This document shows positions 1 through 64,000 of a stretch of 64,000 nucleotides of DNA, piece after piece. Origin of the DNA: Beroe forskalii (lineage: Eukaryota; Ctenophora; Nuda; Beroida; Beroidae); NCBI GenBank assembly GCA_011033025.1, contig WFMF01000107.1, forward strand, positions 248,001-312,000. The letters run 5' to 3'. Position numbers and translations under genes: made by a program. How positions within the stretch are numbered: position 1 is the first letter of the stretch; every line of letters begins with the position of its first letter. The notes beneath the pieces were generated by a model, which saw only the letters and a list, made by a program, of their open reading frames with translations, was not told the DNA's origin and did not search any database.

Positions 1-3000
1 CCTCTGATGCTGCCAGAAATAATCTAAAACCTCCAACAATGTCCATAGGAAAGTAAATCATTAATTCTACTAAGGGGAAGGGGCTACAAATGTGAAATGA
101 TCATGATTTGTTGGGTGCTGTCTTCGTCTAATGACGGATAAAGTTCCTGCTCGTGGATTAGTGCGCACAGCATGATTTTAAAGGGGCGGGGGTTTAATCA
201 TGCAAAATCTTGATAAGCAACGTCAAGAAAGCATGCCGTAGAAATAATTGTGGATATCTACAAGTTCTGTGGTATGTGATTTCTATCAAATCTACGTAAT
301 CTCACAAAGTCAGCACCAATTGTCGTTCAAGATTTGATACTTAATGCGCATAGAACGTTCAAAAAGAGATAAAAGTGACTTTAAAAAGGTAAACTATGGT
401 TTTTCTCAGTACAGTGCAGTGCACAACTTGGACACGAAATTTCCAGATCAAATTTGGCACACTCGTTGCGCGCGCGGCTAGCTAATCACGCGCGCACGAA
501 CCGTTTTTTCATGAATTTAGGAGATTTGATAGAATAAACATCTGTAAAAGATGCGTGAGGCGATCGCGCGTCGCGTAAAATGTTTAATTTGTGGACACTC
601 CCAGTAGATGTTCTAGCCCAAAATTGTCATGATTCTACATGTGGATTTACCTATTGATCCTCGACACAGCATGCCGCGCGTGCCGTAGGAAACGCAAAAA
701 GCTCCAACTATTTTCCAAGAATATCTGCAAATGAGATCATGATACGGGTAAGGTTTCATCCAATCAAGCAGGCGACTCGGCATCATCTATTACCCACTTC
801 ACTCTGTGATAATTACGTCCTAAAACTTAGGATCATGTTATCAAAACAGACATAATGTAAACACAAGGAGACAAAGACGATACTTTAATTCACGGATTAC
901 TGGGAAATCCATGACAAAAATGAAGAGGAACCCCATGTAGATCATGACGATTCCATGACAATTCTGCTAGAACATCTACTCGACACTCCTAATCGCTTGG
1001 ATGGGGTTATTATCAGGTTACCACACCATGGAAAATGGGCAGCCCAAAACGCCATTCTAGAGCATGATAATATGGATTAATAAAACGGGGAAGGGGTTAG
1101 AAAAAGAACCAGTGACCACCAGTGTAACCCATGGTACGAAAAAAGCGATCGAACTTTGGAAACTTGAAAAGACAGACTCATTTCCCCTACTCTTTTCAGC
1201 TAATTCATTAATTAACTCACCAATTTGGATCGACTTCGCACTCTGAAAGGAATAATTTAGTAGTTTCAGGCACTATTTCGATGGTAATAAAAACTAAATA
1301 AATCGATAAGACTGCTACTTCAGCATTGAATCCTCAGCATTCAGGGCAATACAATCACTGCAGCATTTGAGCGAGGAAATTACCTTGTTGACAGTGGATA
1401 AGGTAGAGTAGAGACCTCCTGAAAGATAAGACGTTTGTTAGGACTATGAGAATCGGAAACATAGATTTACTGCTGTAGCTCGGCTGTTATTATCTTCCAA
1501 TTTATTTTCTCCAGTTAAAGATTTGATAAAAAGTGTCGTGTCTTAAAAATAATTTGAACAAACTCGAGTAATGACTTAAGTTTCAATTTAAAAAGTGAGT
1601 GATAGAGTGATAGGACCTACAACACTAGTTTCAATCTGAATTTCACTCTGAATTGTGAGCGATAGGACCTACAACACAAGTTTCAGTCTGAATTTCACTC
1701 TAAATAGTGAGTTATAGGACCTAAAACTCAAGTTTCAGTCTGAATTTCACTCTGAATTGTGAGTGATAGGACCTACAACTCAAGTTTCAATCTGAATTTC
1801 AATCTGAATTTCAGTTATATGAATGAATTCACTCACCACAGCATCGTCGGAATGTGAGACTCAGCATGTCCACCCTAGCCTATCAAAGAATACGATGTTA
1901 GAAAGTGTTAGCAAGTCATGTTTACGAACAAAATGACCACTATAATTCTAATAAAGTGATAGAATGGTAACTTAGTAACTTGATAGAATGATGACTTGAT
2001 AGCGTAACTGATTAAACTTGACAGAATGATAACTTTCTGACAATCACAATTTAGTTAGAGTAATATAGTACAGAAACATGACCAAACAAGGAAATCGAAT
2101 GTATCAGCTGGAGGACTGCATTATAAATGAAACACGAATTAGGTTATTATAATACCAAATTAATTCATTGTTAAAACTATCAAAATCAAACATTTCTCAA
2201 TCTCATCAAATCACCTTGGGAAGCAATAACATGATTTTCAAAATCCTTGGTTCACTTTAATACAATTCAAATGTTTAAATATTAATAGTCAATTTTAAAA
2301 ATAAATAATGAGTTAAACATAAAAGGGTCGGGCGACATATTTTATCACTTCTATAGGTAATGACACAAATCGTCACAGATAACTTAGAATTCGTAGAATC
2401 ATGCCGAACAGAACTATGTAGATAATTTGGTGTGTTTACTGAAACTATTGTACCACTCCCGTGCAGATTACTACCGTGCAAAACGCTGATCTAACGCCAC
2501 AGAGTGCACTCGGCTGACTCCTCGTGCCACTAAGTATACTAATCAACACTTGGATTCACCTCGGGTGATTAGACATTAATTGGCACTCGGCTTAATCTCG
2601 TGCGATTACTGCAACAGTACCACTATGCGCCATTAGATTAGCGTATATTACTTTACAATTAACCTATTACAAACCTAATTTAACAAAAGATCAATAATAA
2701 GATATTCATCGAACTAAGAATTAACAAAACTTCGAGCTTGATGAATAGGTAATATGAACTAATCTTCAAGACTACGACGATACGTACTTTGATCTGTGAG
2801 TTCAAAAGAACTTATTCCTATTAATTATTATCCAAACATAATATAGCCCATTCGAATCAATTATTATGAATGCTGTTAGTAATATTCCCTCATAATTTAT
2901 AGAATTTCCAGTTCAATTTCAAAAACACAGCAAAAACATTACATGCTAAATAATCAACTCTTTCTACAATCAATAATCTATATTGATTAACGTTTTCTCT

Positions 3001-3151
3001 CTCAAAGTACGTCTAAATCAATTTCTATTGGATTTTATAATACAAATTACTCACATATATTACGTTATATAATTTGGAAGCTACGATAATATAACCTTAC
3101 AGTACATAGGAATAAATAAATTAAAACATATCAAAGACCATATTAGCAATG
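1..3151. other. Intergenic, no gene recognised
   Basis: No open frame here looks like a conserved protein. The stretch is AT-rich and holds one minisatellite (separate entry). Near 2452 it also holds a fragment of a dispersed sequence (ACCACTCCCGTGCA) that recurs at about 16628 and, in a variant form, at 19044. The right end is the 3' flank of the minus-strand SCYL3-like gene. Confidence 0.6.
1596..1815. repeat. 52-bp minisatellite, about 4 copies
   Basis: A unit of about 52 bp starting GTGAGTGATAGGACCTACAA is repeated about four times with a few substitutions per copy. It has no coding frame. Nothing else is apparent in it. Confidence 0.85.
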
Positions 3152-5995
3152 TTAGAGGCGCTTGGCAGCAGTATACGTTGGCTGCATATCAGCAAAGAAA
3201 TCAGGTTCTGGTGGAACGGCCCTCTCTAGATCCATTACATCAGAAACATTCGATGGGGCCTGTTCAATGGGGGCAGCCAATGTCCCATCATCGTCCACCT
3301 TTTCTTCTGGAATGTTTTCACTCATTGTCGCTAACTCAATACCAACATCAGATTCAAACTGATTATCAAAGTCACTCCAACCCCCATTTTCCCACTGGGA
3401 AAAGCCATCGTTGACAATTCGAGGGCTTACATCGACTGGAGGGGTTTCAGGGTCGTAAAACGCAGCTCCACTCTCCTCCATTGGGACTTCAATTTCAGCG
3501 ACATTCTCAGAGTCCGACATCACCTGACTTCTCCTGTTAACTGGAGTGATAACATTCTCATCTTCACTGTAAACTTCAGCTAGGGAAGTAACCTCGTTGC
3601 TCGGTGCTCCATTCGGGACATTTTCTTGGACGATTTCCAGGAGCGATTTGTTTTCCTCCTCCACTTCGCCCTGCTCGTCTTCTGACCCAAGTTCGAGCTC
3701 GCAATCGCTGCCCCACATGGCTGAATCCGCATTGGCACCTTTGTATTCCATGGTAAAACCCTGCTGCTCGTGAATGAGAAGTTGTTGCTGGTGGGTGAAA
3801 CATTCCTTCTTCAAAACGCCGTCAGAGGTCGAGGCAGCACTCTGAGCAGGGGTTTCAATGTTTGATGGCCCTGGCTGGGAAGCCGCAACCTCTATCAGTT
3901 TTATCTGCTTGAGTTCGTTTTCTTTCTTCTTCTTCGCTTCGCGTCGTTTTTTGAATTCGTTCGCACGTTTTTCTCTTTCAGCCTTCAGCATATCTTGTCT
4001 CGAACCATGAAACATTTGGTACTCTTTCCCAGAATCAAGATCAGAATCATTAACCACTTTCCCTTCCATTGATTGCGTAAAGGACGATTCAGTGATTCCT
4101 TCATTAACTGTTTCCGTTATCTCGAGAGATTTAGGATCAGCATTCCTTGGAAAAGAATCGTGGAAATGGGACTTTTGAAGGGAACTTCCCACTACTGTCT
4201 GCGAACCTAGGAACGATGTCAAAACAGCCAATGAATTGAACGTTGCCATGACAATGGCATCATCAGTATCATTGAGGCCGAGCAGAATTTCTGGGAGGAG
4301 ATAATCCTTTACAAAGTGTGAAGGAAGGAAGGGAGCATACCAGCGACTCAAACGTAACAGCACCAGTCTGGTGTGCTTAGCTCTACGTTTGAAGAGATCT
4401 TTCAAAACAGGGGCCATGATTTTGGCATATGATTCAGCCTTATAAAACCCCCTGCTTTCTCGTTTGGTCTTAACAGAAAGCAACCGAGGCAATAGATACT
4501 CCCGAGCATTTTCATCAGCAAATATCAGATCACTAAACATAAGTCGAATTAGATATTTCTGGAACAAATCACTGGACACATGGAATAAATCCGATGAAGC
4601 TTTTCTAAAGTAACATTTCTTTTCTTCATCACCTTTTATTGTAATCGATTCTAAAAAGTCTACTGAATTTATGAGTGCATGTTGGGGATATGCTTTGAAA
4701 TAGGGACAGCTAAGAAAAGTTTCCATTGAGGGCCTCTTCCGAGGATCAGCGCTGCAGTAAAACTTTTTGATGTTCTGTTTGAATTTCATAAGTTCTCCAT
4801 CTGGTTTTCCATTAAATCGTTTCATTAGATGAGATACCAGATGGCCTAACATCCAGGAATCTCTGCAGTGTATTTTTGTGGATCGATAGGTTCCATCAAT
4901 GTCCTCAGGTGTAGCTGGATGATCAGGAACAGCTGTCCGAATAATTTGCCCAATTAAAGTATTATCAACACGTTCTGGAGTGTTGATAAACTCAACACCA
5001 CCTAATCTCCACAGATTATCATTAATACCCACAAATATAGATGATACCTTGATGTTGTTATGACACATTTTGACATTTTCATGCAGAAACTTCAAAGCAG
5101 TAGCAAGTGAATGAACTCCTAGTGCTATATCCAATTCTCCTAAATCTTTGAGAAGGGATCCAAGTGGAACAACAGGCTCAGTAACTAAATATATGGCATC
5201 TGCATCTTCCTGAAATGAATTGATTAATTGATTGAAAACCGTCGTGAGGGCACTAGGGATGTTCGAGAGTTATAAAAAGCGGGCGTGTCAGGGTCAAGAT
5301 GACATCGTAGAGATTTGAGACCCAAATTAAACAAATCGCCTTCCTACGGTTTATATTAAAGGGAAATGGTTTCAATATCATAAATCAACTATTTCATGAT
5401 TTTCGGTATTTTACCTGTATAAGGAATGGCCAATAAATGGATGTGGAATGTGCAAGTGTTTCCCGATGGAGTTGGGCCAAATATTTTTTTCTGGTGGTTC
5501 AGTGGCCCAAATCGCAAAATATAATCAATTATTCAGACTGATTCGGCACAAAACGTGTTTTCTGAACATCCTTAATAATAACGTCATTTTAAACAATCAT
5601 GGTGTGTGAAAAAATGGGGATTTTTCCGAAAAATCCCCAAATCACAACCTTGATAAATACACCTCCTAATATATAAGGTATATTTTTAGAATTTTATTTG
5701 AATAAAAACTGCTAGGTATATGACTTGAGTAACACATGTACATACTAATTAAAGAATGACATACCTGGCTTTCAATGTAATGAAGAATGTAGGGATGTCT
5801 ACACAGCTTAAGATTTTTTATAAACTGATGGCACACCTCTTGTGAACCTGGTCCAGACTTCTTATGAACAAATATACTACATTTATTTCCATTGGCTAAT
5901 ACTCCATGATTAATAGACCAAGGGAAGGCTTGAGTCTGAGCAACAACACGATCTAATACACTAACTGCAGGAGCTCGACTATTTGCAGCTCCCAT
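3152..5995 (-). CDS. SCYL3: SCYL3/PACE-1-like pseudokinase
   Basis: Two exons are visible: 5765-5995 and 3152-5209, joined in phase 0, giving about 762 residues. The N-terminus MGAANS is a plausible myristoylation signal, as in SCYL family members. A kinase-like lobe follows (RHPYILHYIE, then FLHENVKMCHNNIKVSSIF, where the catalytic HRD is replaced by HNN). Then comes a HEAT-like region (LLPEILLGLNDTDDAIV) and a charged, low-complexity tail. A Lys/Glu-rich coiled-coil segment (KRRE..KKKKENE) precedes the acidic tail, which ends DFFADMQP, resembling the DWFADMIP of vertebrate SCYL3. Known SCYL proteins are catalytically weak scaffolds in Golgi trafficking; SCYL3 binds ezrin. That function here is by family only. 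The intron (5210-5764) carries a copy of a dispersed repeat. Assignment to SCYL3 rather than SCYL1/2 rests on the C-terminus and is fairly secure. Confidence 0.9.
5266..5573. repeat. Dispersed repeat, copy 1 (in SCYL3 intron)
   Basis: About 300 bp, from GAGTTATAAAAAG to the segment ending ACGTGTTTTCTGA, matches 10270-10588 closely in the same orientation with small indels. No coding capacity is seen. This copy lacks the left inverted arm that the second copy has, so it looks 5'-truncated. Confidence 0.85.
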
Positions 5996-6765
5996 GTTTT
6001 ATCAGCATAGCTTCCTCAAATAGTTGAAAATTTTTGACATTTGATTTTGATTCATTATAAAGATTCAGCTTTTGAATTCAGCTTTTGAATTCAGCTTTTG
6101 AATTATTATTTCTATCACTATAAAGTTAGATAATAAATAGTCTAGCATAGTACAGTACAAAATAATGGTATCAAACCAACCAAAATCTATGCTATACAAG
6201 AAGATGTAGTTGCTTCTCCTATGTGATGAAATAAATAGAAAAACATAAAACTTGTACAATATCAATCACTGAAATAAAATTAAAAATACTGTATTTGTTC
6301 TAATTGTTCACCCCTCACATTTTGAAAAACACGAATTTGAGATATGAGTTGGCCAGGATGGCCAGGGCGTGTACCAACATTTTGACAGTAAGTGTATATA
6401 GAGTACTAGAAGACCTGTTGGCCCTTATAGGCCACAGGACAGCAGACCCATTCAATGCTGGCCAAAGATTGCGTTTTTTAAAGTTTGGAAGTGTACAATG
6501 CGATTTTGAACACTGATTAAGTCATTGATGCAATTTTTTGTTACAGGGGGTAGCAGTGCAACTCAACGAACTTACGATTTAGGAAATATTCACATAGGTT
6601 TAACAAATAAATGAAGAAAAAAAACCCAAATTTTACGATTGCAGTACAGTATTATCACTTTCATATAAGTTGCTATTTTCTTGATATCTTATGGCAATGC
6701 TTATCAGATTTGTAACTGCTGCACACTGTGCAACCTTGTGTAGCATTGAAATGCATACAAGTACA
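5996..6765. other. Intergenic spacer upstream of SCYL3
   Basis: AT-rich DNA between the SCYL3 start codon and the LINE relic. A short triplication of CAGCTTTTGAATT lies at about 6066-6103. No gene or clear promoter motif was recognised. Confidence 0.5.
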
Positions 6766-7757
6766 TCGCAGTTGGACCCTGAGGAATTTGAGGAACTGAA
6801 GAAGAGCAGAGTGGATCACATTCAGGAGACACTGAAGGAGCTCGGTGTGGAGAGGACAGCATCTTCAAGATTGGCAAGCTGAAGAAAGACAGATTGTCAA
6901 CTTTATTGCTTGATACACTGTGAATGCTGAATGACCTGACGTGTAATGCTGAGGACAGCTCCTACACACCCCATGGTGTAACTGTAGAGCTTCTTTAAGC
7001 TCAGAAGAAGATCATCTCGCTCCAGTCAGAGCTGCTGGAGTGCAAGCAGGAGAAGTTGGACTCAGTCAAGACTGTAGTACAGTCATCACTGTGTGAGACT
7101 GTGAAAGAAGAGATAAAATCCTTCAGTGGCATTGTCCAGAGTGGTACAGGAGGCTCACAGGTGCCATTGAGCCAGTCCGTGCTAAAGAAAGTTGTCCAAG
7201 ACGTTGTTAACACTGAAGATCGCCGCAAGAACGTCATGATTTTTGGACTGAGTGATGAGGCAAATGAGGACATGAATGCTAAGGTCAGCAAGCTGTTTGC
7301 TGCATTGGGGGAGAAACCACGAATTGATGTCTGCAGAGTAGGGAAACATGCTCCGGGTGCCTCACCAAGGCCAGTGAAGGTAGTAACAACGTCCTCCACC
7401 ATAGCAGATCAGCTGATGCAGAAGGGGAGGAAACTCAGCCATCTGGAGATGTACAAGAGAGTGTATGTGAATCCTGACTGTTCACTGGAGCAAAGGGAGC
7501 AGCAAAGAAAGCTAGTGAAGGAGGTCAAGCGGCTAACAGATGTGGATAAGGACAAGCATCATTTAATTAGAAATGGGAAGGTGTGCAGTGTTGCCTGGAT
7601 TGCAACTCGACAGCAGCATGTATGGGGGTTCCTAAGCCCGCATAGGTGTGTGTACGCGCCGCGCGCTTCCCTACGGGACACACTGGGGAAGCGCGCCGCG
7701 CGAGCCACACAGGGATATACGTGTTTAGCAAGTATGGGGGATTCTAAGATAAGATAA
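6766..7757 (+). pseudogene. Decayed LINE ORF1-like coding relic
   Basis: The best frame (about 6993-7757) encodes a coiled-coil start (SLQSELLECKQEKLD), then an RRM-like ORF1 core (RRKNVMIFGLSDEA, KPRIDVCRVGK, PRPVKVV) and a basic tail (YVNPDCSLEQREQQRKLVKE, RHLIRNGKV-like HHLIRNGKVCS). This is the usual make-up of ORF1 proteins of invertebrate non-LTR retrotransposons. Upstream pieces (EEFEELKKSRVDHIQETLKE) lie in another frame with stops between, so the copy is broken. No reverse transcriptase follows. Instead the frame runs into a GC-rich hairpin (7661-7696) and an AAGATAAGATAAAG tail that could be the LINE 3' end, suggesting an internally deleted or ORF2-less copy. A host gene derived from ORF1 cannot be excluded. 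Confidence 0.6.
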
Positions 7758-8170
7758 AGATAAAACTTTTTGCTTTACAGCAACACAGTTCCACAACAAA
7801 CTCTTCACAAAACTACATCGTTCATTTCAACACATGTTACAATGTGTTCATGGTTTCATATCTAAAATGCAACATGTGTTTTGAGCTTGATTATGAATCT
7901 TGAACTTAGAAATGTGTTTGTGTGTGTACAGCTGGATTAATTTGGCATTTCAGTGGGCGGACACAAAACTTAATTGTTTTCCCCAATGATTTCATTGATT
8001 TCAACCCTTCCTTGTGTTTTTAAGCAGCATCTCTACACTAATGTCAATAAACTCTTTGATTGGCATGCAGCACTCAACTTTTGGGTTGAACTTACTTTAT
8101 ATATAAGATTTCATTTAGAAGCCCTCTGAGCTGCAGTACCTTCCCCTAACCAGGGGTGTCGCGAGGCGCG

Positions 8171-8343
8171 GCGCGCGCGTAAAACTAGGGATCTGGTTAG
8201 AGCAAGATTAGGGGAACCAGAGCCTTAGTTTTCGCGCGCGGCGTAGTTCCTTGTTCTTTGACGCTCCTGGCCTTGTTTGTCAGACGTTGTCTGACCCCTT
8301 AGCCTTCGGCGGGCGCGCGCGCCCGCCGACGTCTGACAAGGCC
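8171..8343. repeat. Two adjacent GC-rich inverted repeats
   Basis: Arm GCGCGCGTAAAACTAGGG (about 8173-8190) pairs imperfectly with the segment at 8222-8243, around a loop of about 30 bp. Next to it, CCTTGTTTGTCAGACG (about 8271-8286) pairs with GACGTCTGACAAGGCC (8328-8343), with an uninterrupted 22-bp GC palindrome at 8307-8328 beside the right arm. The GC content contrasts sharply with the AT-rich surroundings. Confidence 0.75.
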
Positions 8344-10142
8344 TTGTTATGTTATGAAATTTAGAAAGTTCGCGTTGCCTGACCCCTCACGCGCACCACG
8401 ACTGTTAAATAAATTTAAAATTTGAAATAATGGGCATGGCGACGTCAAACAATAAAAGTTAAAAGACTTAGATTTTCTCATTTTCCAAGATGGGAATACG
8501 TATATTTGATAATAATGAAATGATTATTATTGATTTGAGGATCGAGGATTTAATTTATATAGGACAATTTAGTGATATAGAACATTTGAGCAAACTTTTA
8601 CACACGTTCATGCAAAATATCTTCAATTGAACTTTGAAATGAATGTTGAAACTTTTTAGGTTTTCTCAGAACCAAGATTTATGAATGACTTCAAACTTCT
8701 TATTGAGTAATTTCAGTTCAGTTCCAATCAACAGAATATGCTTTTATTCTAGATATGGAAATGCCCGGATATTTGACTATAATATCTTAATAAGCAATTC
8801 CTTTAAAATTGATATAACCTAAAGAAAAACTTGGCCCATGGCCAGTCACTTACTCGAGCAGTCCATTCCAAAAAATGTATCTTGAAAATGCTCAAAGTAT
8901 TGCAATTTAATCTTTGAATTATTATTCTACTTCAGGTCACGATTTTGGACATGGCCCATTCACAAAAACTCATTTAATTAGCTGTGATCAGTGATGTGTC
9001 AGCTGGAGCACCACCCTTTTTCACAGACATATCTACTTAAATAATTTAAAGGAAAACTAGAAATGATAGTGGTCAAAGATATTTATCAGAGTGCCAAGGT
9101 TCTTAAAATGAGCTAGATGTCAAACTGGGCAGTTTGACAAACTGTCAGTTTGAGTTTATATGCATGAATATCAGGCAGGGGTCATCAAGCATACTTCTTT
9201 AACAAGTATCTAAAAGTTTGCCATTGCAAATTTCTAGGTAAATGTCACCTAAAGTGAATGTGGAGTTTTATCGGCACCTATAAAAAATAGTTCTTATATT
9301 GTCACTGATAGTGTTTATGTTGTCACTAAAGTTTGAGTGCCTAAATATTGTCAGTAGAAGGATTGCAATTCCTCCTCCCTCTCCTCAACAAAGGTGGCCA
9401 GGGCTGATTGTTGTGTCTTTTCCTTCAGTGATGATGCTGACTGGATCATCTGCAGTTGCTGGAAAACTGGAACTGGTGTTAGCTCCTTCTTTTGGTTATT
9501 GCCCACTTCTTCTTCCCTTTGTCCAGCTCCAGGTTGTTTCTGTGCTGCTCCTTGCACACAGCAGCCCTGTGTGAAGTGTTGTCAGGTTTTTTTGGGGGCC
9601 AACATTTAAAGATTTAAGTAATTTAGGTATGAGCTGGAGACTTCAATGGATGGGTTGTGGAAATGAATTGAATTGAATTGAATATAATTTATATGCCACA
9701 ATGATCTATACAAAAAGGCATCTCAGTTATGCTGAGGGACAGCAAATCAATAATTTTTGCATAAATTGCCAAGTTTATTACCTGTTAACTCCATAGGTAC
9801 ATAGAGATGATGAGATGGCATCCTGCAATCCATAACATCATCTCAAGCATACCCAACATTAAGGTGCTTTGAAAGTTGGCTTTATAACACCTTTTTTACT
9901 TCTATCTCTTCCATGCCAAGTTAGCGTTCCTGAAGATAAAATGAAAATAATTTTTACAGCACAATTGAATTATAGTATATATTTTTCCTGTTCCCAATTG
10001 CGTTTTCGTGGTGTGCTGGGCACGACCAAATTCAGTTGTATGTCTTCGGTCTTGATATGTCACTTTTTCGATCAACTGCTCCTTTAGTCTGTATTAGCGT
10101 CCCCTAACCCAATAGCCATGCCCTAGCCACACCTACTTTTTC

Positions 10143-10590
10143 ATAACTCCCGAAGTAATGGTCATAGAAGGTCAATACAGACTTGAAACCATGTTTATGT
10201 TTAAACATCAAAACCAGTGGATGAAACCTAAGTTTGCCATTAGTCTCGACCTTCTACGACCATTACTTCGGGAGTTATAAAAAGAGGGTGTGGTCAGGGC
10301 ATGGCAGGGTCAAGATAACGTTGTAGAGACTTGAGACTCAAATTAAACAAAATGCCTTCCTACGGTTTATATTTAAGGAAAATGGTTTCAAGATCATAAA
10401 TCCATGCATGAAAACCCGATTTTCGGTATTTTACCAGTATAAGGAATGGCCAAAAATGGGCGTGGCATGTGCCAGTGTTTCCCAATGGAGTTGGGCCGAA
10501 AAATTTTTTCTGGTGGTTCAGTGGCCCCAAACGCAAAATATAATCAAGTATTCAGACTGATTCGGCACAAAACGTGTTTTCTGATCATCC
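10143..10590. repeat. Dispersed repeat, copy 2, with inverted arms
   Basis: The left part is an inverted repeat: ATAACTCCCGAAGTAATGG (about 10145) pairs with its reverse complement near 10256-10280, with one mismatch over 31 bp and about 80 bp between the arms. The right part, from the second arm to about 10588, matches 5266-5573 in the same orientation. This looks like a non-autonomous mobile element of unassigned class. Confidence 0.8.
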
Positions 10591-12393
10591 CTAATGTACA
10601 CTGTACATCAAGAAGGTACTGTTTATGATGACTCAGTTAGATAAAAAGCAAACATAAAAAGAAAACTACACATGTTTCATTGGATGTAAGTTGTTGTTAC
10701 TGTGGTTTTACTGCAGCTGGGAGCCATTTGAGTGTAACTCAGAGTACTTGGTATGTGACTTACTGGTGGAGGTAAGTTCCAGCTGTCCTTGCAGGAATCT
10801 CATTGCTATGCTCAGCAGTTGGTAACATGTAGGATCTTCTAAGCTCCAAGACACTGGATGTAGGTGGTTGTTTACTGTTGAGGCTGTGGAAAATTATGTT
10901 TGACTGACTTTTTTTATGAATGTTTTTTATCTTTTAAAGTTTTAGGTTCTTAAATGGAAGATACAGTTTTTATGTATGTCAAAACACATGCTACAAACAT
11001 GGAGCCACATGACTCGAAAATTTCAGAATGATTCTCATTTAACTCGTGACACCCATTTAACACCTCTAAAGCCTTACCAGATGAAGCATTCGTTCGTCAG
11101 AGTGATCCAAAGTGTCCCTTCTGACGTGGTGATTCATATGACAGCATGATTCGTCAGCGCCAACTTATCACCCTTCTTCAAGGAGAGCAAAACCAGGTGG
11201 ACAAAACCTCTTCAATCGTCACTTCCTGAATATTTTTACTTTTCAGTGTCAAAGTGTACGACACATTAATACAGGATTACCTATTTATTGTTTTGTTACT
11301 TATAGGTAACTAATGCCAGCTATTCTAGCATCCTGTCCTGACATTTATTTTGATCTCCCTGTAACAATTCAACAATGCTCAGACCAAGAAAGAAATAGAA
11401 ACTGTGTATCTTATACCAAACCATGTTATCAAGCATGTTCGTTATTGTATTTCTGTCAGTGTTCTCGGCGTTTATCACCCTTTATTCTGCTTGGTCAGAT
11501 GTTCACCCAGGTAAACTTTGTAATCTTTGCTTTGTCGAGCTGCTTTGAAGCTTCAGATAGAATAATTGATGCTTTGAGTAATATTATATCTGAGTTAAGG
11601 CTAAAGGAGCACTCAAAAATCTACTGCAGCATTTAATCCGGATGAGGGTCGTCAGACCCGAGTGGGAAGAAATTATGTTTTTTGGCTGTAAAATAGTTGG
11701 TCCCAGCTGTTTCCGGTTGGGGTATAATCCGGTTCCATGATCTCAGCTGTGACCGTATATCTTCGATAATGAACTCGGCTAGCCTCGTCCATTATCCAAC
11801 TTACACAGTCTCGGCTGTCGCCCCGACCATGTAAGTTGCGGTATATGGTCACCACTTCGACATATAACCGCTTATTTTAGTGCCTTAGGGAAACCACTCA
11901 ACCATTTTTCTGCTGGTGTAATATCCCTCGGTGTATTTCGTATTTTATGATGTGAAATAGTGTGTCACATAATGAATCAATTTTAGATATGTATGTGATA
12001 AGATGGCAGTTTGTTATCTAGTCAGATAAGGATAATTGAGTGCCTATTGAATGTGATATTATATTTTCATTTGCTGTTTAGCAACGTGGGGTTTGCGAGC
12101 CCTTGGCTCCCCTTTGACTTTTTCACTATAACCTGATGTCTCACTTGACCTGATGTTTCCTAAGTCCTAAATTTGCTTCCTTGGTCCTACTAAGCTTCCT
12201 ACGTCCTACTCTACCTTCCTGCAAACCCCACACCACGCCCTTCTAACATTTTCACTACTGCAGTCTCGTAACTCAGTAAATGTGCCTGCTCAAACTCACC
12301 TATTTCTCTGCAGTCTGATAACCCATTATGCTTTAATAGCGTAGTACATATTGCCCACTCACCTATGCACAGTGTACAGTACACTACACGAAC

Positions 12394-15300
12394 CTGGTGT
12401 GCAGACAATCTCATACACGTCCATTGACCAGCCTCCCCCTGTTCCATCGTCACAGTTATCATTTGTGCCATGTTTCTGGTAGGTGCTCCCAGCATCAGCC
12501 GATGTGAAGCACTCGTCGTCACTCTCTATTCCAAACAGTGAATCCAACAGTGAATCCAACCCAATATTACCGATGATATATACTAGAAATTCAAAAACGT
12601 ACCTTTTTTGAAAGTGCAGGCTTGACCTTGCCCAACAGGTATCTGCCCAGCTTCACAATCAACACACCGGTTGCTATCCTTGTTAAAGTACTGAGTGTCA
12701 GTACACGGGGTACAGGAATCTTTAGTAACAGATACAGTCCTGAAGAGTGTTATTAACCACGTAGGCTCACTTAAACCGTTGTGTCTCGTGATGTATCACG
12801 ACGAAATTGGGTTCTTTTTGCGGTGGGTGATGGCACTCCGATATGTGCTTTACTCATGTAATGTGTATTGTGTACTTGCACAAAAGTCCATTTACCTGCT
12901 ATCTCAGGCGGCGAAAATACCTAATATCAATCATGCCAGAACGGCGTTTTGAGCCATAGATCCGCTTTTGGGGCGCAAAATCAAATACCAAAATCAGTGC
13001 CACAATGCTCTTATATTGCCCAACATAATATCCTGAAACGTTCATTCACTTTAAGTTTGCCCAAAAAGAGCTGGAGGTATCTAACGACGGAACTAACCCA
13101 ATACAAGTGATGCAGTCTCCTGCTCCTGGTTTAGTGTACTGGTAAGTTTCACAAGCTTTACAATCTGACTGTCCTGCTTCATCCTGAAAATAGACACATC
13201 TAGGGAAATAAATGCAAGCTCGACCAATAAGCTCGCAGTATTATGAATTCATGCACGCTGATTGGTTAATCTTAGGTTCATTCCCATGGTGTCTCATCAG
13301 CTCAACCAATGAGCGTGCAGTACTCTCCAAATACTGTGTGCTGATTGGCTTAGCTTCTATAATTCCGCTGCTTTACCTGGTACTGTCCAGCAGGACATGG
13401 TTTACACTCTGTCTTATAGACTGTGGACTTCGTTCCTATTGGACATTCCTCACACACAGTGGTTGTGTTCGAGTATTGCTGAAAATGTAGCAATTTTAGT
13501 TCTGAAAATCTCTGTAATAGATCTAAAACTTTTCAAAATCTATAATTTCGAAAGATTGAAATTTTCTCGCAGCTAATGAAAACGTGATTTGAGACAATAG
13601 ATAAGAAACTACCTTATTATTTTACATGCTATCATGAACTCCGGAATTTAAAAAGGCAAAATAAGTATACGGCAACACCAAATTAAGCATTTCTCATTGC
13701 CCAAGTTCATAGTATTATGTGTAATTAATTTTAACGCCTCAGTTTCACCAAATCAAGTATTTTCTGCGGCCTGAGTCCTCTGTCCTGACTTGATATTGTC
13801 AACTCTATTCAACTCACCCCCTCAGCACAGGGTTCGCAGTCTGAATTGTCAGAATTTGGCTGCTCGCCAGCCGGACAGTTCTTGCACCCAATAAACTGGC
13901 TGAAGTCGGTAGGTCTATACTCGTTATCATCACAAGCTACACAGTCATTAGTTTCCTTGTCGTAGAACATACCCACTGGGCACACAGCTGAAAAAATAGC
14001 TGGTTGTAAATCCAGTTGCAAACCAGGAGATAATATTTCCTTTTTTCTGTTATGACAAGAAGAAGAAATCTCGACTATAATTTAGTAGCGAGTAAAATTA
14101 AGGACAATATGAATTTATCAATGATATCGTCACCAAAAAAGTTCGATATTGAGTCATGTTAGGCGAAGAGAAGATGAGTTTTACAAGCACAATATGCATG
14201 AAAATGATGATCTATATACTATAAGGTGAACAGAATATTATGAAGTCAGTAGAATACCAGTCTACTTAAACCCGCATAATATGAATGTGAAAAGTGAGGG
14301 AACCTTATATTCTAAATAATATTTTACCTGCAATCTTCATTCCATCAAGATCAGTAACAGTAAAGGTCACTTCCTCATCGTCGGCATCTTGGCCATTACT
14401 CCCGTTAGTGTCAAACCAAACGGTGCATGTGGTCGATCCATCACCAATGACTGCATTTCCATCCGGCAGTGTCACCTGAAAATAAAATTCCGATGATATG
14501 CGACCTTACAAGACATATTGATGTGAAACGAATTATTTGCGAGTTTTAAGAAGAAAAAAAACCTTATTTTCGCCTTCCCTTTCTCCAACATTACCGTAGC
14601 TTTAATTGAATCTGCTGCTACTGGTTCTGACGTCACACCAGCAATAGTACAAGTGGAATCCCCATCTCCTCCTCCACTGACGATCTTGTAAGTTCCGTTT
14701 GCCCCGGAAAACATGAACGTGAAAGTGTCGCCAGCAAGGTAGTACCCATATTCAGCATAATTCTTGTCGATGTCCCAATACGTTAATTCTGAAGGATTGA
14801 ATTGTTTAAATATTCAATCTTTTACTCATTTGTTGATTATCCTGTTTTAAAATTAATATTTCATGTTTAGATATGATTAACCATAACTTCGGGCTTTGTC
14901 TTACATGGGTTTATATATAGTTATGGTAAGCCATAGTACGTCCTGATCATGGGACTACACTGGACGCGCTGATTGGTCAATGCCAGCATGACTACGGTAT
15001 CCTATGGGTAAGCTACAACGTTGTAAATCACCAACCTATTTTCTCAGCATAAAGCATTGCTGTGTCAGTAGCAATTTCGTCACCAGTTCCGACCTTTACC
15101 GTACACCGGTAAGATGTACTATCAGTGACAGAGTCAGGTAAAGCGTACATCATTTTAACTTCGCCAGCGACTGGCACGCTACAATCTGCTTCTGTACATG
15201 TGAATGTATTGGTATTTGTTGTACAAGTACAGACTACGGTGCTATCCTCATCTTCCACTTTGAGCTCCACAGTTTCTGCAATCCAAGAGCCTGGGCTCGA

Positions 15301-18300
15301 TAGCCCACATGTTACGAATTTTCCTTCTGCGTTTGCGTTTTCCATAAATACAGTTCCAATGGTTTCCAGTTCTGGGAAATTGTTCATAGGTTACCGATTG
15401 GAACTTAATAAGGTTTTGTGTTATATATAGTTAATGTCAACTGTGTTATAAGTCACATTCTCAGATAGTCCCAATTGTTTTGAGACACGGCCTAGTCGTA
15501 ACAAAACCTCACAACTCACACCCAGACACTCACAACCCCCGTGGACAAATGTCCGCGTGCTGCATTGCCACCCCTGGGTGAGGCGCCGTGTCTTGCCCAA
15601 CACCGTACTTCCTCACATTACTGCATGGTGCCACGAATTGGAATGCTTTATTCAGTTTTATGGGTAAACTTCTGAACTCTGAGAACATTAATTGCTTATT
15701 TTATTAGAATTATTTTCCACTAGCGGGCCCATTGGGCCTGCTAGAATAATTTATTAGAATTGGATACATAGCTCACTCTGTGGCGCTTTGCGCAACCTCA
15801 TCCGCAAATTTTGGAAAAAAAAAGTACAGATTAAAACCATACTGTAGGTAGCAATCCAATAATTAACTGAAAAATTTCAACATATTTGATTTTATTAACA
15901 TGTTATTAACTTATAGACAAGGGAAAATTGTCTAAACAAGGGAAAATTGTCTAAACAAGGGAAATTACTATTGTTGAATGTGACAAAGCAATTAGTCACG
16001 AGAGGACCCTTAACAGGTGCTCACTCTTCACAATCCGAACTTGAAAAAAGTTTTTTCCCTGGTAGAATTTTATTAGAATTTGCATAAATTGTTCCGGTGT
16101 TCAAGTTAACTAGTTAGTAACTTTGAAATGAAAATAAAGGGGGTTATTAATAGGATGAGTTAGATTTTACAACTGCCAATTTGCACCTTCCAAAGGTGCT
16201 CAGTGTATGGTAGTGCATATTGCCCACTCACCTATGCACAGTGTACAGTACACTACACAAACCTTGTTTGCAGACAATCTCATACACGTCCATTGACCAG
16301 CTTCCCCCTGTTCCGTCGTCACAGTTATCCGTTGGGCCATGTTTCTTGTAAGTGCTCCCAGCATCAGCCGACGTGAAGCATTCGTCGTCACTCTCTATTC
16401 CGAAAACAGTGAATCCATAGCTCTCAGCGACACTCTGACAAGATGCAATGGCATCATGCCTGTCAAAGGATCTCTTTCCTCCGCTTATTGCTCTGTCACT
16501 GTCGTCTTTCCAACAGCCGTGATGTTCTCTAGTACACCCACCTGAGATTTAAACCACAGTCACGATACTTACTATAGTAACCAATAACCATAGTAACCAT
16601 AGTAATTATAGTAATAATTAATATAATACCACTCCCGTGCAAGTTATTCCTATGCAGATAGGAGTATATCAACCATAGTAACCATATAAACATAGACCAT
16701 AGTAACCATATAAATATCGTAACCATAGTAACTATATATAAACATAGTAACCAATTTGCTTGAGACGTCTGTCACATGCATGAGTACCCAAACAGATCCT
16801 AAAAGTGAGAAGAAAGCTGCAGCACGACAGTCGAAGTCTGCAGCGTCTACTCCAGTCAGCAGTCCTTCTGTGGCCCCCACTAAGGACTCTAAACAAGCAA
16901 AAGATTCCCTCTACTCCTAAGTTTTCATTGGTGTTGATCGATTTTACCTTTAAATTGATTCAACGTGATCATTGTTTTGTTCATGTTGATAATATGAAAA
17001 ACTCACCTTTTTTTCTGCAATCTGGTTGCCCTTGGAATGTCCCCATGTCTGTGCATGTCACCGTGGAATCTCCCTGATTTGCATACGTAGTGGCACATGT
17101 GATACTGATCTCCGCGCCAATATCAAAGTTTCCAACTGAATTGTGTGTGTTTGTGTTCAAGTTACTCCACGACCCAAACGGATTCAGGCAATGATCTGCG
17201 ATAATATAAGTAAGTTAGTATTTTCATGTTGAAAAATTGAAAGGTTGTATTTCCTATAGGACTGCCAAGAAAGAAATTAGAAAATTTAAGGATCTACGGT
17301 CAAATTTCATTGAGAAAACTCACCTATTTTTCTGCAATCTGGCTGTCCTTGGAATGTCCCCAAGTCTGTACACGTCACCGTGGAATCTCCCTGATTTGCA
17401 TACGTAGTGGCACATGTGATACTGATCACCGCGCCAATATCAAAGTCTCCAACTGAACTGTGTGTGTTTGTGTCCAAGTTACTCCACGACCCAAACGGAT
17501 TTGGGCAATGATCTGCAATGATATTAGTAAGTTAGTATTTTCATGTTGAAGAGTTGGAAGGTTGTATTAATGATTTTCTATAGGACTGCCAAGAAAGAAA
17601 TTAGAAAATTTAAGGATCTACGGTCAAATTTCATTGAGAAAACTCACCTATTTTTATGCAATCTGGCTGCCCTTGGAATGTCCCCATGTTTGTACATGTC
17701 ACAGTGGAATCTCCCTGATTTGCATACGTAGTGGCACATGTGATACTGATCTCCGCGCCAATATCAAAGTCTCCAACTGAACTGTGTGTGTTTGTGTCCA
17801 AGTTACTCCATGACCCAAACGGATTCGGGCAATGATCTGCAATGATATTAGTAAGTTAGTATTTTGTTTATGAAAAGTTGAAAGGTTGTATTAATGATTT
17901 TCTATAGGACTGCCAAGAAAGAGAAACCATTAACATACATTATACCATAGTATGTTTTGTTACGATAAGAATAGAAAAATGTATTATAGGTATTGATATG
18001 AAAATTTTATTTTGATATATGAAAATGTTTGATATCTCTGTGAAAACTGGAAAAAGTACTGTGTACAGTATACAGTGTAGTGTGTACACTGTACAGTACA
18101 CTTGTACACTGGTTACTATGTACTTATAGTATACATTAATATAGTATCCAGTTTAAAGTGTACACTACACAAAACCTGGTGGACAGACAATCTCATACAC
18201 GTCCATTGACCAGTCTCCCCCTGTTCCATCGTCACAGTTATCCGTTGAGCCATGTTTCTTGTAAGTGCTCCCAGCATCAGCCGACGAGATGCATTCGTCA

Positions 18301-21300
18301 TCACCCTCTACTGCGAAAAAAGTGAATCCGTAGTTCTCAGCGACCCACTGACAAGATTCAATGACATCATTCTTGTTAAAGTATCTCTTAATTCCTCCGC
18401 TTATTGCTCTATCACTATCGTCTTTCCAACAGCCGTGATGTTTTCTAGTACACCCACCTGAGATTTAAACCATAGTAACGATACTTACCATAGTTACCAT
18501 AGTAACCATAGTGATTATAGAAATATTATGCAACTTCTAAGGAGGTTTACGCAGTGCTCCTTTATACCCATTATGCACGCTAAAACAGTTACACTTTTGA
18601 AAAAGTGGAACTACAGTGCCAAAAAAGTGGAACTACAGTTGATAATGAAACCATTTTGGCATTGCTCCCCAGTGTTCTTCAAAACGTGACCTTACTATAG
18701 CAGGGAGAGGTGTTAAAAATGAACACTGGGGTGACAGACCGCAGATTTCACACTGAAGGATTCAGTAGCTGCTCTTATTACAATAGCTCAAATACTAGAC
18801 AAGCCGATAACACTACATATTCCCATAAAATTCTTGCTTGAATTACACATAATTACGAAATATATACCTACAAGACGTATTGTCGTTGCATAATTCGGTT
18901 TTGTAACTCGCAAAAACTGCAAACCTTCCATTAAAACCTCGGCCTTCGGCCTCGGTCTTAATGTGTTATTATGCCCTCGCGCTTCGCGCTCGGTGCATAA
19001 TATCGCGGTTTGCAATTTTTGCTAGTTACAAAACCTCTCATAGTACCACTTCCGTGCAAATTACTCCTATGCAGATAGGAGTATAACAACCATAGTAACG
19101 CACTAACGCCGACTTCCCCAAAAGGACCACTAGAGGACCACTGCAGGGCCAATATAGGGGACCATTACAGGACCACTAGAGGACCACATTGAGAATCACT
19201 AGAGGACCACTTTAGGGACCAGAGGACCACTAGGACAAACTTAGGACGAACAACTTATGAATAACTCTTTAGCACAATTTGGAAGTCTAGACGCAATTTT
19301 GATATAACTGATTGGAACTGATATATAATTGATTTCATGTTTCGACGACGTTTTAAAGGTGTTTGGTCATGAATAATTCACTTTCCTTAATTATGATCTA
19401 GTACATAGAAATATATGCATTACTATTTTGTTAGTATAACAGTGAAATTCCGGTGTTTCTAGCATGTCTGTGTCACTTGATATCCGGGATTATATAAAGT
19501 AGCGCGTGACGTAATCAAGGTAAGTGATACGACCGCAACACCCCTGCAGCAGCCCGTATCCTGTGTAATGTATAAGCAAAATATCACTATTGTGTGTTTG
19601 GGTGCTTGTTTCGTTTTACCGTATCTGACTTAAATAACGTTTAATTTTGAGAATTAAACTGCAAGTTTTATTCATGGGAGATAGTTCTTTTCTAAAGTTT
19701 GAATATTGTAGGTACGGATGCAAGTAAAACTTTGAAAAAAGGTCTGTTTTAAGGGCATTATCTGTGTCGGCTATTTTTGGAGGATTTTCGTATCTGCCAC
19801 AGTTATCAGTGATCACAAAGTGATCAGTAATCAATCCTTGGAATAAAAGTGTCATCTCTACCTTCCTATAACTCCTTACCCTGACCCCTAAAGGCCTAAC
19901 TTTGGCAAAACGGCTTAATTCCAACGAGCTGTATGGTTTAATCTTTCACTGGTCACCCAGACAGATCGGAAATCACTCTTGGAGTTAGACCAGTTAATGA
20001 TAAATCTGATGGTCTTCTCTGATCACTTGTTAACATTTCACTGGTCAGCCATAAACCAGACTGATGAGAACACTCTCGACCAGTCCAACAATCACCATCT
20101 GAAGGCGCGCCCTGACACGGGACACTAATTCATTGACCAATCTGATGCCAGGTTACTGATCACTCATCACTCTAAAACCATGTCACTGGTTGCCCTGTCT
20201 CCAGTTCATTGCTCACCTTGACACCAATTCATTGATCATCCTGACACCAATTCACTGATCAATGATGAACCTGACACGAATTCTCTGATCAACCTGGCAC
20301 CAATTTACTGATTACCCTGAAACCAATTTATTGCTCACCCTGACACCAATTCACTGATCAGCATGACACCAATTCACTGATCACCCCGACACCAGTTCAC
20401 TGCGCACAGTGACACCAATTCATTACTCACCCTGACCCCAATTCACTCAATCTGCTTACGCTGACACCAATTCATTGATCACTGACACTCCAACATCAAT
20501 TCACTGATCACTCCGATACCTGATTACTGATCATACCGACAACAAATTAACTGACCACCCTGACAATGATTCGCTGTTCGCTCTGACACCAATTCGCTTA
20601 ACACTGATACCAGGATACTGATCGCTATGAAACCAGATAATTTAACACTTTGACACTAGTCGCCAATGAATCTACTTTTCATTGACGTATCTCTGGATAC
20701 CATTCTACCAAGAACCTTCAAACCAGGCAGCTGTACAGTGTACACTGTACAGTACGGGAACAGTTGCTTTACACTCAGTTTTTTTAATAAGAAACTGTCT
20801 ATAAGAAACTTAGCCTAGGATTTCCGAAAATTTAAGAAACTTAGCCTAGAATTTCGGAAAAATTAAGAAACTTAAACGATTTACAATTAAGAAATTAAGA
20901 AACTTCTAGCCTAGAATTTTGAAATTTGTGTATAAAATCCTATTGCAACTGAAATTCTTTTAACGTCTGGCGCCCCCAGACCCCCACTTTTTGATTGTGA
21001 ACATTTCGAAACTAGGTAATCAAGTACTTCCATTGGACTTTTATTACCAAGCACAAAACAGAAATTTAGAAATTGTTGTTGAGACAGGACACTATTAGAG
21101 TTCCATATTCTATTTCCAAAAGTTCCAAGCATTAAGCTCGGCTAGGTAAATCTTTATTTTTATAGGATTTAGATATTATCTAAATTTTAAAATTCGCGAA
21201 CTTTTTTGGAAGAACATTTGATGAAGATCCCTGAACATTGTATACAGTTGCACAAATCTTTTAAGATAGGTAGTAGGTACATGCTTAAAAGTGTATAATT

Positions 21301-22692
21301 TACCTAAAAATATCAGAAAGTTCGATTTTAATCCTCAACTACAGTCTACAAAGTAGGTTCCTATATTGGAAATTTGGTAAACATTTTGCTGTACGGTATG
21401 TCGGTATGTAGAATTAAGAAACCGATTAAGAAACTTTTAGGCTCAAAATCGTGAAAAAATAAGAAAATTGTAGCCTAGGTTTTCAATAAGTTTCTTATAA
21501 AAAAAACTGAGTGTATAAGTTTGAAAAACGCTTGTTTATTTAAGTAAAGATTATGATATATACGAAGTAAATGACTTTGATAATACGAGTAAATAATAAT
21601 TAATGCAACATAATAATTATGTGAAATAATTGGGTGAAATTAGCTGGGCGGCAAAACAAACAAAAACACGGAATAACGATGTTATAATATTGCAGATGTA
21701 GTGTTTATTCTGTGCTGTGGATATGTATAGAATATCGCGGTGACCGATCCTACGTCATCAGCAGAAATCTTAACATGCATATATCTTCCGCTATATAGGG
21801 CGTAGCGCTACCGGAATTTCACCGTGTTGTTTGTTATGATAAGGTGCATCTAATTACGTCGATTAACTTGTACCTTAAAATTGATGACCAAACACCTTTA
21901 ATGCTAGTTCTGGACTTACTCAAATTGCAAATGCATTAAATGAATATCTTACAGTTTTGCGGGCTTGATTTTTAATATTACATGTTTGATTTTGTGTTAT
22001 ATTATATGTTGTTAAATTGAGCGATCCGTCTGGGCCAGTATATAGCCAGTATCACGCCAGTATCGGGCCTACCTCACGCCGTTATCGTGCCAGTATCACG
22101 CCTGTATCGAGCCACTATCAGGCCAGTAGCACTCCAGTAGCACGCCAGTAGGGCGCCAGTAGCTCGCAAGTATCACGCCAGTAGGGCGCCAGTAGCTCGC
22201 AAGTATCACGCCAGTAGGGCACCAGTAGCACGCCAGTATTGCGCCAGTATCGCGCCAGTATCACGCTAGTATCGCCCCAGTCGAAACTAACTCCAGGACG
22301 CCAGCAGCACGCCAGTATATGATCTGATACTGACGTGCTACAGGCGTTCTGGCTTTGAGTTAGTTTCGAAGTGTGTTGGTCTACAGTCTACACCTTATTA
22401 AAAGTGAGGACTGAAGTGACTATATTTTCTGGTCGACAATCTAATACAAAATTGGAAAAGTTTGATTAGTTTGATTGGTCGGGATGCATATAATAATATG
22501 CACGAACTTGTAAACTCTTCGTATAATGAAAGGTCCACTTTCAGGAAAAGTTCAAAATTTGTGTCATGTGACTGATCCGGCACTTTTCAAATTCGACAAG
22601 ATCAGTAGCGCAAATTAGTAAAAAGCAGATAATTTGAAGGTACCTGCAACTGCACCGATGACAAGGACCAGCACCAAGACAGAGCTCCTCAT
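12394..22692 (-). CDS. Secreted/surface modular protein: WSC-like, CCP, Ig-like, TNFR-like
   Basis: Exons inferred on the minus strand: signal peptide 22644-22692 (MRSSVLVLVLVIGAVA); WSC-like module 18176-18457; CCP/sushi 17648-17836, 17324-17512 and 17007-17195; second WSC-like 16263-16541; Ig-like 15036-15371; second Ig-like 14595-14788 plus 14328-14475; Cys-rich TNFR/GCC2-type repeats 13818-13987, 13377-13478, about 13098-13183 and 12603-12719; a partial third WSC-like copy 12394-12582. The first exons are all phase 1-1, as in shuffled extracellular modules. CCP motifs read HCPNPFGSW, ISITCATTY, TVTCTNMGTFQGQPDC. WSC-like modules read GCWKDDSDRAISGG and DNCDDGTGG.WSMDVYEIVC. The junction from the 13.1-kb exon to the next does not fit in phase, so an exon may be missing there. 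The 3' end, and any membrane anchor, was not found. Exact family and role are unknown; recognition or adhesion is inference. Confidence 0.65.
17007..17836 (-). repeat. Tandem triplication of a CCP exon with its intron
   Basis: Three CCP exons, each exactly 189 bp, repeat at 317- and 324-bp spacing. The intron sequence between them is duplicated too (for example GGACTGCCAAGAAAGAAATT). Exon identity is very high, so the duplication is recent. All copies are phase 1-1, so each can be included or skipped without breaking the frame. Confidence 0.9.
18893..19043. mobile_element. Palindromic MITE-like element
   Basis: TTTTGTAACTCGCAAAAACT at the left pairs with AATTTTTGCTAGTTACAAAA at the right. 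The interior holds two further short hairpins (CTCGGCCTTCGGCCTCGG and CTCGCGCTTCGCGCTCGG). It sits in intron 1 of the modular gene. No clean target duplication was seen. Confidence 0.65.
20105..20650. repeat. Degenerate minisatellite, unit about 22 bp
   Basis: Many variants of CTGACACCAATTCACTGATC follow each other with irregular spacing inside the TTAA-flanked element. It is non-coding. Confidence 0.85.
20772..21513. mobile_element. TA-flanked TIR element nested in the TTAA element
   Basis: The left end CACTCAGTTTTTTTAATAAG pairs with a right end reading CTTATAAAAAAAACTGAGTG. TA lies on both sides (20770-20771 and 21514-21515). This fits a Tc1/mariner-type non-autonomous element; that class is inferred from the target site only. 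The interior near both ends carries repeats of AAGAAACTTAGCCTAG. Confidence 0.75.
22034..22370. repeat. Minisatellite (GCCAGTATCAC) ending in a hairpin
   Basis: A 14-15 bp unit around CACGCCAGTA repeats to about 22315. It is followed by a foldback in which CGAAACTAACTCCAGGACGCC (about 22280) faces an imperfect complement ending near 22369. It lies in intron 1 of the modular gene. Confidence 0.8.
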
Positions 22693-25008
22693 ATCTTGGT
22701 GGATTATCTCTAACCTTCCAACTGTCAGTAGAAATATTCTACATTCTCAACACAATTCATATGCTGAAACACATGTACTAACAACTTAATAACAATGGAT
22801 TCGTAGACCTATTCGAGGACTCGAGGAGTAAGTTGAAAACTTTGTATGATACGAGAAAGTTGAGGTTTAGAATTAGAAGCTTTCGGAAATCATGCGATAT
22901 TGCGATAATCGTTATTAAGTGAAGATTGTTGCCGTTGATGTAAATTGTAAGAGTGTAAGGTTATAACCGTTGATGATTTCAGACCTTTTCTGTATTCAAT
23001 TCGTATTTTTCATTTAAAATTACTACTTCAAGGACAGTAAAATTTAAATTAAATCCAATTAAAATTCAAATACATATAAAATAACTGAAAAACTTAAACG
23101 TATTTTTACCTCATACTTTTGCTGCTCCTTAAAATCGCAATCAGAACGAAAGTTATCAATATTTTATTCAAAACAGTATGATACCTAAGTAAGGATTGCG
23201 CCCACATTAAACAAATCTACACGTGCAAAAACATAGCAACCATAGCTACCTATGTGCACACTAATCAATTGATGTGAAACATTTAGTTTAATTAGCAACT
23301 TATCTCGGGACACTTCATAATATGCAGTATCCTGAGTTCTTGTCCCTTACAACTGTAGGGTAACCGCTGATGATTCACAGTTTAGTCTCTTCCACCTCTC
23401 AATCCTTGAAATTGAATTAGAAAATCGATATGCAGTATTTTGTTATGTTTGTAGTATACCCATACACCTCTATAGATAAGACATTGGATTAACCTATTAC
23501 CTACCTAACCCAGACCCCAACCTTTGCCTGGAGTTGAAATAATACGAGATAAAGTGTCGTGAGATTAAGTGTCGTGAGATTAAGTGTCGTCATATGAAAT
23601 GTTCGTTAACCCGTGTTTAATAATGGGCATTCACCAATGTTTTGCACGAAGTAAATTGAAAAAATCTCTTTCTTGTCGCGTGGTTACTGTAACTATTTAA
23701 AGTCTATTTCAGACGCTATATCTGCGACCATTTTGTGGATTTCTGATGAGTCCCCTATCAAATCAACTTTGACTGGGACATTTCAAACACTATTCAGCAC
23801 CGTGATTTCGAAGTGCCTGCGATCGAAGTAGCCATTGAAAAGAAATGAGATGTTGCTCAGAAAGCGACCAGGAGTTTGTGCAGCTTAATTACGCCTTGAC
23901 AGTGCGTTTATACGGATTTGGGTGGAGTCCTGACGACCCTGTCTGATTGCAAGTGGGCAACTTCAATTTAAAGGGAAACTTATGGAATCAAAACGCTGAT
24001 TGCTACGCTAACAATCCTAGCTGCTACAACAATGCTCCTTATTCCAGCCCTCGCATATTCTCTTCGGTATTCATGCCTGCATTCATTGACCATTGTTTCC
24101 TCAATGAGCTAGTGAGCAGGGGGTCTTGTCACAATTGTCCCCGCATGCCCATCCTTCTTTTACTTTTCTTCAAGGAGGCTTTTTCTTCATATAATTATGA
24201 TAAAATTATGATAATTATAACTGAACTGTGCTTGCTGGTCGTTCTCCCGCCTCGTGTCTCACATAAAGACTAGCTTATAATACTCACACTGTAACATAAA
24301 TTGGAAATAAAATAGTACTGTGTGAATGTGTGAGGCGTGAGCATCAATTAATGTCAAACGCAAGGAAACATTTCCATTCGACAGAGGTTATAGATACATG
24401 TTGCTGCATGGCATGTTAAACAAGGAATCGAAGCTGAGGGGCCATTGCTATTAACTTATTAAGAGTTTTAGACGAATATGATTATACAGCAAAGATTTAG
24501 ATTAATAGAAACCTTTCACGTTTCAATCGGTGTCTGTGATACACAGAGTAAAAACAATTGCCTGATTGGGTTGATACTGGTTAAAACTCTCGCCTTTCGA
24601 GCACAGTGACTAAAGTTTTCATATCGACTAATGTCCTCGAAATTGATTTTCATTTCGACTATTTCAAACACAAAGACACGATTTTTTTTCGCTAAAAAAG
24701 ATATTGGCCGAGGAAATGTGAAGATGGATTGCCAAATTTGACTATTCTTTGAGAAATGATGTAGAAAATTGAATCACAGGTCTTTCGAGCCTCCAGATAC
24801 CCCCTTTGGCTGCACTCTTGAGAAGTATCACAAAATGGACCCAATAGGCACGTGTCTCTGTATTTTATAAGTTTATAGATGCTAACTTTAGGTGGATATA
24901 ACTAACTACTTTTGGTGGATATAAAAAATTACCAATACCGTAGGGTTTTTTAGGGGATGGGGGTAATTCTACGTGTGCCAGAATATCCTTTAGTCCTTAA
25001 CTGTATAA

Positions 25009-25183
25009 GGGATCGTTCACATATTACGTTATCACCTAGGGGGAGGGGGGTTTCTGAATGATTACGTTACATTTTATTGTAACGAATACAACTACTGTAA
25101 ACTTGATTACGAGGGGGAGGGGGTCGAAATTGGCAAAAAATTGATTACGTACTTACGTAATATGTGAGTATGTGAACGATCCC
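25009..25183. mobile_element. 175-bp MITE with 4-bp ATAA target duplication
   Basis: Ends GGGATCGTTCACATATTACG and the matching inverted end (GTGAACGATCCC) are flanked on both sides by ATAA (25005-25008, 25184-25187). The interior has two GAGGGGGAGGGGG-type blocks. The superfamily cannot be settled from the ends alone. Confidence 0.85.
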
Positions 25184-26174
25184 ATAAAGGGACATACAAT
25201 TTTTCAAATGGTATCATTTTTGTTTCTGTTTTTTTTGCACCTTTTTTGGCTTTTGCACATACCTTGTTGGAATGGTACCACATTTTTAACACTTCTTCGT
25301 ACCTCTTGGAAATGGCGCCTACCTTGTTGGTTCTCGATTTTTGGCATTTGTTCAAATGGTACCATTTTTTTCTTTTTTACCCCTTTTTCAAATGGTACCA
25401 TTGTTGTTGCTAAATTCTGGTTGCCCATCTAGAGCTGGACTCTCAACAAGGTAAGACTGGAATAAAACCCCTAATGCTCGGCTGTAAAATCTTCTGCAGT
25501 GGAGCAAGACATATTCAAACCTAGCTGTTTTGCGTAATGATTCCTATTTTTAGCATAATGGGAGTGACATGATGAGTCCTAATTAAGAGAATGAGGCAAA
25601 GATTCGACTTGGTGCTCCTTATGATAAGGGTGTGAGCACAATGGGGATTGGAGCCTTGCTGTAAGAAGCAGGGACCAGGCAACTGAGCTTTTTTTAAAGT
25701 GATTTTAAAGTAGGTTTACTGGGCTGCTAGTAAATGAGGGAGTTTGGGAGGCATTGGAAACAATGGAAATCCCGTGTTTCGGAGACGAAAACCTGCGAAA
25801 GTTTGAGAATACTGAGTTGCATTAATGTTTGAATATTTTGAATACCTACTGAGTTTGATTGCATTAGCGATTTAGCCAAAGAATCAAGTCTCTGAATTTG
25901 TTGTCTCCCTGTCTTTCTTCTTTGGGCGTAGTATGATTCTTTGAAAAGATTCTAAGAAACTAAGACCAAGAGAACAGTTGCAATTAGACTGAGAGGTGGT
26001 GAATTGCTATGGATAAGTCCAGCTGCAAACCCAAACAACTCAACAAGGCATGAACTTGATAGACATTTTTGTTGGGAGAAACGAGCCTCAGATTTCAGCA
26101 TAGGGTGAAATGAATCGACATTTTGATAGAGAGAAAGTATCTGGATATTTGTGATAAATCTTCAAGTTGACCAT

Positions 26175-26325
26175 TCCCTGTTGTTTCCATAGTAACGACA
26201 AATTATTCACTGTTATCATAGCAACATGACACATTATTCACTGTTGTTTCCATAGAAACGTCACATTAGTTGTTTATGATAGCAACGTCAAATTATTCAC
26301 TGTTGTTACCATGTTGTTACTGATG
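26175..26325. repeat. About 43-bp minisatellite, 3-4 copies
   Basis: Variants of CCATAGTAACGTCAAATTAT followed by TCACTGTTGTT repeat about every 43 bp. It is non-coding. Confidence 0.7.
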
Positions 26326-27033
26326 TTATGCAAGCTGAACAAGAGAAGTTTAGGTCAAGCAAAGTGGTTGCTAAAAGTACAACAACAGGCAATTGTTGGC
26401 ACTTTGAAAGCACATCCAAGGGAAGTTATGAGATCTAAAAAAAGATGTTACTGCAATTTGAAAGATTGCAAATCTTTAGATATCATGCATGTTTGTACCA
26501 ATGTGAGAATGTGTAAATGAATAAATGATGAATCATAGGTGTGTCGCAGGTGTAGGACCCAGGGGTTTATTCAGTAATTCACATTTTATATTAAATCTTT
26601 TTCTTTTGAACTGTAACGAAGTAACGAAAACCTGATTTTCTTATTTCAAGTGTTACAGAAATGTCGCCACCTCTGAGATTGGTGTCTGAAATTTCCACTA
26701 ATCCGCCATTTGTACACTTGTACGTGCACGATAATCATTCAACAGTAAGTACACGTACGTACATGGTACTGTGTGTTCGGAAATTTCAGAATTAGTATTA
26801 TTTTTCAAAGTTGCGACACCTATGTTATTTATTTTGTATTGTGGTGCAAGGTTAAAACTTGTTCTGATTTGAAGTTCAATTTTGCAATATTGTTTTTTCC
26901 ATTCACTACTGGTTCCGCTTTAAAGTTCAAACAATGAGAAATTAAAACATTCAATATAGTTTAATAATAATTTTTCAATTTCGAATAATTTCCCATTAGG
27001 ATGGACAGTATGGATTAAGTCATACAGTCAAAT

Positions 27034-28330
27034 ATGATATATTCTGTCTACATCATTAATAAGGCTGGAGGTCTGATATATGATGAAGATTTTTCACTGA
27101 ACAAGTATACTGAAGAGCACACATGGCAGGAGCATCCTATCCCTCTTGTTTTCACGGCTGATACAGGGCGGGTCCTTGTAAAATTTGGGGAGATAGGTGC
27201 AATTGATTTCCTATAAAGTAATTGAACAGTTTCCTCCGTTCTCTAACTGATCATTAACTGAGTGAATAACAAAAAAGTTTATTTGTTATTCGCTCAGTTG
27301 ATGATCAGTTAAATGATTAGTTGGATAAGTATTTTTTTCTTAGTGTAATAACCCTATTAACTGAGTAACTGCTTAACTGGTGTTTTTGTAACTTCAGTAC
27401 CTATTTTGTTGATTTCTAGTCAATTTTCATCAATTCCAGATAGGTGCAGTTAAACCAGGATACTCTGTAATAGCTGTTAACAAACAGCCGGTGTCAGGAA
27501 CCATGGGACCAGTAGATATACCCATAATTGACATGATTAACGATCCTAAATCATATCCTCTTACCTTGACCTTTGGAAAGTTAGTATTATACCTACTTAC
27601 TTATGAATTAATTGAATGTTGCACAAGAGATTCTATCATCACGTGATAAACAGTCCGTCAATTATCATGAGACATGATATATGAAAGTATTACACTTTAA
27701 AATGTAGTCAAGTCATGAGACATGAATGAACTTACCATAATTTTCTGTGTATATATTAAATTTTTGATTCATGCATTCTTTCAGAGGAAAAGTTGGTGCT
27801 AATGAAAAATTGATGCTTGCAAGCATGTTCCATTCTTTGTTTGCAATTGCATCTAAAATATCTCCAGTTGATGAGAGCTCTGGGATCAAACAGATTCAAA
27901 CTGAAGAATTTGTATTAAACTGTTTTCAAACTATTACAGGTAAGATATAAAATTGAACTCGTTACCTTTTGATTCTTCATTCAGTAATCATACTCTGTAC
28001 ATGTAGGTTATTTCCAAATAATGATTGATCAAAATTAGATTTCTGTGTAACTGTTTGCTTACATTATTCAATATAAATTGAATAGACATTTATTTAAGTA
28101 CATTATGTCTCCCTACAGGTGTCAAGTTTTTTGTGATTGTTGATCACAAGCAGACTGCAACTGAACCGTTGCTCTATAGAATATATGAACTCTATACTGA
28201 TTTCGTGCTCAAGAACCCTTTTTATTTAATTGACATGCCTATCAGATGCGAACTCTTTGATCAGAACTTGAAAAAGGTTATAGAGCAAATTGAAAGAGCC
28301 AGTGCATATAGCAGTGCTACTTTAACATAA
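27034..28330 (+). CDS. TRAPPC4: TRAPPC4 (synbindin), TRAPP complex subunit
   Basis: Four exons: 27034-27196, 27444-27579, 27785-27939 and 28119-28330, giving 221 residues, against about 219 in human. The sequence reads [20 protein letters not shown], then [39 protein letters not shown], and [20 protein letters not shown]; all are close to the longin/sedlin-like fold of TRAPPC4. The family tethers vesicles and acts in the Rab GEF TRAPP complexes at the ER-Golgi interface. The start is the first ATG in the exon that gives the conserved N-terminus. Intron 1 is bounded by an 11-bp direct repeat and holds a foldback. Confidence 0.95.
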
Positions 28331-28949
28331 TCTGGGAAAGGTAGATGATCTGAGTATCTAAATCATTAAATTTGAATGAATTTTTCATGCAGCGGACTTA
28401 GATTCTCAGTATCCTGATGGTAAGATATATAATGCAGGTTTTAATAAACCGTGTTTCTTAGTATGTATGTTACCTAATCTTCATTGTTACTTTGCAATAT
28501 GATTGACGATTGTGCGGAGTGAAATTACAAACATGACGGACAAAAATAAGCGTTCATTGTTAAATTGAATGTTCATTCGAAACCCCGCTTCACTTGATTT
28601 TCATATGTCAAATCACTAAGTTTTGAATATTTGATTTGTTGGATTTGTTTTAATATAAACAACTTTATGTATTATATCTGATCAATCATTTTCTTCCTCA
28701 ACTTGGAGGTGAGTGCACAGCAGTGCAATTACTGTCTTCAGAGCTCCTGGCGTGTTGGTTTATTGGGCCAAACGACTATGTGGTACACTTTGTACATAAT
28801 AAGCCCCTCGCCAAACTGATGACCTCTTGTTAGCTCAGAACATATTAAAATCAGTGTATTTTAATCCTTCCTAATTTTTTTTTATTAGAAAACCTGAGCT
28901 GAAGTTGTGTCCCTGATTATTTACTGCTTATGAATCTGAGAAATAGCCC
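28331..28949. other. Spacer between TRAPPC4 and SRBD1
   Basis: About 0.6 kb of AT-rich DNA. No coding frame or clear promoter element was recognised. The two genes are head-to-tail. Confidence 0.5.
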
Positions 28950-31900
28950 ATGTCACATAAACATATAATCCGGGAAAAGACATGGAACTCCTTCACTTTG
29001 ATAGCAGAAACTGTTGGTGAGAAAGAGGGTCATGTAAAGAATGTCGAAAATCTTCTGAAGTCGGACCACACGATTCCTTTCATAGCACGGTAAGTTAGAT
29101 ATTCTTGTAAAATCCAATATCAACAATGTAACGATTAATATTTCAGACTATTTTCATTCGGATTCTGTTTCAGCAGTATTTAAATTTAGTTATATTGATC
29201 GATTCATGGAAGTAGCAAATTAGAAAGATTAATTGCTTGACTTGATCAGATATCGGAAAGAGCTAACTGGTGATATGAGTACAGAGAAATTGTTCAAAAT
29301 CAAGGAACAGATTCAAAGATTGGAGAATTTAGGTAACATTTACCCCTTCATTTCTTCGAAAGTTCGAATTATTGTCATCCATTTCTTCGAATTATTGTCA
29401 TCCATTTCTTCGAATTATTGTCATCTTATGTCATCTTATAACGTTATAAATCGGAAAACGTGTGTTATGTCTTCATGTCACATTTCAGAAAAGAAGATAA
29501 CTAAAGCTCTGCTGGATATAGAGAAGCTGGGAAAGCTGACCCCAGCATTGAGTGAAGCCATTGCATCTTCTACCACACTAACGTCACTTGAACAAGGTGG
29601 GCATTTCATTCATACCATGGCCTCTTGAAAGAGATGGGCATTTCATTCATACCATGGCCACTTGAACAAGGTTGGCATTTCATTCATACCATGGCCTCTT
29701 GAAAGAGATGGGCATTTCATTCATACCACGGCTTCTTGAACAAGGTTAGTATTACATTCATACACGCCTCACGGCCGCTATAATTACCAACTTTTAAAGA
29801 ATAGATAAGTAGATATTATGTTGTCTGGCGCCAGGCGAAATGTTATGAAGTACACGAGAGTTTGATTATTTAATTGTGATTGGATTGTGATAGGATTGTA
29901 TTTGTAAATAGATATAATATTGTCTTGATGGTAAATTTTTTTTCAGTGACTGCTGAATACAAGCCAGGTAAGAAGAAATCAAAATCTGAACAGGCGAAAG
30001 CATTGGGCCTGGGAAGCGCCGTGGAAAAGCTCTTGAATGGGGAATTCGTTGACTTCAATTCAATAGCTCAATCAAACAGTCAGATAAAATCCGTCAAAGC
30101 AGCAGTGGGCGGCACAAAAGATATCCTAGCTGAGATGTTAAAGACGAATAAACTGGTGCTTCAGATGGTGGACAGGGTCTGTAAGGACGGCAGCAACTTC
30201 ATGCTGGAATGCTCCAAGTCAAAATCAAAGGCCGAAACGGATGATAAGAAGGAGAAGTTTGATCAATACTTCGAATTCAAGAAGTGTGTCAAAACTTTAA
30301 AGCATTTCCAAGTGATGGCCATCAATCGGGGTGAGAATCTGAAAGCTCTGAGCGTGAAAGTGAACATTAACCATCACGCTGAGAAGGCAGTTGTGAGCGA
30401 GTGCAGGAGGTTTTTGAGCAGGATGCAGGATGAGCAGTTGCGGAGTGAGACTGTGCAGGACGCGTGTACTCGGCTGCTATTCCCCCTCATCTGCCGGAGA
30501 GTCAGGTCCCACCTGACGGAAAGTGCTGTGGAGAGCTCTCTGGATGTCTTCGCTAACAACCTCAAGCACCTCCTCCTCACTCCGCCTGTCAAGGGAATCC
30601 TGGTCCTGGCCATAGACCCAGGTGAGGGGGTTACACGCTCCTGCACTGATATTCACAGTGGTAACTTAAATCTTTTAAAGCTTTGATGTTAAATCCACAC
30701 TTTATACGAAGCGTTAGATTAAAATGCCATCTTTTCCAGGTTACAAACACGGGTGTAAGATTGCTGTCGTTGGTGATAAAGGGGAAGTTTTGGCCACGGA
30801 TGTTCTTTATTTGCAGCTAGGATCCAATAAGGTTATAGTTTGTTTTGAAGTTACACGTAGAAGAGTAATTTTGCTTTTGTTATTAATAACACCGGTTTAA
30901 TGAGGATTGTTTGAATGAAAGCTTCATTAGCATTATTTACTGTCTACTTTGCAGTGTGCAGTGTGCACTGCATAGCGAACACTCTTACACTGTACAATGT
31001 ATGACTTTGAACTATCAATCACTTAATTACAATTTTATTAGCCTCCTATCATCTTAAACAATACGTTCTTTTGGATGCTTTCAACTAGCTTCTCAATTCA
31101 AGAAGCCGTGCCTTCCCACGGGAGTAACGTGTACGGCACTCAAAATGAGAAAGTTTTATCTTTTTATTTTGTTGCAGCAATCTGCCCAATTCGGAAGAGA
31201 CGGTGAAACGAAGTTAATCAGACTACAACAACGTTTCGGGTTTGTTACAATAGCTATTGGAAATGGAACAGCATGCAGAGAAACAGAATCTGCCGTTGCA
31301 AAACTAATAGGTTTGGGTCCTGATTGATAATGATATAGGATGTGTTTCGATGATCATTGGACATTCAATCATTATTTGTTCATTGTTTAAGCTTCATTTA
31401 TCAGTTATTGTCAGTAATTGTAAGATTGTAGATGAGCTCGTAGGACATACCTTTCCCTACATTACCTCAGGAAGCAGCAAGTTGAAGGAAGGCACTGTGT
31501 ATACTGTGGTGGATGAGAGAGGGGCCTCTGTTTACAGTGTTACTCCTCTTGCTGAACAGGAACTGCCCAACATGGACACCAACCAACGCAGTGCCGTCAG
31601 CATAGGTACCTTATACTCTAATAAATCTACCTTATTTCTCATAGGTATCTAATAGAGTAATTCTCATATCTTATAGGTATCTTTCTTAGTTCTCAAAGGT
31701 ATCTGCTAGATCTACCTTCTTTACATTCCAATCTCTCAGAGGTATTTTAATTGTCGCAAATTTGACTTGTTTCAAAACTTGTTTTGATATCCTTGATTGA
31801 GTACTACTAAGTGGCATTGAACTTGTCAGGACTGCGTATTAAAATCTAAATTTCCCATAATACCATTGATTTTCATAAATATAATCGGGGAATTACACTT

Positions 31901-33681
31901 CTTCGCTGTATTCCATTGCGTTCTGATAATTCCCAGTATCACATCCCCCCTCTCAGGAAGAAGACTCTTGGAGCCTCTCTCAGAGTACGTTAAGATAGAG
32001 CCCCAACATTTGGGGGTGGGTCAGTACCAACACGACATAGCACAAACCAAACTGTCCAACAGACTGGACCAGGTCGTTACTGAAGCCGTCAGTTTTACAG
32101 GTTTCTATTCCATGGAATTACTTAGGCAGTTTGTTTACAATTCGTAGTCATTGTGACCGGGAAAAATATGAATCAATTTGTATGTAATTTTGTCGAATTC
32201 CGATGAAATTAGCGACTTCCTAGAACTTCTATAAACACCTCTCATAATATCATCCCCCTACTCTCACAGGACTTGATATCAACACCTGCGGACAACACAT
32301 GTTACAGAAGATCGCTGGACTCACCAAATCCCGAGCTGAAGCAATCCTTGCAGAGCGGGGTCGTTTGGGAAACTTCACTAACCGCGAACAAGTCAAAGCG
32401 ATCAAGGGGATTGGACCCAAGACCTACGAGCAGTGCATTGGTTTCCTGAGGGTTTACCCCAGGGAGGCCAAAGAACGGGTTGTGAAAGGGAAACGTGATG
32501 AAGATGAGGATGGTGAGATGCACGATGCAGTGACTTTCATTTCATGGTCATTTTAGTGCAGCACCATAATTCTATACCAACATAATTCTATACGCCAACG
32601 TGTCAGCCAAGACACAAGACTGTTACCCTTCAAAAGATCATAATGTCATTATAATTTGTGATTTCTATTGATTGTTATGAATTATTTCTGCCCCCTTGCA
32701 AGTTCCTGTTAATCTTCACATCCTTATCACTTAAGATGACGTGATCATTTAGTTTTAGTCCTGTCATATTCACATCTCTACAATGTTCCTCAGATGAGGA
32801 CTACGTGCCGTCGGCAGCGAGAGGGAAAAGGAAGTTGACCAAGGCGGCTGGAAGCAGTTCCAAGCGCGCAAAAGTAGCTCCAGGCAAGGCCTGCAACTAT
32901 CTGGACCAAACTGCCATACACCCTGAGAGCTACCACTTTGCAAGTTAGTGTCGTATGTTTGTTAGTCCAAGTTAGTGTTGTGTTTGGTAATCCCAAGTGT
33001 AATCCCAAGAACCAATATTGTGTTTATTTGTTTAGTAAAATATAAATTTCCAAGCTGAATGATAGCTTTATATCTATTGCCGTTTCAGTGAAAATCATCA
33101 ACGCCTGTGGTTTGAAAGTGGGGGACATTGGCTCAGAAGATTTCGTTTCCGCTATCAAAAGATTGAGTCCAGGTATGCGATTACAGAGTAAGCTTAACTG
33201 AAACATGAATTCATATTTACGAAGTCTGATTCATAACCTGCCGAGTTGATTTTTGAATTGTGTATAATATATTTTAGTTATAAGTATCTATTCAAGATAT
33301 CAATTTAATCCAGTGATATCAATGAATAATCCCATTCTCAGATGGGCTATCAGTGGAATGCGACCCCGCCACCAAGCAGCTGATCCTATCCTCCCTCTCC
33401 CAGCCCATATCCACAGACTACCGAGACCAGTTCTCAAAACCCATCTTCAAGAGTGAGATCATCGACTCCACCCGCCTCTCCATTGGGGTGGAACTGGAGG
33501 GAGGGTCAGCAATGTGACCCACTTTGGGGCGTTTGTGGACGTGGGTCTGGAGAGAGACGGACTGATTCATGTCAGTAAGATGAGGGGACAGACGCTGTGT
33601 CTGGGAAACAAGGTGAAGGTGGGCGTGGAGAAGAAGGATGCCAAGGGCATCGGACTGGTTCTCATTGAAGTGATCGGGTGA
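28950..33681 (+). CDS. SRBD1: SRBD1 / Tex-like S1 RNA-binding protein (frame break near 3' end)
   Basis: Twelve exons: 28950-29089, 29250-29332, 29489-29596, 29947-30621, 30740-30831, 31178-31310, 31432-31605, 31957-32100, 32270-32512, 32794-32943, 33089-33172, 33342-33681; about 788 residues. Order of domains: Tex N-terminal helical region ([16 protein letters not shown]), YqgF/RNase H-like fold ([20 protein letters not shown]), helix-hairpin-helix ([19 protein letters not shown]), a basic linker with [16 protein letters not shown], and an S1 domain ([19 protein letters not shown]). Starting at the ATG at 28950 gives a bacterial-Tex-like N-terminus; the vertebrate N-terminal extension is absent. 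The S1 domain is one base out of frame: after GVELEG a stop appears in the upstream frame at about 33520. This is either an assembly error in a G-run or a real truncation. Family role: nucleic-acid binding, poorly defined in animals. Confidence 0.88.
29597..29760. repeat. 38-bp tandem repeat carrying copies of a splice donor
   Basis: Four units around GGGCATTTCATTCATACCAT lie in SRBD1 intron 3. Alternate units also repeat the end of exon 3 (ACTTGAACAAG followed by GT), so two extra donor-like sites follow the real one at 29596. Confidence 0.8.
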
Positions 33682-34873
33682 ACCATGCTTGTCATCAGAT
33701 ATTTAGAATATTACAGATGTCCTGGCATTTGGTATGTGCTTCCAAGAAGCCAAGAAGATACAATGGGTAGTGGAATCACACCCCATTTCGTTAAATAGCT
33801 TATTATTTGTTCTTAATTATTTATTTGTTTTATAGTATGACAACATGACAATGAATAAGATTAAAAATGTTTTGGCTTTTTGTTTAGCTTTTTGTTTTAT
33901 AGAATTCTGCTGATAAATTTTAGTGACAGACACAACTGAATTTTTTATCATTTGATCATTTTTCACTTATTATTAAGGTTAATTATTATGTTTATTAAAA
34001 GGGAAATTTTTAATTGAACAAAATGTTAGTCATCACGAATGTGTTGTCAGATATGGGCTATCACAATTATGATTCGTTGTTTAATTAATTTATTCAAGTT
34101 GTTGATATTCTTACTGACTGTTTTATTACAGACGGTAGAAAGACGAACAAACGATAATGACATCATTCATTTAATCAGTATTTTCAAGCGATGTTTAAAA
34201 ATGTAATCTAATATAGCAAAAGCGTATGTGACTGCAATCTGATATTTTGTTCAAATTAAAATATGACGCTTACGTGATACCCGCGCATAATTCTGTAATC
34301 ATTTAATAAGATAGTAGTTAGTACATCAGCCTTATGTACAATTGTATTATAGGCAACTGCTCTCGGCATGACCCAATGCGTTTATGATGATCTGTAGTCG
34401 GTTCGATTCCAAACAGAATCACATTTTTGCTGCTTAAATCCAATTTGGTCCACGTGTCATTAGCAATTTGATATATTATTTTAAAATTGTTTTATCAATT
34501 TTTAGCCCTCAAGATTCCTCAATCGTCACTCGTCCGGCTGTTAAACTGTACCCCTCACTTTCCACTTTTTACTTACCTTGCAGTTTGCTTTGCAAGTTTG
34601 AAATGTTTGTATGTTTAGGAAAGTAGGAAGAAATACACATTTTACTATTTGTATGTTGTAACTTGTACATTAATAATTGTACTATTGATTCACGTTTTCT
34701 GCATTCCAACCATTCTGTGGATCCCTACTCCACATATCCATACTCCATCTGACATTGGCCAATCAGCGCGCGATTTGGTAGTAAACTCGCATGCTGATTG
34801 GTCAATGTCATGACAATATCGGGAATCAGGACCCAATACGAGTTAAATCTCCACCAATCCACTAGGAGGCAGG
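33682..34873. other. Intergenic, SRBD1 to AKR cluster
   Basis: AT-rich with no conserved frame. Near 34755-34805 a short inverted segment (CATTGGCCAATCAGCG and GCTGATTGGTCAATGTC) places two ATTGG (CCAAT-box-like) sites facing each other about 70-120 bp upstream of the AKR start codon, possibly promoter elements. Confidence 0.45.
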
Positions 34874-37031
<2,158 letters not shown>

Positions 37032-37526
37032 CCTGTTGTGGAGATAAACCCGGGTCTTTAAACGTTTAAATATATAGGATTTAAAAGAAGTTTATAATAT
37101 TATCTTTATCACTTTTTATCACTTAAATAGACTTAAATTTCAGAAAATATCGTATCATTTTATTGTTTGAATCGTTAAATGTCACTTATTTTTGTTGGAA
37201 GTGTCCCATATTTTTGTAGCAGTTTATCGGTGTAATATTTCGATGTCGGAATTGTCCAGTGCCATATTATTTTTTAATCAAGAATTTGTTTGTTTTACTC
37301 GAAATGCAATTGTCTATTTTGAGCATATTGCATCAGGAATCACAATTTTACTATTGACTTGACTTTAAATAGTATAGAAGTGATGTGTATCATACTTACA
37401 TATCATACGGATACTATTATGATAACCAAATTTAGAAGTGCTCTGCAATAGTCATTTCACTGCATTGCACATATCCTTAAAACCCTTAGCTCGCCCTCAC
37501 CCACCCCTTCTTATTTGAGCAGGGCA
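37032..37526. other. Spacer between the two AKR genes
   Basis: About 0.5 kb, AT-rich, with no coding frame. It must hold the 3' end of copy 1 and the promoter of copy 2; no specific motif was identified. Confidence 0.5.
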
Positions 37527-39609
37527 ATGTCTCCTCTCCCCACAGTAAACTGTGGAGTCAGCAACATGCCGGTAGTGGGACTGGGGACCTTTAAAAGTGG
37601 TGTTGATGAAGTTGGGGCTGCTGTGGAGGAAGCAATCAGATGTGGTTACAGACACCTCGACTGTGCGATGGTTAGTGGTGGGGATTGGAGGATTCTATCA
37701 GAGAATCAGGTTTAGGATCATGATAACCAACTAATATTTAGGTAATATTTAAGGTACAATTTCTAGGTAGAATATTATTATCATACATATTAGACAACCC
37801 CACACAAAAACCCCGCTAACATCCCGTAAACCCGGTCAGATCTATGGAAACGAGAAGGAAGTTGGGGTTGCTCTGGCTAAACTATTCAAAGAGGGGGTTG
37901 TAAAGCGAGAAGAGCTGTTTATCAACAGCAAACTGTGGAATACTTATCATAGAAAAGAGGAAGTATGTTGGAGATGTACAAACAGTACTACCGTATTACG
38001 CGGTTCTTGATTTTTCACTCAGTCATCCTTGTTGAATTTATTATATTATTGAATTTATTATGTTATTTTTTCGTGTTTACTGTTTATCCTCAAATCATTT
38101 GAATCTGCCGTGTTCTTTAATAACGTTCACCTATCACCATTCTCCTTCATTTCCTCATATTCAGGTGGTTGTGGGGTGTGACAAGACGCTCTCTGATCTC
38201 CAGCTGGATTATCTGGATCTCTACCTGATCCATTGGCCTGTAGCCACTCAGCCCAACATGGGCACACTCAACCCTGAGGTAACCTAAACTTGTAGCTCTT
38301 GCCTCGTAGAAATTTTGCGTTCAGAATCATTTCAGATGATATTCAAGTGCCCAATGCCAAATGTTTTTAGTTGACACTCTCTCCTCTCGGTACCTACAAT
38401 TTAATTGGAGATAAACATGTATTTCGTCTCATATCATGGCTTATTATCCCCTGAAATTCTTCTTCTTTCTAGGACGAGAACAACGTTCCTATCCTGGATA
38501 GTGCGTCTCCTTCTCTCACTGAGACATGGGAAGCTATGGAGCAGCTTGTGAGAGATGGGAAGTGTAGGAACATTGGCCTGTCTAACTTCAACAAGAAACA
38601 GGTTGAGTGATGAGTTGGTATCTGCTGCGATATTTACAGATTTATTTGCCAAATTTGAAACTCGAATCGAAAGCTGCTTCTATTTTGATAAGGGGAAAGG
38701 CCCCAGCCTCGATAAGAGAAAATAGACCTTCATAGTGACGAAATCCAAACTCAGATGACTAAAGATGTTTATTTCAGGTTGAGGAAATATTGGAGTTTTC
38801 GAGCAGGACTGGGGGTATCAAGCCAGCATGCCTTCAAGTGGAATCACACCCCTACCTTCCTAACTTGGAACTTGCGGAGTTTTGTCAGAAGAATGACATA
38901 GCATTCGTAGCATTCCGGCCTCTTGGTAAGTTTTATTTTGAATTTTCCATCCAAGTTTTGGTCATTTCTGTTTTAATGGTGTTGAGACACCATTAAAGCA
39001 TTAATGACAAAATTTAAAAGAGTTGGGAATAGGGTCGAATATGACTTTAATTCTAGGAAATCTTAGAGCTCGTGGCTTAAATACCCCTAACTCAAATCAT
39101 CGACAGGGGGTCCGCCCAGGAAGGGGCAGGTGTCACTGTTGGAAGACGAGGATATCCTGAAGATTGCAGAGGCTCACGGGAAATCTCCTGCTCAAATCCT
39201 CATCCGATACCATGTGGACAGAGGTGGGTGGGGTTCGTCCAAGTAGTACCTACCTAATAACAACAATACAAGATTATTTGATAAGAATGATGATCGTTCT
39301 ATGCCGAGAATCTTTGATTTGGTTGATGGTAGATTGGTAGGATTGGTGATTGAAAATTTGAAACATTTATACGTTGGCTAGCAATAACTTCTTAACTTAA
39401 CTTTCCTCAATTCAGGCATAGTCGCGATACCGAAGAGCGTGAACCCTGATCGGATAAAGCAGAACTTTGAAGTTTCAGACTTTGTCCTGTCTCCTTCGGA
39501 GATGGAAACCCTGAATGGCATTTGTCAGAGGTTCACCAAACGGTCCTGTCTTGCTCCACATTTCAAACACTGCCCCAACTATCCCTTCAAAGATGAAATC
39601 AGTGCTTAA
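37527..39609 (+). CDS. Aldo-keto reductase 2 (AKR1A1-like), downstream copy
   Basis: Seven exons: 37527-37670, 37840-37962, 38165-38278, 38473-38601, 38778-38925, 39107-39223 and 39416-39609; 322 residues. Catalytic residues are conserved: Asp in YRHLDCAM, Tyr in IYGNE, Lys in NSKLWN, His in LIHWPV; the cofactor motif reads AIPKS. All splice sites are canonical, unlike copy 1. The C-terminus ([20 protein letters not shown]) differs strongly from copy 1, and that end usually sets substrate choice in this family, so the two enzymes may differ in substrate. Exon 6 is nearly identical to exon 6 of copy 1 although other exons have diverged. The ATG at 37527 is the first in frame with the conserved N-terminus. 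Confidence 0.92.
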
Positions 39610-40941
39610 TAAGTTGATTATCTTCCTAACTATTTTTGTGATTTAATAACTATGAAAACAGTAATTTAATGTAGACTTCAGACTTGCAGAGTTACTTATT
39701 CCTTTATACTTTCTTGAATTTTATGACTTTTTAGATTTAGTTCGTTTTAACCTTTTTCATTTAAGATAGGATGATGTTTCGTTAAAAGTTCAGTTCTGTT
39801 TCATTTATTTGGAGTTTGGATTATAATATTCTTGAATTTCCAGAATGTATTTGTATATAATGAACTAATAAACCTGTTATTTATTATTCTTTATCTTGTA
39901 ACTTTTATAGTCAGAATTGATAAACTCCTATTTATGTATTTATTCTTGTAAATCGAACTATGTACTATCTACAGTATCCTTCATTATTACACTTTTATGG
40001 ACATTTATTTTAAGTAACTGAATAAAATATAAAATATAGATTATTTAAATTTAGCTTTCATTGTTGTACGATGTTGGTCTAGCAGGTAACCTTTTTGTAT
40101 TTTATTTATTTATAATCATAGTTTTCTCTGAAGACTAGTGTTTTATTTCACCAAGTTTCATTCATGAAATGCATCAGCTGTATCATGTGCGACTCTTTGA
40201 TGATCTGTTTATTCTGAATCTTGTGGACGATTGCCATGTCTAAAAAATTAATATTAACTTATGTAAGCATCTAATAATCTCGTTGCAGTAAATGGTACGT
40301 GCAATTTAAATCTGATAAAAGCTCATGGCATTTAAACGATTGCTTAGCATTCGAATTTCATAACACCGGTACGCTAACATGCATACAAGCTACTTTCGAA
40401 ATGAAGCTCGCTGTTCTAGCTCGACAGACTCCAGCAAGTTCTTTGCAAAACAAACCGCTATTTAAAACTATGCAATTATATGTGGAGCAAGATATATGTA
40501 TTCGTTTTTAGAAGCGTCAAAGTTATGAATAATATCTGCGTGTAAGCGGTGAGATGAGTGACTGTTAAAGTGGTCATTTCTCAAGATAGTCTTAGTTTAA
40601 TATGAGTATGCTTTTTTTAATTTGTGAGACAGTCTTCTTGATAATTTATTAGTTGATGATCATCTTGGTAATATTTATGATTCTGCTTGCTGTTGCATTT
40701 TCGAGTGTATTACAGTTATTGTCCCTCTGTGGGTGTTATTTGATATTCCTGAAATTTTTCCTGATAAACCAGTTTCCTGATTATCGCTCCATGTGCTTAA
40801 ATAAGAAGTCAGAAACAAGTTTGTCGAGAAAATTCCATAAAATACGACACGCCCAGAATCTCAGAAAATAATATACGTATTGGATCGATAAACCCCTGAA
40901 TTTGTACAGGAATTTAAACCTTGATAATTCCCAGCCTTAGA
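39610..40941. other. Intergenic, AKR2 to MED8
   Basis: AT-rich. An AATAAA at about 40020 could be a polyadenylation signal. Short frames (for example 40299-40511) have no recognisable family. Nothing else is seen. Confidence 0.5.
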
Positions 40942-43179
40942 ATGGAGAAAGAAGTTGATAATGCTCTGTCAACTATCCATCAGCGTGTCAACGGGGTGAG
41001 TTGAGAGATTTATAGCTGAAATAACAAACCACATTATCGTAACAAGATATAGTGGAATCTTATTTTAAGCTTTTTGCTGGAAATACGTACGACAGTTGCT
41101 CCTCTTATCTGGGTCATGCAACTTCCGTAGAATCCGGTACGAAAGGACCAAAAATAATTTGATTATCAGTTCAAGATATTTTATTTCCCCGTAAAACTTG
41201 CGTAAAGTCAGAAACCTGTTCTGAGTGACGTACGGCAGTTTTAGATTAAAACTTGTACTTGACTGTTTGAACGTCCCTAGTAGATAACAACCGGTTACGT
41301 GGACCGGTAAAATGTGCCTTTTTGACATACAACACGTGTCACGTGTGCGTTGCATATAATTAAATTCCAGTTCAACCTGATTTTACAAAATAATTTTCAT
41401 TTTCGATATTCTTTACGTGCAACTTCGTTTCTTGTCTCTAGTTGCACTTTCGTTTTAGGCTGTTAGGGCCAGGGCTAATTTCCCATTTATCAACTTATCA
41501 AGATTCCTTTCCTTCTCTTCTTGAATTTGTATTTTCCTCACCCCCTTCCATAACTGAAACTTTCTTATTAGTGAGGTAGAAGTCGTCCGCTATTGAAATG
41601 GTTGACGTCAACTAACAGTAATTGTCCCTGGCCTTTTGGACTACACCTATTTCGTAATTCTCTACTCCCAAAGTCCTAAGTCCCCCTAAGACCGTCCCTT
41701 GTAATTCGTCAGGTGAAAGGATCCCTGCAGACGTTCATGAGGAAGCTGGAGATGGGTGGGGTGGTGTGGCCGGATGTCAGTGAGAACTTCAGTACCCTCG
41801 CCGGACAACTCAACTTCCTGCAGAAAGTCCTCACTAAAGAAGAAGTGGGTATTACCCAGTGTGGGGAAGAGATTTTATGATTTGCAGAACCATACCTACA
41901 ACTTTAAAAGTTCAAATGATTTTATAGTACGCATTCTGATTTTCAATTATCAAGTTATCAAATGCTACTCGTAAATTGTAAAACTGATTGATTGATTGGA
42001 TTTTTTGTGCATTTCTGAATTCTACTAACTATCCTTTCAACCCCTCAAACTCTCAGACCCCTGAGCTACAGAACCTAGTCCTGCTGCCGCTGATGACCAA
42101 CACAGGCCCTGACGCTACCCTCGAACAACTGACAGAAGGCAGGATACCCTTCCTGGCGCCTGACAGTCTGCCCAACTACCTCCGAACTAAACTGGACCTG
42201 GAAATCGAGAGGAAGCAACAATTCGTCGACACCGAGGTATTTTTTATTGAAGGATTATCAGTTGGTAAATCAGGTATTACGGAGTAGTCATGTAGTACTG
42301 CTGTAGGCTTAGTATTCTGAGTTGTATTTATCTACTGTCGTAATTTGTTATTGTTACAGTATGCATCAAATTTCAACCTTGTGATTCATATTATAATCGC
42401 AATTTTGAAATTCAAACTACGTTGTAAATTGAAAGATTGAAGAACAGCCTTTCATGTTCCCAAATACCAAAATCATAAATTTATTTGAGTATTAAATGAC
42501 TTAAAATGCTCGAGGTAATACAATTTATCTCATCCTGATTTCGGTATTTAATAAAAATAGGCATGTAATTCAGCTCATTTCGTGTTTTGTTACATTAGTC
42601 AACGTGTAGATTTGGCATTTCCTTTGAAAGTTTTAAACGAAGGAGATTTCTACAGTAGATGATTTGGGAAAAAGAGTACAACAAACAAAAAGAATTGCTT
42701 TTCAACCAATTTGCCGTTAATTGTTTGCTGTTTCCGCAGGTGAACAGGATATCAGAGCACAATCTCCAGCAGCAAATCTGTGATATCAACAACCTCTCAG
42801 ACTCTATTTCAGGTATCTGGGCTCTCTTTCAGGTATAACTGCTCATGATACTTTAAGTAATCTTTTCAAAGATCACATCAGTTTTAACACACTGAATCAG
42901 CCATTATATCAGGTGTAAAATCACATCAGTTATCCAGTTATCATCTCAATGTCTCAGGTCTGATCCAAACATCACATCAGTTCTAACCCACATTTCACTT
43001 TTCACTTTAGAATAATCATGCCAGGTCTGATCCAGTCATCGCGAGACAACTGGGACGACCCTGCCCCCAGTTCCAGATCCTCGGAATGTGAAAACAAGGA
43101 ACTTGTCAAGCTCATGTCAGCCCTTGAAACCGGCAAAGGACTTCGGATAAATACCCGAAGGAATGCTAGCACCAGGTAG
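40942..43179 (+). CDS. MED8: Mediator complex subunit 8
   Basis: Five exons: 40942-40995, 41713-41844, 42057-42236, 42740-42812 and 43025-43179, giving 197 residues; human MED8 is longer (about 268) because of a Gln/Gly-rich C-terminal extension that is missing here. Matches to the family include the N-terminal coiled coil (ALSTIHQRVNGVKGSLQTF), WPDVSENFSTLAGQLNFL, the P-rich turn (LVLLPLMTNTGPDATLEQL), TEGRIPFLAPDSLPNYLRTK and the distal ETGKGLRI. MED8 sits in the Mediator head and links to TBP and RNA polymerase II. Exon 4 ends with two donor sites 20 bp apart (TTTCAG followed by GT both times); only the first keeps the frame into exon 5. Confidence 0.92.
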
Positions 43180-43729
43180 CGCTTGATTCAATAGCATCGG
43201 TGTGTGATGTTGCTACTCGATGAGTTGAAAGTTTCATTTGTGAGTTAGAGGTGCGGGAGTTACTGTATTTAATCTGATGCCAGTCAAGACTCAAGCATTT
43301 TCATATATATGACGGAAGGCTGCTATGAAATCTTATCGGATATTATTAAATTACAATTTTTTCGTTGAACGACGGTAGATTTTTTTATGAATGCATTTCA
43401 CGAGCTTCAAATTATGCTAAATATCATTATTTTGTTTATAAACTTATAAATTATTATTTTATTTGTTATATTGCATATTTTTTAAATATTCGCTTATTTA
43501 GTGGCTTCATTTTATTCGGACTCATTATTTATTGTTTTGAAGCTATAGAAGTATAGCTCAGGCTAAAATAACGTGTCGTAGTAGTAAGCAATTTGTTGAC
43601 TTTTCTATTTCGAAAACTTCAAATTATTATTAGTAAAATTGAACACAGATTTTCTTTGAGTTCTAATTATTAATTACACCTTTGTAATTCTAAACACCCC
43701 CCACTATTTGAGTTAGGAAGGCACGTGAC
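43180..43729. other. Spacer between MED8 and AGXT2
   Basis: About 0.55 kb, very AT-rich. A TTAG acceptor-like site just before the AGXT2 start codon (about 43716) could end a 5' UTR intron; this is inference. Confidence 0.45.
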
Positions 43730-45307
43730 ATGATATCCTCCAAGCTCCTCCCACGCCTGTCAAACTCCGCTACAGCTCAGATCGGAAGTGTTACTTCCCG
43801 TGCGGCCCTGGGCACCACCAACCCCCAGGAAACAGCAACCCCTGACCTCCCAGTCATGCCCCCATGCGACTACACCCCTCCCACCTACACTGGTCCTCCT
43901 AAAGAGGAAGTCCTGAGAGTGAGAAAACAGCTTGTCAACCCTGCCGTACACAGACAAACTTACTTCAAAGACCCACCTCTCTTCACCGCTGGAAAAGGAC
44001 AGTTTCTCTTCGATCACGAGGGTAGGCGGTATCTGGACATGTTTGGTGGGATATGTACGGTGGGAGCCGGACATAGCCACGATAAGATCAACTCTGCGGT
44101 GCAGGAGCAAATGTCCCAGCTAACCCACATCTCCAACTGCTTCGTGCACCCTAAGATCAGCGAGTATTCCCAGGAAATGGTAAAGAGGTTCCCAGCAGAT
44201 AGCGGACTGAGTGTCGTGTACTTCTGTAACAGTGGCTCGGAAGCCAATGATCTGGCCATGTTGATGGCAAGGGCTTACACGGGGTACCCTAACATCGTGG
44301 GGTTGAGAAGGGCATACCACGGGGCAGGGGTGGGTACCCTGCCTCTAACCAGCATACCCGCATACCGGCATGCCACCCAACCCATCACTAACATCACCCA
44401 TGTCATGTCCCCTGATGTGTACAGGGGTTTCTGGGGTGGAAGTCACTGTAGGGATGGTCTGGCTCAGACTCTGAAGTCCTGTGACTGTGAGGCTGGGGTG
44501 TGTGAGGCTAGTCAGAACTACGTACAGGAGTACCGGGACCATCTCCACAATCTCTGTCCTGCTGGGAAGGGTCTAGCTGCTTTCATTGGGGAGGGTCTGG
44601 GAGGCGTGTCAGCAGGGATACAGCCTCCCATAGGGTACTACAAGGAGGTCTTTGAGATCACCAAGTCCTACGGAGGTCTGAACATCATGGACGAGGTTCA
44701 GTCTGGTTTCGGGAGGCTGGGCATCCACTTCTGGGGCTTTGAGTACCACGGAGTTACCCCTGACATTGTGACAGCAGCTAAAAGCATCGGTAATGGCCAT
44801 CCTCTGGCAATGTGTATCACTCGTCCTGAGATAGCTGAGGCCTTCGCTAACAGCTCCTTCCACATCAACACCTTTGGAGGGAATGCGGTGGGATGCGCCA
44901 CGGGGCTGGCTACACTGAAAGCTATTGATGAGGATGGGCTGATGGAGAACAGTCATGTCGTGGGGACACATATTATGGAAGGGCTGTTACAACTCCAGCA
45001 AAAACACGAAGTTTTAGGAGACATCAGAGGGAAAGGACTCTTCATAGCCATCGAGTTTGTGGAGTCAAGGAGCACATTGAAACCCCTCCCTAACTACCAT
45101 CTCAATGCCATTGTGGAGAGGGTGAAGGACCTTGGTGTTATCATTGGCAAAGGTGGGGTCTATGCTAACTGTTGTAGGATTCAGCCTCCCATGTGTATTA
45201 CCAAGGAGGACGGGGACTTTACGTTAGCTGTGCTGGATAGGGCTCTGACTGAATATTCACAGGGACAGTTGAATGTGGAATCCTTCAATCCTAATCCGGC
45301 AAAATAG
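43730..45307 (+). CDS. AGXT2: Alanine-glyoxylate aminotransferase 2 (class III, PLP)
   Basis: A single open frame of 525 residues (human AGXT2 is 514). The N-terminus is rich in Arg, Ser and Ala without acids (MISSKLLPRLSNSATAQIGS), consistent with a mitochondrial presequence. Class III aminotransferase landmarks: YLDMFGGICTVGAGHSH, FCNSGSEANDLA (about 166-176), the PLP-contacting Asp in NIMDEVQSGFGR (D321) and the Schiff-base Lys in TAAKSIGNGHPLA (K351). Known AGXT2 transfers amino groups from alanine and related donors, such as beta-aminoisobutyrate and dimethylarginines, to glyoxylate or pyruvate. The Cys-rich insert (KSCDCEAGVCEAS) matches the AGXT2 branch. No intron interrupts it, unlike all neighbours, so a retrocopy origin is possible, but the frame is intact. 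GC content is higher than the flanks. Confidence 0.95.
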   Translation: MISSKLLPRLSNSATAQIGSVTSRAALGTTNPQETATPDLPVMPPCDYTPPTYTGPPKEEVLRVRKQLVNPAVHRQTYFKDPPLFTAGKGQFLFDHEGRRYLDMFGGICTVGAGHSHDKINSAVQEQMSQLTHISNCFVHPKISEYSQEMVKRFPADSGLSVVYFCNSGSEANDLAMLMARAYTGYPNIVGLRRAYHGAGVGTLPLTSIPAYRHATQPITNITHVMSPDVYRGFWGGSHCRDGLAQTLKSCDCEAGVCEASQNYVQEYRDHLHNLCPAGKGLAAFIGEGLGGVSAGIQPPIGYYKEVFEITKSYGGLNIMDEVQSGFGRLGIHFWGFEYHGVTPDIVTAAKSIGNGHPLAMCITRPEIAEAFANSSFHINTFGGNAVGCATGLATLKAIDEDGLMENSHVVGTHIMEGLLQLQQKHEVLGDIRGKGLFIAIEFVESRSTLKPLPNYHLNAIVERVKDLGVIIGKGGVYANCCRIQPPMCITKEDGDFTLAVLDRALTEYSQGQLNVESFNPNPAK

Positions 45308-46014
45308 ATGCGATTTCCTATTTTATTAAATCTCATGAATTTTAAGTTGTTTTGAATTTTGAAAACTATGCAATTACTGTTTATATCAGAAGTTAAATGA
45401 TAATTGATTTAATGGGGATAATTTTTGAGGCCACCGCAACGATGGTTTATAAAATAAGGGATTGCTGTGTTATGTTTTGATTTGATGACTTGATAAATGC
45501 CCTTTATGTTCACATGAAGCAAAATATATGAAATGCTTCTTATTGATTGCAAAATAGCAAAACTGTAATTTACATCTTCCATTTTCAATTTTCGACGGTA
45601 TCAAAATATTGAATAATGTGAAATAAAACAATTTATTACAGCGCATTCTTAATCAACTCTAAACTTTTATTCTTCAGAATATTTATTGAACTATTGGTGA
45701 ACTTGACGATTATATTTTTATTATGTCGATGATTTTTGTACTTTTGAATATTTATGGATGAAGATAGAATATTTTTAATTTTTAGAAAACGTTGGGTCTT
45801 TTTTGACTGAAAATCAAAGATCAAACCATTACATCACCCGGCATGAATTAAATAATTCTGAATTCGTTGATATCTGCAAAGTAAGTTCATTCTACCTTAA
45901 ATTAGTGACCTTACCAGAACTGGTGGTGAAGTTTTGAGTCCTTTCTGTATTCTGTAGCAAGAAATGAATTCAGAGTGGCACTGTAATTATTAATGCTTCC
46001 AGAATTGAGAATTA
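45308..46014. other. Spacer between AGXT2 and MITD1
   Basis: AT-rich 3' flank of AGXT2. AATAAA occurs near 45622. No gene recognised. Confidence 0.5.
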
Positions 46015-46235
46015 TTTGAATCTGAATAGAGGTCTTATTCCCAGATTTTAAGATGTGAATAGAACCCCTCTATCATTAGATTTTAGGATGAGATAGAATC
46101 TGAATAAAGCCCCTCTTTCATTAGATTTTAGGATGAGATGGAATCTGAATAGAACCCCTCTCTCGTTAGATTTTAGGATGAGATAGAACCTCAATAAAAC
46201 CCCTCTCTCGTTAGATTTTAGGATGAGATGAGGAG
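46015..46235. repeat. About 46-bp tandem repeat with repeated acceptor-like sites, upstream of MITD1
   Basis: Four to five copies of a unit containing TTAGATTTTAGGATGAGAT. Each carries a TTTTAG acceptor-like site, and the last copy runs directly into the MITD1 start codon. If MITD1 has a 5' UTR intron, its acceptor has been multiplied here. Confidence 0.8.
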
Positions 46236-49200
46236 ATGGATATGTTGGATGAAGCAGAGCAGACACTAAACGCTGGACGGGTTAAGGATGAGGAGGGGAA
46301 GTTTGCAGAAGCTTTCGCTCTCTACCAACATGGCCTGGAGAAACTCATGGACAAGTTAAAACGTGCGTTTAATCACACGTACTAAATAACTTTAATTAAT
46401 TTAGCTGCTTTTCTAAGTTTGATATTTCAGTGAAAATCTGGTAAAATATTCGTTTTGTCACTGATGACTGATATGACTGAAAGTGTTGAGTTGGTTTAAC
46501 ATAATTCGTTTAACTGCCCATTATTATTGGTTTAATGACCTCAGTGTATATTTTCAGAGCCCATGTCCTCGGAGAAGAAGGAATACTACAAGAACATCAT
46601 CACAGATTACATGGCCAGAGCTGAAGTCATCAAGAAGAAGAAAGACACCGGTGAGATATTTTCACAGTTTAGAACAAATCTTTCCAATTTCACAGTTTGA
46701 ATTCTATGACGATTTTTCTTTCCCTCTAAACCCCTTGTATGAAAGTATGAAGTTAAATACCTCACTTGTTCTGATGGAAATCTTTCACCTTAACCCCTCC
46801 CTCTCTTCCAGCCACAGAACCTCTGGTACAAGAGATAAGGATCCAGAACGAAGACACGGGTTGGACCTTCCGTAGGATCCTCGCTAAACCCATGGCAGAC
46901 TCGCCCACCCACATTAGGATACAGGACCCTTACCTTCATGCTAGACATCAGGTGACCGGGTTTGATGGGAATTGTATGCAGTTTAGAACATGATGGATAG
47001 CATCTAGTAAACCAATGGGACACCAACTTAGTGATCCTGCAACTCACACCACATTTTAAGATCAAAACGATCCATTTGATTTAGTTCCAACTCTTCCTTT
47101 GCCCCATTTCACACCTCTAACACTGTTTGAAGTTCGGGTGTTGTGTTAACTGTTGCAGGTGGTTAGTTAGCTAACTTGGTGGCCCTGTGTGAACTCTTCG
47201 CTACGCTCTCCTCTATCTCTCACATCAGAGTCATCACCAGAGCTGCACCCACCGTAAGACTTGCTTTTTTCTTCTTTTTTAAGTTTTTAGTTTGTTATAT
47301 TCAAATTCAAATTTAATCCTCAAATCACGATATAATTAGTTGTTCATGATTCAGTTTAGCTGATATCAAATTTTGTTCCTGAGACATACCACTTTCCAGA
47401 GTGAACAGAAATCGATGCAACAGAAGTGCATGCGAGACTTAGGGCAGAGTCTGTCTGAGAAGAACATAACCCTCGTAACAAACTACTCAGAAACCTTGCA
47501 TGACAGAGAGGTAACGCTTATCAAGTCTTAAAATCAGCAGATTGTTGATTCGATAATATCAAAATGGACATTCTTGCGAACACGGTAACTCGGTAATCTG
47601 CCGATGCACACCTGGGGCACAACCTGGGCACACCTGGGGCACATCTCGGGCACATTTCGGGCACACCTCGGGCACACTTCGGGCACAAGACACACCTGGG
47701 GCACATTTGAGTACAACCACCCGGGGCACACCTCGGGCACCCTGGGGCACACTTGGGCACATCTCGGACACAATTAATGCACAAACCATATCTGGGGCAC
47801 AACCAGCTGAGGGCACATCTCGGGCACATCTGGGGCACATATCGGGAAATGAAGCAACTGGCTCAAATTCCACGTGCCTTATTTCAATGTTATCAAGACG
47901 AAAATCCTGTGTAATATTTCTACAACGTTCACGTGCTCCACAATTCCCATCCCCCTTTATTTCATTATCGAATAAGTTAAAAAGATGATTGAATTCAAAT
48001 CTTCATTGCAATATCATTAAAAAATTGAAATAGTGCCGATACCATCTTCAGCATTTCTGTGTTCAACAAAATACAACTTTGCAGAAATTCGATAAACCCA
48101 TCGATGAAGATGCTTGTAATCCAAATGATGATTGATGAATCACTGATTCAGGCTACAGGTATACTAATCAATTAGTGTGTATTTGTTTTTCCAACTCACC
48201 GATTTTAAAATCTTATTCCTATGATACAGGAAAATATAGGTACCTTTCGGACTGATTTGCCCTGCTAAAGCAGGGCTCGGTTTGCAAAGCAGGGCAAAAA
48301 GAAGGGCAAAGCAGGGCACCCTGCGAAAGAAGGGCAAATTGGCAGCTATGACCATGATAGAGGACCATAATAAAGGACCAGGATAGAGGACCATGATAGA
48401 GGACCACGATGGAGTCCCATGATAGAGGAACACGATAGAGTCCCATGATAGAGGACCAGGATAGGGGATCAGGATAAAGGACCAGGAAAGAGTACCAACA
48501 TGCATTCCAAGTGATCAGATCGCTTGTCAGTGCATGCGAATGGCAGTAACCAAATAACAAGCTTTGAAACATACCCCTTGGAGTATAAAAGTTACAATCG
48601 CATGAGTTCCTCATTACCATCGTATACAGCTACTTCTACCTAAGTACCTACTACTCTACTTAACATGGTTCTTCGTTCTGGTACTCGACTCTCCCGCCGT
48701 GTTCCTCCCCACGGCGGGAGACAGCCCATTTCCTACGGAAATGGGCTGTCAATGAGGGAAGCTTTTGCAGCAAGCAAGATCACTCGCTCTAACTTCTACA
48801 ACCAACGCTTCCTGTTTGAACTGAACACTGTTGACAAGGAGGAGTATGCGAGAATCCTGAACGACAATCCAAAGGCATCTGTGAGAAAGCTCAACGTACT
48901 TAGCAGAGAGCGTCTTGGTCAATCACCCTGGAAAGAGATGTTCTGCTCCCTCCAAGAGAACGAGCAACTGCTTAGATCAACGATTTAGTTTGTTTATTTA
49001 TTATATTATGTTGTGTGATTGAGTAATTTCTAAACAGTTATGCTAAATCTTGAGCGCTGTCACTGAATATGACTATAATTCTCGAAATGTGCCCCAGGTG
49101 TGCCCGAGATGTGCCCCAGGTGTGCCCGAGATGTGCCCCAGGTGTGCCCGAGATGTGCCCGAAATGTGCCCTCAGCTGGTTGTGCCCCAGATATGGTTTG

Positions 49201-49642
49201 TGCATTAATTGTGTCCGAGATGTGCCCCAAGTGTGCCCCAGGGTGCCCGAGGTGTGCCCCAGGTGGTTGTACTCAAATGTGCCCCAGGTGTGTCTTGTGC
49301 CCGAAGTGTGCCCGAGGTGTGCCCGAGATGTGCCCCAGGTGTGCCCCAGGTTTGCCCAGGTTGTGCCCCAGGTGTGCATCGGCAGATTACCGAGTTACCG
49401 CGAACACCTATGAGAAATCTTCAATTAATCATACCCAATTTAATATTTACCTTTCAATGATTCACTGATCCCCTTATCTTCCCCAGATCCGGTTTAAGAA
49501 CGATAACAACGTTATCTGGGTTGTTATAATGGGCCGAGGCTTGGATATCTACAAGAAACTACCGAGTTGGTTCCATCTGGGAGCTACGGATTACCAGTAC
49601 AGGAAATGTCACGAAGTAACCATAACTCTGACTCGGGGATGA
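46236..49642 (+). CDS. MITD1: MITD1, ESCRT-III-binding MIT-domain protein
   Basis: Six exons: 46236-46362, 46558-46650, 46812-46951, 47167-47253, 47400-47510 and 49487-49642, totalling 714 nt (237 residues; human 249). The N-terminal MIT domain is three helices (FAEAFALYQHGLEKLMDKLK, then YMARAEVIKKKK). The C-terminal phospholipase D-like, membrane-binding domain reads IRIQDPYLHARHQLANLVAL, SETLHDREIRFKND, MGRGLDIYKKLPSW and YRKCHEVT, all close to MITD1. The family binds CHMP1/IST1 tails and stabilises the midbody in abscission. Exon 4 must use the TTAG acceptor at 47166; the CAG eight bases earlier leads to a stop. The last intron contains a complete 1.8-kb TIR element, yet the frame across it is intact. 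An exon upstream of the ATG is possible. Confidence 0.92.
48584..48590 (+). promoter_or_regulatory. TATA box for the element's internal ORF
   Basis: TATAAAA lies 75 bp before the ATG at 48665, in the same orientation, within an otherwise mixed-sequence leader. This spacing would place a start site about 30 bp downstream and leave a leader of about 45 nt. Confidence 0.5.
48665..48988 (+). CDS. Unrecognised 107-residue protein inside the TIR element
   Basis: The frame runs from ATG at 48665 to a stop at 48986-48988 and sits in the spacer between the inverted arms. It begins basic (MVLRSGTRLSRRVPPHGG). It then has a segment that could form a helix-turn-helix (LSMREAFAASKITRSNFYNQ) and a charged helical second half (DKEEYARILNDNPKASVRKL). 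I do not recognise the family. The codon content and upstream TATA box suggest a real gene carried by the element. Two perfect hairpins lie within its first 30 codons (48691-48750). It could be a DNA-binding accessory protein of the element; that is inference from the segment's look only. Confidence 0.5.
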   Translation: MVLRSGTRLSRRVPPHGGRQPISYGNGLSMREAFAASKITRSNFYNQRFLFELNTVDKEEYARILNDNPKASVRKLNVLSRERLGQSPWKEMFCSLQENEQLLRSTI

Positions 49643-50401
49643 TAGATTAGATCGATTTGAGACTTGTCAACATGTCAAATTTGAAATTGCAGTCGCTATT
49701 ATACTTCGAGAATTCGAACTCCGTGTCCAAAGAATCAAATCACCATTAATATTAAACGCGATCAGAGTTAAAATGTTTTATACTAGAGCTAGTTCTTTCG
49801 ATTTGTTTTCATAGACTTAGTTTCGGGAACTAACCATATTTTGAGACTATTATTTAAGTTCGCCTTGAGCAACAATTTCTATACCGTTCTTAAGAAAGTT
49901 CGATACTGTATGTTATGTAAATAATTTTAGTTTTGATTTCTATTGACTTGAATTAACTCAATTGTTTAGATGGCTTCTGCATTGATTCCCTACCTCAAAA
50001 TCATTTCCCAAAATAGCTTTAAAAGTCACAAGTCACGCATGATAGCATAACATGCTCATTGTTGCGTTTAAATAACCTTCATCGTGTTCAAACAAGACAT
50101 TGGTGAAATAAGAAAATAACTTTTGCTCTAAAGTTTCTTCTTTTATTTGAGCGTTTCATAAGAAATTAAAACTTAAGAACCATGAAATGCCCAGATAATT
50201 AATTAAAATGGAGTTGACCGCACTCCTGGATCATCAGCCGGGTCAGATCCGCGGCAGTGGGACCTCTGACAAAACCAGAGGCTGGCACGAAGAGGCTTAC
50301 CAGTCCTCCCCCCACTGTGGCCCCTGGCGAACCAGGGACCGTTATAAAATCGTAAAATATGGTGGATAAAATCATGGAAAGTGGTAGATGTCGTCATCGT
50401 C
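49643..50401. other. Spacer between MITD1 and the minus-strand membrane-protein gene
   Basis: The 3' ends of two convergent genes. AT-rich, with no coding frame recognised. The segment at 50210-50330 is more GC-rich and probably belongs to the 3' UTR of the minus-strand gene. Confidence 0.45.
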
Positions 50402-51429
50402 TTACTCCGGTATGGCTATGATGACGTGATCAGACGCAGGCTCCAAGTCAGGCGGGCTCTGGTCTGGTGGGGTGGTGTCCTGGTCCTTTTCCTCACCATG
50501 ATCTGACAGAGGAATTACCACTGACTGGTCACCAGGTTCTTCCGGGGTTTCAGCAGTTTCCTCCTCTTCTTTCTTATCTTCTTTCTTTTCCTCTTCATCT
50601 TTGGCCGGATCTTCAGCTCCTTTTTCCTCCTCTTCCATATCAACTTGCAGCGCAAGTTTTTTTTGTCCTACCATCATCAAGGGTGCGCGGACAAAAGCCC
50701 ACCCGGACATAACCCCACCTTAGAGCACAAATTGCGCGAAAGGGACGCTCGTGCGTAATCCTGTGACGCAATGGTTACGGTTAGGGTTAGGACGTATGGT
50801 TCGCACGAACGTTCCCATTGCGCAATTTGTGCTCTAAGGTGGGGTTATGTCCGGGTGGGGTTTTGTCCGGGTGGGGTTTTGTCCTACCATCCTGTCCAGC
50901 AGTACCGGCATGACTGATGTGCACCACCTTAGGCTCCATCCTCTTGGCGATGGTAGGACAAAACCCCACCCGGACAAAACCCCACCCGGACATAACCCCA
51001 CCTTAGAGCACAAATTGCGCGATGGGAACGTTCGTGCGAACCATATGTCCTAACCCTAACCGTAACCATTGCGTCACAGGATTACGCACGAGCGTCCCTT
51101 TCGCGCAATTTGTGCTCTAAGGTGGGGTTATGTCCGGGTGGGCTTTTGTCCGGGTGGGCTTTTGTCCGGGTGGGCTTTTGTCCGCGCACCCTCTTGGCCA
51201 TTCTCTCCAGATGCCCCACCAGCATCTCCATGGACTCTGTCAACTCGTCCACGTTGATCTCGCTCGACTCCGCGATGTCGTCGAGTTTCCGCTCCAAGTC
51301 CGTGATGCTCCCGGTCGGAGCAACTCTTCTCTGTGCCAAGGTGATGAGGAGAATAGCGCTCGATACTCCGATAATCAGGGTTATCAGAGCCAGCGCACAA
51401 ATCAGCAGAATGTCGGGGGTTCCAATCAT
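50402..51429 (-). CDS. Small single-pass membrane protein with acidic tail; introns are mobile-element copies
   Basis: Three exons are inferred: 51190-51429, 50888-50942 and 50402-50667, totalling 561 nt (186 residues). The N-terminus MIGTPDILLICALALITLII forms one membrane segment. It is followed by a coiled-coil-like stretch (SITDLERKLDDIAESSEIN) and, in exon 3, a very acidic Glu/Lys-rich tail (EEEEKGAEDPAKDEEEKKED) ending AIPE. The family was not recognised. Exon 2 (55 nt) is required: joining exon 1 directly to exon 3 breaks the frame. Both introns are near-identical sequences in opposite orientation (separate entries), and the splice choice given is the one that keeps all three exons in frame. 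Function unknown; a regulator or adaptor anchored in a membrane is one possibility. Confidence 0.65.
50668..50887 (-). mobile_element. Introner-like element forming intron 2
   Basis: A 220-bp intron with donor GTAGGACAAAAC and acceptor GATGATGGTAG. Outside repeat-number differences it matches intron 1 in inverted orientation, with only two substitutions noticed. Its own ends form inverted repeats (CACCCGGACATAACCCCACC facing its complement). GATGGTAGGACAAAA occurs at both the start and just past the end, so the first bases of exon 3 may be element-derived. A clean target duplication is not evident. Confidence 0.8.
50943..51189 (-). mobile_element. Introner-like element forming intron 1
   Basis: A 247-bp intron. 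On the minus strand the exon ends GCCAAGAGG, the element starts GTGCGCGGACAAAAG (supplying the GT donor) and ends TTTTGTCCTACCATC. GCCAAGAGG is then repeated and supplies the AG acceptor. Splicing AAGAGG to AGGATGGAG keeps the frame, adding one Arg. Three copies of CACCCGGACAAAAGCC lie at one end and two variants at the other. Confidence 0.85.
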
Positions 51430-52175
51430 TATGCTGTAGGTTGAGTGTCGTTGCAAGCAACTTTATCTCACGAAGAGCTCCAGAAATACTAACGAATTTG
51501 AAATGCGATAATAGAACTGAAGTAGCACGTGTGGGTTGCCAGGCGCTTTATTTGCACGTGCGTATGTGTGGCGCGCGCTTCTACTGCAGCTTCTAATCTC
51601 CTATCTTGGCCCGAATTCAAGACGAAATGAGAAATTGTTGCGTGTATGTCCTCGTCACACTCTATAATTACGATTTTGGAACGCGCGAAGTCTTAATGCT
51701 AGATTGTTATGCGCTCCCACTTCAGTTAAGTTCAGAAACGCGCCGCGCGCGAAGACCTCCAATTTTGCCACTTGGAGCGCGCGGCGCAATTTCATAAATC
51801 AATGCACACGTATTCACACATTCTGCAGTACATTCATGCATGCTGTCGTATTATGCATGAATTCACTGCTCATGTACATACATATGCATTGAAGGACCGC
51901 TACTCCTCTGGACAGAATTTATTGTTTCGTCCCTGGCCTGTTGAACACCGACCCCTTTATAATCTATCATTCTGAAAATCTCCAGGAATTTTAAGAAGAA
52001 TCTATGCAATTCTTTTGAAAGCAAACATATCAAATAGAGACAATTTATAACAAACTTTAATAAGGTCATAATGTACTAAAATGAGAATACAAATATTATT
52101 AATAATTTCCCACAAAAAGTCATCAGCCCAACATCATCACAAGACATAAACACTAAACAGGGAAACCGCCCAATA
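51430..52175. other. Upstream region of the membrane-protein gene
   Basis: No coding frame is recognised. A GC-rich inverted repeat stands out (ACGCGCCGCGCGCG near 51739 facing GCGCGCGGCGCA near 51777) in AT-rich DNA, similar in style to those near 7.7 and 8.2 kb. Confidence 0.45.
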
Positions 52176-52372
52176 TCATTCAAAGAATCCGTCGTTTTTA
52201 TGATCATGGTATTCATGAAACCTAGTTTTGTGAATTGCCAGGTTTGCCTTCCGAGTGAAGGATTTGTCACAGAAGGGGCACGGGTAAGCCACTTTGGAGT
52301 GCACGGATTTGATGTGTCTGCGAAGGGCTGAGGAGGCAGAGAAATCCTTGAAACAAAGGGGACAGACACGTT
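52176..52372 (-). CDS. Terminal exon J: two C2H2 fingers
   Basis: Acceptor TTTCAG at 52373, phase 1 entry (first two bases complete a split codon), stop at 52176. Finger 1: VCPLCFKDFSASSALRRHIK to H; finger 2: YPCPFCDKSFTRKANLAIHK to H. A short acidic tail DHKNDGFFE ends it. Both fingers have full Cys2His2 sets. It is the leftmost of the array, so last in transcription order. Likely one of several alternative 3' ends of a single gene; target DNA unknown. Confidence 0.75.
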
Positions 52373-52846
52373 CTGAAACATTTGGTAACTTCATCTTCTC
52401 TAAACGGTGCAAACTGCAAACACCATCTTGGTGCAATTAAGGGATCATAAGGTCATTTCGGTGCGACGAAAAATTTTACATTTTCATGACTCATAGTCGT
52501 GGCTGGCAGTTAATTTTTCGACGGACAACATTTTTGGAAATTTTCAGTCTCGTATGACTATGTGCAAATTTTCGGGGCCCTTCCTTTGGTTTTATAGAAG
52601 TCATTGTGAAATGGTAAATACATTGGTTTTCTTCCGGGTTCTTCAACTAAAAAGTATAAGTTTTAAGTACAGCTTAAATAACTTGTAGCTTGCGATAAAC
52701 ATAAATATTCTTAAACCAAATTAAATCGAAACAGATTGTACCCTCAAGAATTTAAATTAAATAAAGACTGATACAAATGGCATTCGATTTCAGACCAATT
52801 TTAGTCCTCGCATCTTTCATATACAAAGCAACTGAAAAACACAAAA

Positions 52847-53167
52847 TCAGTATCCACTTCGATCCCCTTTAACTGAGTCGGAAGCAGGAAAAGTATGTCC
52901 ATCCCCTCGAAGAGTGGTGCCATGCTTAGTCCCCACGTGATCTCTAAGGTGCTCGCGTCTCTGGAACGTTTTGGCGCAGATATCGCATGCGAAGGGGCGG
53001 AGTTTCAAGTGGACGGCCGCCACGTGGCGTCGCAGCTTGCTCTTGTTCTGGAAATCTCGAGCACAATACTCACACCGAGTTTCCTGGGCTGGGTGTTCCG
53101 TCTCAATGTGGGCCTTTCAGAGCAGCTGGAGAGGGGAAACCTCGCTTGAGACAGAGCTGACAGAACC
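52847..53167 (-). CDS. Terminal exon I: three C2H2 fingers, frame break in the first
   Basis: Acceptor ATGCAG, phase 1 entry. Finger 1 starts FCQLCLKRGFPSPAALK, but the next bases are one too many: the expected HIETEH lies in the next frame, so a stop would end the protein at about 53105. After a one-base shift at about 53110-53118 the rest is open: CEYCARDFQNKSKLRRHVAA, then CDICAKTFQRREHLRDHV, stop at 52847. The shift sits in a G/C run, so sequencing error is likely; otherwise this isoform exon is dead. Confidence 0.6.
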
Positions 53168-53966
53168 CTGCATGAGTATAGAGGAATATGGAGGGTGACA
53201 AAACTCTGAGGGTGACTTCAGTGCTATACAAATCAATAGAACAATGCTTCAACACAAAATGGTACAGTAGACTGGGCCCTATGGACTGTCACTGTCAGCA
53301 AAACCCTAATTTGAAACGTTCCAGAGCAGAGCCTAGAGGGCAATAATTTTGGGACTTTCGTATCATAACTTTAAAATTCCTCAAAATCAAACTTGGTCTT
53401 GAAAGCCGCCAGCACACAAGGCTAAGCAGAAGTGCTAAAAATTCGAATGCCATTTGAGTCAGCTGTCATTATTTATTTGCTTAATATTTGGTAATAAATA
53501 TGAATAAAATTCTATAGCAAAATAAATAAACCCATACAATATTCTATTCGTTTTCTAAATGCCTGTTAAAATCTTTTTAAGTTCTTAACACCAAATAATC
53601 ACAGTTATTTCAACCCTCTCAGTCAACCGTCCCGATCAGTTCGGCATGAACAACGACACTTGGTCCAACAGTCCAGAAGTAAAACAGGTCAGCAACACGT
53701 CCAGTTTCTTGAATTTGGTCTCGCTTTCCACTGATCTTTGCTTCAAGGGACTAGCGCAGAAGTCTCTCCCTCAAGAGTGTTGATATTAAGATGAAGTTGA
53801 TGAGGTGATAGAGCAAGTTGGATGGTACCATGCTCAGGGTTCACACTTCACTACGTCTGGTCGAACTCCCGTACAACTTGCTCTGAGGTAAGAAAACTCA
53901 TGTTACTATGACTGGAATTTTACTGGCGACCGCAAACTAATAATAATGACAAAAGTGGAAACTGTG

Positions 53967-54262
53967 TCAATGATAAGATAAGTGATAAGTACACTCTGCA
54001 TTTCCAGATTCTACAAAGATAGAATACACCCCACCTAAGTCAGCTGGGTCGCTGGTGGTAGTCCTGTTCATCCTGTGCAGGACACACGAGAGTCCGTGGC
54101 TCTCCAGGGTGGTTTTCCGGGCAAAGGCCCGACCACAGAGCTCGCATTGGTACCTCTTGACCTTGAAGTGAGACTCCAGGATGTGTCGCTTTAGGTTCCG
54201 TTTCCTCTGACTGGCAACGATGGTGCGGGAAGAGAAGGGGCAGTGGGGACAACTATACTCGC
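53967..54262 (-). CDS. Terminal exon H: two C2H2 fingers
   Basis: Acceptor ACATCAG, phase 1 entry. Finger 1 has an enlarged Cys-His spacing (CPHCPFSSRTIVASQRKRNL then KRHILESH), as in exons E and F. Finger 2 reads CELCGRAFARKTTLESH with an irregular last His. The frame stays open past the fingers to a stop at 53967, unless a further intron shortens it. Confidence 0.65.
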
Positions 54263-54851
54263 CTGATGTGGGGAGGGTGGGGTTGGGCGATCAACTGGGG
54301 TAGGGGTTGAATCTGTGTGAAGGAGAGGGCCCAGATACTTATAATCTTTCAATTTACAAAGATATTTCATGAGGGCATTTAAAAAAGAACTCTGAGGGCA
54401 ATTATCGGAAATGATTATGAACAAAAAGAACAGAAGGCATTAATGGAAGGAAAAACCGAAAGTTTCCGTACATTTTTCGGACTTGAAATTGACCATTAAA
54501 AGAAAGGATTGCTCCTTACACTGAAGCCACCCTGTTTATCATAGAAACAGAAACATCAAATATCAAGAAATAGACTTGAAAACTAACCAGAAACCATATT
54601 GGTTTAAAGCTACCTTAAAGTAAGCACATCTATATAACTCCACATCTAAAACATAAAATAATGCATCCACGGCCAATCGCCACATAAAAAGCCATGTTTA
54701 AGCGGCCGATATTATAACATTTTCAACACTAAAACATAAACACAAATAAATAACAGTCTAAACACAAATACATAAAGCTAATTAACACAAACAGATCTAA
54801 TAGTCCTCTGAACTTCCAAACCAAACCCTCGGATCCTGCTCAAGATAATTA

Positions 54852-55069
54852 TCAGGAGTCAGGGTTCTCCTTCTTTGACTTAAAAAGACACTTCCTGTAG
54901 TGCCTGCTCCTCTGGTTGGAGTAAAGGAAGCCCTCCTTGCACCTCTCACAGAAATACTTGTGGATCTTGAGGTGGACTGCCTGGTAGTGGCTCTTGTAGT
55001 GGTGGATCCGGCAGGAGCCCCAGAACAACCGTCCACACGCGTTACAGATCACGGGGTTGGGCGGGTAAT
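54852..55069 (-). CDS. Terminal exon G: two C2H2-type fingers
   Basis: Acceptor CTTTCAG, phase 1 entry, stop at 54852. Finger 1: CNACGRLFWGSCRIHHYKSH to H. Finger 2: CERCKEGFLYSNQRSRHYRK to C, so the last ligand is Cys (C2HC). The tail is Lys/Ser-rich. Confidence 0.7.
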
Positions 55070-55273
55070 CTGAAAGGAGGGAGTTCATTGGGTGGTCCTA
55101 GGTCACGTGATGGGTTTAGAAGGGTTGAAAATCCAACAGAATACCCAAGTTTTCATGATCAAAAACCTTTAATGATTCATCGATGAAAATAAATCACAAA
55201 ATCATTTCAAACTGAAAAACTCAAACCAAAAACAAAGCTATAAACCTACTACTTAAACATAAAACAAATCTGA

Positions 55274-55611
55274 TTACACTTTATTATCAGGAAATGTCCA
55301 GGTAGTATGATCGGGATGAAACCTCGCCACATGTTTCGTCAGCTTCTCCTTCCTCACCAAACACTTGCCACAGTATTGACACTGGTACGGTTTACACCTG
55401 AAGTGTACTTCCTCCACATGACGGGTTGTTTTACCCAGCTGAGAGAAGAGTTTACCGCATATCCCGCACCGCATGTCTGACGTCACGTGATGGAGCAGGA
55501 TGTGACGACGGAGAGAGCGTTTGGTGGTGAGAGGGGAGGAGGCAGGAGGGGGCAGAGAGACGCAGTAGGGGCAGGGGGTGGAGGGGATGTAGGGATTCCG
55601 GAGGTAGCTAC
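55274..55611 (-). CDS. Terminal exon F: three C2H2 fingers
   Basis: Acceptor CACCTCAG, phase 1 entry, stop at 55274. Finger 1 has a Pro-rich long loop (CPYCVSLPPPASSPLTTKRS then LRRHILLHH). Finger 2: MRCGICGKLFSQLGKTTRHV. Finger 3: YQCQYCGKCLVRKEKLTKHV. The stop codon overlaps an AATAAA (…GATAATAAAGTGTAA), a compact polyadenylation signal. The acceptor and first half-finger are tandemly duplicated upstream (55612-55865). Confidence 0.75.
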
Positions 55612-55865
55612 CTGAGGTGGGTTTGGTGGTGAGAGGGGAGGAGGGGGCAGAGAGGGGCAGTAGGGACAGGGAGTGGACGGGATGTAGGGATTCCGGAGGT
55701 AGCTACCTGAGGTGGGGTTTGGTGGTGAGAGGGGAGGAGGCGGGAGGGGGCAGGGAGGCGCAGTAGGGACAGGGGGTGGAGGGGATGTAGGGATTCCGGA
55801 GGTAGCTACCTGAGGTGGGGTTTGGTGGTGAGAGGGGCGGAGGCGGGAGGGGGCAGAGAGACGCC
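55500..55865. repeat. 95-103 bp tandem repeat of the exon F acceptor and half-finger
   Basis: About 3.5 copies. Each begins with acceptor CACCTCAG then GTAGCTACCTCCGGAATCC and encodes the CPYC half of a finger. Unit lengths (95 and 103 bp) are not multiples of three, so upstream acceptors would shift the frame. Confidence 0.9.
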
Positions 55866-56301
55866 TATTCCAGATGCAAGACGAGACTGCAAAAATTAGT
55901 ATGTAGGAGGGGAAGCCAAAATGGTAAATTTACAGTTCAATTTGTGCTAAGTTTGCTTTGGTTGGGCTCAGAATTGGTCAAACGAAGAATTATTGGTTTT
56001 ACTAATAAATATTCATTATTCATACACTAAACCAGAAAAAATAAACCAAAAAGTGCTCCCGTCCGTAAGTGGACTTAAAAGCAACTTAAGAAACAAATTC
56101 GTCATCATAAAGAGTCGGGAAAATGTCTGATTCAATGAATAACCAATATCCAGAGTCAATTTAGGTAACAACATGAACAATGTTTCAAATATCTTAAGTC
56201 AGGGAGAGGTTTGGCGGTCATCAATCTTCAATTATTCATCATTGGTATTGTTTGGCATTTTACATGGCATGCTTGGCATCCTACATGGCATGCTTGGCAT
56301 C

Positions 56302-56495
56302 CTACATGGCATGCTTGGCGGTGTGTCGGGCCCAGCTCTCCTTTCTCTTCAGCATCTTGCCGCACACCGAGCACTCGAACTGCTGACTCGCCAAGTGTAC
56401 CTCGTTAATGTGTCGCTGTAGATTCCGCTTAGCATCGCACAGCCGGGTTTTAAGCATTCCCGGCCGATAGGGGCAGTAGGGGCATCCGATGCGAG
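56302..56495 (-). CDS. Terminal exon E: two C2H2 fingers
   Basis: Acceptor CGTTTCAG, phase 1 entry, stop at 56302. Finger 1 has a long loop: CPYCPYRPGMLKTRLCDAKR then NLQRHINEVH. Finger 2: FECSVCGKMLKRKESWARHT to H. The stop lies in the first of three 20-bp repeats (CATGGCATGCTTGGCATCCT), so the last codons and the 3' UTR are repeat-derived. Confidence 0.75.
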
Positions 56496-57255
56496 CTGAA
56501 ACGAAAAGGAGGACTGCTGAGCAAAGGGGTGATTCATGGTAGCATGGGCAGTTAGGGGTTAATCTAAGGAGTGAAAGTGGTGCCTAGTGGTAATGTTGAT
56601 TTCCATGGGACAATTCCACAAAAGGCCTTCTTATGAAATCAATACGGGAGAGCTTTTAAAAATGTAAATACAAGATTTTAGAAATAACTTTAATCATAAT
56701 GATGCAAATACATTCAACTGAAAACTGTCCCAATACAGACTGAGCCCCAAAATATTGGCCATATTACTGTTACATTCAGAATATACCCATGGTTTCACGA
56801 TGCCATTATATAAAAACTCAAAACTTATTTAAATCTTAATAAAAAAAGAACTGATATTGATAATAATAATCAAAGCTTAAATTAGGGCTGAAATTCAAAG
56901 CCTCATAATAACTCCTATATAATAATGTATCAACTTGTTCCGCAATGATGAGCCTAGTCTACTAAATTTCAATCCATCAAATTAAAAACCCCACGTAGAA
57001 AGATTTCCAGGAGTAAAGAGTTAATCAAGCATCCGGTGATACGATCAAAGGCATGCTCCTATTAGAGGATATGTACAATCGCGATTACTACAATGATTGG
57101 TGGAAAGTTCCCATTCTCAAAAAATCCGGATCACGCCTGCCTAAGTTAGCAAGTAGGAACACTTTCTCTCACACCATCCATCCCAACCCTCTGAATCCCT
57201 TCCCGTCCTCTAATTTCCATCTATATCTCCTACCAGTCCCTCTGCCTCACGTCCT

Positions 57256-57494
57256 CTACTGTCCGTCTCCTACCAGTCCCTCTGTCTCCCCTTCTACCTC
57301 CCTGGTCACCAGCTCACTCTCCGGGTGTATCATCCGTACGTGTTTAGCCCTGATATCGCTCCGAGAGAAGGTCTTAGAGCAGGACGGACACACGTACTTC
57401 CGTTCCCTCAAGTGGACGGTTCGGATGTGCCGCTTTAGATCCCCCAGCCGTTTGATGAATCGCTTGCAGACCGGGCATTGCTGTCCTTCGGACT
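57256..57494 (-). CDS. Terminal exon D: two C2H2 fingers
   Basis: Acceptor AGTTTCAG, phase 1 entry, stop at 57256. Finger 1: QCPVCKRFIKRLGDLKRHIR to H; finger 2: YVCPSCSKTFSRSDIRAKHV to H. An acidic tail (ELVTREVEGETEGLVGDGQ) follows. Both metal sites are complete. Confidence 0.78.
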
Positions 57495-57998
57495 CTGAAA
57501 CTGTGGGAGCGCATGATGGGTAACAGGAGAGTGGACAGCAGGGCGGAGTAATTTCTATCAAATGCCCTCAATTTATATTTTATAACAATTCGTCGAGACA
57601 TGGAACATTGAATATGGCATCCTTAGCTAACGACGTATAAAATTCATAACATCATAATTTGTTGTTCTATTCGTATTGCAATTCGTCGAAAATTTCATGA
57701 AATTAATACTGCAGTTCAGACGGTTTCAGAAGATTAAGTTAGGGAAACATATATTAATCGAAAATTGTAAATTACGGAACTGATAATCCAACGAAAACTA
57801 ATATTCTTCAACTTATCTTCAACTTTAAAAAGCAACTCAAAAATTATCAAACTTCAGGAATCAGAATGGCAATTAACGAAATATTAGATAATAAAAAAAT
57901 TTTAAAAAAATACAATCCCGAAGTATGCGCTGATCGACCACATGCCACGGTCAAATGACATATTCAATCTAAAACCCAGTAGTCCAATATATCCCCCC

Positions 57999-58189
57999 TC
58001 AATGGATCTTCCAATGAGGTCCATGAACCGTCCGATGATGTCTCAGGAGATTTCCATGTCGATTGAACTTCTTGGAGCACGTCTTACACTCGTATATCCG
58101 GCCCTGATGGTGGATCTCCAGGGTGTGGGTCTTGAGGACATAGACACTCACGAAGCTCTTCCCACAGATCCCACACCTCCAAGTCCCTT
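57999..58189 (-). CDS. Terminal exon C: two C2H2 fingers
   Basis: Acceptor CACTCAG, phase 1 entry, stop at 57999. Finger 1: WRCGICGKSFVSVYVLKTHT to H; finger 2: YECKTCSKKFNRHGNLLRHH to H, ending GPHWKIH. There is no start codon within the exon, so it cannot stand alone as a gene. Confidence 0.78.
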
Positions 58190-58854
58190 CTGAGTGTGGG
58201 TCAAGGGATTACCTTAAATCATGTCAGACTTTATGGGTCACAGGGATATATTTGGAACGCTCAAGAAATTTTAAATATTACCCATATAAGCACAATGCTG
58301 TCTAAAAATGAGGGGTATTATCAGATGTATGAGGGACCAATTTCTACAGGAAATCGACGAAAACAAATAAAAATCGATGGATAATGATCGAATAGATAAT
58401 ATATGGTGTCTATATGTTTCTACAATACGCTGTTTGAAAATAATAATACTGCTCAGACTCGAAGTTCAAAAAATGTGAACTATTCAAAATAACAAAAGAT
58501 TTTATTAAATTGTTCATGTTCGGAACCATGGTAATCATAATAATATGGTCATAATAATATGGTTTCAAAGTAATAACTTATAAAAATGATTATTCAAAAT
58601 TTATTCAATATAACATATTAAACAATAAATCATATTAGAGCTATCAAGACATAGAATTTTATTTCACCATATAGTAGATCAAAACAAAAGAGATAAGAAT
58701 TGATAACTAATCACAATGTTCTTTATCTCAGAGGTTTCCAGAAGATAAAATTTCAGAATATAAATTATAGCTCACGACATTAACTTTTTTGATTTTATAA
58801 AAAGTAAAAAATATAGAAATAAAGTTTTCACGCTAAATCATGTCTTCAAATTTA

Positions 58855-59219
58855 TCATCGTATGTCCTTCGATGCCAAACAATTTCTCATGAATGCTTGA
58901 TTTGATAATGTTGACAATACTTCATTTGACACAACGGACCCGTGGAACCTTCGTTTGCCCGTTTTAACCAAGTTAGTTTCGTACCTCTTGTTAGCAAAAT
59001 ATTTCCTCAGCCGCTTCTTATCGCAGCCAATCTTCAGGGACAGCCATTGCAACTGTTCCTCATTGGGTTTCCCGTTACACTTCTCCCACATTAGATTTAG
59101 CTGAGCGAGCTGATCCTTGTCAAATTGCCGCCGTTTTGTGGCCTTCTTTCCGATTCCAAACGTGTCTCTGATCCCTTCTATCTCTCGACTGGAAAGCCCA
59201 AGACGTGCATTGCTCGTGT
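58855..59219 (-). CDS. Terminal exon B: homeodomain-like DNA-binding module
   Basis: Acceptor CTTCCAG, phase 1 entry, stop at 58855; about 120 residues. No zinc finger is present. A basic 60-residue three-helix segment starts KKATKRRQFDKDQLAQLNLM, continues with helix 2 (NEEQLQWLSLKIGC) and has a recognition-helix-like end DKKRLRKYFANKRYETN. Against the homeodomain signature WFxNxR it reads YFANKR: Trp48 to Tyr, Phe49 kept, Ala at 50, Asn51 kept, Lys52, Arg53 kept. It is therefore a divergent homeodomain. It sits between zinc-finger exons A and C and shares their entry phase. Confidence 0.65.
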
Positions 59220-59625
59220 CTGGAAGATAGGACAGTTCACTTGTGACTTATTTGAGTTCTACGCTACCTCTTAAAATTTGGAATCAATATTTGGGCCAAA
59301 ATCCTGAAAAGTCGGTCAAACAAAAATCAGAAGCCTTTTGAACGGGGGTGACTAGTAGTTTTTCACGAAATTATGGATGAAATTACCAAATTATGAACAG
59401 TGCTCCCAATCAAAAGAATGATAATCGCAATAAATAGATACGTTTAATGCTTGGTAAATAAAGAGCATATTGCATACAAAATTGTATGAAACTAGTATTC
59501 ATTACCTCTTAAATTACCACCAACTTTAAACCACAATCAGTAATACCGTTAAAAACTCGTATATTTTGAAATATTCGATATCAAAAATACCTAAACCGTC
59601 TTCATCAAGTAAATACAAAACAAAT

Positions 59626-59861
59626 CTATGAAAATTTAGAACCCTTGAACATTATATACTGGGCTTGGCCTTCCCGAAAATGATACGAAAGATGCCTCTC
59701 AAGCAAGTGCTCATTCGCAAAAGTAGCCCGGCAATATTGACAGTGATGTTCGACATTTTCGTAGGGATGAAGAGCCTTCATGTGTCTTTTGAGGTTGTTT
59801 CCTGCATTCCGGTTCCCTTTGAATACTCGGTGACATATGTGACACTGCAAATCTTGTGACT
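59626..59861 (-). CDS. Terminal exon A: two C2H2 fingers
   Basis: Acceptor CTTCTTCAG, phase 1 entry, stop at 59626. Finger 1: LQCHICHRVFKGNRNAGNNL then KRHMKALH; finger 2: HHCQYCRATFANEHLLERHL to H. Tail QAQYIMFKGSKFS. It is the first of the array in transcription order; shared upstream exons should lie to the right. Confidence 0.75.
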
Positions 59862-60612
59862 CTGAAGAAGGGAAATTCGATATGTACACGGTTTGAAATG
59901 GAAGTGATATATCCACATACCTTCAGCAAATAATGCCAATATTCGATATTTGCGATAGATTATAGTATGTACCGAATAAATGCAGGGCTTTGTAATTCAG
60001 ACATGCAGCTTTAAATGACAAAATACACAAAATTTAGCAAAACTAGGTACCATGGACTGGTCCCAAGTGTGACAGTTGATAGTATGTTTCATTAATTAAA
60101 TAGCGAATAGTGATTGATAATATGATTGTGAACGCCACAGGCTTCTTTAGTTTATCATCCTTCTTCAATTAATGAACAACTCGTGAATTCCTCGTTTATT
60201 CATATTTTCAACTCGGCCATCATTTCAATTTGGCCAAGCCGGAATGTAGCTGAAATTTAAACAATAGCCAGTACACTGTGCGCGCGGTCGAGTCGTCGCG
60301 CGCGCAATCACAATGCTGTTTGGACGTGCTTTTCATAAGAACACCTGAAAATTATGCTAGTACTTTTAGCAGATGTTGCAAATATGTCCCACAGATCGAT
60401 ATTTGAAATGAATGGTAGATCCGCAGATCTGAATGTTAAGCAGCTTTCCAACATTTTCAGAGAGCCTTTTTTCAACCCAAGAGGTTTCAAAATAACCAGA
60501 AAACATTGAATTAGGGCAAATATTCCTATGCCATATGAATCTTGGAGGCAGGCAGACAAAACGGTTATAGCACCCCTGAAAGCCCTGATTATGAATGAAA
60601 CTTTCCAGCTTG
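59862..60612. other. Intronic or intergenic DNA right of exon A
   Basis: No coding exon is recognised. A GC-rich inverted repeat (TGCGCGCGGTCGAG facing GTCGTCGCGCGCGCA) lies at about 60279-60306. If exons A-J belong to one gene, this is part of its large intron. Confidence 0.45.
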
Positions 60613-62551
60613 TGTAAACAATTAAGTTTAGCTCTAGAGTTGGCTCTGTTAATTGGGATGGAGGAATCAAACACAGGTTAATTAGCGAATCAATAACTCC
60701 AAGAGCGATGCTACACCAATTCCAAAGACCACCAAAAAGACACGTCAACTATCCTCACACACTCACTTCTCACTCTGCTAGTCAAAACATAGCCTTTATT
60801 CACAACACACCTCTCACGTTTCCCTGCACCTAAATGCACAATAATGTCTACAGTTCTAAACAAAAATGAATCAATTAGTCCCCTTTCTATAATTTTCAAA
60901 AGAAACCACAAGACTAATAATGAATATTGCACAACCTCGCATGTCCCACACTCATGTCTCACAAAATACGCATCGAATTTAAGATCAGAATCAAAATTAT
61001 AACTTTTCCATTAGGGAACACCACATAATCATGATTCATGATAATAGTGTTTTACTTTAAAATGATTGGTTGATTCAGCCTTCCAGCTCATTTCACGTTA
61101 AAGTCCATTCTATATATTTTAAAGTCCAGTCTCTACCAAGCCCCCTAGTCCCCTGAAGCCAGCCTGTGATCCCGAATATCAATCCTCCACTTGATCCATA
61201 GCAGCCTGCCATCAAAGCCCCATCTTCTGTTGAATCACTCATGTTCATTGTTCATATTCATAAGTATCTACATCATCTCACCATTGATCCATCCATTGAT
61301 CCAAATCTGTTGAATTACCATTGGGGTTGTCATCAGAATAAAGTTGATCACGTCAATGATATCCGTTACCATAACCGTCTTACTCTTAACATCTGTACCA
61401 TACTTTGCTGAGTCACTTCCTCTTCAAATACAACACGAACCCGGAGGAGTTTGATATTGGCCAGATATCTAACTTAATCCTCACTTCGGGCCCGATTAAG
61501 ATCCGTGTTGTTTCCATATTTTACTGACATACCGGTCAGTATCATTTTAAACATTTAAACTTTCCATTTCAGCAAATCCTTTTCTTCTGTAATCCAGTTT
61601 CAACCTTGATAATACTTCATTTACTGCATAGCTGAATAATAAACATGTGTTCCTTCACATGTTTCTGTCCATTTCATAATATAGTCAACATTTTGCCTCA
61701 AATGTTAACTCACTGGGTAACGGATTCATATCTCGCCTAACAAATTCTTATGAAATGTTAAGTCCTTTAGAAACACCTTCATTCAGGCAAATCAACCCCC
61801 TCTGAAACTCTACATACCCACACATTCTCTCAGATGACCACTCCTTTCTGCTGCTAGAGATAATTACTGGCATTATAAATTCTCCTATTCCTTCATCCCC
61901 TAATAGAAGTTCTCGAACCATAATGAAATCCTAGCTGATCCAACCAAGACGGCCACAAGTCCGTAATGTCCATATACACCAACACTCTCGGGTGATGGTT
62001 AAATTAGTAAATGTCCTATCCCCTTTGTACGGAAGATTGTGACTGTAGCTGTTCGTAGTCAGGTTGTGCAATCAGGTAGCCTTGATCACCACTTGTTGTT
62101 GCACATCATTTTCTCCACGGCCCCGGGGTTGTCTCTTTTCCGGTCACTCCAAAAGATCATCGCATGCTCCTTGCAGACTAGCAGGATGTAGACTGTAACG
62201 TAAGACCGTTGAGATTCGCTCCTCTGTGTTTTCACTGTCGTACGATCCTCCAAGTCCCAACCCTCGTTACACCCCGCGTAGGCCCGAGAGTTGCGCCATT
62301 TGTAAACAATTAAGTTTAGCTCGAGAGTTGGCTCTGTTGATTGGTATGGAGGAATCAAACACAGGTTAACTAGCGAATCAATAACTCCAAGAGCGATGTT
62401 ACACCAATTCCAAAAGACCACACCAAAAAACACGTCAACTATCCCTCACACACACACTCACTTCTCACTCTGCTAGTCAAAACATAGCCCTTTAAAACTC
62501 ACAACACACCTCTCACGTTTCCCTGCACCTAAACGCACAATAATGTCTACA
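60613..62551 (-). mobile_element. Non-coding LTR element (TRIM/LARD-like)
   Basis: Direct repeats of about 240-251 bp (60613-60852 and 62301-62551) begin TGTAAACAATTAAG and end AATGTCTACA on the plus strand, with the 4-bp duplication CTTG on each side (60609-60612, 62552-62555). Next to the right repeat, the minus strand reads TGGCGCAACTCTCGGG, which looks like a tRNA primer-binding site, so the element is oriented on the minus strand. The internal 1.4 kb has no gag or pol frame. Confidence 0.8.
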
Positions 62552-62555
62552 CTTG

Positions 62556-64000
62556 GAGTACATTTAGTTTTTCAGCGACACAAATTTTGAACTCCCGGAC
62601 AAGACTCCTAGTAAGGAAGTAAGAAATATGATGCCATGATGGGTTCTGGTTTAGTGTAGGGTTGAGTTAGAATTATGGTCCATGTTAGGGTTTTGGTTAG
62701 GGTCATGATTAAGGCTGAGTGTACAAAGGACCAGGGTAGGGCGCACGTAAGACTTCTTTACCGTTACCGCGCAATAATAGCTTTACTAATTTAAAAGTGG
62801 TTCTTGTCTGGATGGTGTTTACTGTACTGTCCTACCATCTCTTGGGTCCTCATCAGTCGAAAGCAACACATCGAAAAGGAAACAGGGAGAAGCAGTAGAA
62901 GTGTTGCACCGTGGCCAAGTTGCCGAAGTTTTTACTTTTGAGTTTGTTTTTACTTCAGGCAACACTGCAGACTATGAAAATACCATGAATATCTTTCGCT
63001 GGCTCTTTCCTCCGGTCATTCTTACCTCTTTTTCGACCTGTTGCTATCTACCGATGAGGAGGACACATACCAGTTTAAGGTGTTGATGGTTCGATCCAGT
63101 GATTCAATATACATAGAAATACAACTTACAGTAAATGTGGTGTTGAAAACTGCAACTTGGAGAAGATGAGTGAGAGGCTGAATGGTGATGGCAAACAAAT
63201 CAACAAGAGTGAAACGACAGAAAAAACAAAAGTTCAATATAATTTCATTTCCAGTGCAAAGATGAACATAATTTACATTTTGCATTAAACGCTACAAATG
63301 CTAATTTAAATCACTTTAAAAAGGAAAATAAGATAAATTAAGAGTTAACAGTTGGTTGAAAAATCATTTAAGCTAACAAAGATCATAAATTTCACTAAAA
63401 TTTGAGCTGTACCTAACCTAATGCAGAATTTTTAGAGTGGGAAACCAAGAATTTTTCAGGAGTGGTCAGTCAGGCCCAAATCATTTAATGAAATTCCCGC
63501 AAAAGCTAGTTCACGTCTCTCATAAATTGCCCAATGCCCAAATTTTTCGTCATGTGCACCACGAAAGATTTATTTATTTTTTCAAAGGCCGGTCAGAATG
63601 CAGTTATGGTTAAAATTAATAATGGAACAAGGGTGAAAACGGAGTGAAATGGGTATGTGTGGCAAATTTAGTAATTTAATCAATATTTCACTTTGCTTCT
63701 GAATTCTGATACTATTATGTATGGTTTCGTTGTACATTCTTTGTGGTTTCTCTCCAATAAGGCCAGTTTATTTTCTCTCCGTTTTCACACAACAAGGAAA
63801 CTATATGTGCAGGAATGTTTCCCCAAACGATGCTCACCTTAGTTACCCAGTAATAGGATCTGAATGAAAATGAGGTAGGATAATATGAAAACAGATGATA
63901 CAATTCTGATTTGAATTGTTGCGTAATTCCTAATCTCTCCGCTTCTCCAGGTCAAAAAGTGGGAAGACTGTTATTAAAATTGCAGGGAGCATCGTTTGGA
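62556..64000. other. Right end of window, no gene recognised
   Basis: No conserved exon is seen on either strand. A stretch at about 62670-62855 has TTAGGGTTTTGGTTAGGG and ends GTCCTACCATC, faintly recalling the introner-like elements at 50.7-51.2 kb. Shared 5' exons of the zinc-finger array were not found here. Confidence 0.4.

Follow-up and report, generated by a model that had tools for sequence, protein, structure and literature searches.

A ctenophore transcription-factor family apparently built like lola by convergence

Insect BTB genes, such as mod(mdg4), whose common part has a BTB domain, multiply transcription factors by swapping DNA-binding ends. To our knowledge, swaps of DNA-binding ends on a common front are known mainly from these insect genes. 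In Drosophila, lola (longitudinals lacking) joins its common N-terminal exons to any of numerous C-terminal exons, the majority of which encode zinc fingers, according to passages of PMC1947980, and mod(mdg4) joins common exons to alternative 3′ exons in over 30 isoforms, according to passages of PMC12692577. Here, we analyzed a window of 64,000 nucleotides from the ctenophore Beroe forskalii, together with adjoining sequence of the contig that carries it (C77). We consider it very likely that the locus is a single minus-strand transcription-factor gene, in which four shared exons (A to D) are spliced to one of ten terminal exons (E1 to E10). The wider data are best read as a family of ctenophore transcription factors that arrived at the lola design convergently. 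The titles and abstract openings listed from open-licence PMC full text yielded no description of ctenophore genes of this kind.

An array of ten terminal exons

A sequence-only reading had proposed ten minus-strand exons, each entered at an AG acceptor and encoding a single DNA-binding module that is followed by its own stop codon. All ten were confirmed by eye and by script, from the first acceptor at 59861 to the end of the last stop codon at 52176, exactly the limits proposed; the higher coordinate of each exon given below is its start. Zinc fingers are encoded by nine exons (E7 by spacing only) and a homeodomain by one. Three exons encode C2H2 pairs with a long first loop, namely E1 (59626..59861; acceptor cccttcttcag/AG, the slash marking the splice site; 77 aa to the stop; zf-C2H2_4 27.9 bits, cut-off 27), E5 (56302..56495; ttcgtttcag/CT; 63 aa; zf-C2H2 5.7e-6, one finger matched) and E8 (53967..54262; ccccacatcag/GC; 97 aa; zf-C2H2 right at its cut-off, 25.2 bits). 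Further C2H2 pairs are encoded by E3 (57999..58189; ccacactcag/AA; 62 aa; zf-C2H2 1.3e-8), E4 (57256..57494; cacagtttcag/AG; 78 aa; 1.1e-9) and E10 (52176..52372; aaatgtttcag/AA; 64 aa; 6e-13). E2 (58855..59219; ctatcttccag/AC; 120 aa to the stop) matches the Pfam Homeodomain at 5.7e-6 (26.5 bits, cut-off 22.9), and homeodomains predominate among its nearest solved chains (best E 0.041). E7 (54852..55069; ctcctttcag/AT; 71 aa) carries a divergent finger pair, C2H2 then C2HC-like, a call made from Cys/His spacing only; the Pfam scan gave no C2H2 match for this exon. Eight exons reach a C2H2-family Pfam cut-off, with E8 exactly at it and E9 scanned for its second part only.

Two exons are irregular. 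In E6 (55274..55611; C2H2 fingers, zf-C2H2 7.6e-7 when scanned from 55645), the acceptor is copied within a 103-bp tandem repeat and thus occurs three times (55611, 55706 and 55809), the full frame following only from the last copy. In E9 (52847..53167; zf-C2H2 3.7e-7 for the second part), a one-base frameshift breaks the C2H2 fingers, so that a TGA appears 20 aa from the acceptor and the later fingers lie in another frame. These defects would suit a decayed array in which only a small number of terminal exons still function, the others being relics. However, frames are intact from acceptor to stop in nine of the ten exons, and the modules are diverse, some of them matching paralogs or Bolinopsis (part of E9 and a module on paralogous contig C188, 52% over 65 aa; E7 and the tail of a Bolinopsis isoform, X8, 43% over 58 aa). 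We therefore regard decay as quite improbable.

The entry phase is uniform: all ten AG acceptors are followed by two bases that complete an upstream codon and by an open frame into the module, as the sequence-only reading had stated. If each exon had a chance of 1/3, all ten would fall into one specified phase with a probability of 1.7e-5. An automatic acceptor picker that was blind to phase gave phase 1 in 7/9 detected exons of the array; it missed E5 and assigned other phases to E6 and E9. Several exons had been reported to have no start codon, and we found no Met from the acceptor to the module in any of the ten. It is conceivable that E1-E10 are separate small genes whose acceptors take a trans-spliced leader, since passages of PMC8527503 describe ctenophore gene clusters whose members seemingly have a short leader exon in common at the 5′ end. 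However, acceptors that receive a leader need no common phase, the Met count goes against independent genes, and isoforms of a Bolinopsis relative have the A-D front end; hence, we give this explanation almost no weight.

Other features bear on the single-gene reading. With a C2H2 regular expression run on both strands of 123 kb, the sole cluster was this array on the minus strand; five further matches stood alone at dispersed positions (12378, plus-strand 56312, 66052, 87169 and 115407). Among the poly(A)-signal words AATAAA and ATTAAA, the first one after E5 lies at 1,016 bases, and neither word occurs in the 1,200 bases after E3 or after E7, a possible point against a single gene.

Shared front exons and their junction

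No shared exon had been seen in the window, and the shared exons indeed lie just past its edge on the same contig. In window numbering continued past 64000, exon D, the last shared exon, spans 64704-64646 (C77:312704-312646, minus strand) and ends in a phase-1 donor, CCA A/GTAAGT, which is the donor that had been placed to the right of 59861. The intron from D to E1 occupies 59862..64000 of the window, exon D itself being outside. Exons C, B and A follow on the minus strand to the right of D, out to C77:314760, and exon A has an ATG. The donor is phase-compatible with all ten acceptors, and joined C+D+E4 translates through in one frame.

An N-terminal motif, KQK-EFHF-QKSDNEFLMFLLDTAVRVISI-VQHLAPVIEAVS, is present and divided between exons A and B. 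The common part also has a likely second helix (SAELEQINQEI) and an extended disordered linker that contains the motif IEIKEE, and the exon junction directly after GQANP fits the phase-1 base A. A look for a BTB or other common exon on the extended contig had been suggested; common exons were found, but a BTB front was rejected. Of the 102 BTB matches listed across the genome, not one falls on C77, a Pfam scan of the common part returned zero families at the cut-off, and a structure model of this part shows two helices. An initial stretch of exon C was absent from the Pfam query but is covered in relatives by precomputed Pfam columns; the query also included an extra exon B′ and assumed a 142-base intron in exon C. 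In the structure model (mean pLDDT 48.6, pTM 0.20), the usable parts are the N-terminal helices and the fingers.

Two elements were dropped from the gene model. Bolinopsis and the paralog on C202(-) run exon B straight into a start like GAMDVD/VMDVD, and on this evidence we removed both the extra exon B′ (66249-66142) between B and C and the 142-base intron within exon C. A canonical acceptor is absent at the B-to-C junction, where the site reads ...TTTGACTG/GT GTG ATG GAC, while the homologous site in C202(-) reads ...TTTTCAG/CT GTT ATG GAC; this irregularity and the frameshift in E9 were counted against the single-gene reading.

Exons, donor, acceptors, phases and modules were read directly from the sequence, and the same junction occurs in annotated Bolinopsis isoforms. 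We therefore provide a putative mechanism. Shared exons A, B, C and D would supply the conserved N-terminal motif, which is probably helical, together with the likely second helix and the disordered linker. In the pre-mRNA, the single phase-1 donor that closes exon D would be spliced to any one of the ten terminal exons, all of which carry their own stops, and the products would share a common front and bind different DNA sites. We infer that all ten exons are used in B. forskalii, that the modules bind DNA and that the N-terminal helices mediate protein contacts.

Splicing is presumably mainly in cis: the terminal exons are all on one strand and follow A-D within some 12.5 kb, so joining in cis suffices. 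Alternatively, the terminal exons might be transcribed from their own promoters and joined in trans, as in mod(mdg4), to A-D or to the N-terminal exons of other family loci. Spliced-leader trans-splicing is wide in ctenophores, with a leader on 56% of Iso-Seq reads in Hormiphora according to passages of PMC8527503, mod(mdg4) mRNAs are said in parts of PMC12692577 to come exclusively from trans-splicing, and the junction phase is common to many loci. However, nothing that we observed requires joining in trans, and we consider it unlikely.

Relatives in ctenophores

The N-terminal query, which contained B′, retrieved isoforms X5, X6, X8 and X15 of Bolinopsis microptera LOC134813369 at E of about 2e-76. 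The four isoforms of this one annotated locus are identical over their first 373 residues, which end in GQANP, and then continue into four different tails. The tails begin with M, T, I and S, and those of two further proteins with I and T; all of these residues can be encoded with the first base A, the base left by exon D. LOC134813369, annotated only as uncharacterized isoforms, is an ortholog or close paralog; its identity is 47% across the entire common part, and its junction likewise follows GQANP. Four protein clusters from this locus all have finger-type tails, and a homeodomain tail was not found. This locus, whose isoforms swap tails at the homologous junction, supports the earlier claim that the ten exons belong to a common gene. 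A full-length search for an isoform homologous to the homeodomain tail (E2) gave none among 131 candidates at E up to 10, so conservation of E2 in other species lacks support. Another homologue, P0001, is 472 aa long and is encoded on a contig of 1,496 bases, a size that fits a spliced cDNA. The six species-named homologues are all from ctenophores, with no arthropod lineage among them; within species-named matches, the N-terminal motif was seen only in this phylum.

In the B. forskalii genome, the N-terminal exon occurs at 13 places at E < 1e-8, two of which may be haplotype copies and one of which contains a TGA. At least three further loci have terminal-exon arrays of their own, some with more homeodomains or SIX-homeodomains: C188 has 10 terminal exons, C202(-) has 8, duplicates included, and C158 has 7 finger places and 2 SIX-homeodomain places. 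The C188 paralog reads SSIKGQANPS at the junction. Homeodomain pieces on C165 resemble an ordinary multi-exon homeobox gene and were left out of the count. The phase-blind picker gave phase 1 in 33/38 family exons compared with 7/21 zinc-finger exons at other places of the genome (p 7e-5, Fisher test). On C158, phase 1 was given for 5/7 finger places and 1/2 SIX-homeodomain exons, so that phase 1 was not assigned throughout the family, a point against our reading. With a fixed junction phase, terminal exons could be gained by local duplication while leaving the gene unbroken. Modules within the E1-E10 array are 24 to 48% identical (two best matches listed), and the duplication on C202(-) shows exon identity of 98-99% and flank identity of 90-98%.

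Comparison with described homeodomains and insect genes

Passages of the Mnemiopsis leidyi homeobox catalogue (Ryan et al. 2010, PMC2959044) list 18 unclassified homeodomains, all without introns, and MlSIX59a-e, which lack Trp48, lie at the ends of gene predictions and are cut off at codon 57; its main text contains no match for 'splic'. Similarly, the two SIX-homeodomain exons that close the C158 array are in terminal position and have Tyr instead of Trp48, although one of the two is not truncated at codon 57. We speculate that, in Mnemiopsis, these homeodomains represent terminal exons of the family described here. More broadly, we think it likely that ctenophores have a phylum-specific system, independent of arthropods, in which a short N-terminal domain that was amplified to about a dozen loci is joined by phase-1 alternative terminal splicing to dozens of modules (C2H2, homeodomain and SIX-homeodomain), part of the 'orphan' homeobox/SIX expansion being terminal exons and not separate genes. 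If this is true, a number of the intronless homeodomains and finger pairs now catalogued as genes may instead be exons of a few loci, and transcription-factor counts would change in an animal lineage that is pivotal in the debate on how neurons arose. The ctenophore genes, with their unrelated front domain and a swapped set that includes homeodomains, would then be clearly convergent with the insect genes.

The lola-like architecture proposed by the sequence-only reading therefore held for the common front and for the alternative 3′ exons; the front is not of the insect BTB type. As in lola, common N-terminal exons lead to alternative 3′ exons with their own stops, here deduced from sequence alone, and, as in genes of the lola, mod(mdg4) and fruitless type, the alternative exons encode C2H2/C2HC fingers (9/10 here). 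Unlike mod(mdg4), which has a BTB front and relies on trans-splicing, the ctenophore gene has a non-BTB front and nothing in it demands trans-splicing. Finally, lola has a BTB domain in its common part, whereas the present gene has a short motif without BTB; moreover, its host is a ctenophore, a homeodomain is also swapped, and its paralogs swap further homeodomains and SIX-homeodomains.

Terminal exons of the window

All ten terminal exons (E1-E10) of the sequence-only reading were found on the minus strand, from 59861 down to 52176, and each combines an AG acceptor with a short open frame for a DNA-binding module and its own stop codon. The common entry phase claimed for them also held, since two bases precede the first full codon in every exon; therefore, all of them require a phase-1 donor. 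Start codons had been thought missing from several, and this proved true of all ten, as no Met lies between acceptor and module in any frame. Pfam assigned a homeodomain to E2 and C2H2 fingers to eight others, and the finger pair of E7 was recognized through Cys/His spacing only. E9 (53167-52847) is broken by a one-base frameshift within its first finger, reflecting an assembly error, a polymorphism or a dying exon. A 103-bp tandem repeat (3.4 copies, 55519-55864) spans the E6 acceptor and first codons, and that acceptor is thus multiplied.

Elsewhere in the window, similar minisatellites at 47606-47801 and 49088-49377, apparently oppositely oriented, enclose a 114-aa open frame (48644-48988). 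An uninterrupted 531-aa frame on the plus strand (43712-45307) resembles a class III aminotransferase, and a 705-aa minus-strand frame (3152-5269) resembles a SCYL-type pseudokinase. Related minus-strand frames at 12211-18464, with a common GIESDDECFTSADAGSTY-like stretch, are apparently local duplicates.

Shared upstream exons and their homologs

The window (C77:248001-312000 of the 216 Mb assembly) had appeared to hold no shared exon, and a common exon was to be sought on the extended contig. Reading 59 kb further right, we located four on the same strand, all beyond the window end (coordinates continue the window numbering past 64000). Exon A (66760-66607, minus) carries the start ATG and a phase-1 donor, GTGAGT; exon B (66409-66305, minus) has a phase-1 donor; and exon C (minus), whose start is uncertain, ends at 65357 with a phase-2 donor. 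Exon D (64704-64646, minus) ends CCA A|GTAAGT, supplying the single phase-1 donor predicted to the right of 59861. Translation of C, D and E4 gave a single frame through both junctions. The exon C acceptor reads TTTTCAG|CT GTT ATG GAC in a paralog on the minus strand of contig C202, and the matching site here (C77:314125) reads TTTGACTG|GT GTG ATG GAC, with TG instead of AG. This difference could stem from an assembly error or a recent change, or TG may serve as a rare acceptor. The ten bases ACTTTGACTG at the intron end before exon C recur as the end of exon B.

We are highly confident that these exons form one gene, in which the shared front A-D is joined to one of the ten ends. Transcription probably begins upstream of exon A, and splicing would then link the D donor to one of the ten acceptors. 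The message would end by cleavage behind whichever terminal exon was used, and the products would be factors with one front and differing DNA-binding ends. The common part could instead reach the terminal exons by trans-splicing, and PMC8527503 describes spliced leaders as common in ctenophores; however, cis splicing alone is enough for joining D to E1-E10.

Of 7,995 candidates scored against a protein query of the common part, which still contained a later-dropped candidate exon B' (66249-66142), 25 proteins matched at E up to 10. All six species-named matches were ctenophore: five from Bolinopsis microptera (isoforms X15, X8, X5 and X6 of LOC134813369, and a second locus, LOC134821797) and one from Mnemiopsis leidyi (ACHWQZ_G001731). 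These matches place the window in a ctenophore, and the 47% identity to Bolinopsis suggests a source that is not closely related to that genus. The four LOC134813369 proteins share the same 373 residues up to GQANP and differ thereafter; each of the first tail residues in these and two more proteins (M, T, I, S, I, T) can be encoded by a codon that starts with A, the base that exon D leaves. Residues 12-64 as the sole query returned 11 proteins of 12 candidates, all within the earlier 25, and the N-terminal motif was almost invariant across the eight sequences compared. One matched protein, P0023, combines this motif with a SIX domain and a homeodomain.

Pfam returned no family at cut-off for A-D, and a BTB domain is absent. 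AlphaFold2, run on isoform X6 of Bolinopsis together with 10 relatives, predicted two N-terminal helices (15-27 and 35-64; pLDDT blocks of 61 to 79 across residues 11-60, lower beyond) and a weak helix at 104-126 (blocks of 48 to 68). The model also contains two well-formed fingers and a disordered linker. As modeled, the two-helix N-terminus would be unlike BTB, and its conservation suggests that it may act in protein contacts.

A family of loci mostly sharing one entry phase

The exon A+B peptide gave 25 genome matches at E up to 1, and exon A matched below 1e-8 at 13 places (C77, C846, C188, two on C202, C247, C250, C423, C388, C158, C543, C165 and C326). The C846 copy has a TGA inside, and C423 and C388, with like scores, are possibly two haplotypes of one locus. 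Several of the places have fingers downstream; scoring covered 150 of 1,296 candidates, and the counts are therefore lower bounds. C188 carries 10 terminal exons, besides an eleventh row that is out of frame. The C202 minus-strand locus has eight (five finger, three homeodomain). Six of these form three pairs of copies within a tandem duplication, whose long aligned piece is 94.75% identical; the duplication may be recent, or an artifact of assembly. The duplicated block of two zinc-finger exons and one homeodomain exon occupies C202:345000-352400, at ~95% identity. On C158, seven fetched places with fingers are followed by two exons (C158:148100-150400) of partial SIX domain plus homeodomain, with Tyr replacing Trp48. 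Sequence of the remaining loci was covered in part at most.

An automatic acceptor picker that ignores phase chose phase 1 in 7/9 detected exons of the window array (10/10 by eye), 9/10 on C188, all seven assigned of the eight on C202, and 10/12 assigned at other loci (C158 contributing 5/7); this last count excludes the four loci tallied earlier along with one unassigned row. The family total was 33/38, against 7/21 assigned finger exons in a control set drawn from other parts of the genome, where 19 of 20 fetched places yielded 22 rows. The Fisher p of 7e-5 is a guide only, because many control exons look internal and have a GEKP-type linker in common, the control set includes duplicates, and exons within one array are related by descent. 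Both C158 SIX-homeodomain exons, kept outside the 33/38, have a usable phase-1 acceptor plus acceptors in other phases, and the picker chose phase 1 in one of the two; the other slightly lowers our confidence in the one-gene reading and in the phylum-specific system proposed below.

Comparison with lola and ctenophore homeobox genes

As PMC1947980 describes, both cis- and trans-splicing combine the common BTB part of lola with its unique C-terminal exons. The ctenophore locus would work alike, joining a common front to alternative ends, and in this sense the lola-like architecture stands. However, membership of the lola family does not: the locus lies outside it because its common part lacks BTB and because PMC11426971 reports TTK-type BTB domains from no group but arthropods. 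Additionally, the ctenophore family swaps homeodomain and SIX-homeodomain modules. The Mnemiopsis homeobox catalogue (PMC2959044) contains five MlSIX59 genes that lack Trp48 and lie where gene predictions end, as well as 18 intronless homeodomains left unclassified. We suggest that some of these are candidate terminal exons of this family. A phylum-specific ctenophore system is a likely reading, with a short N-terminal domain at about a dozen loci, swapped modules, and part of the orphan homeobox/SIX expansion consisting of terminal exons.
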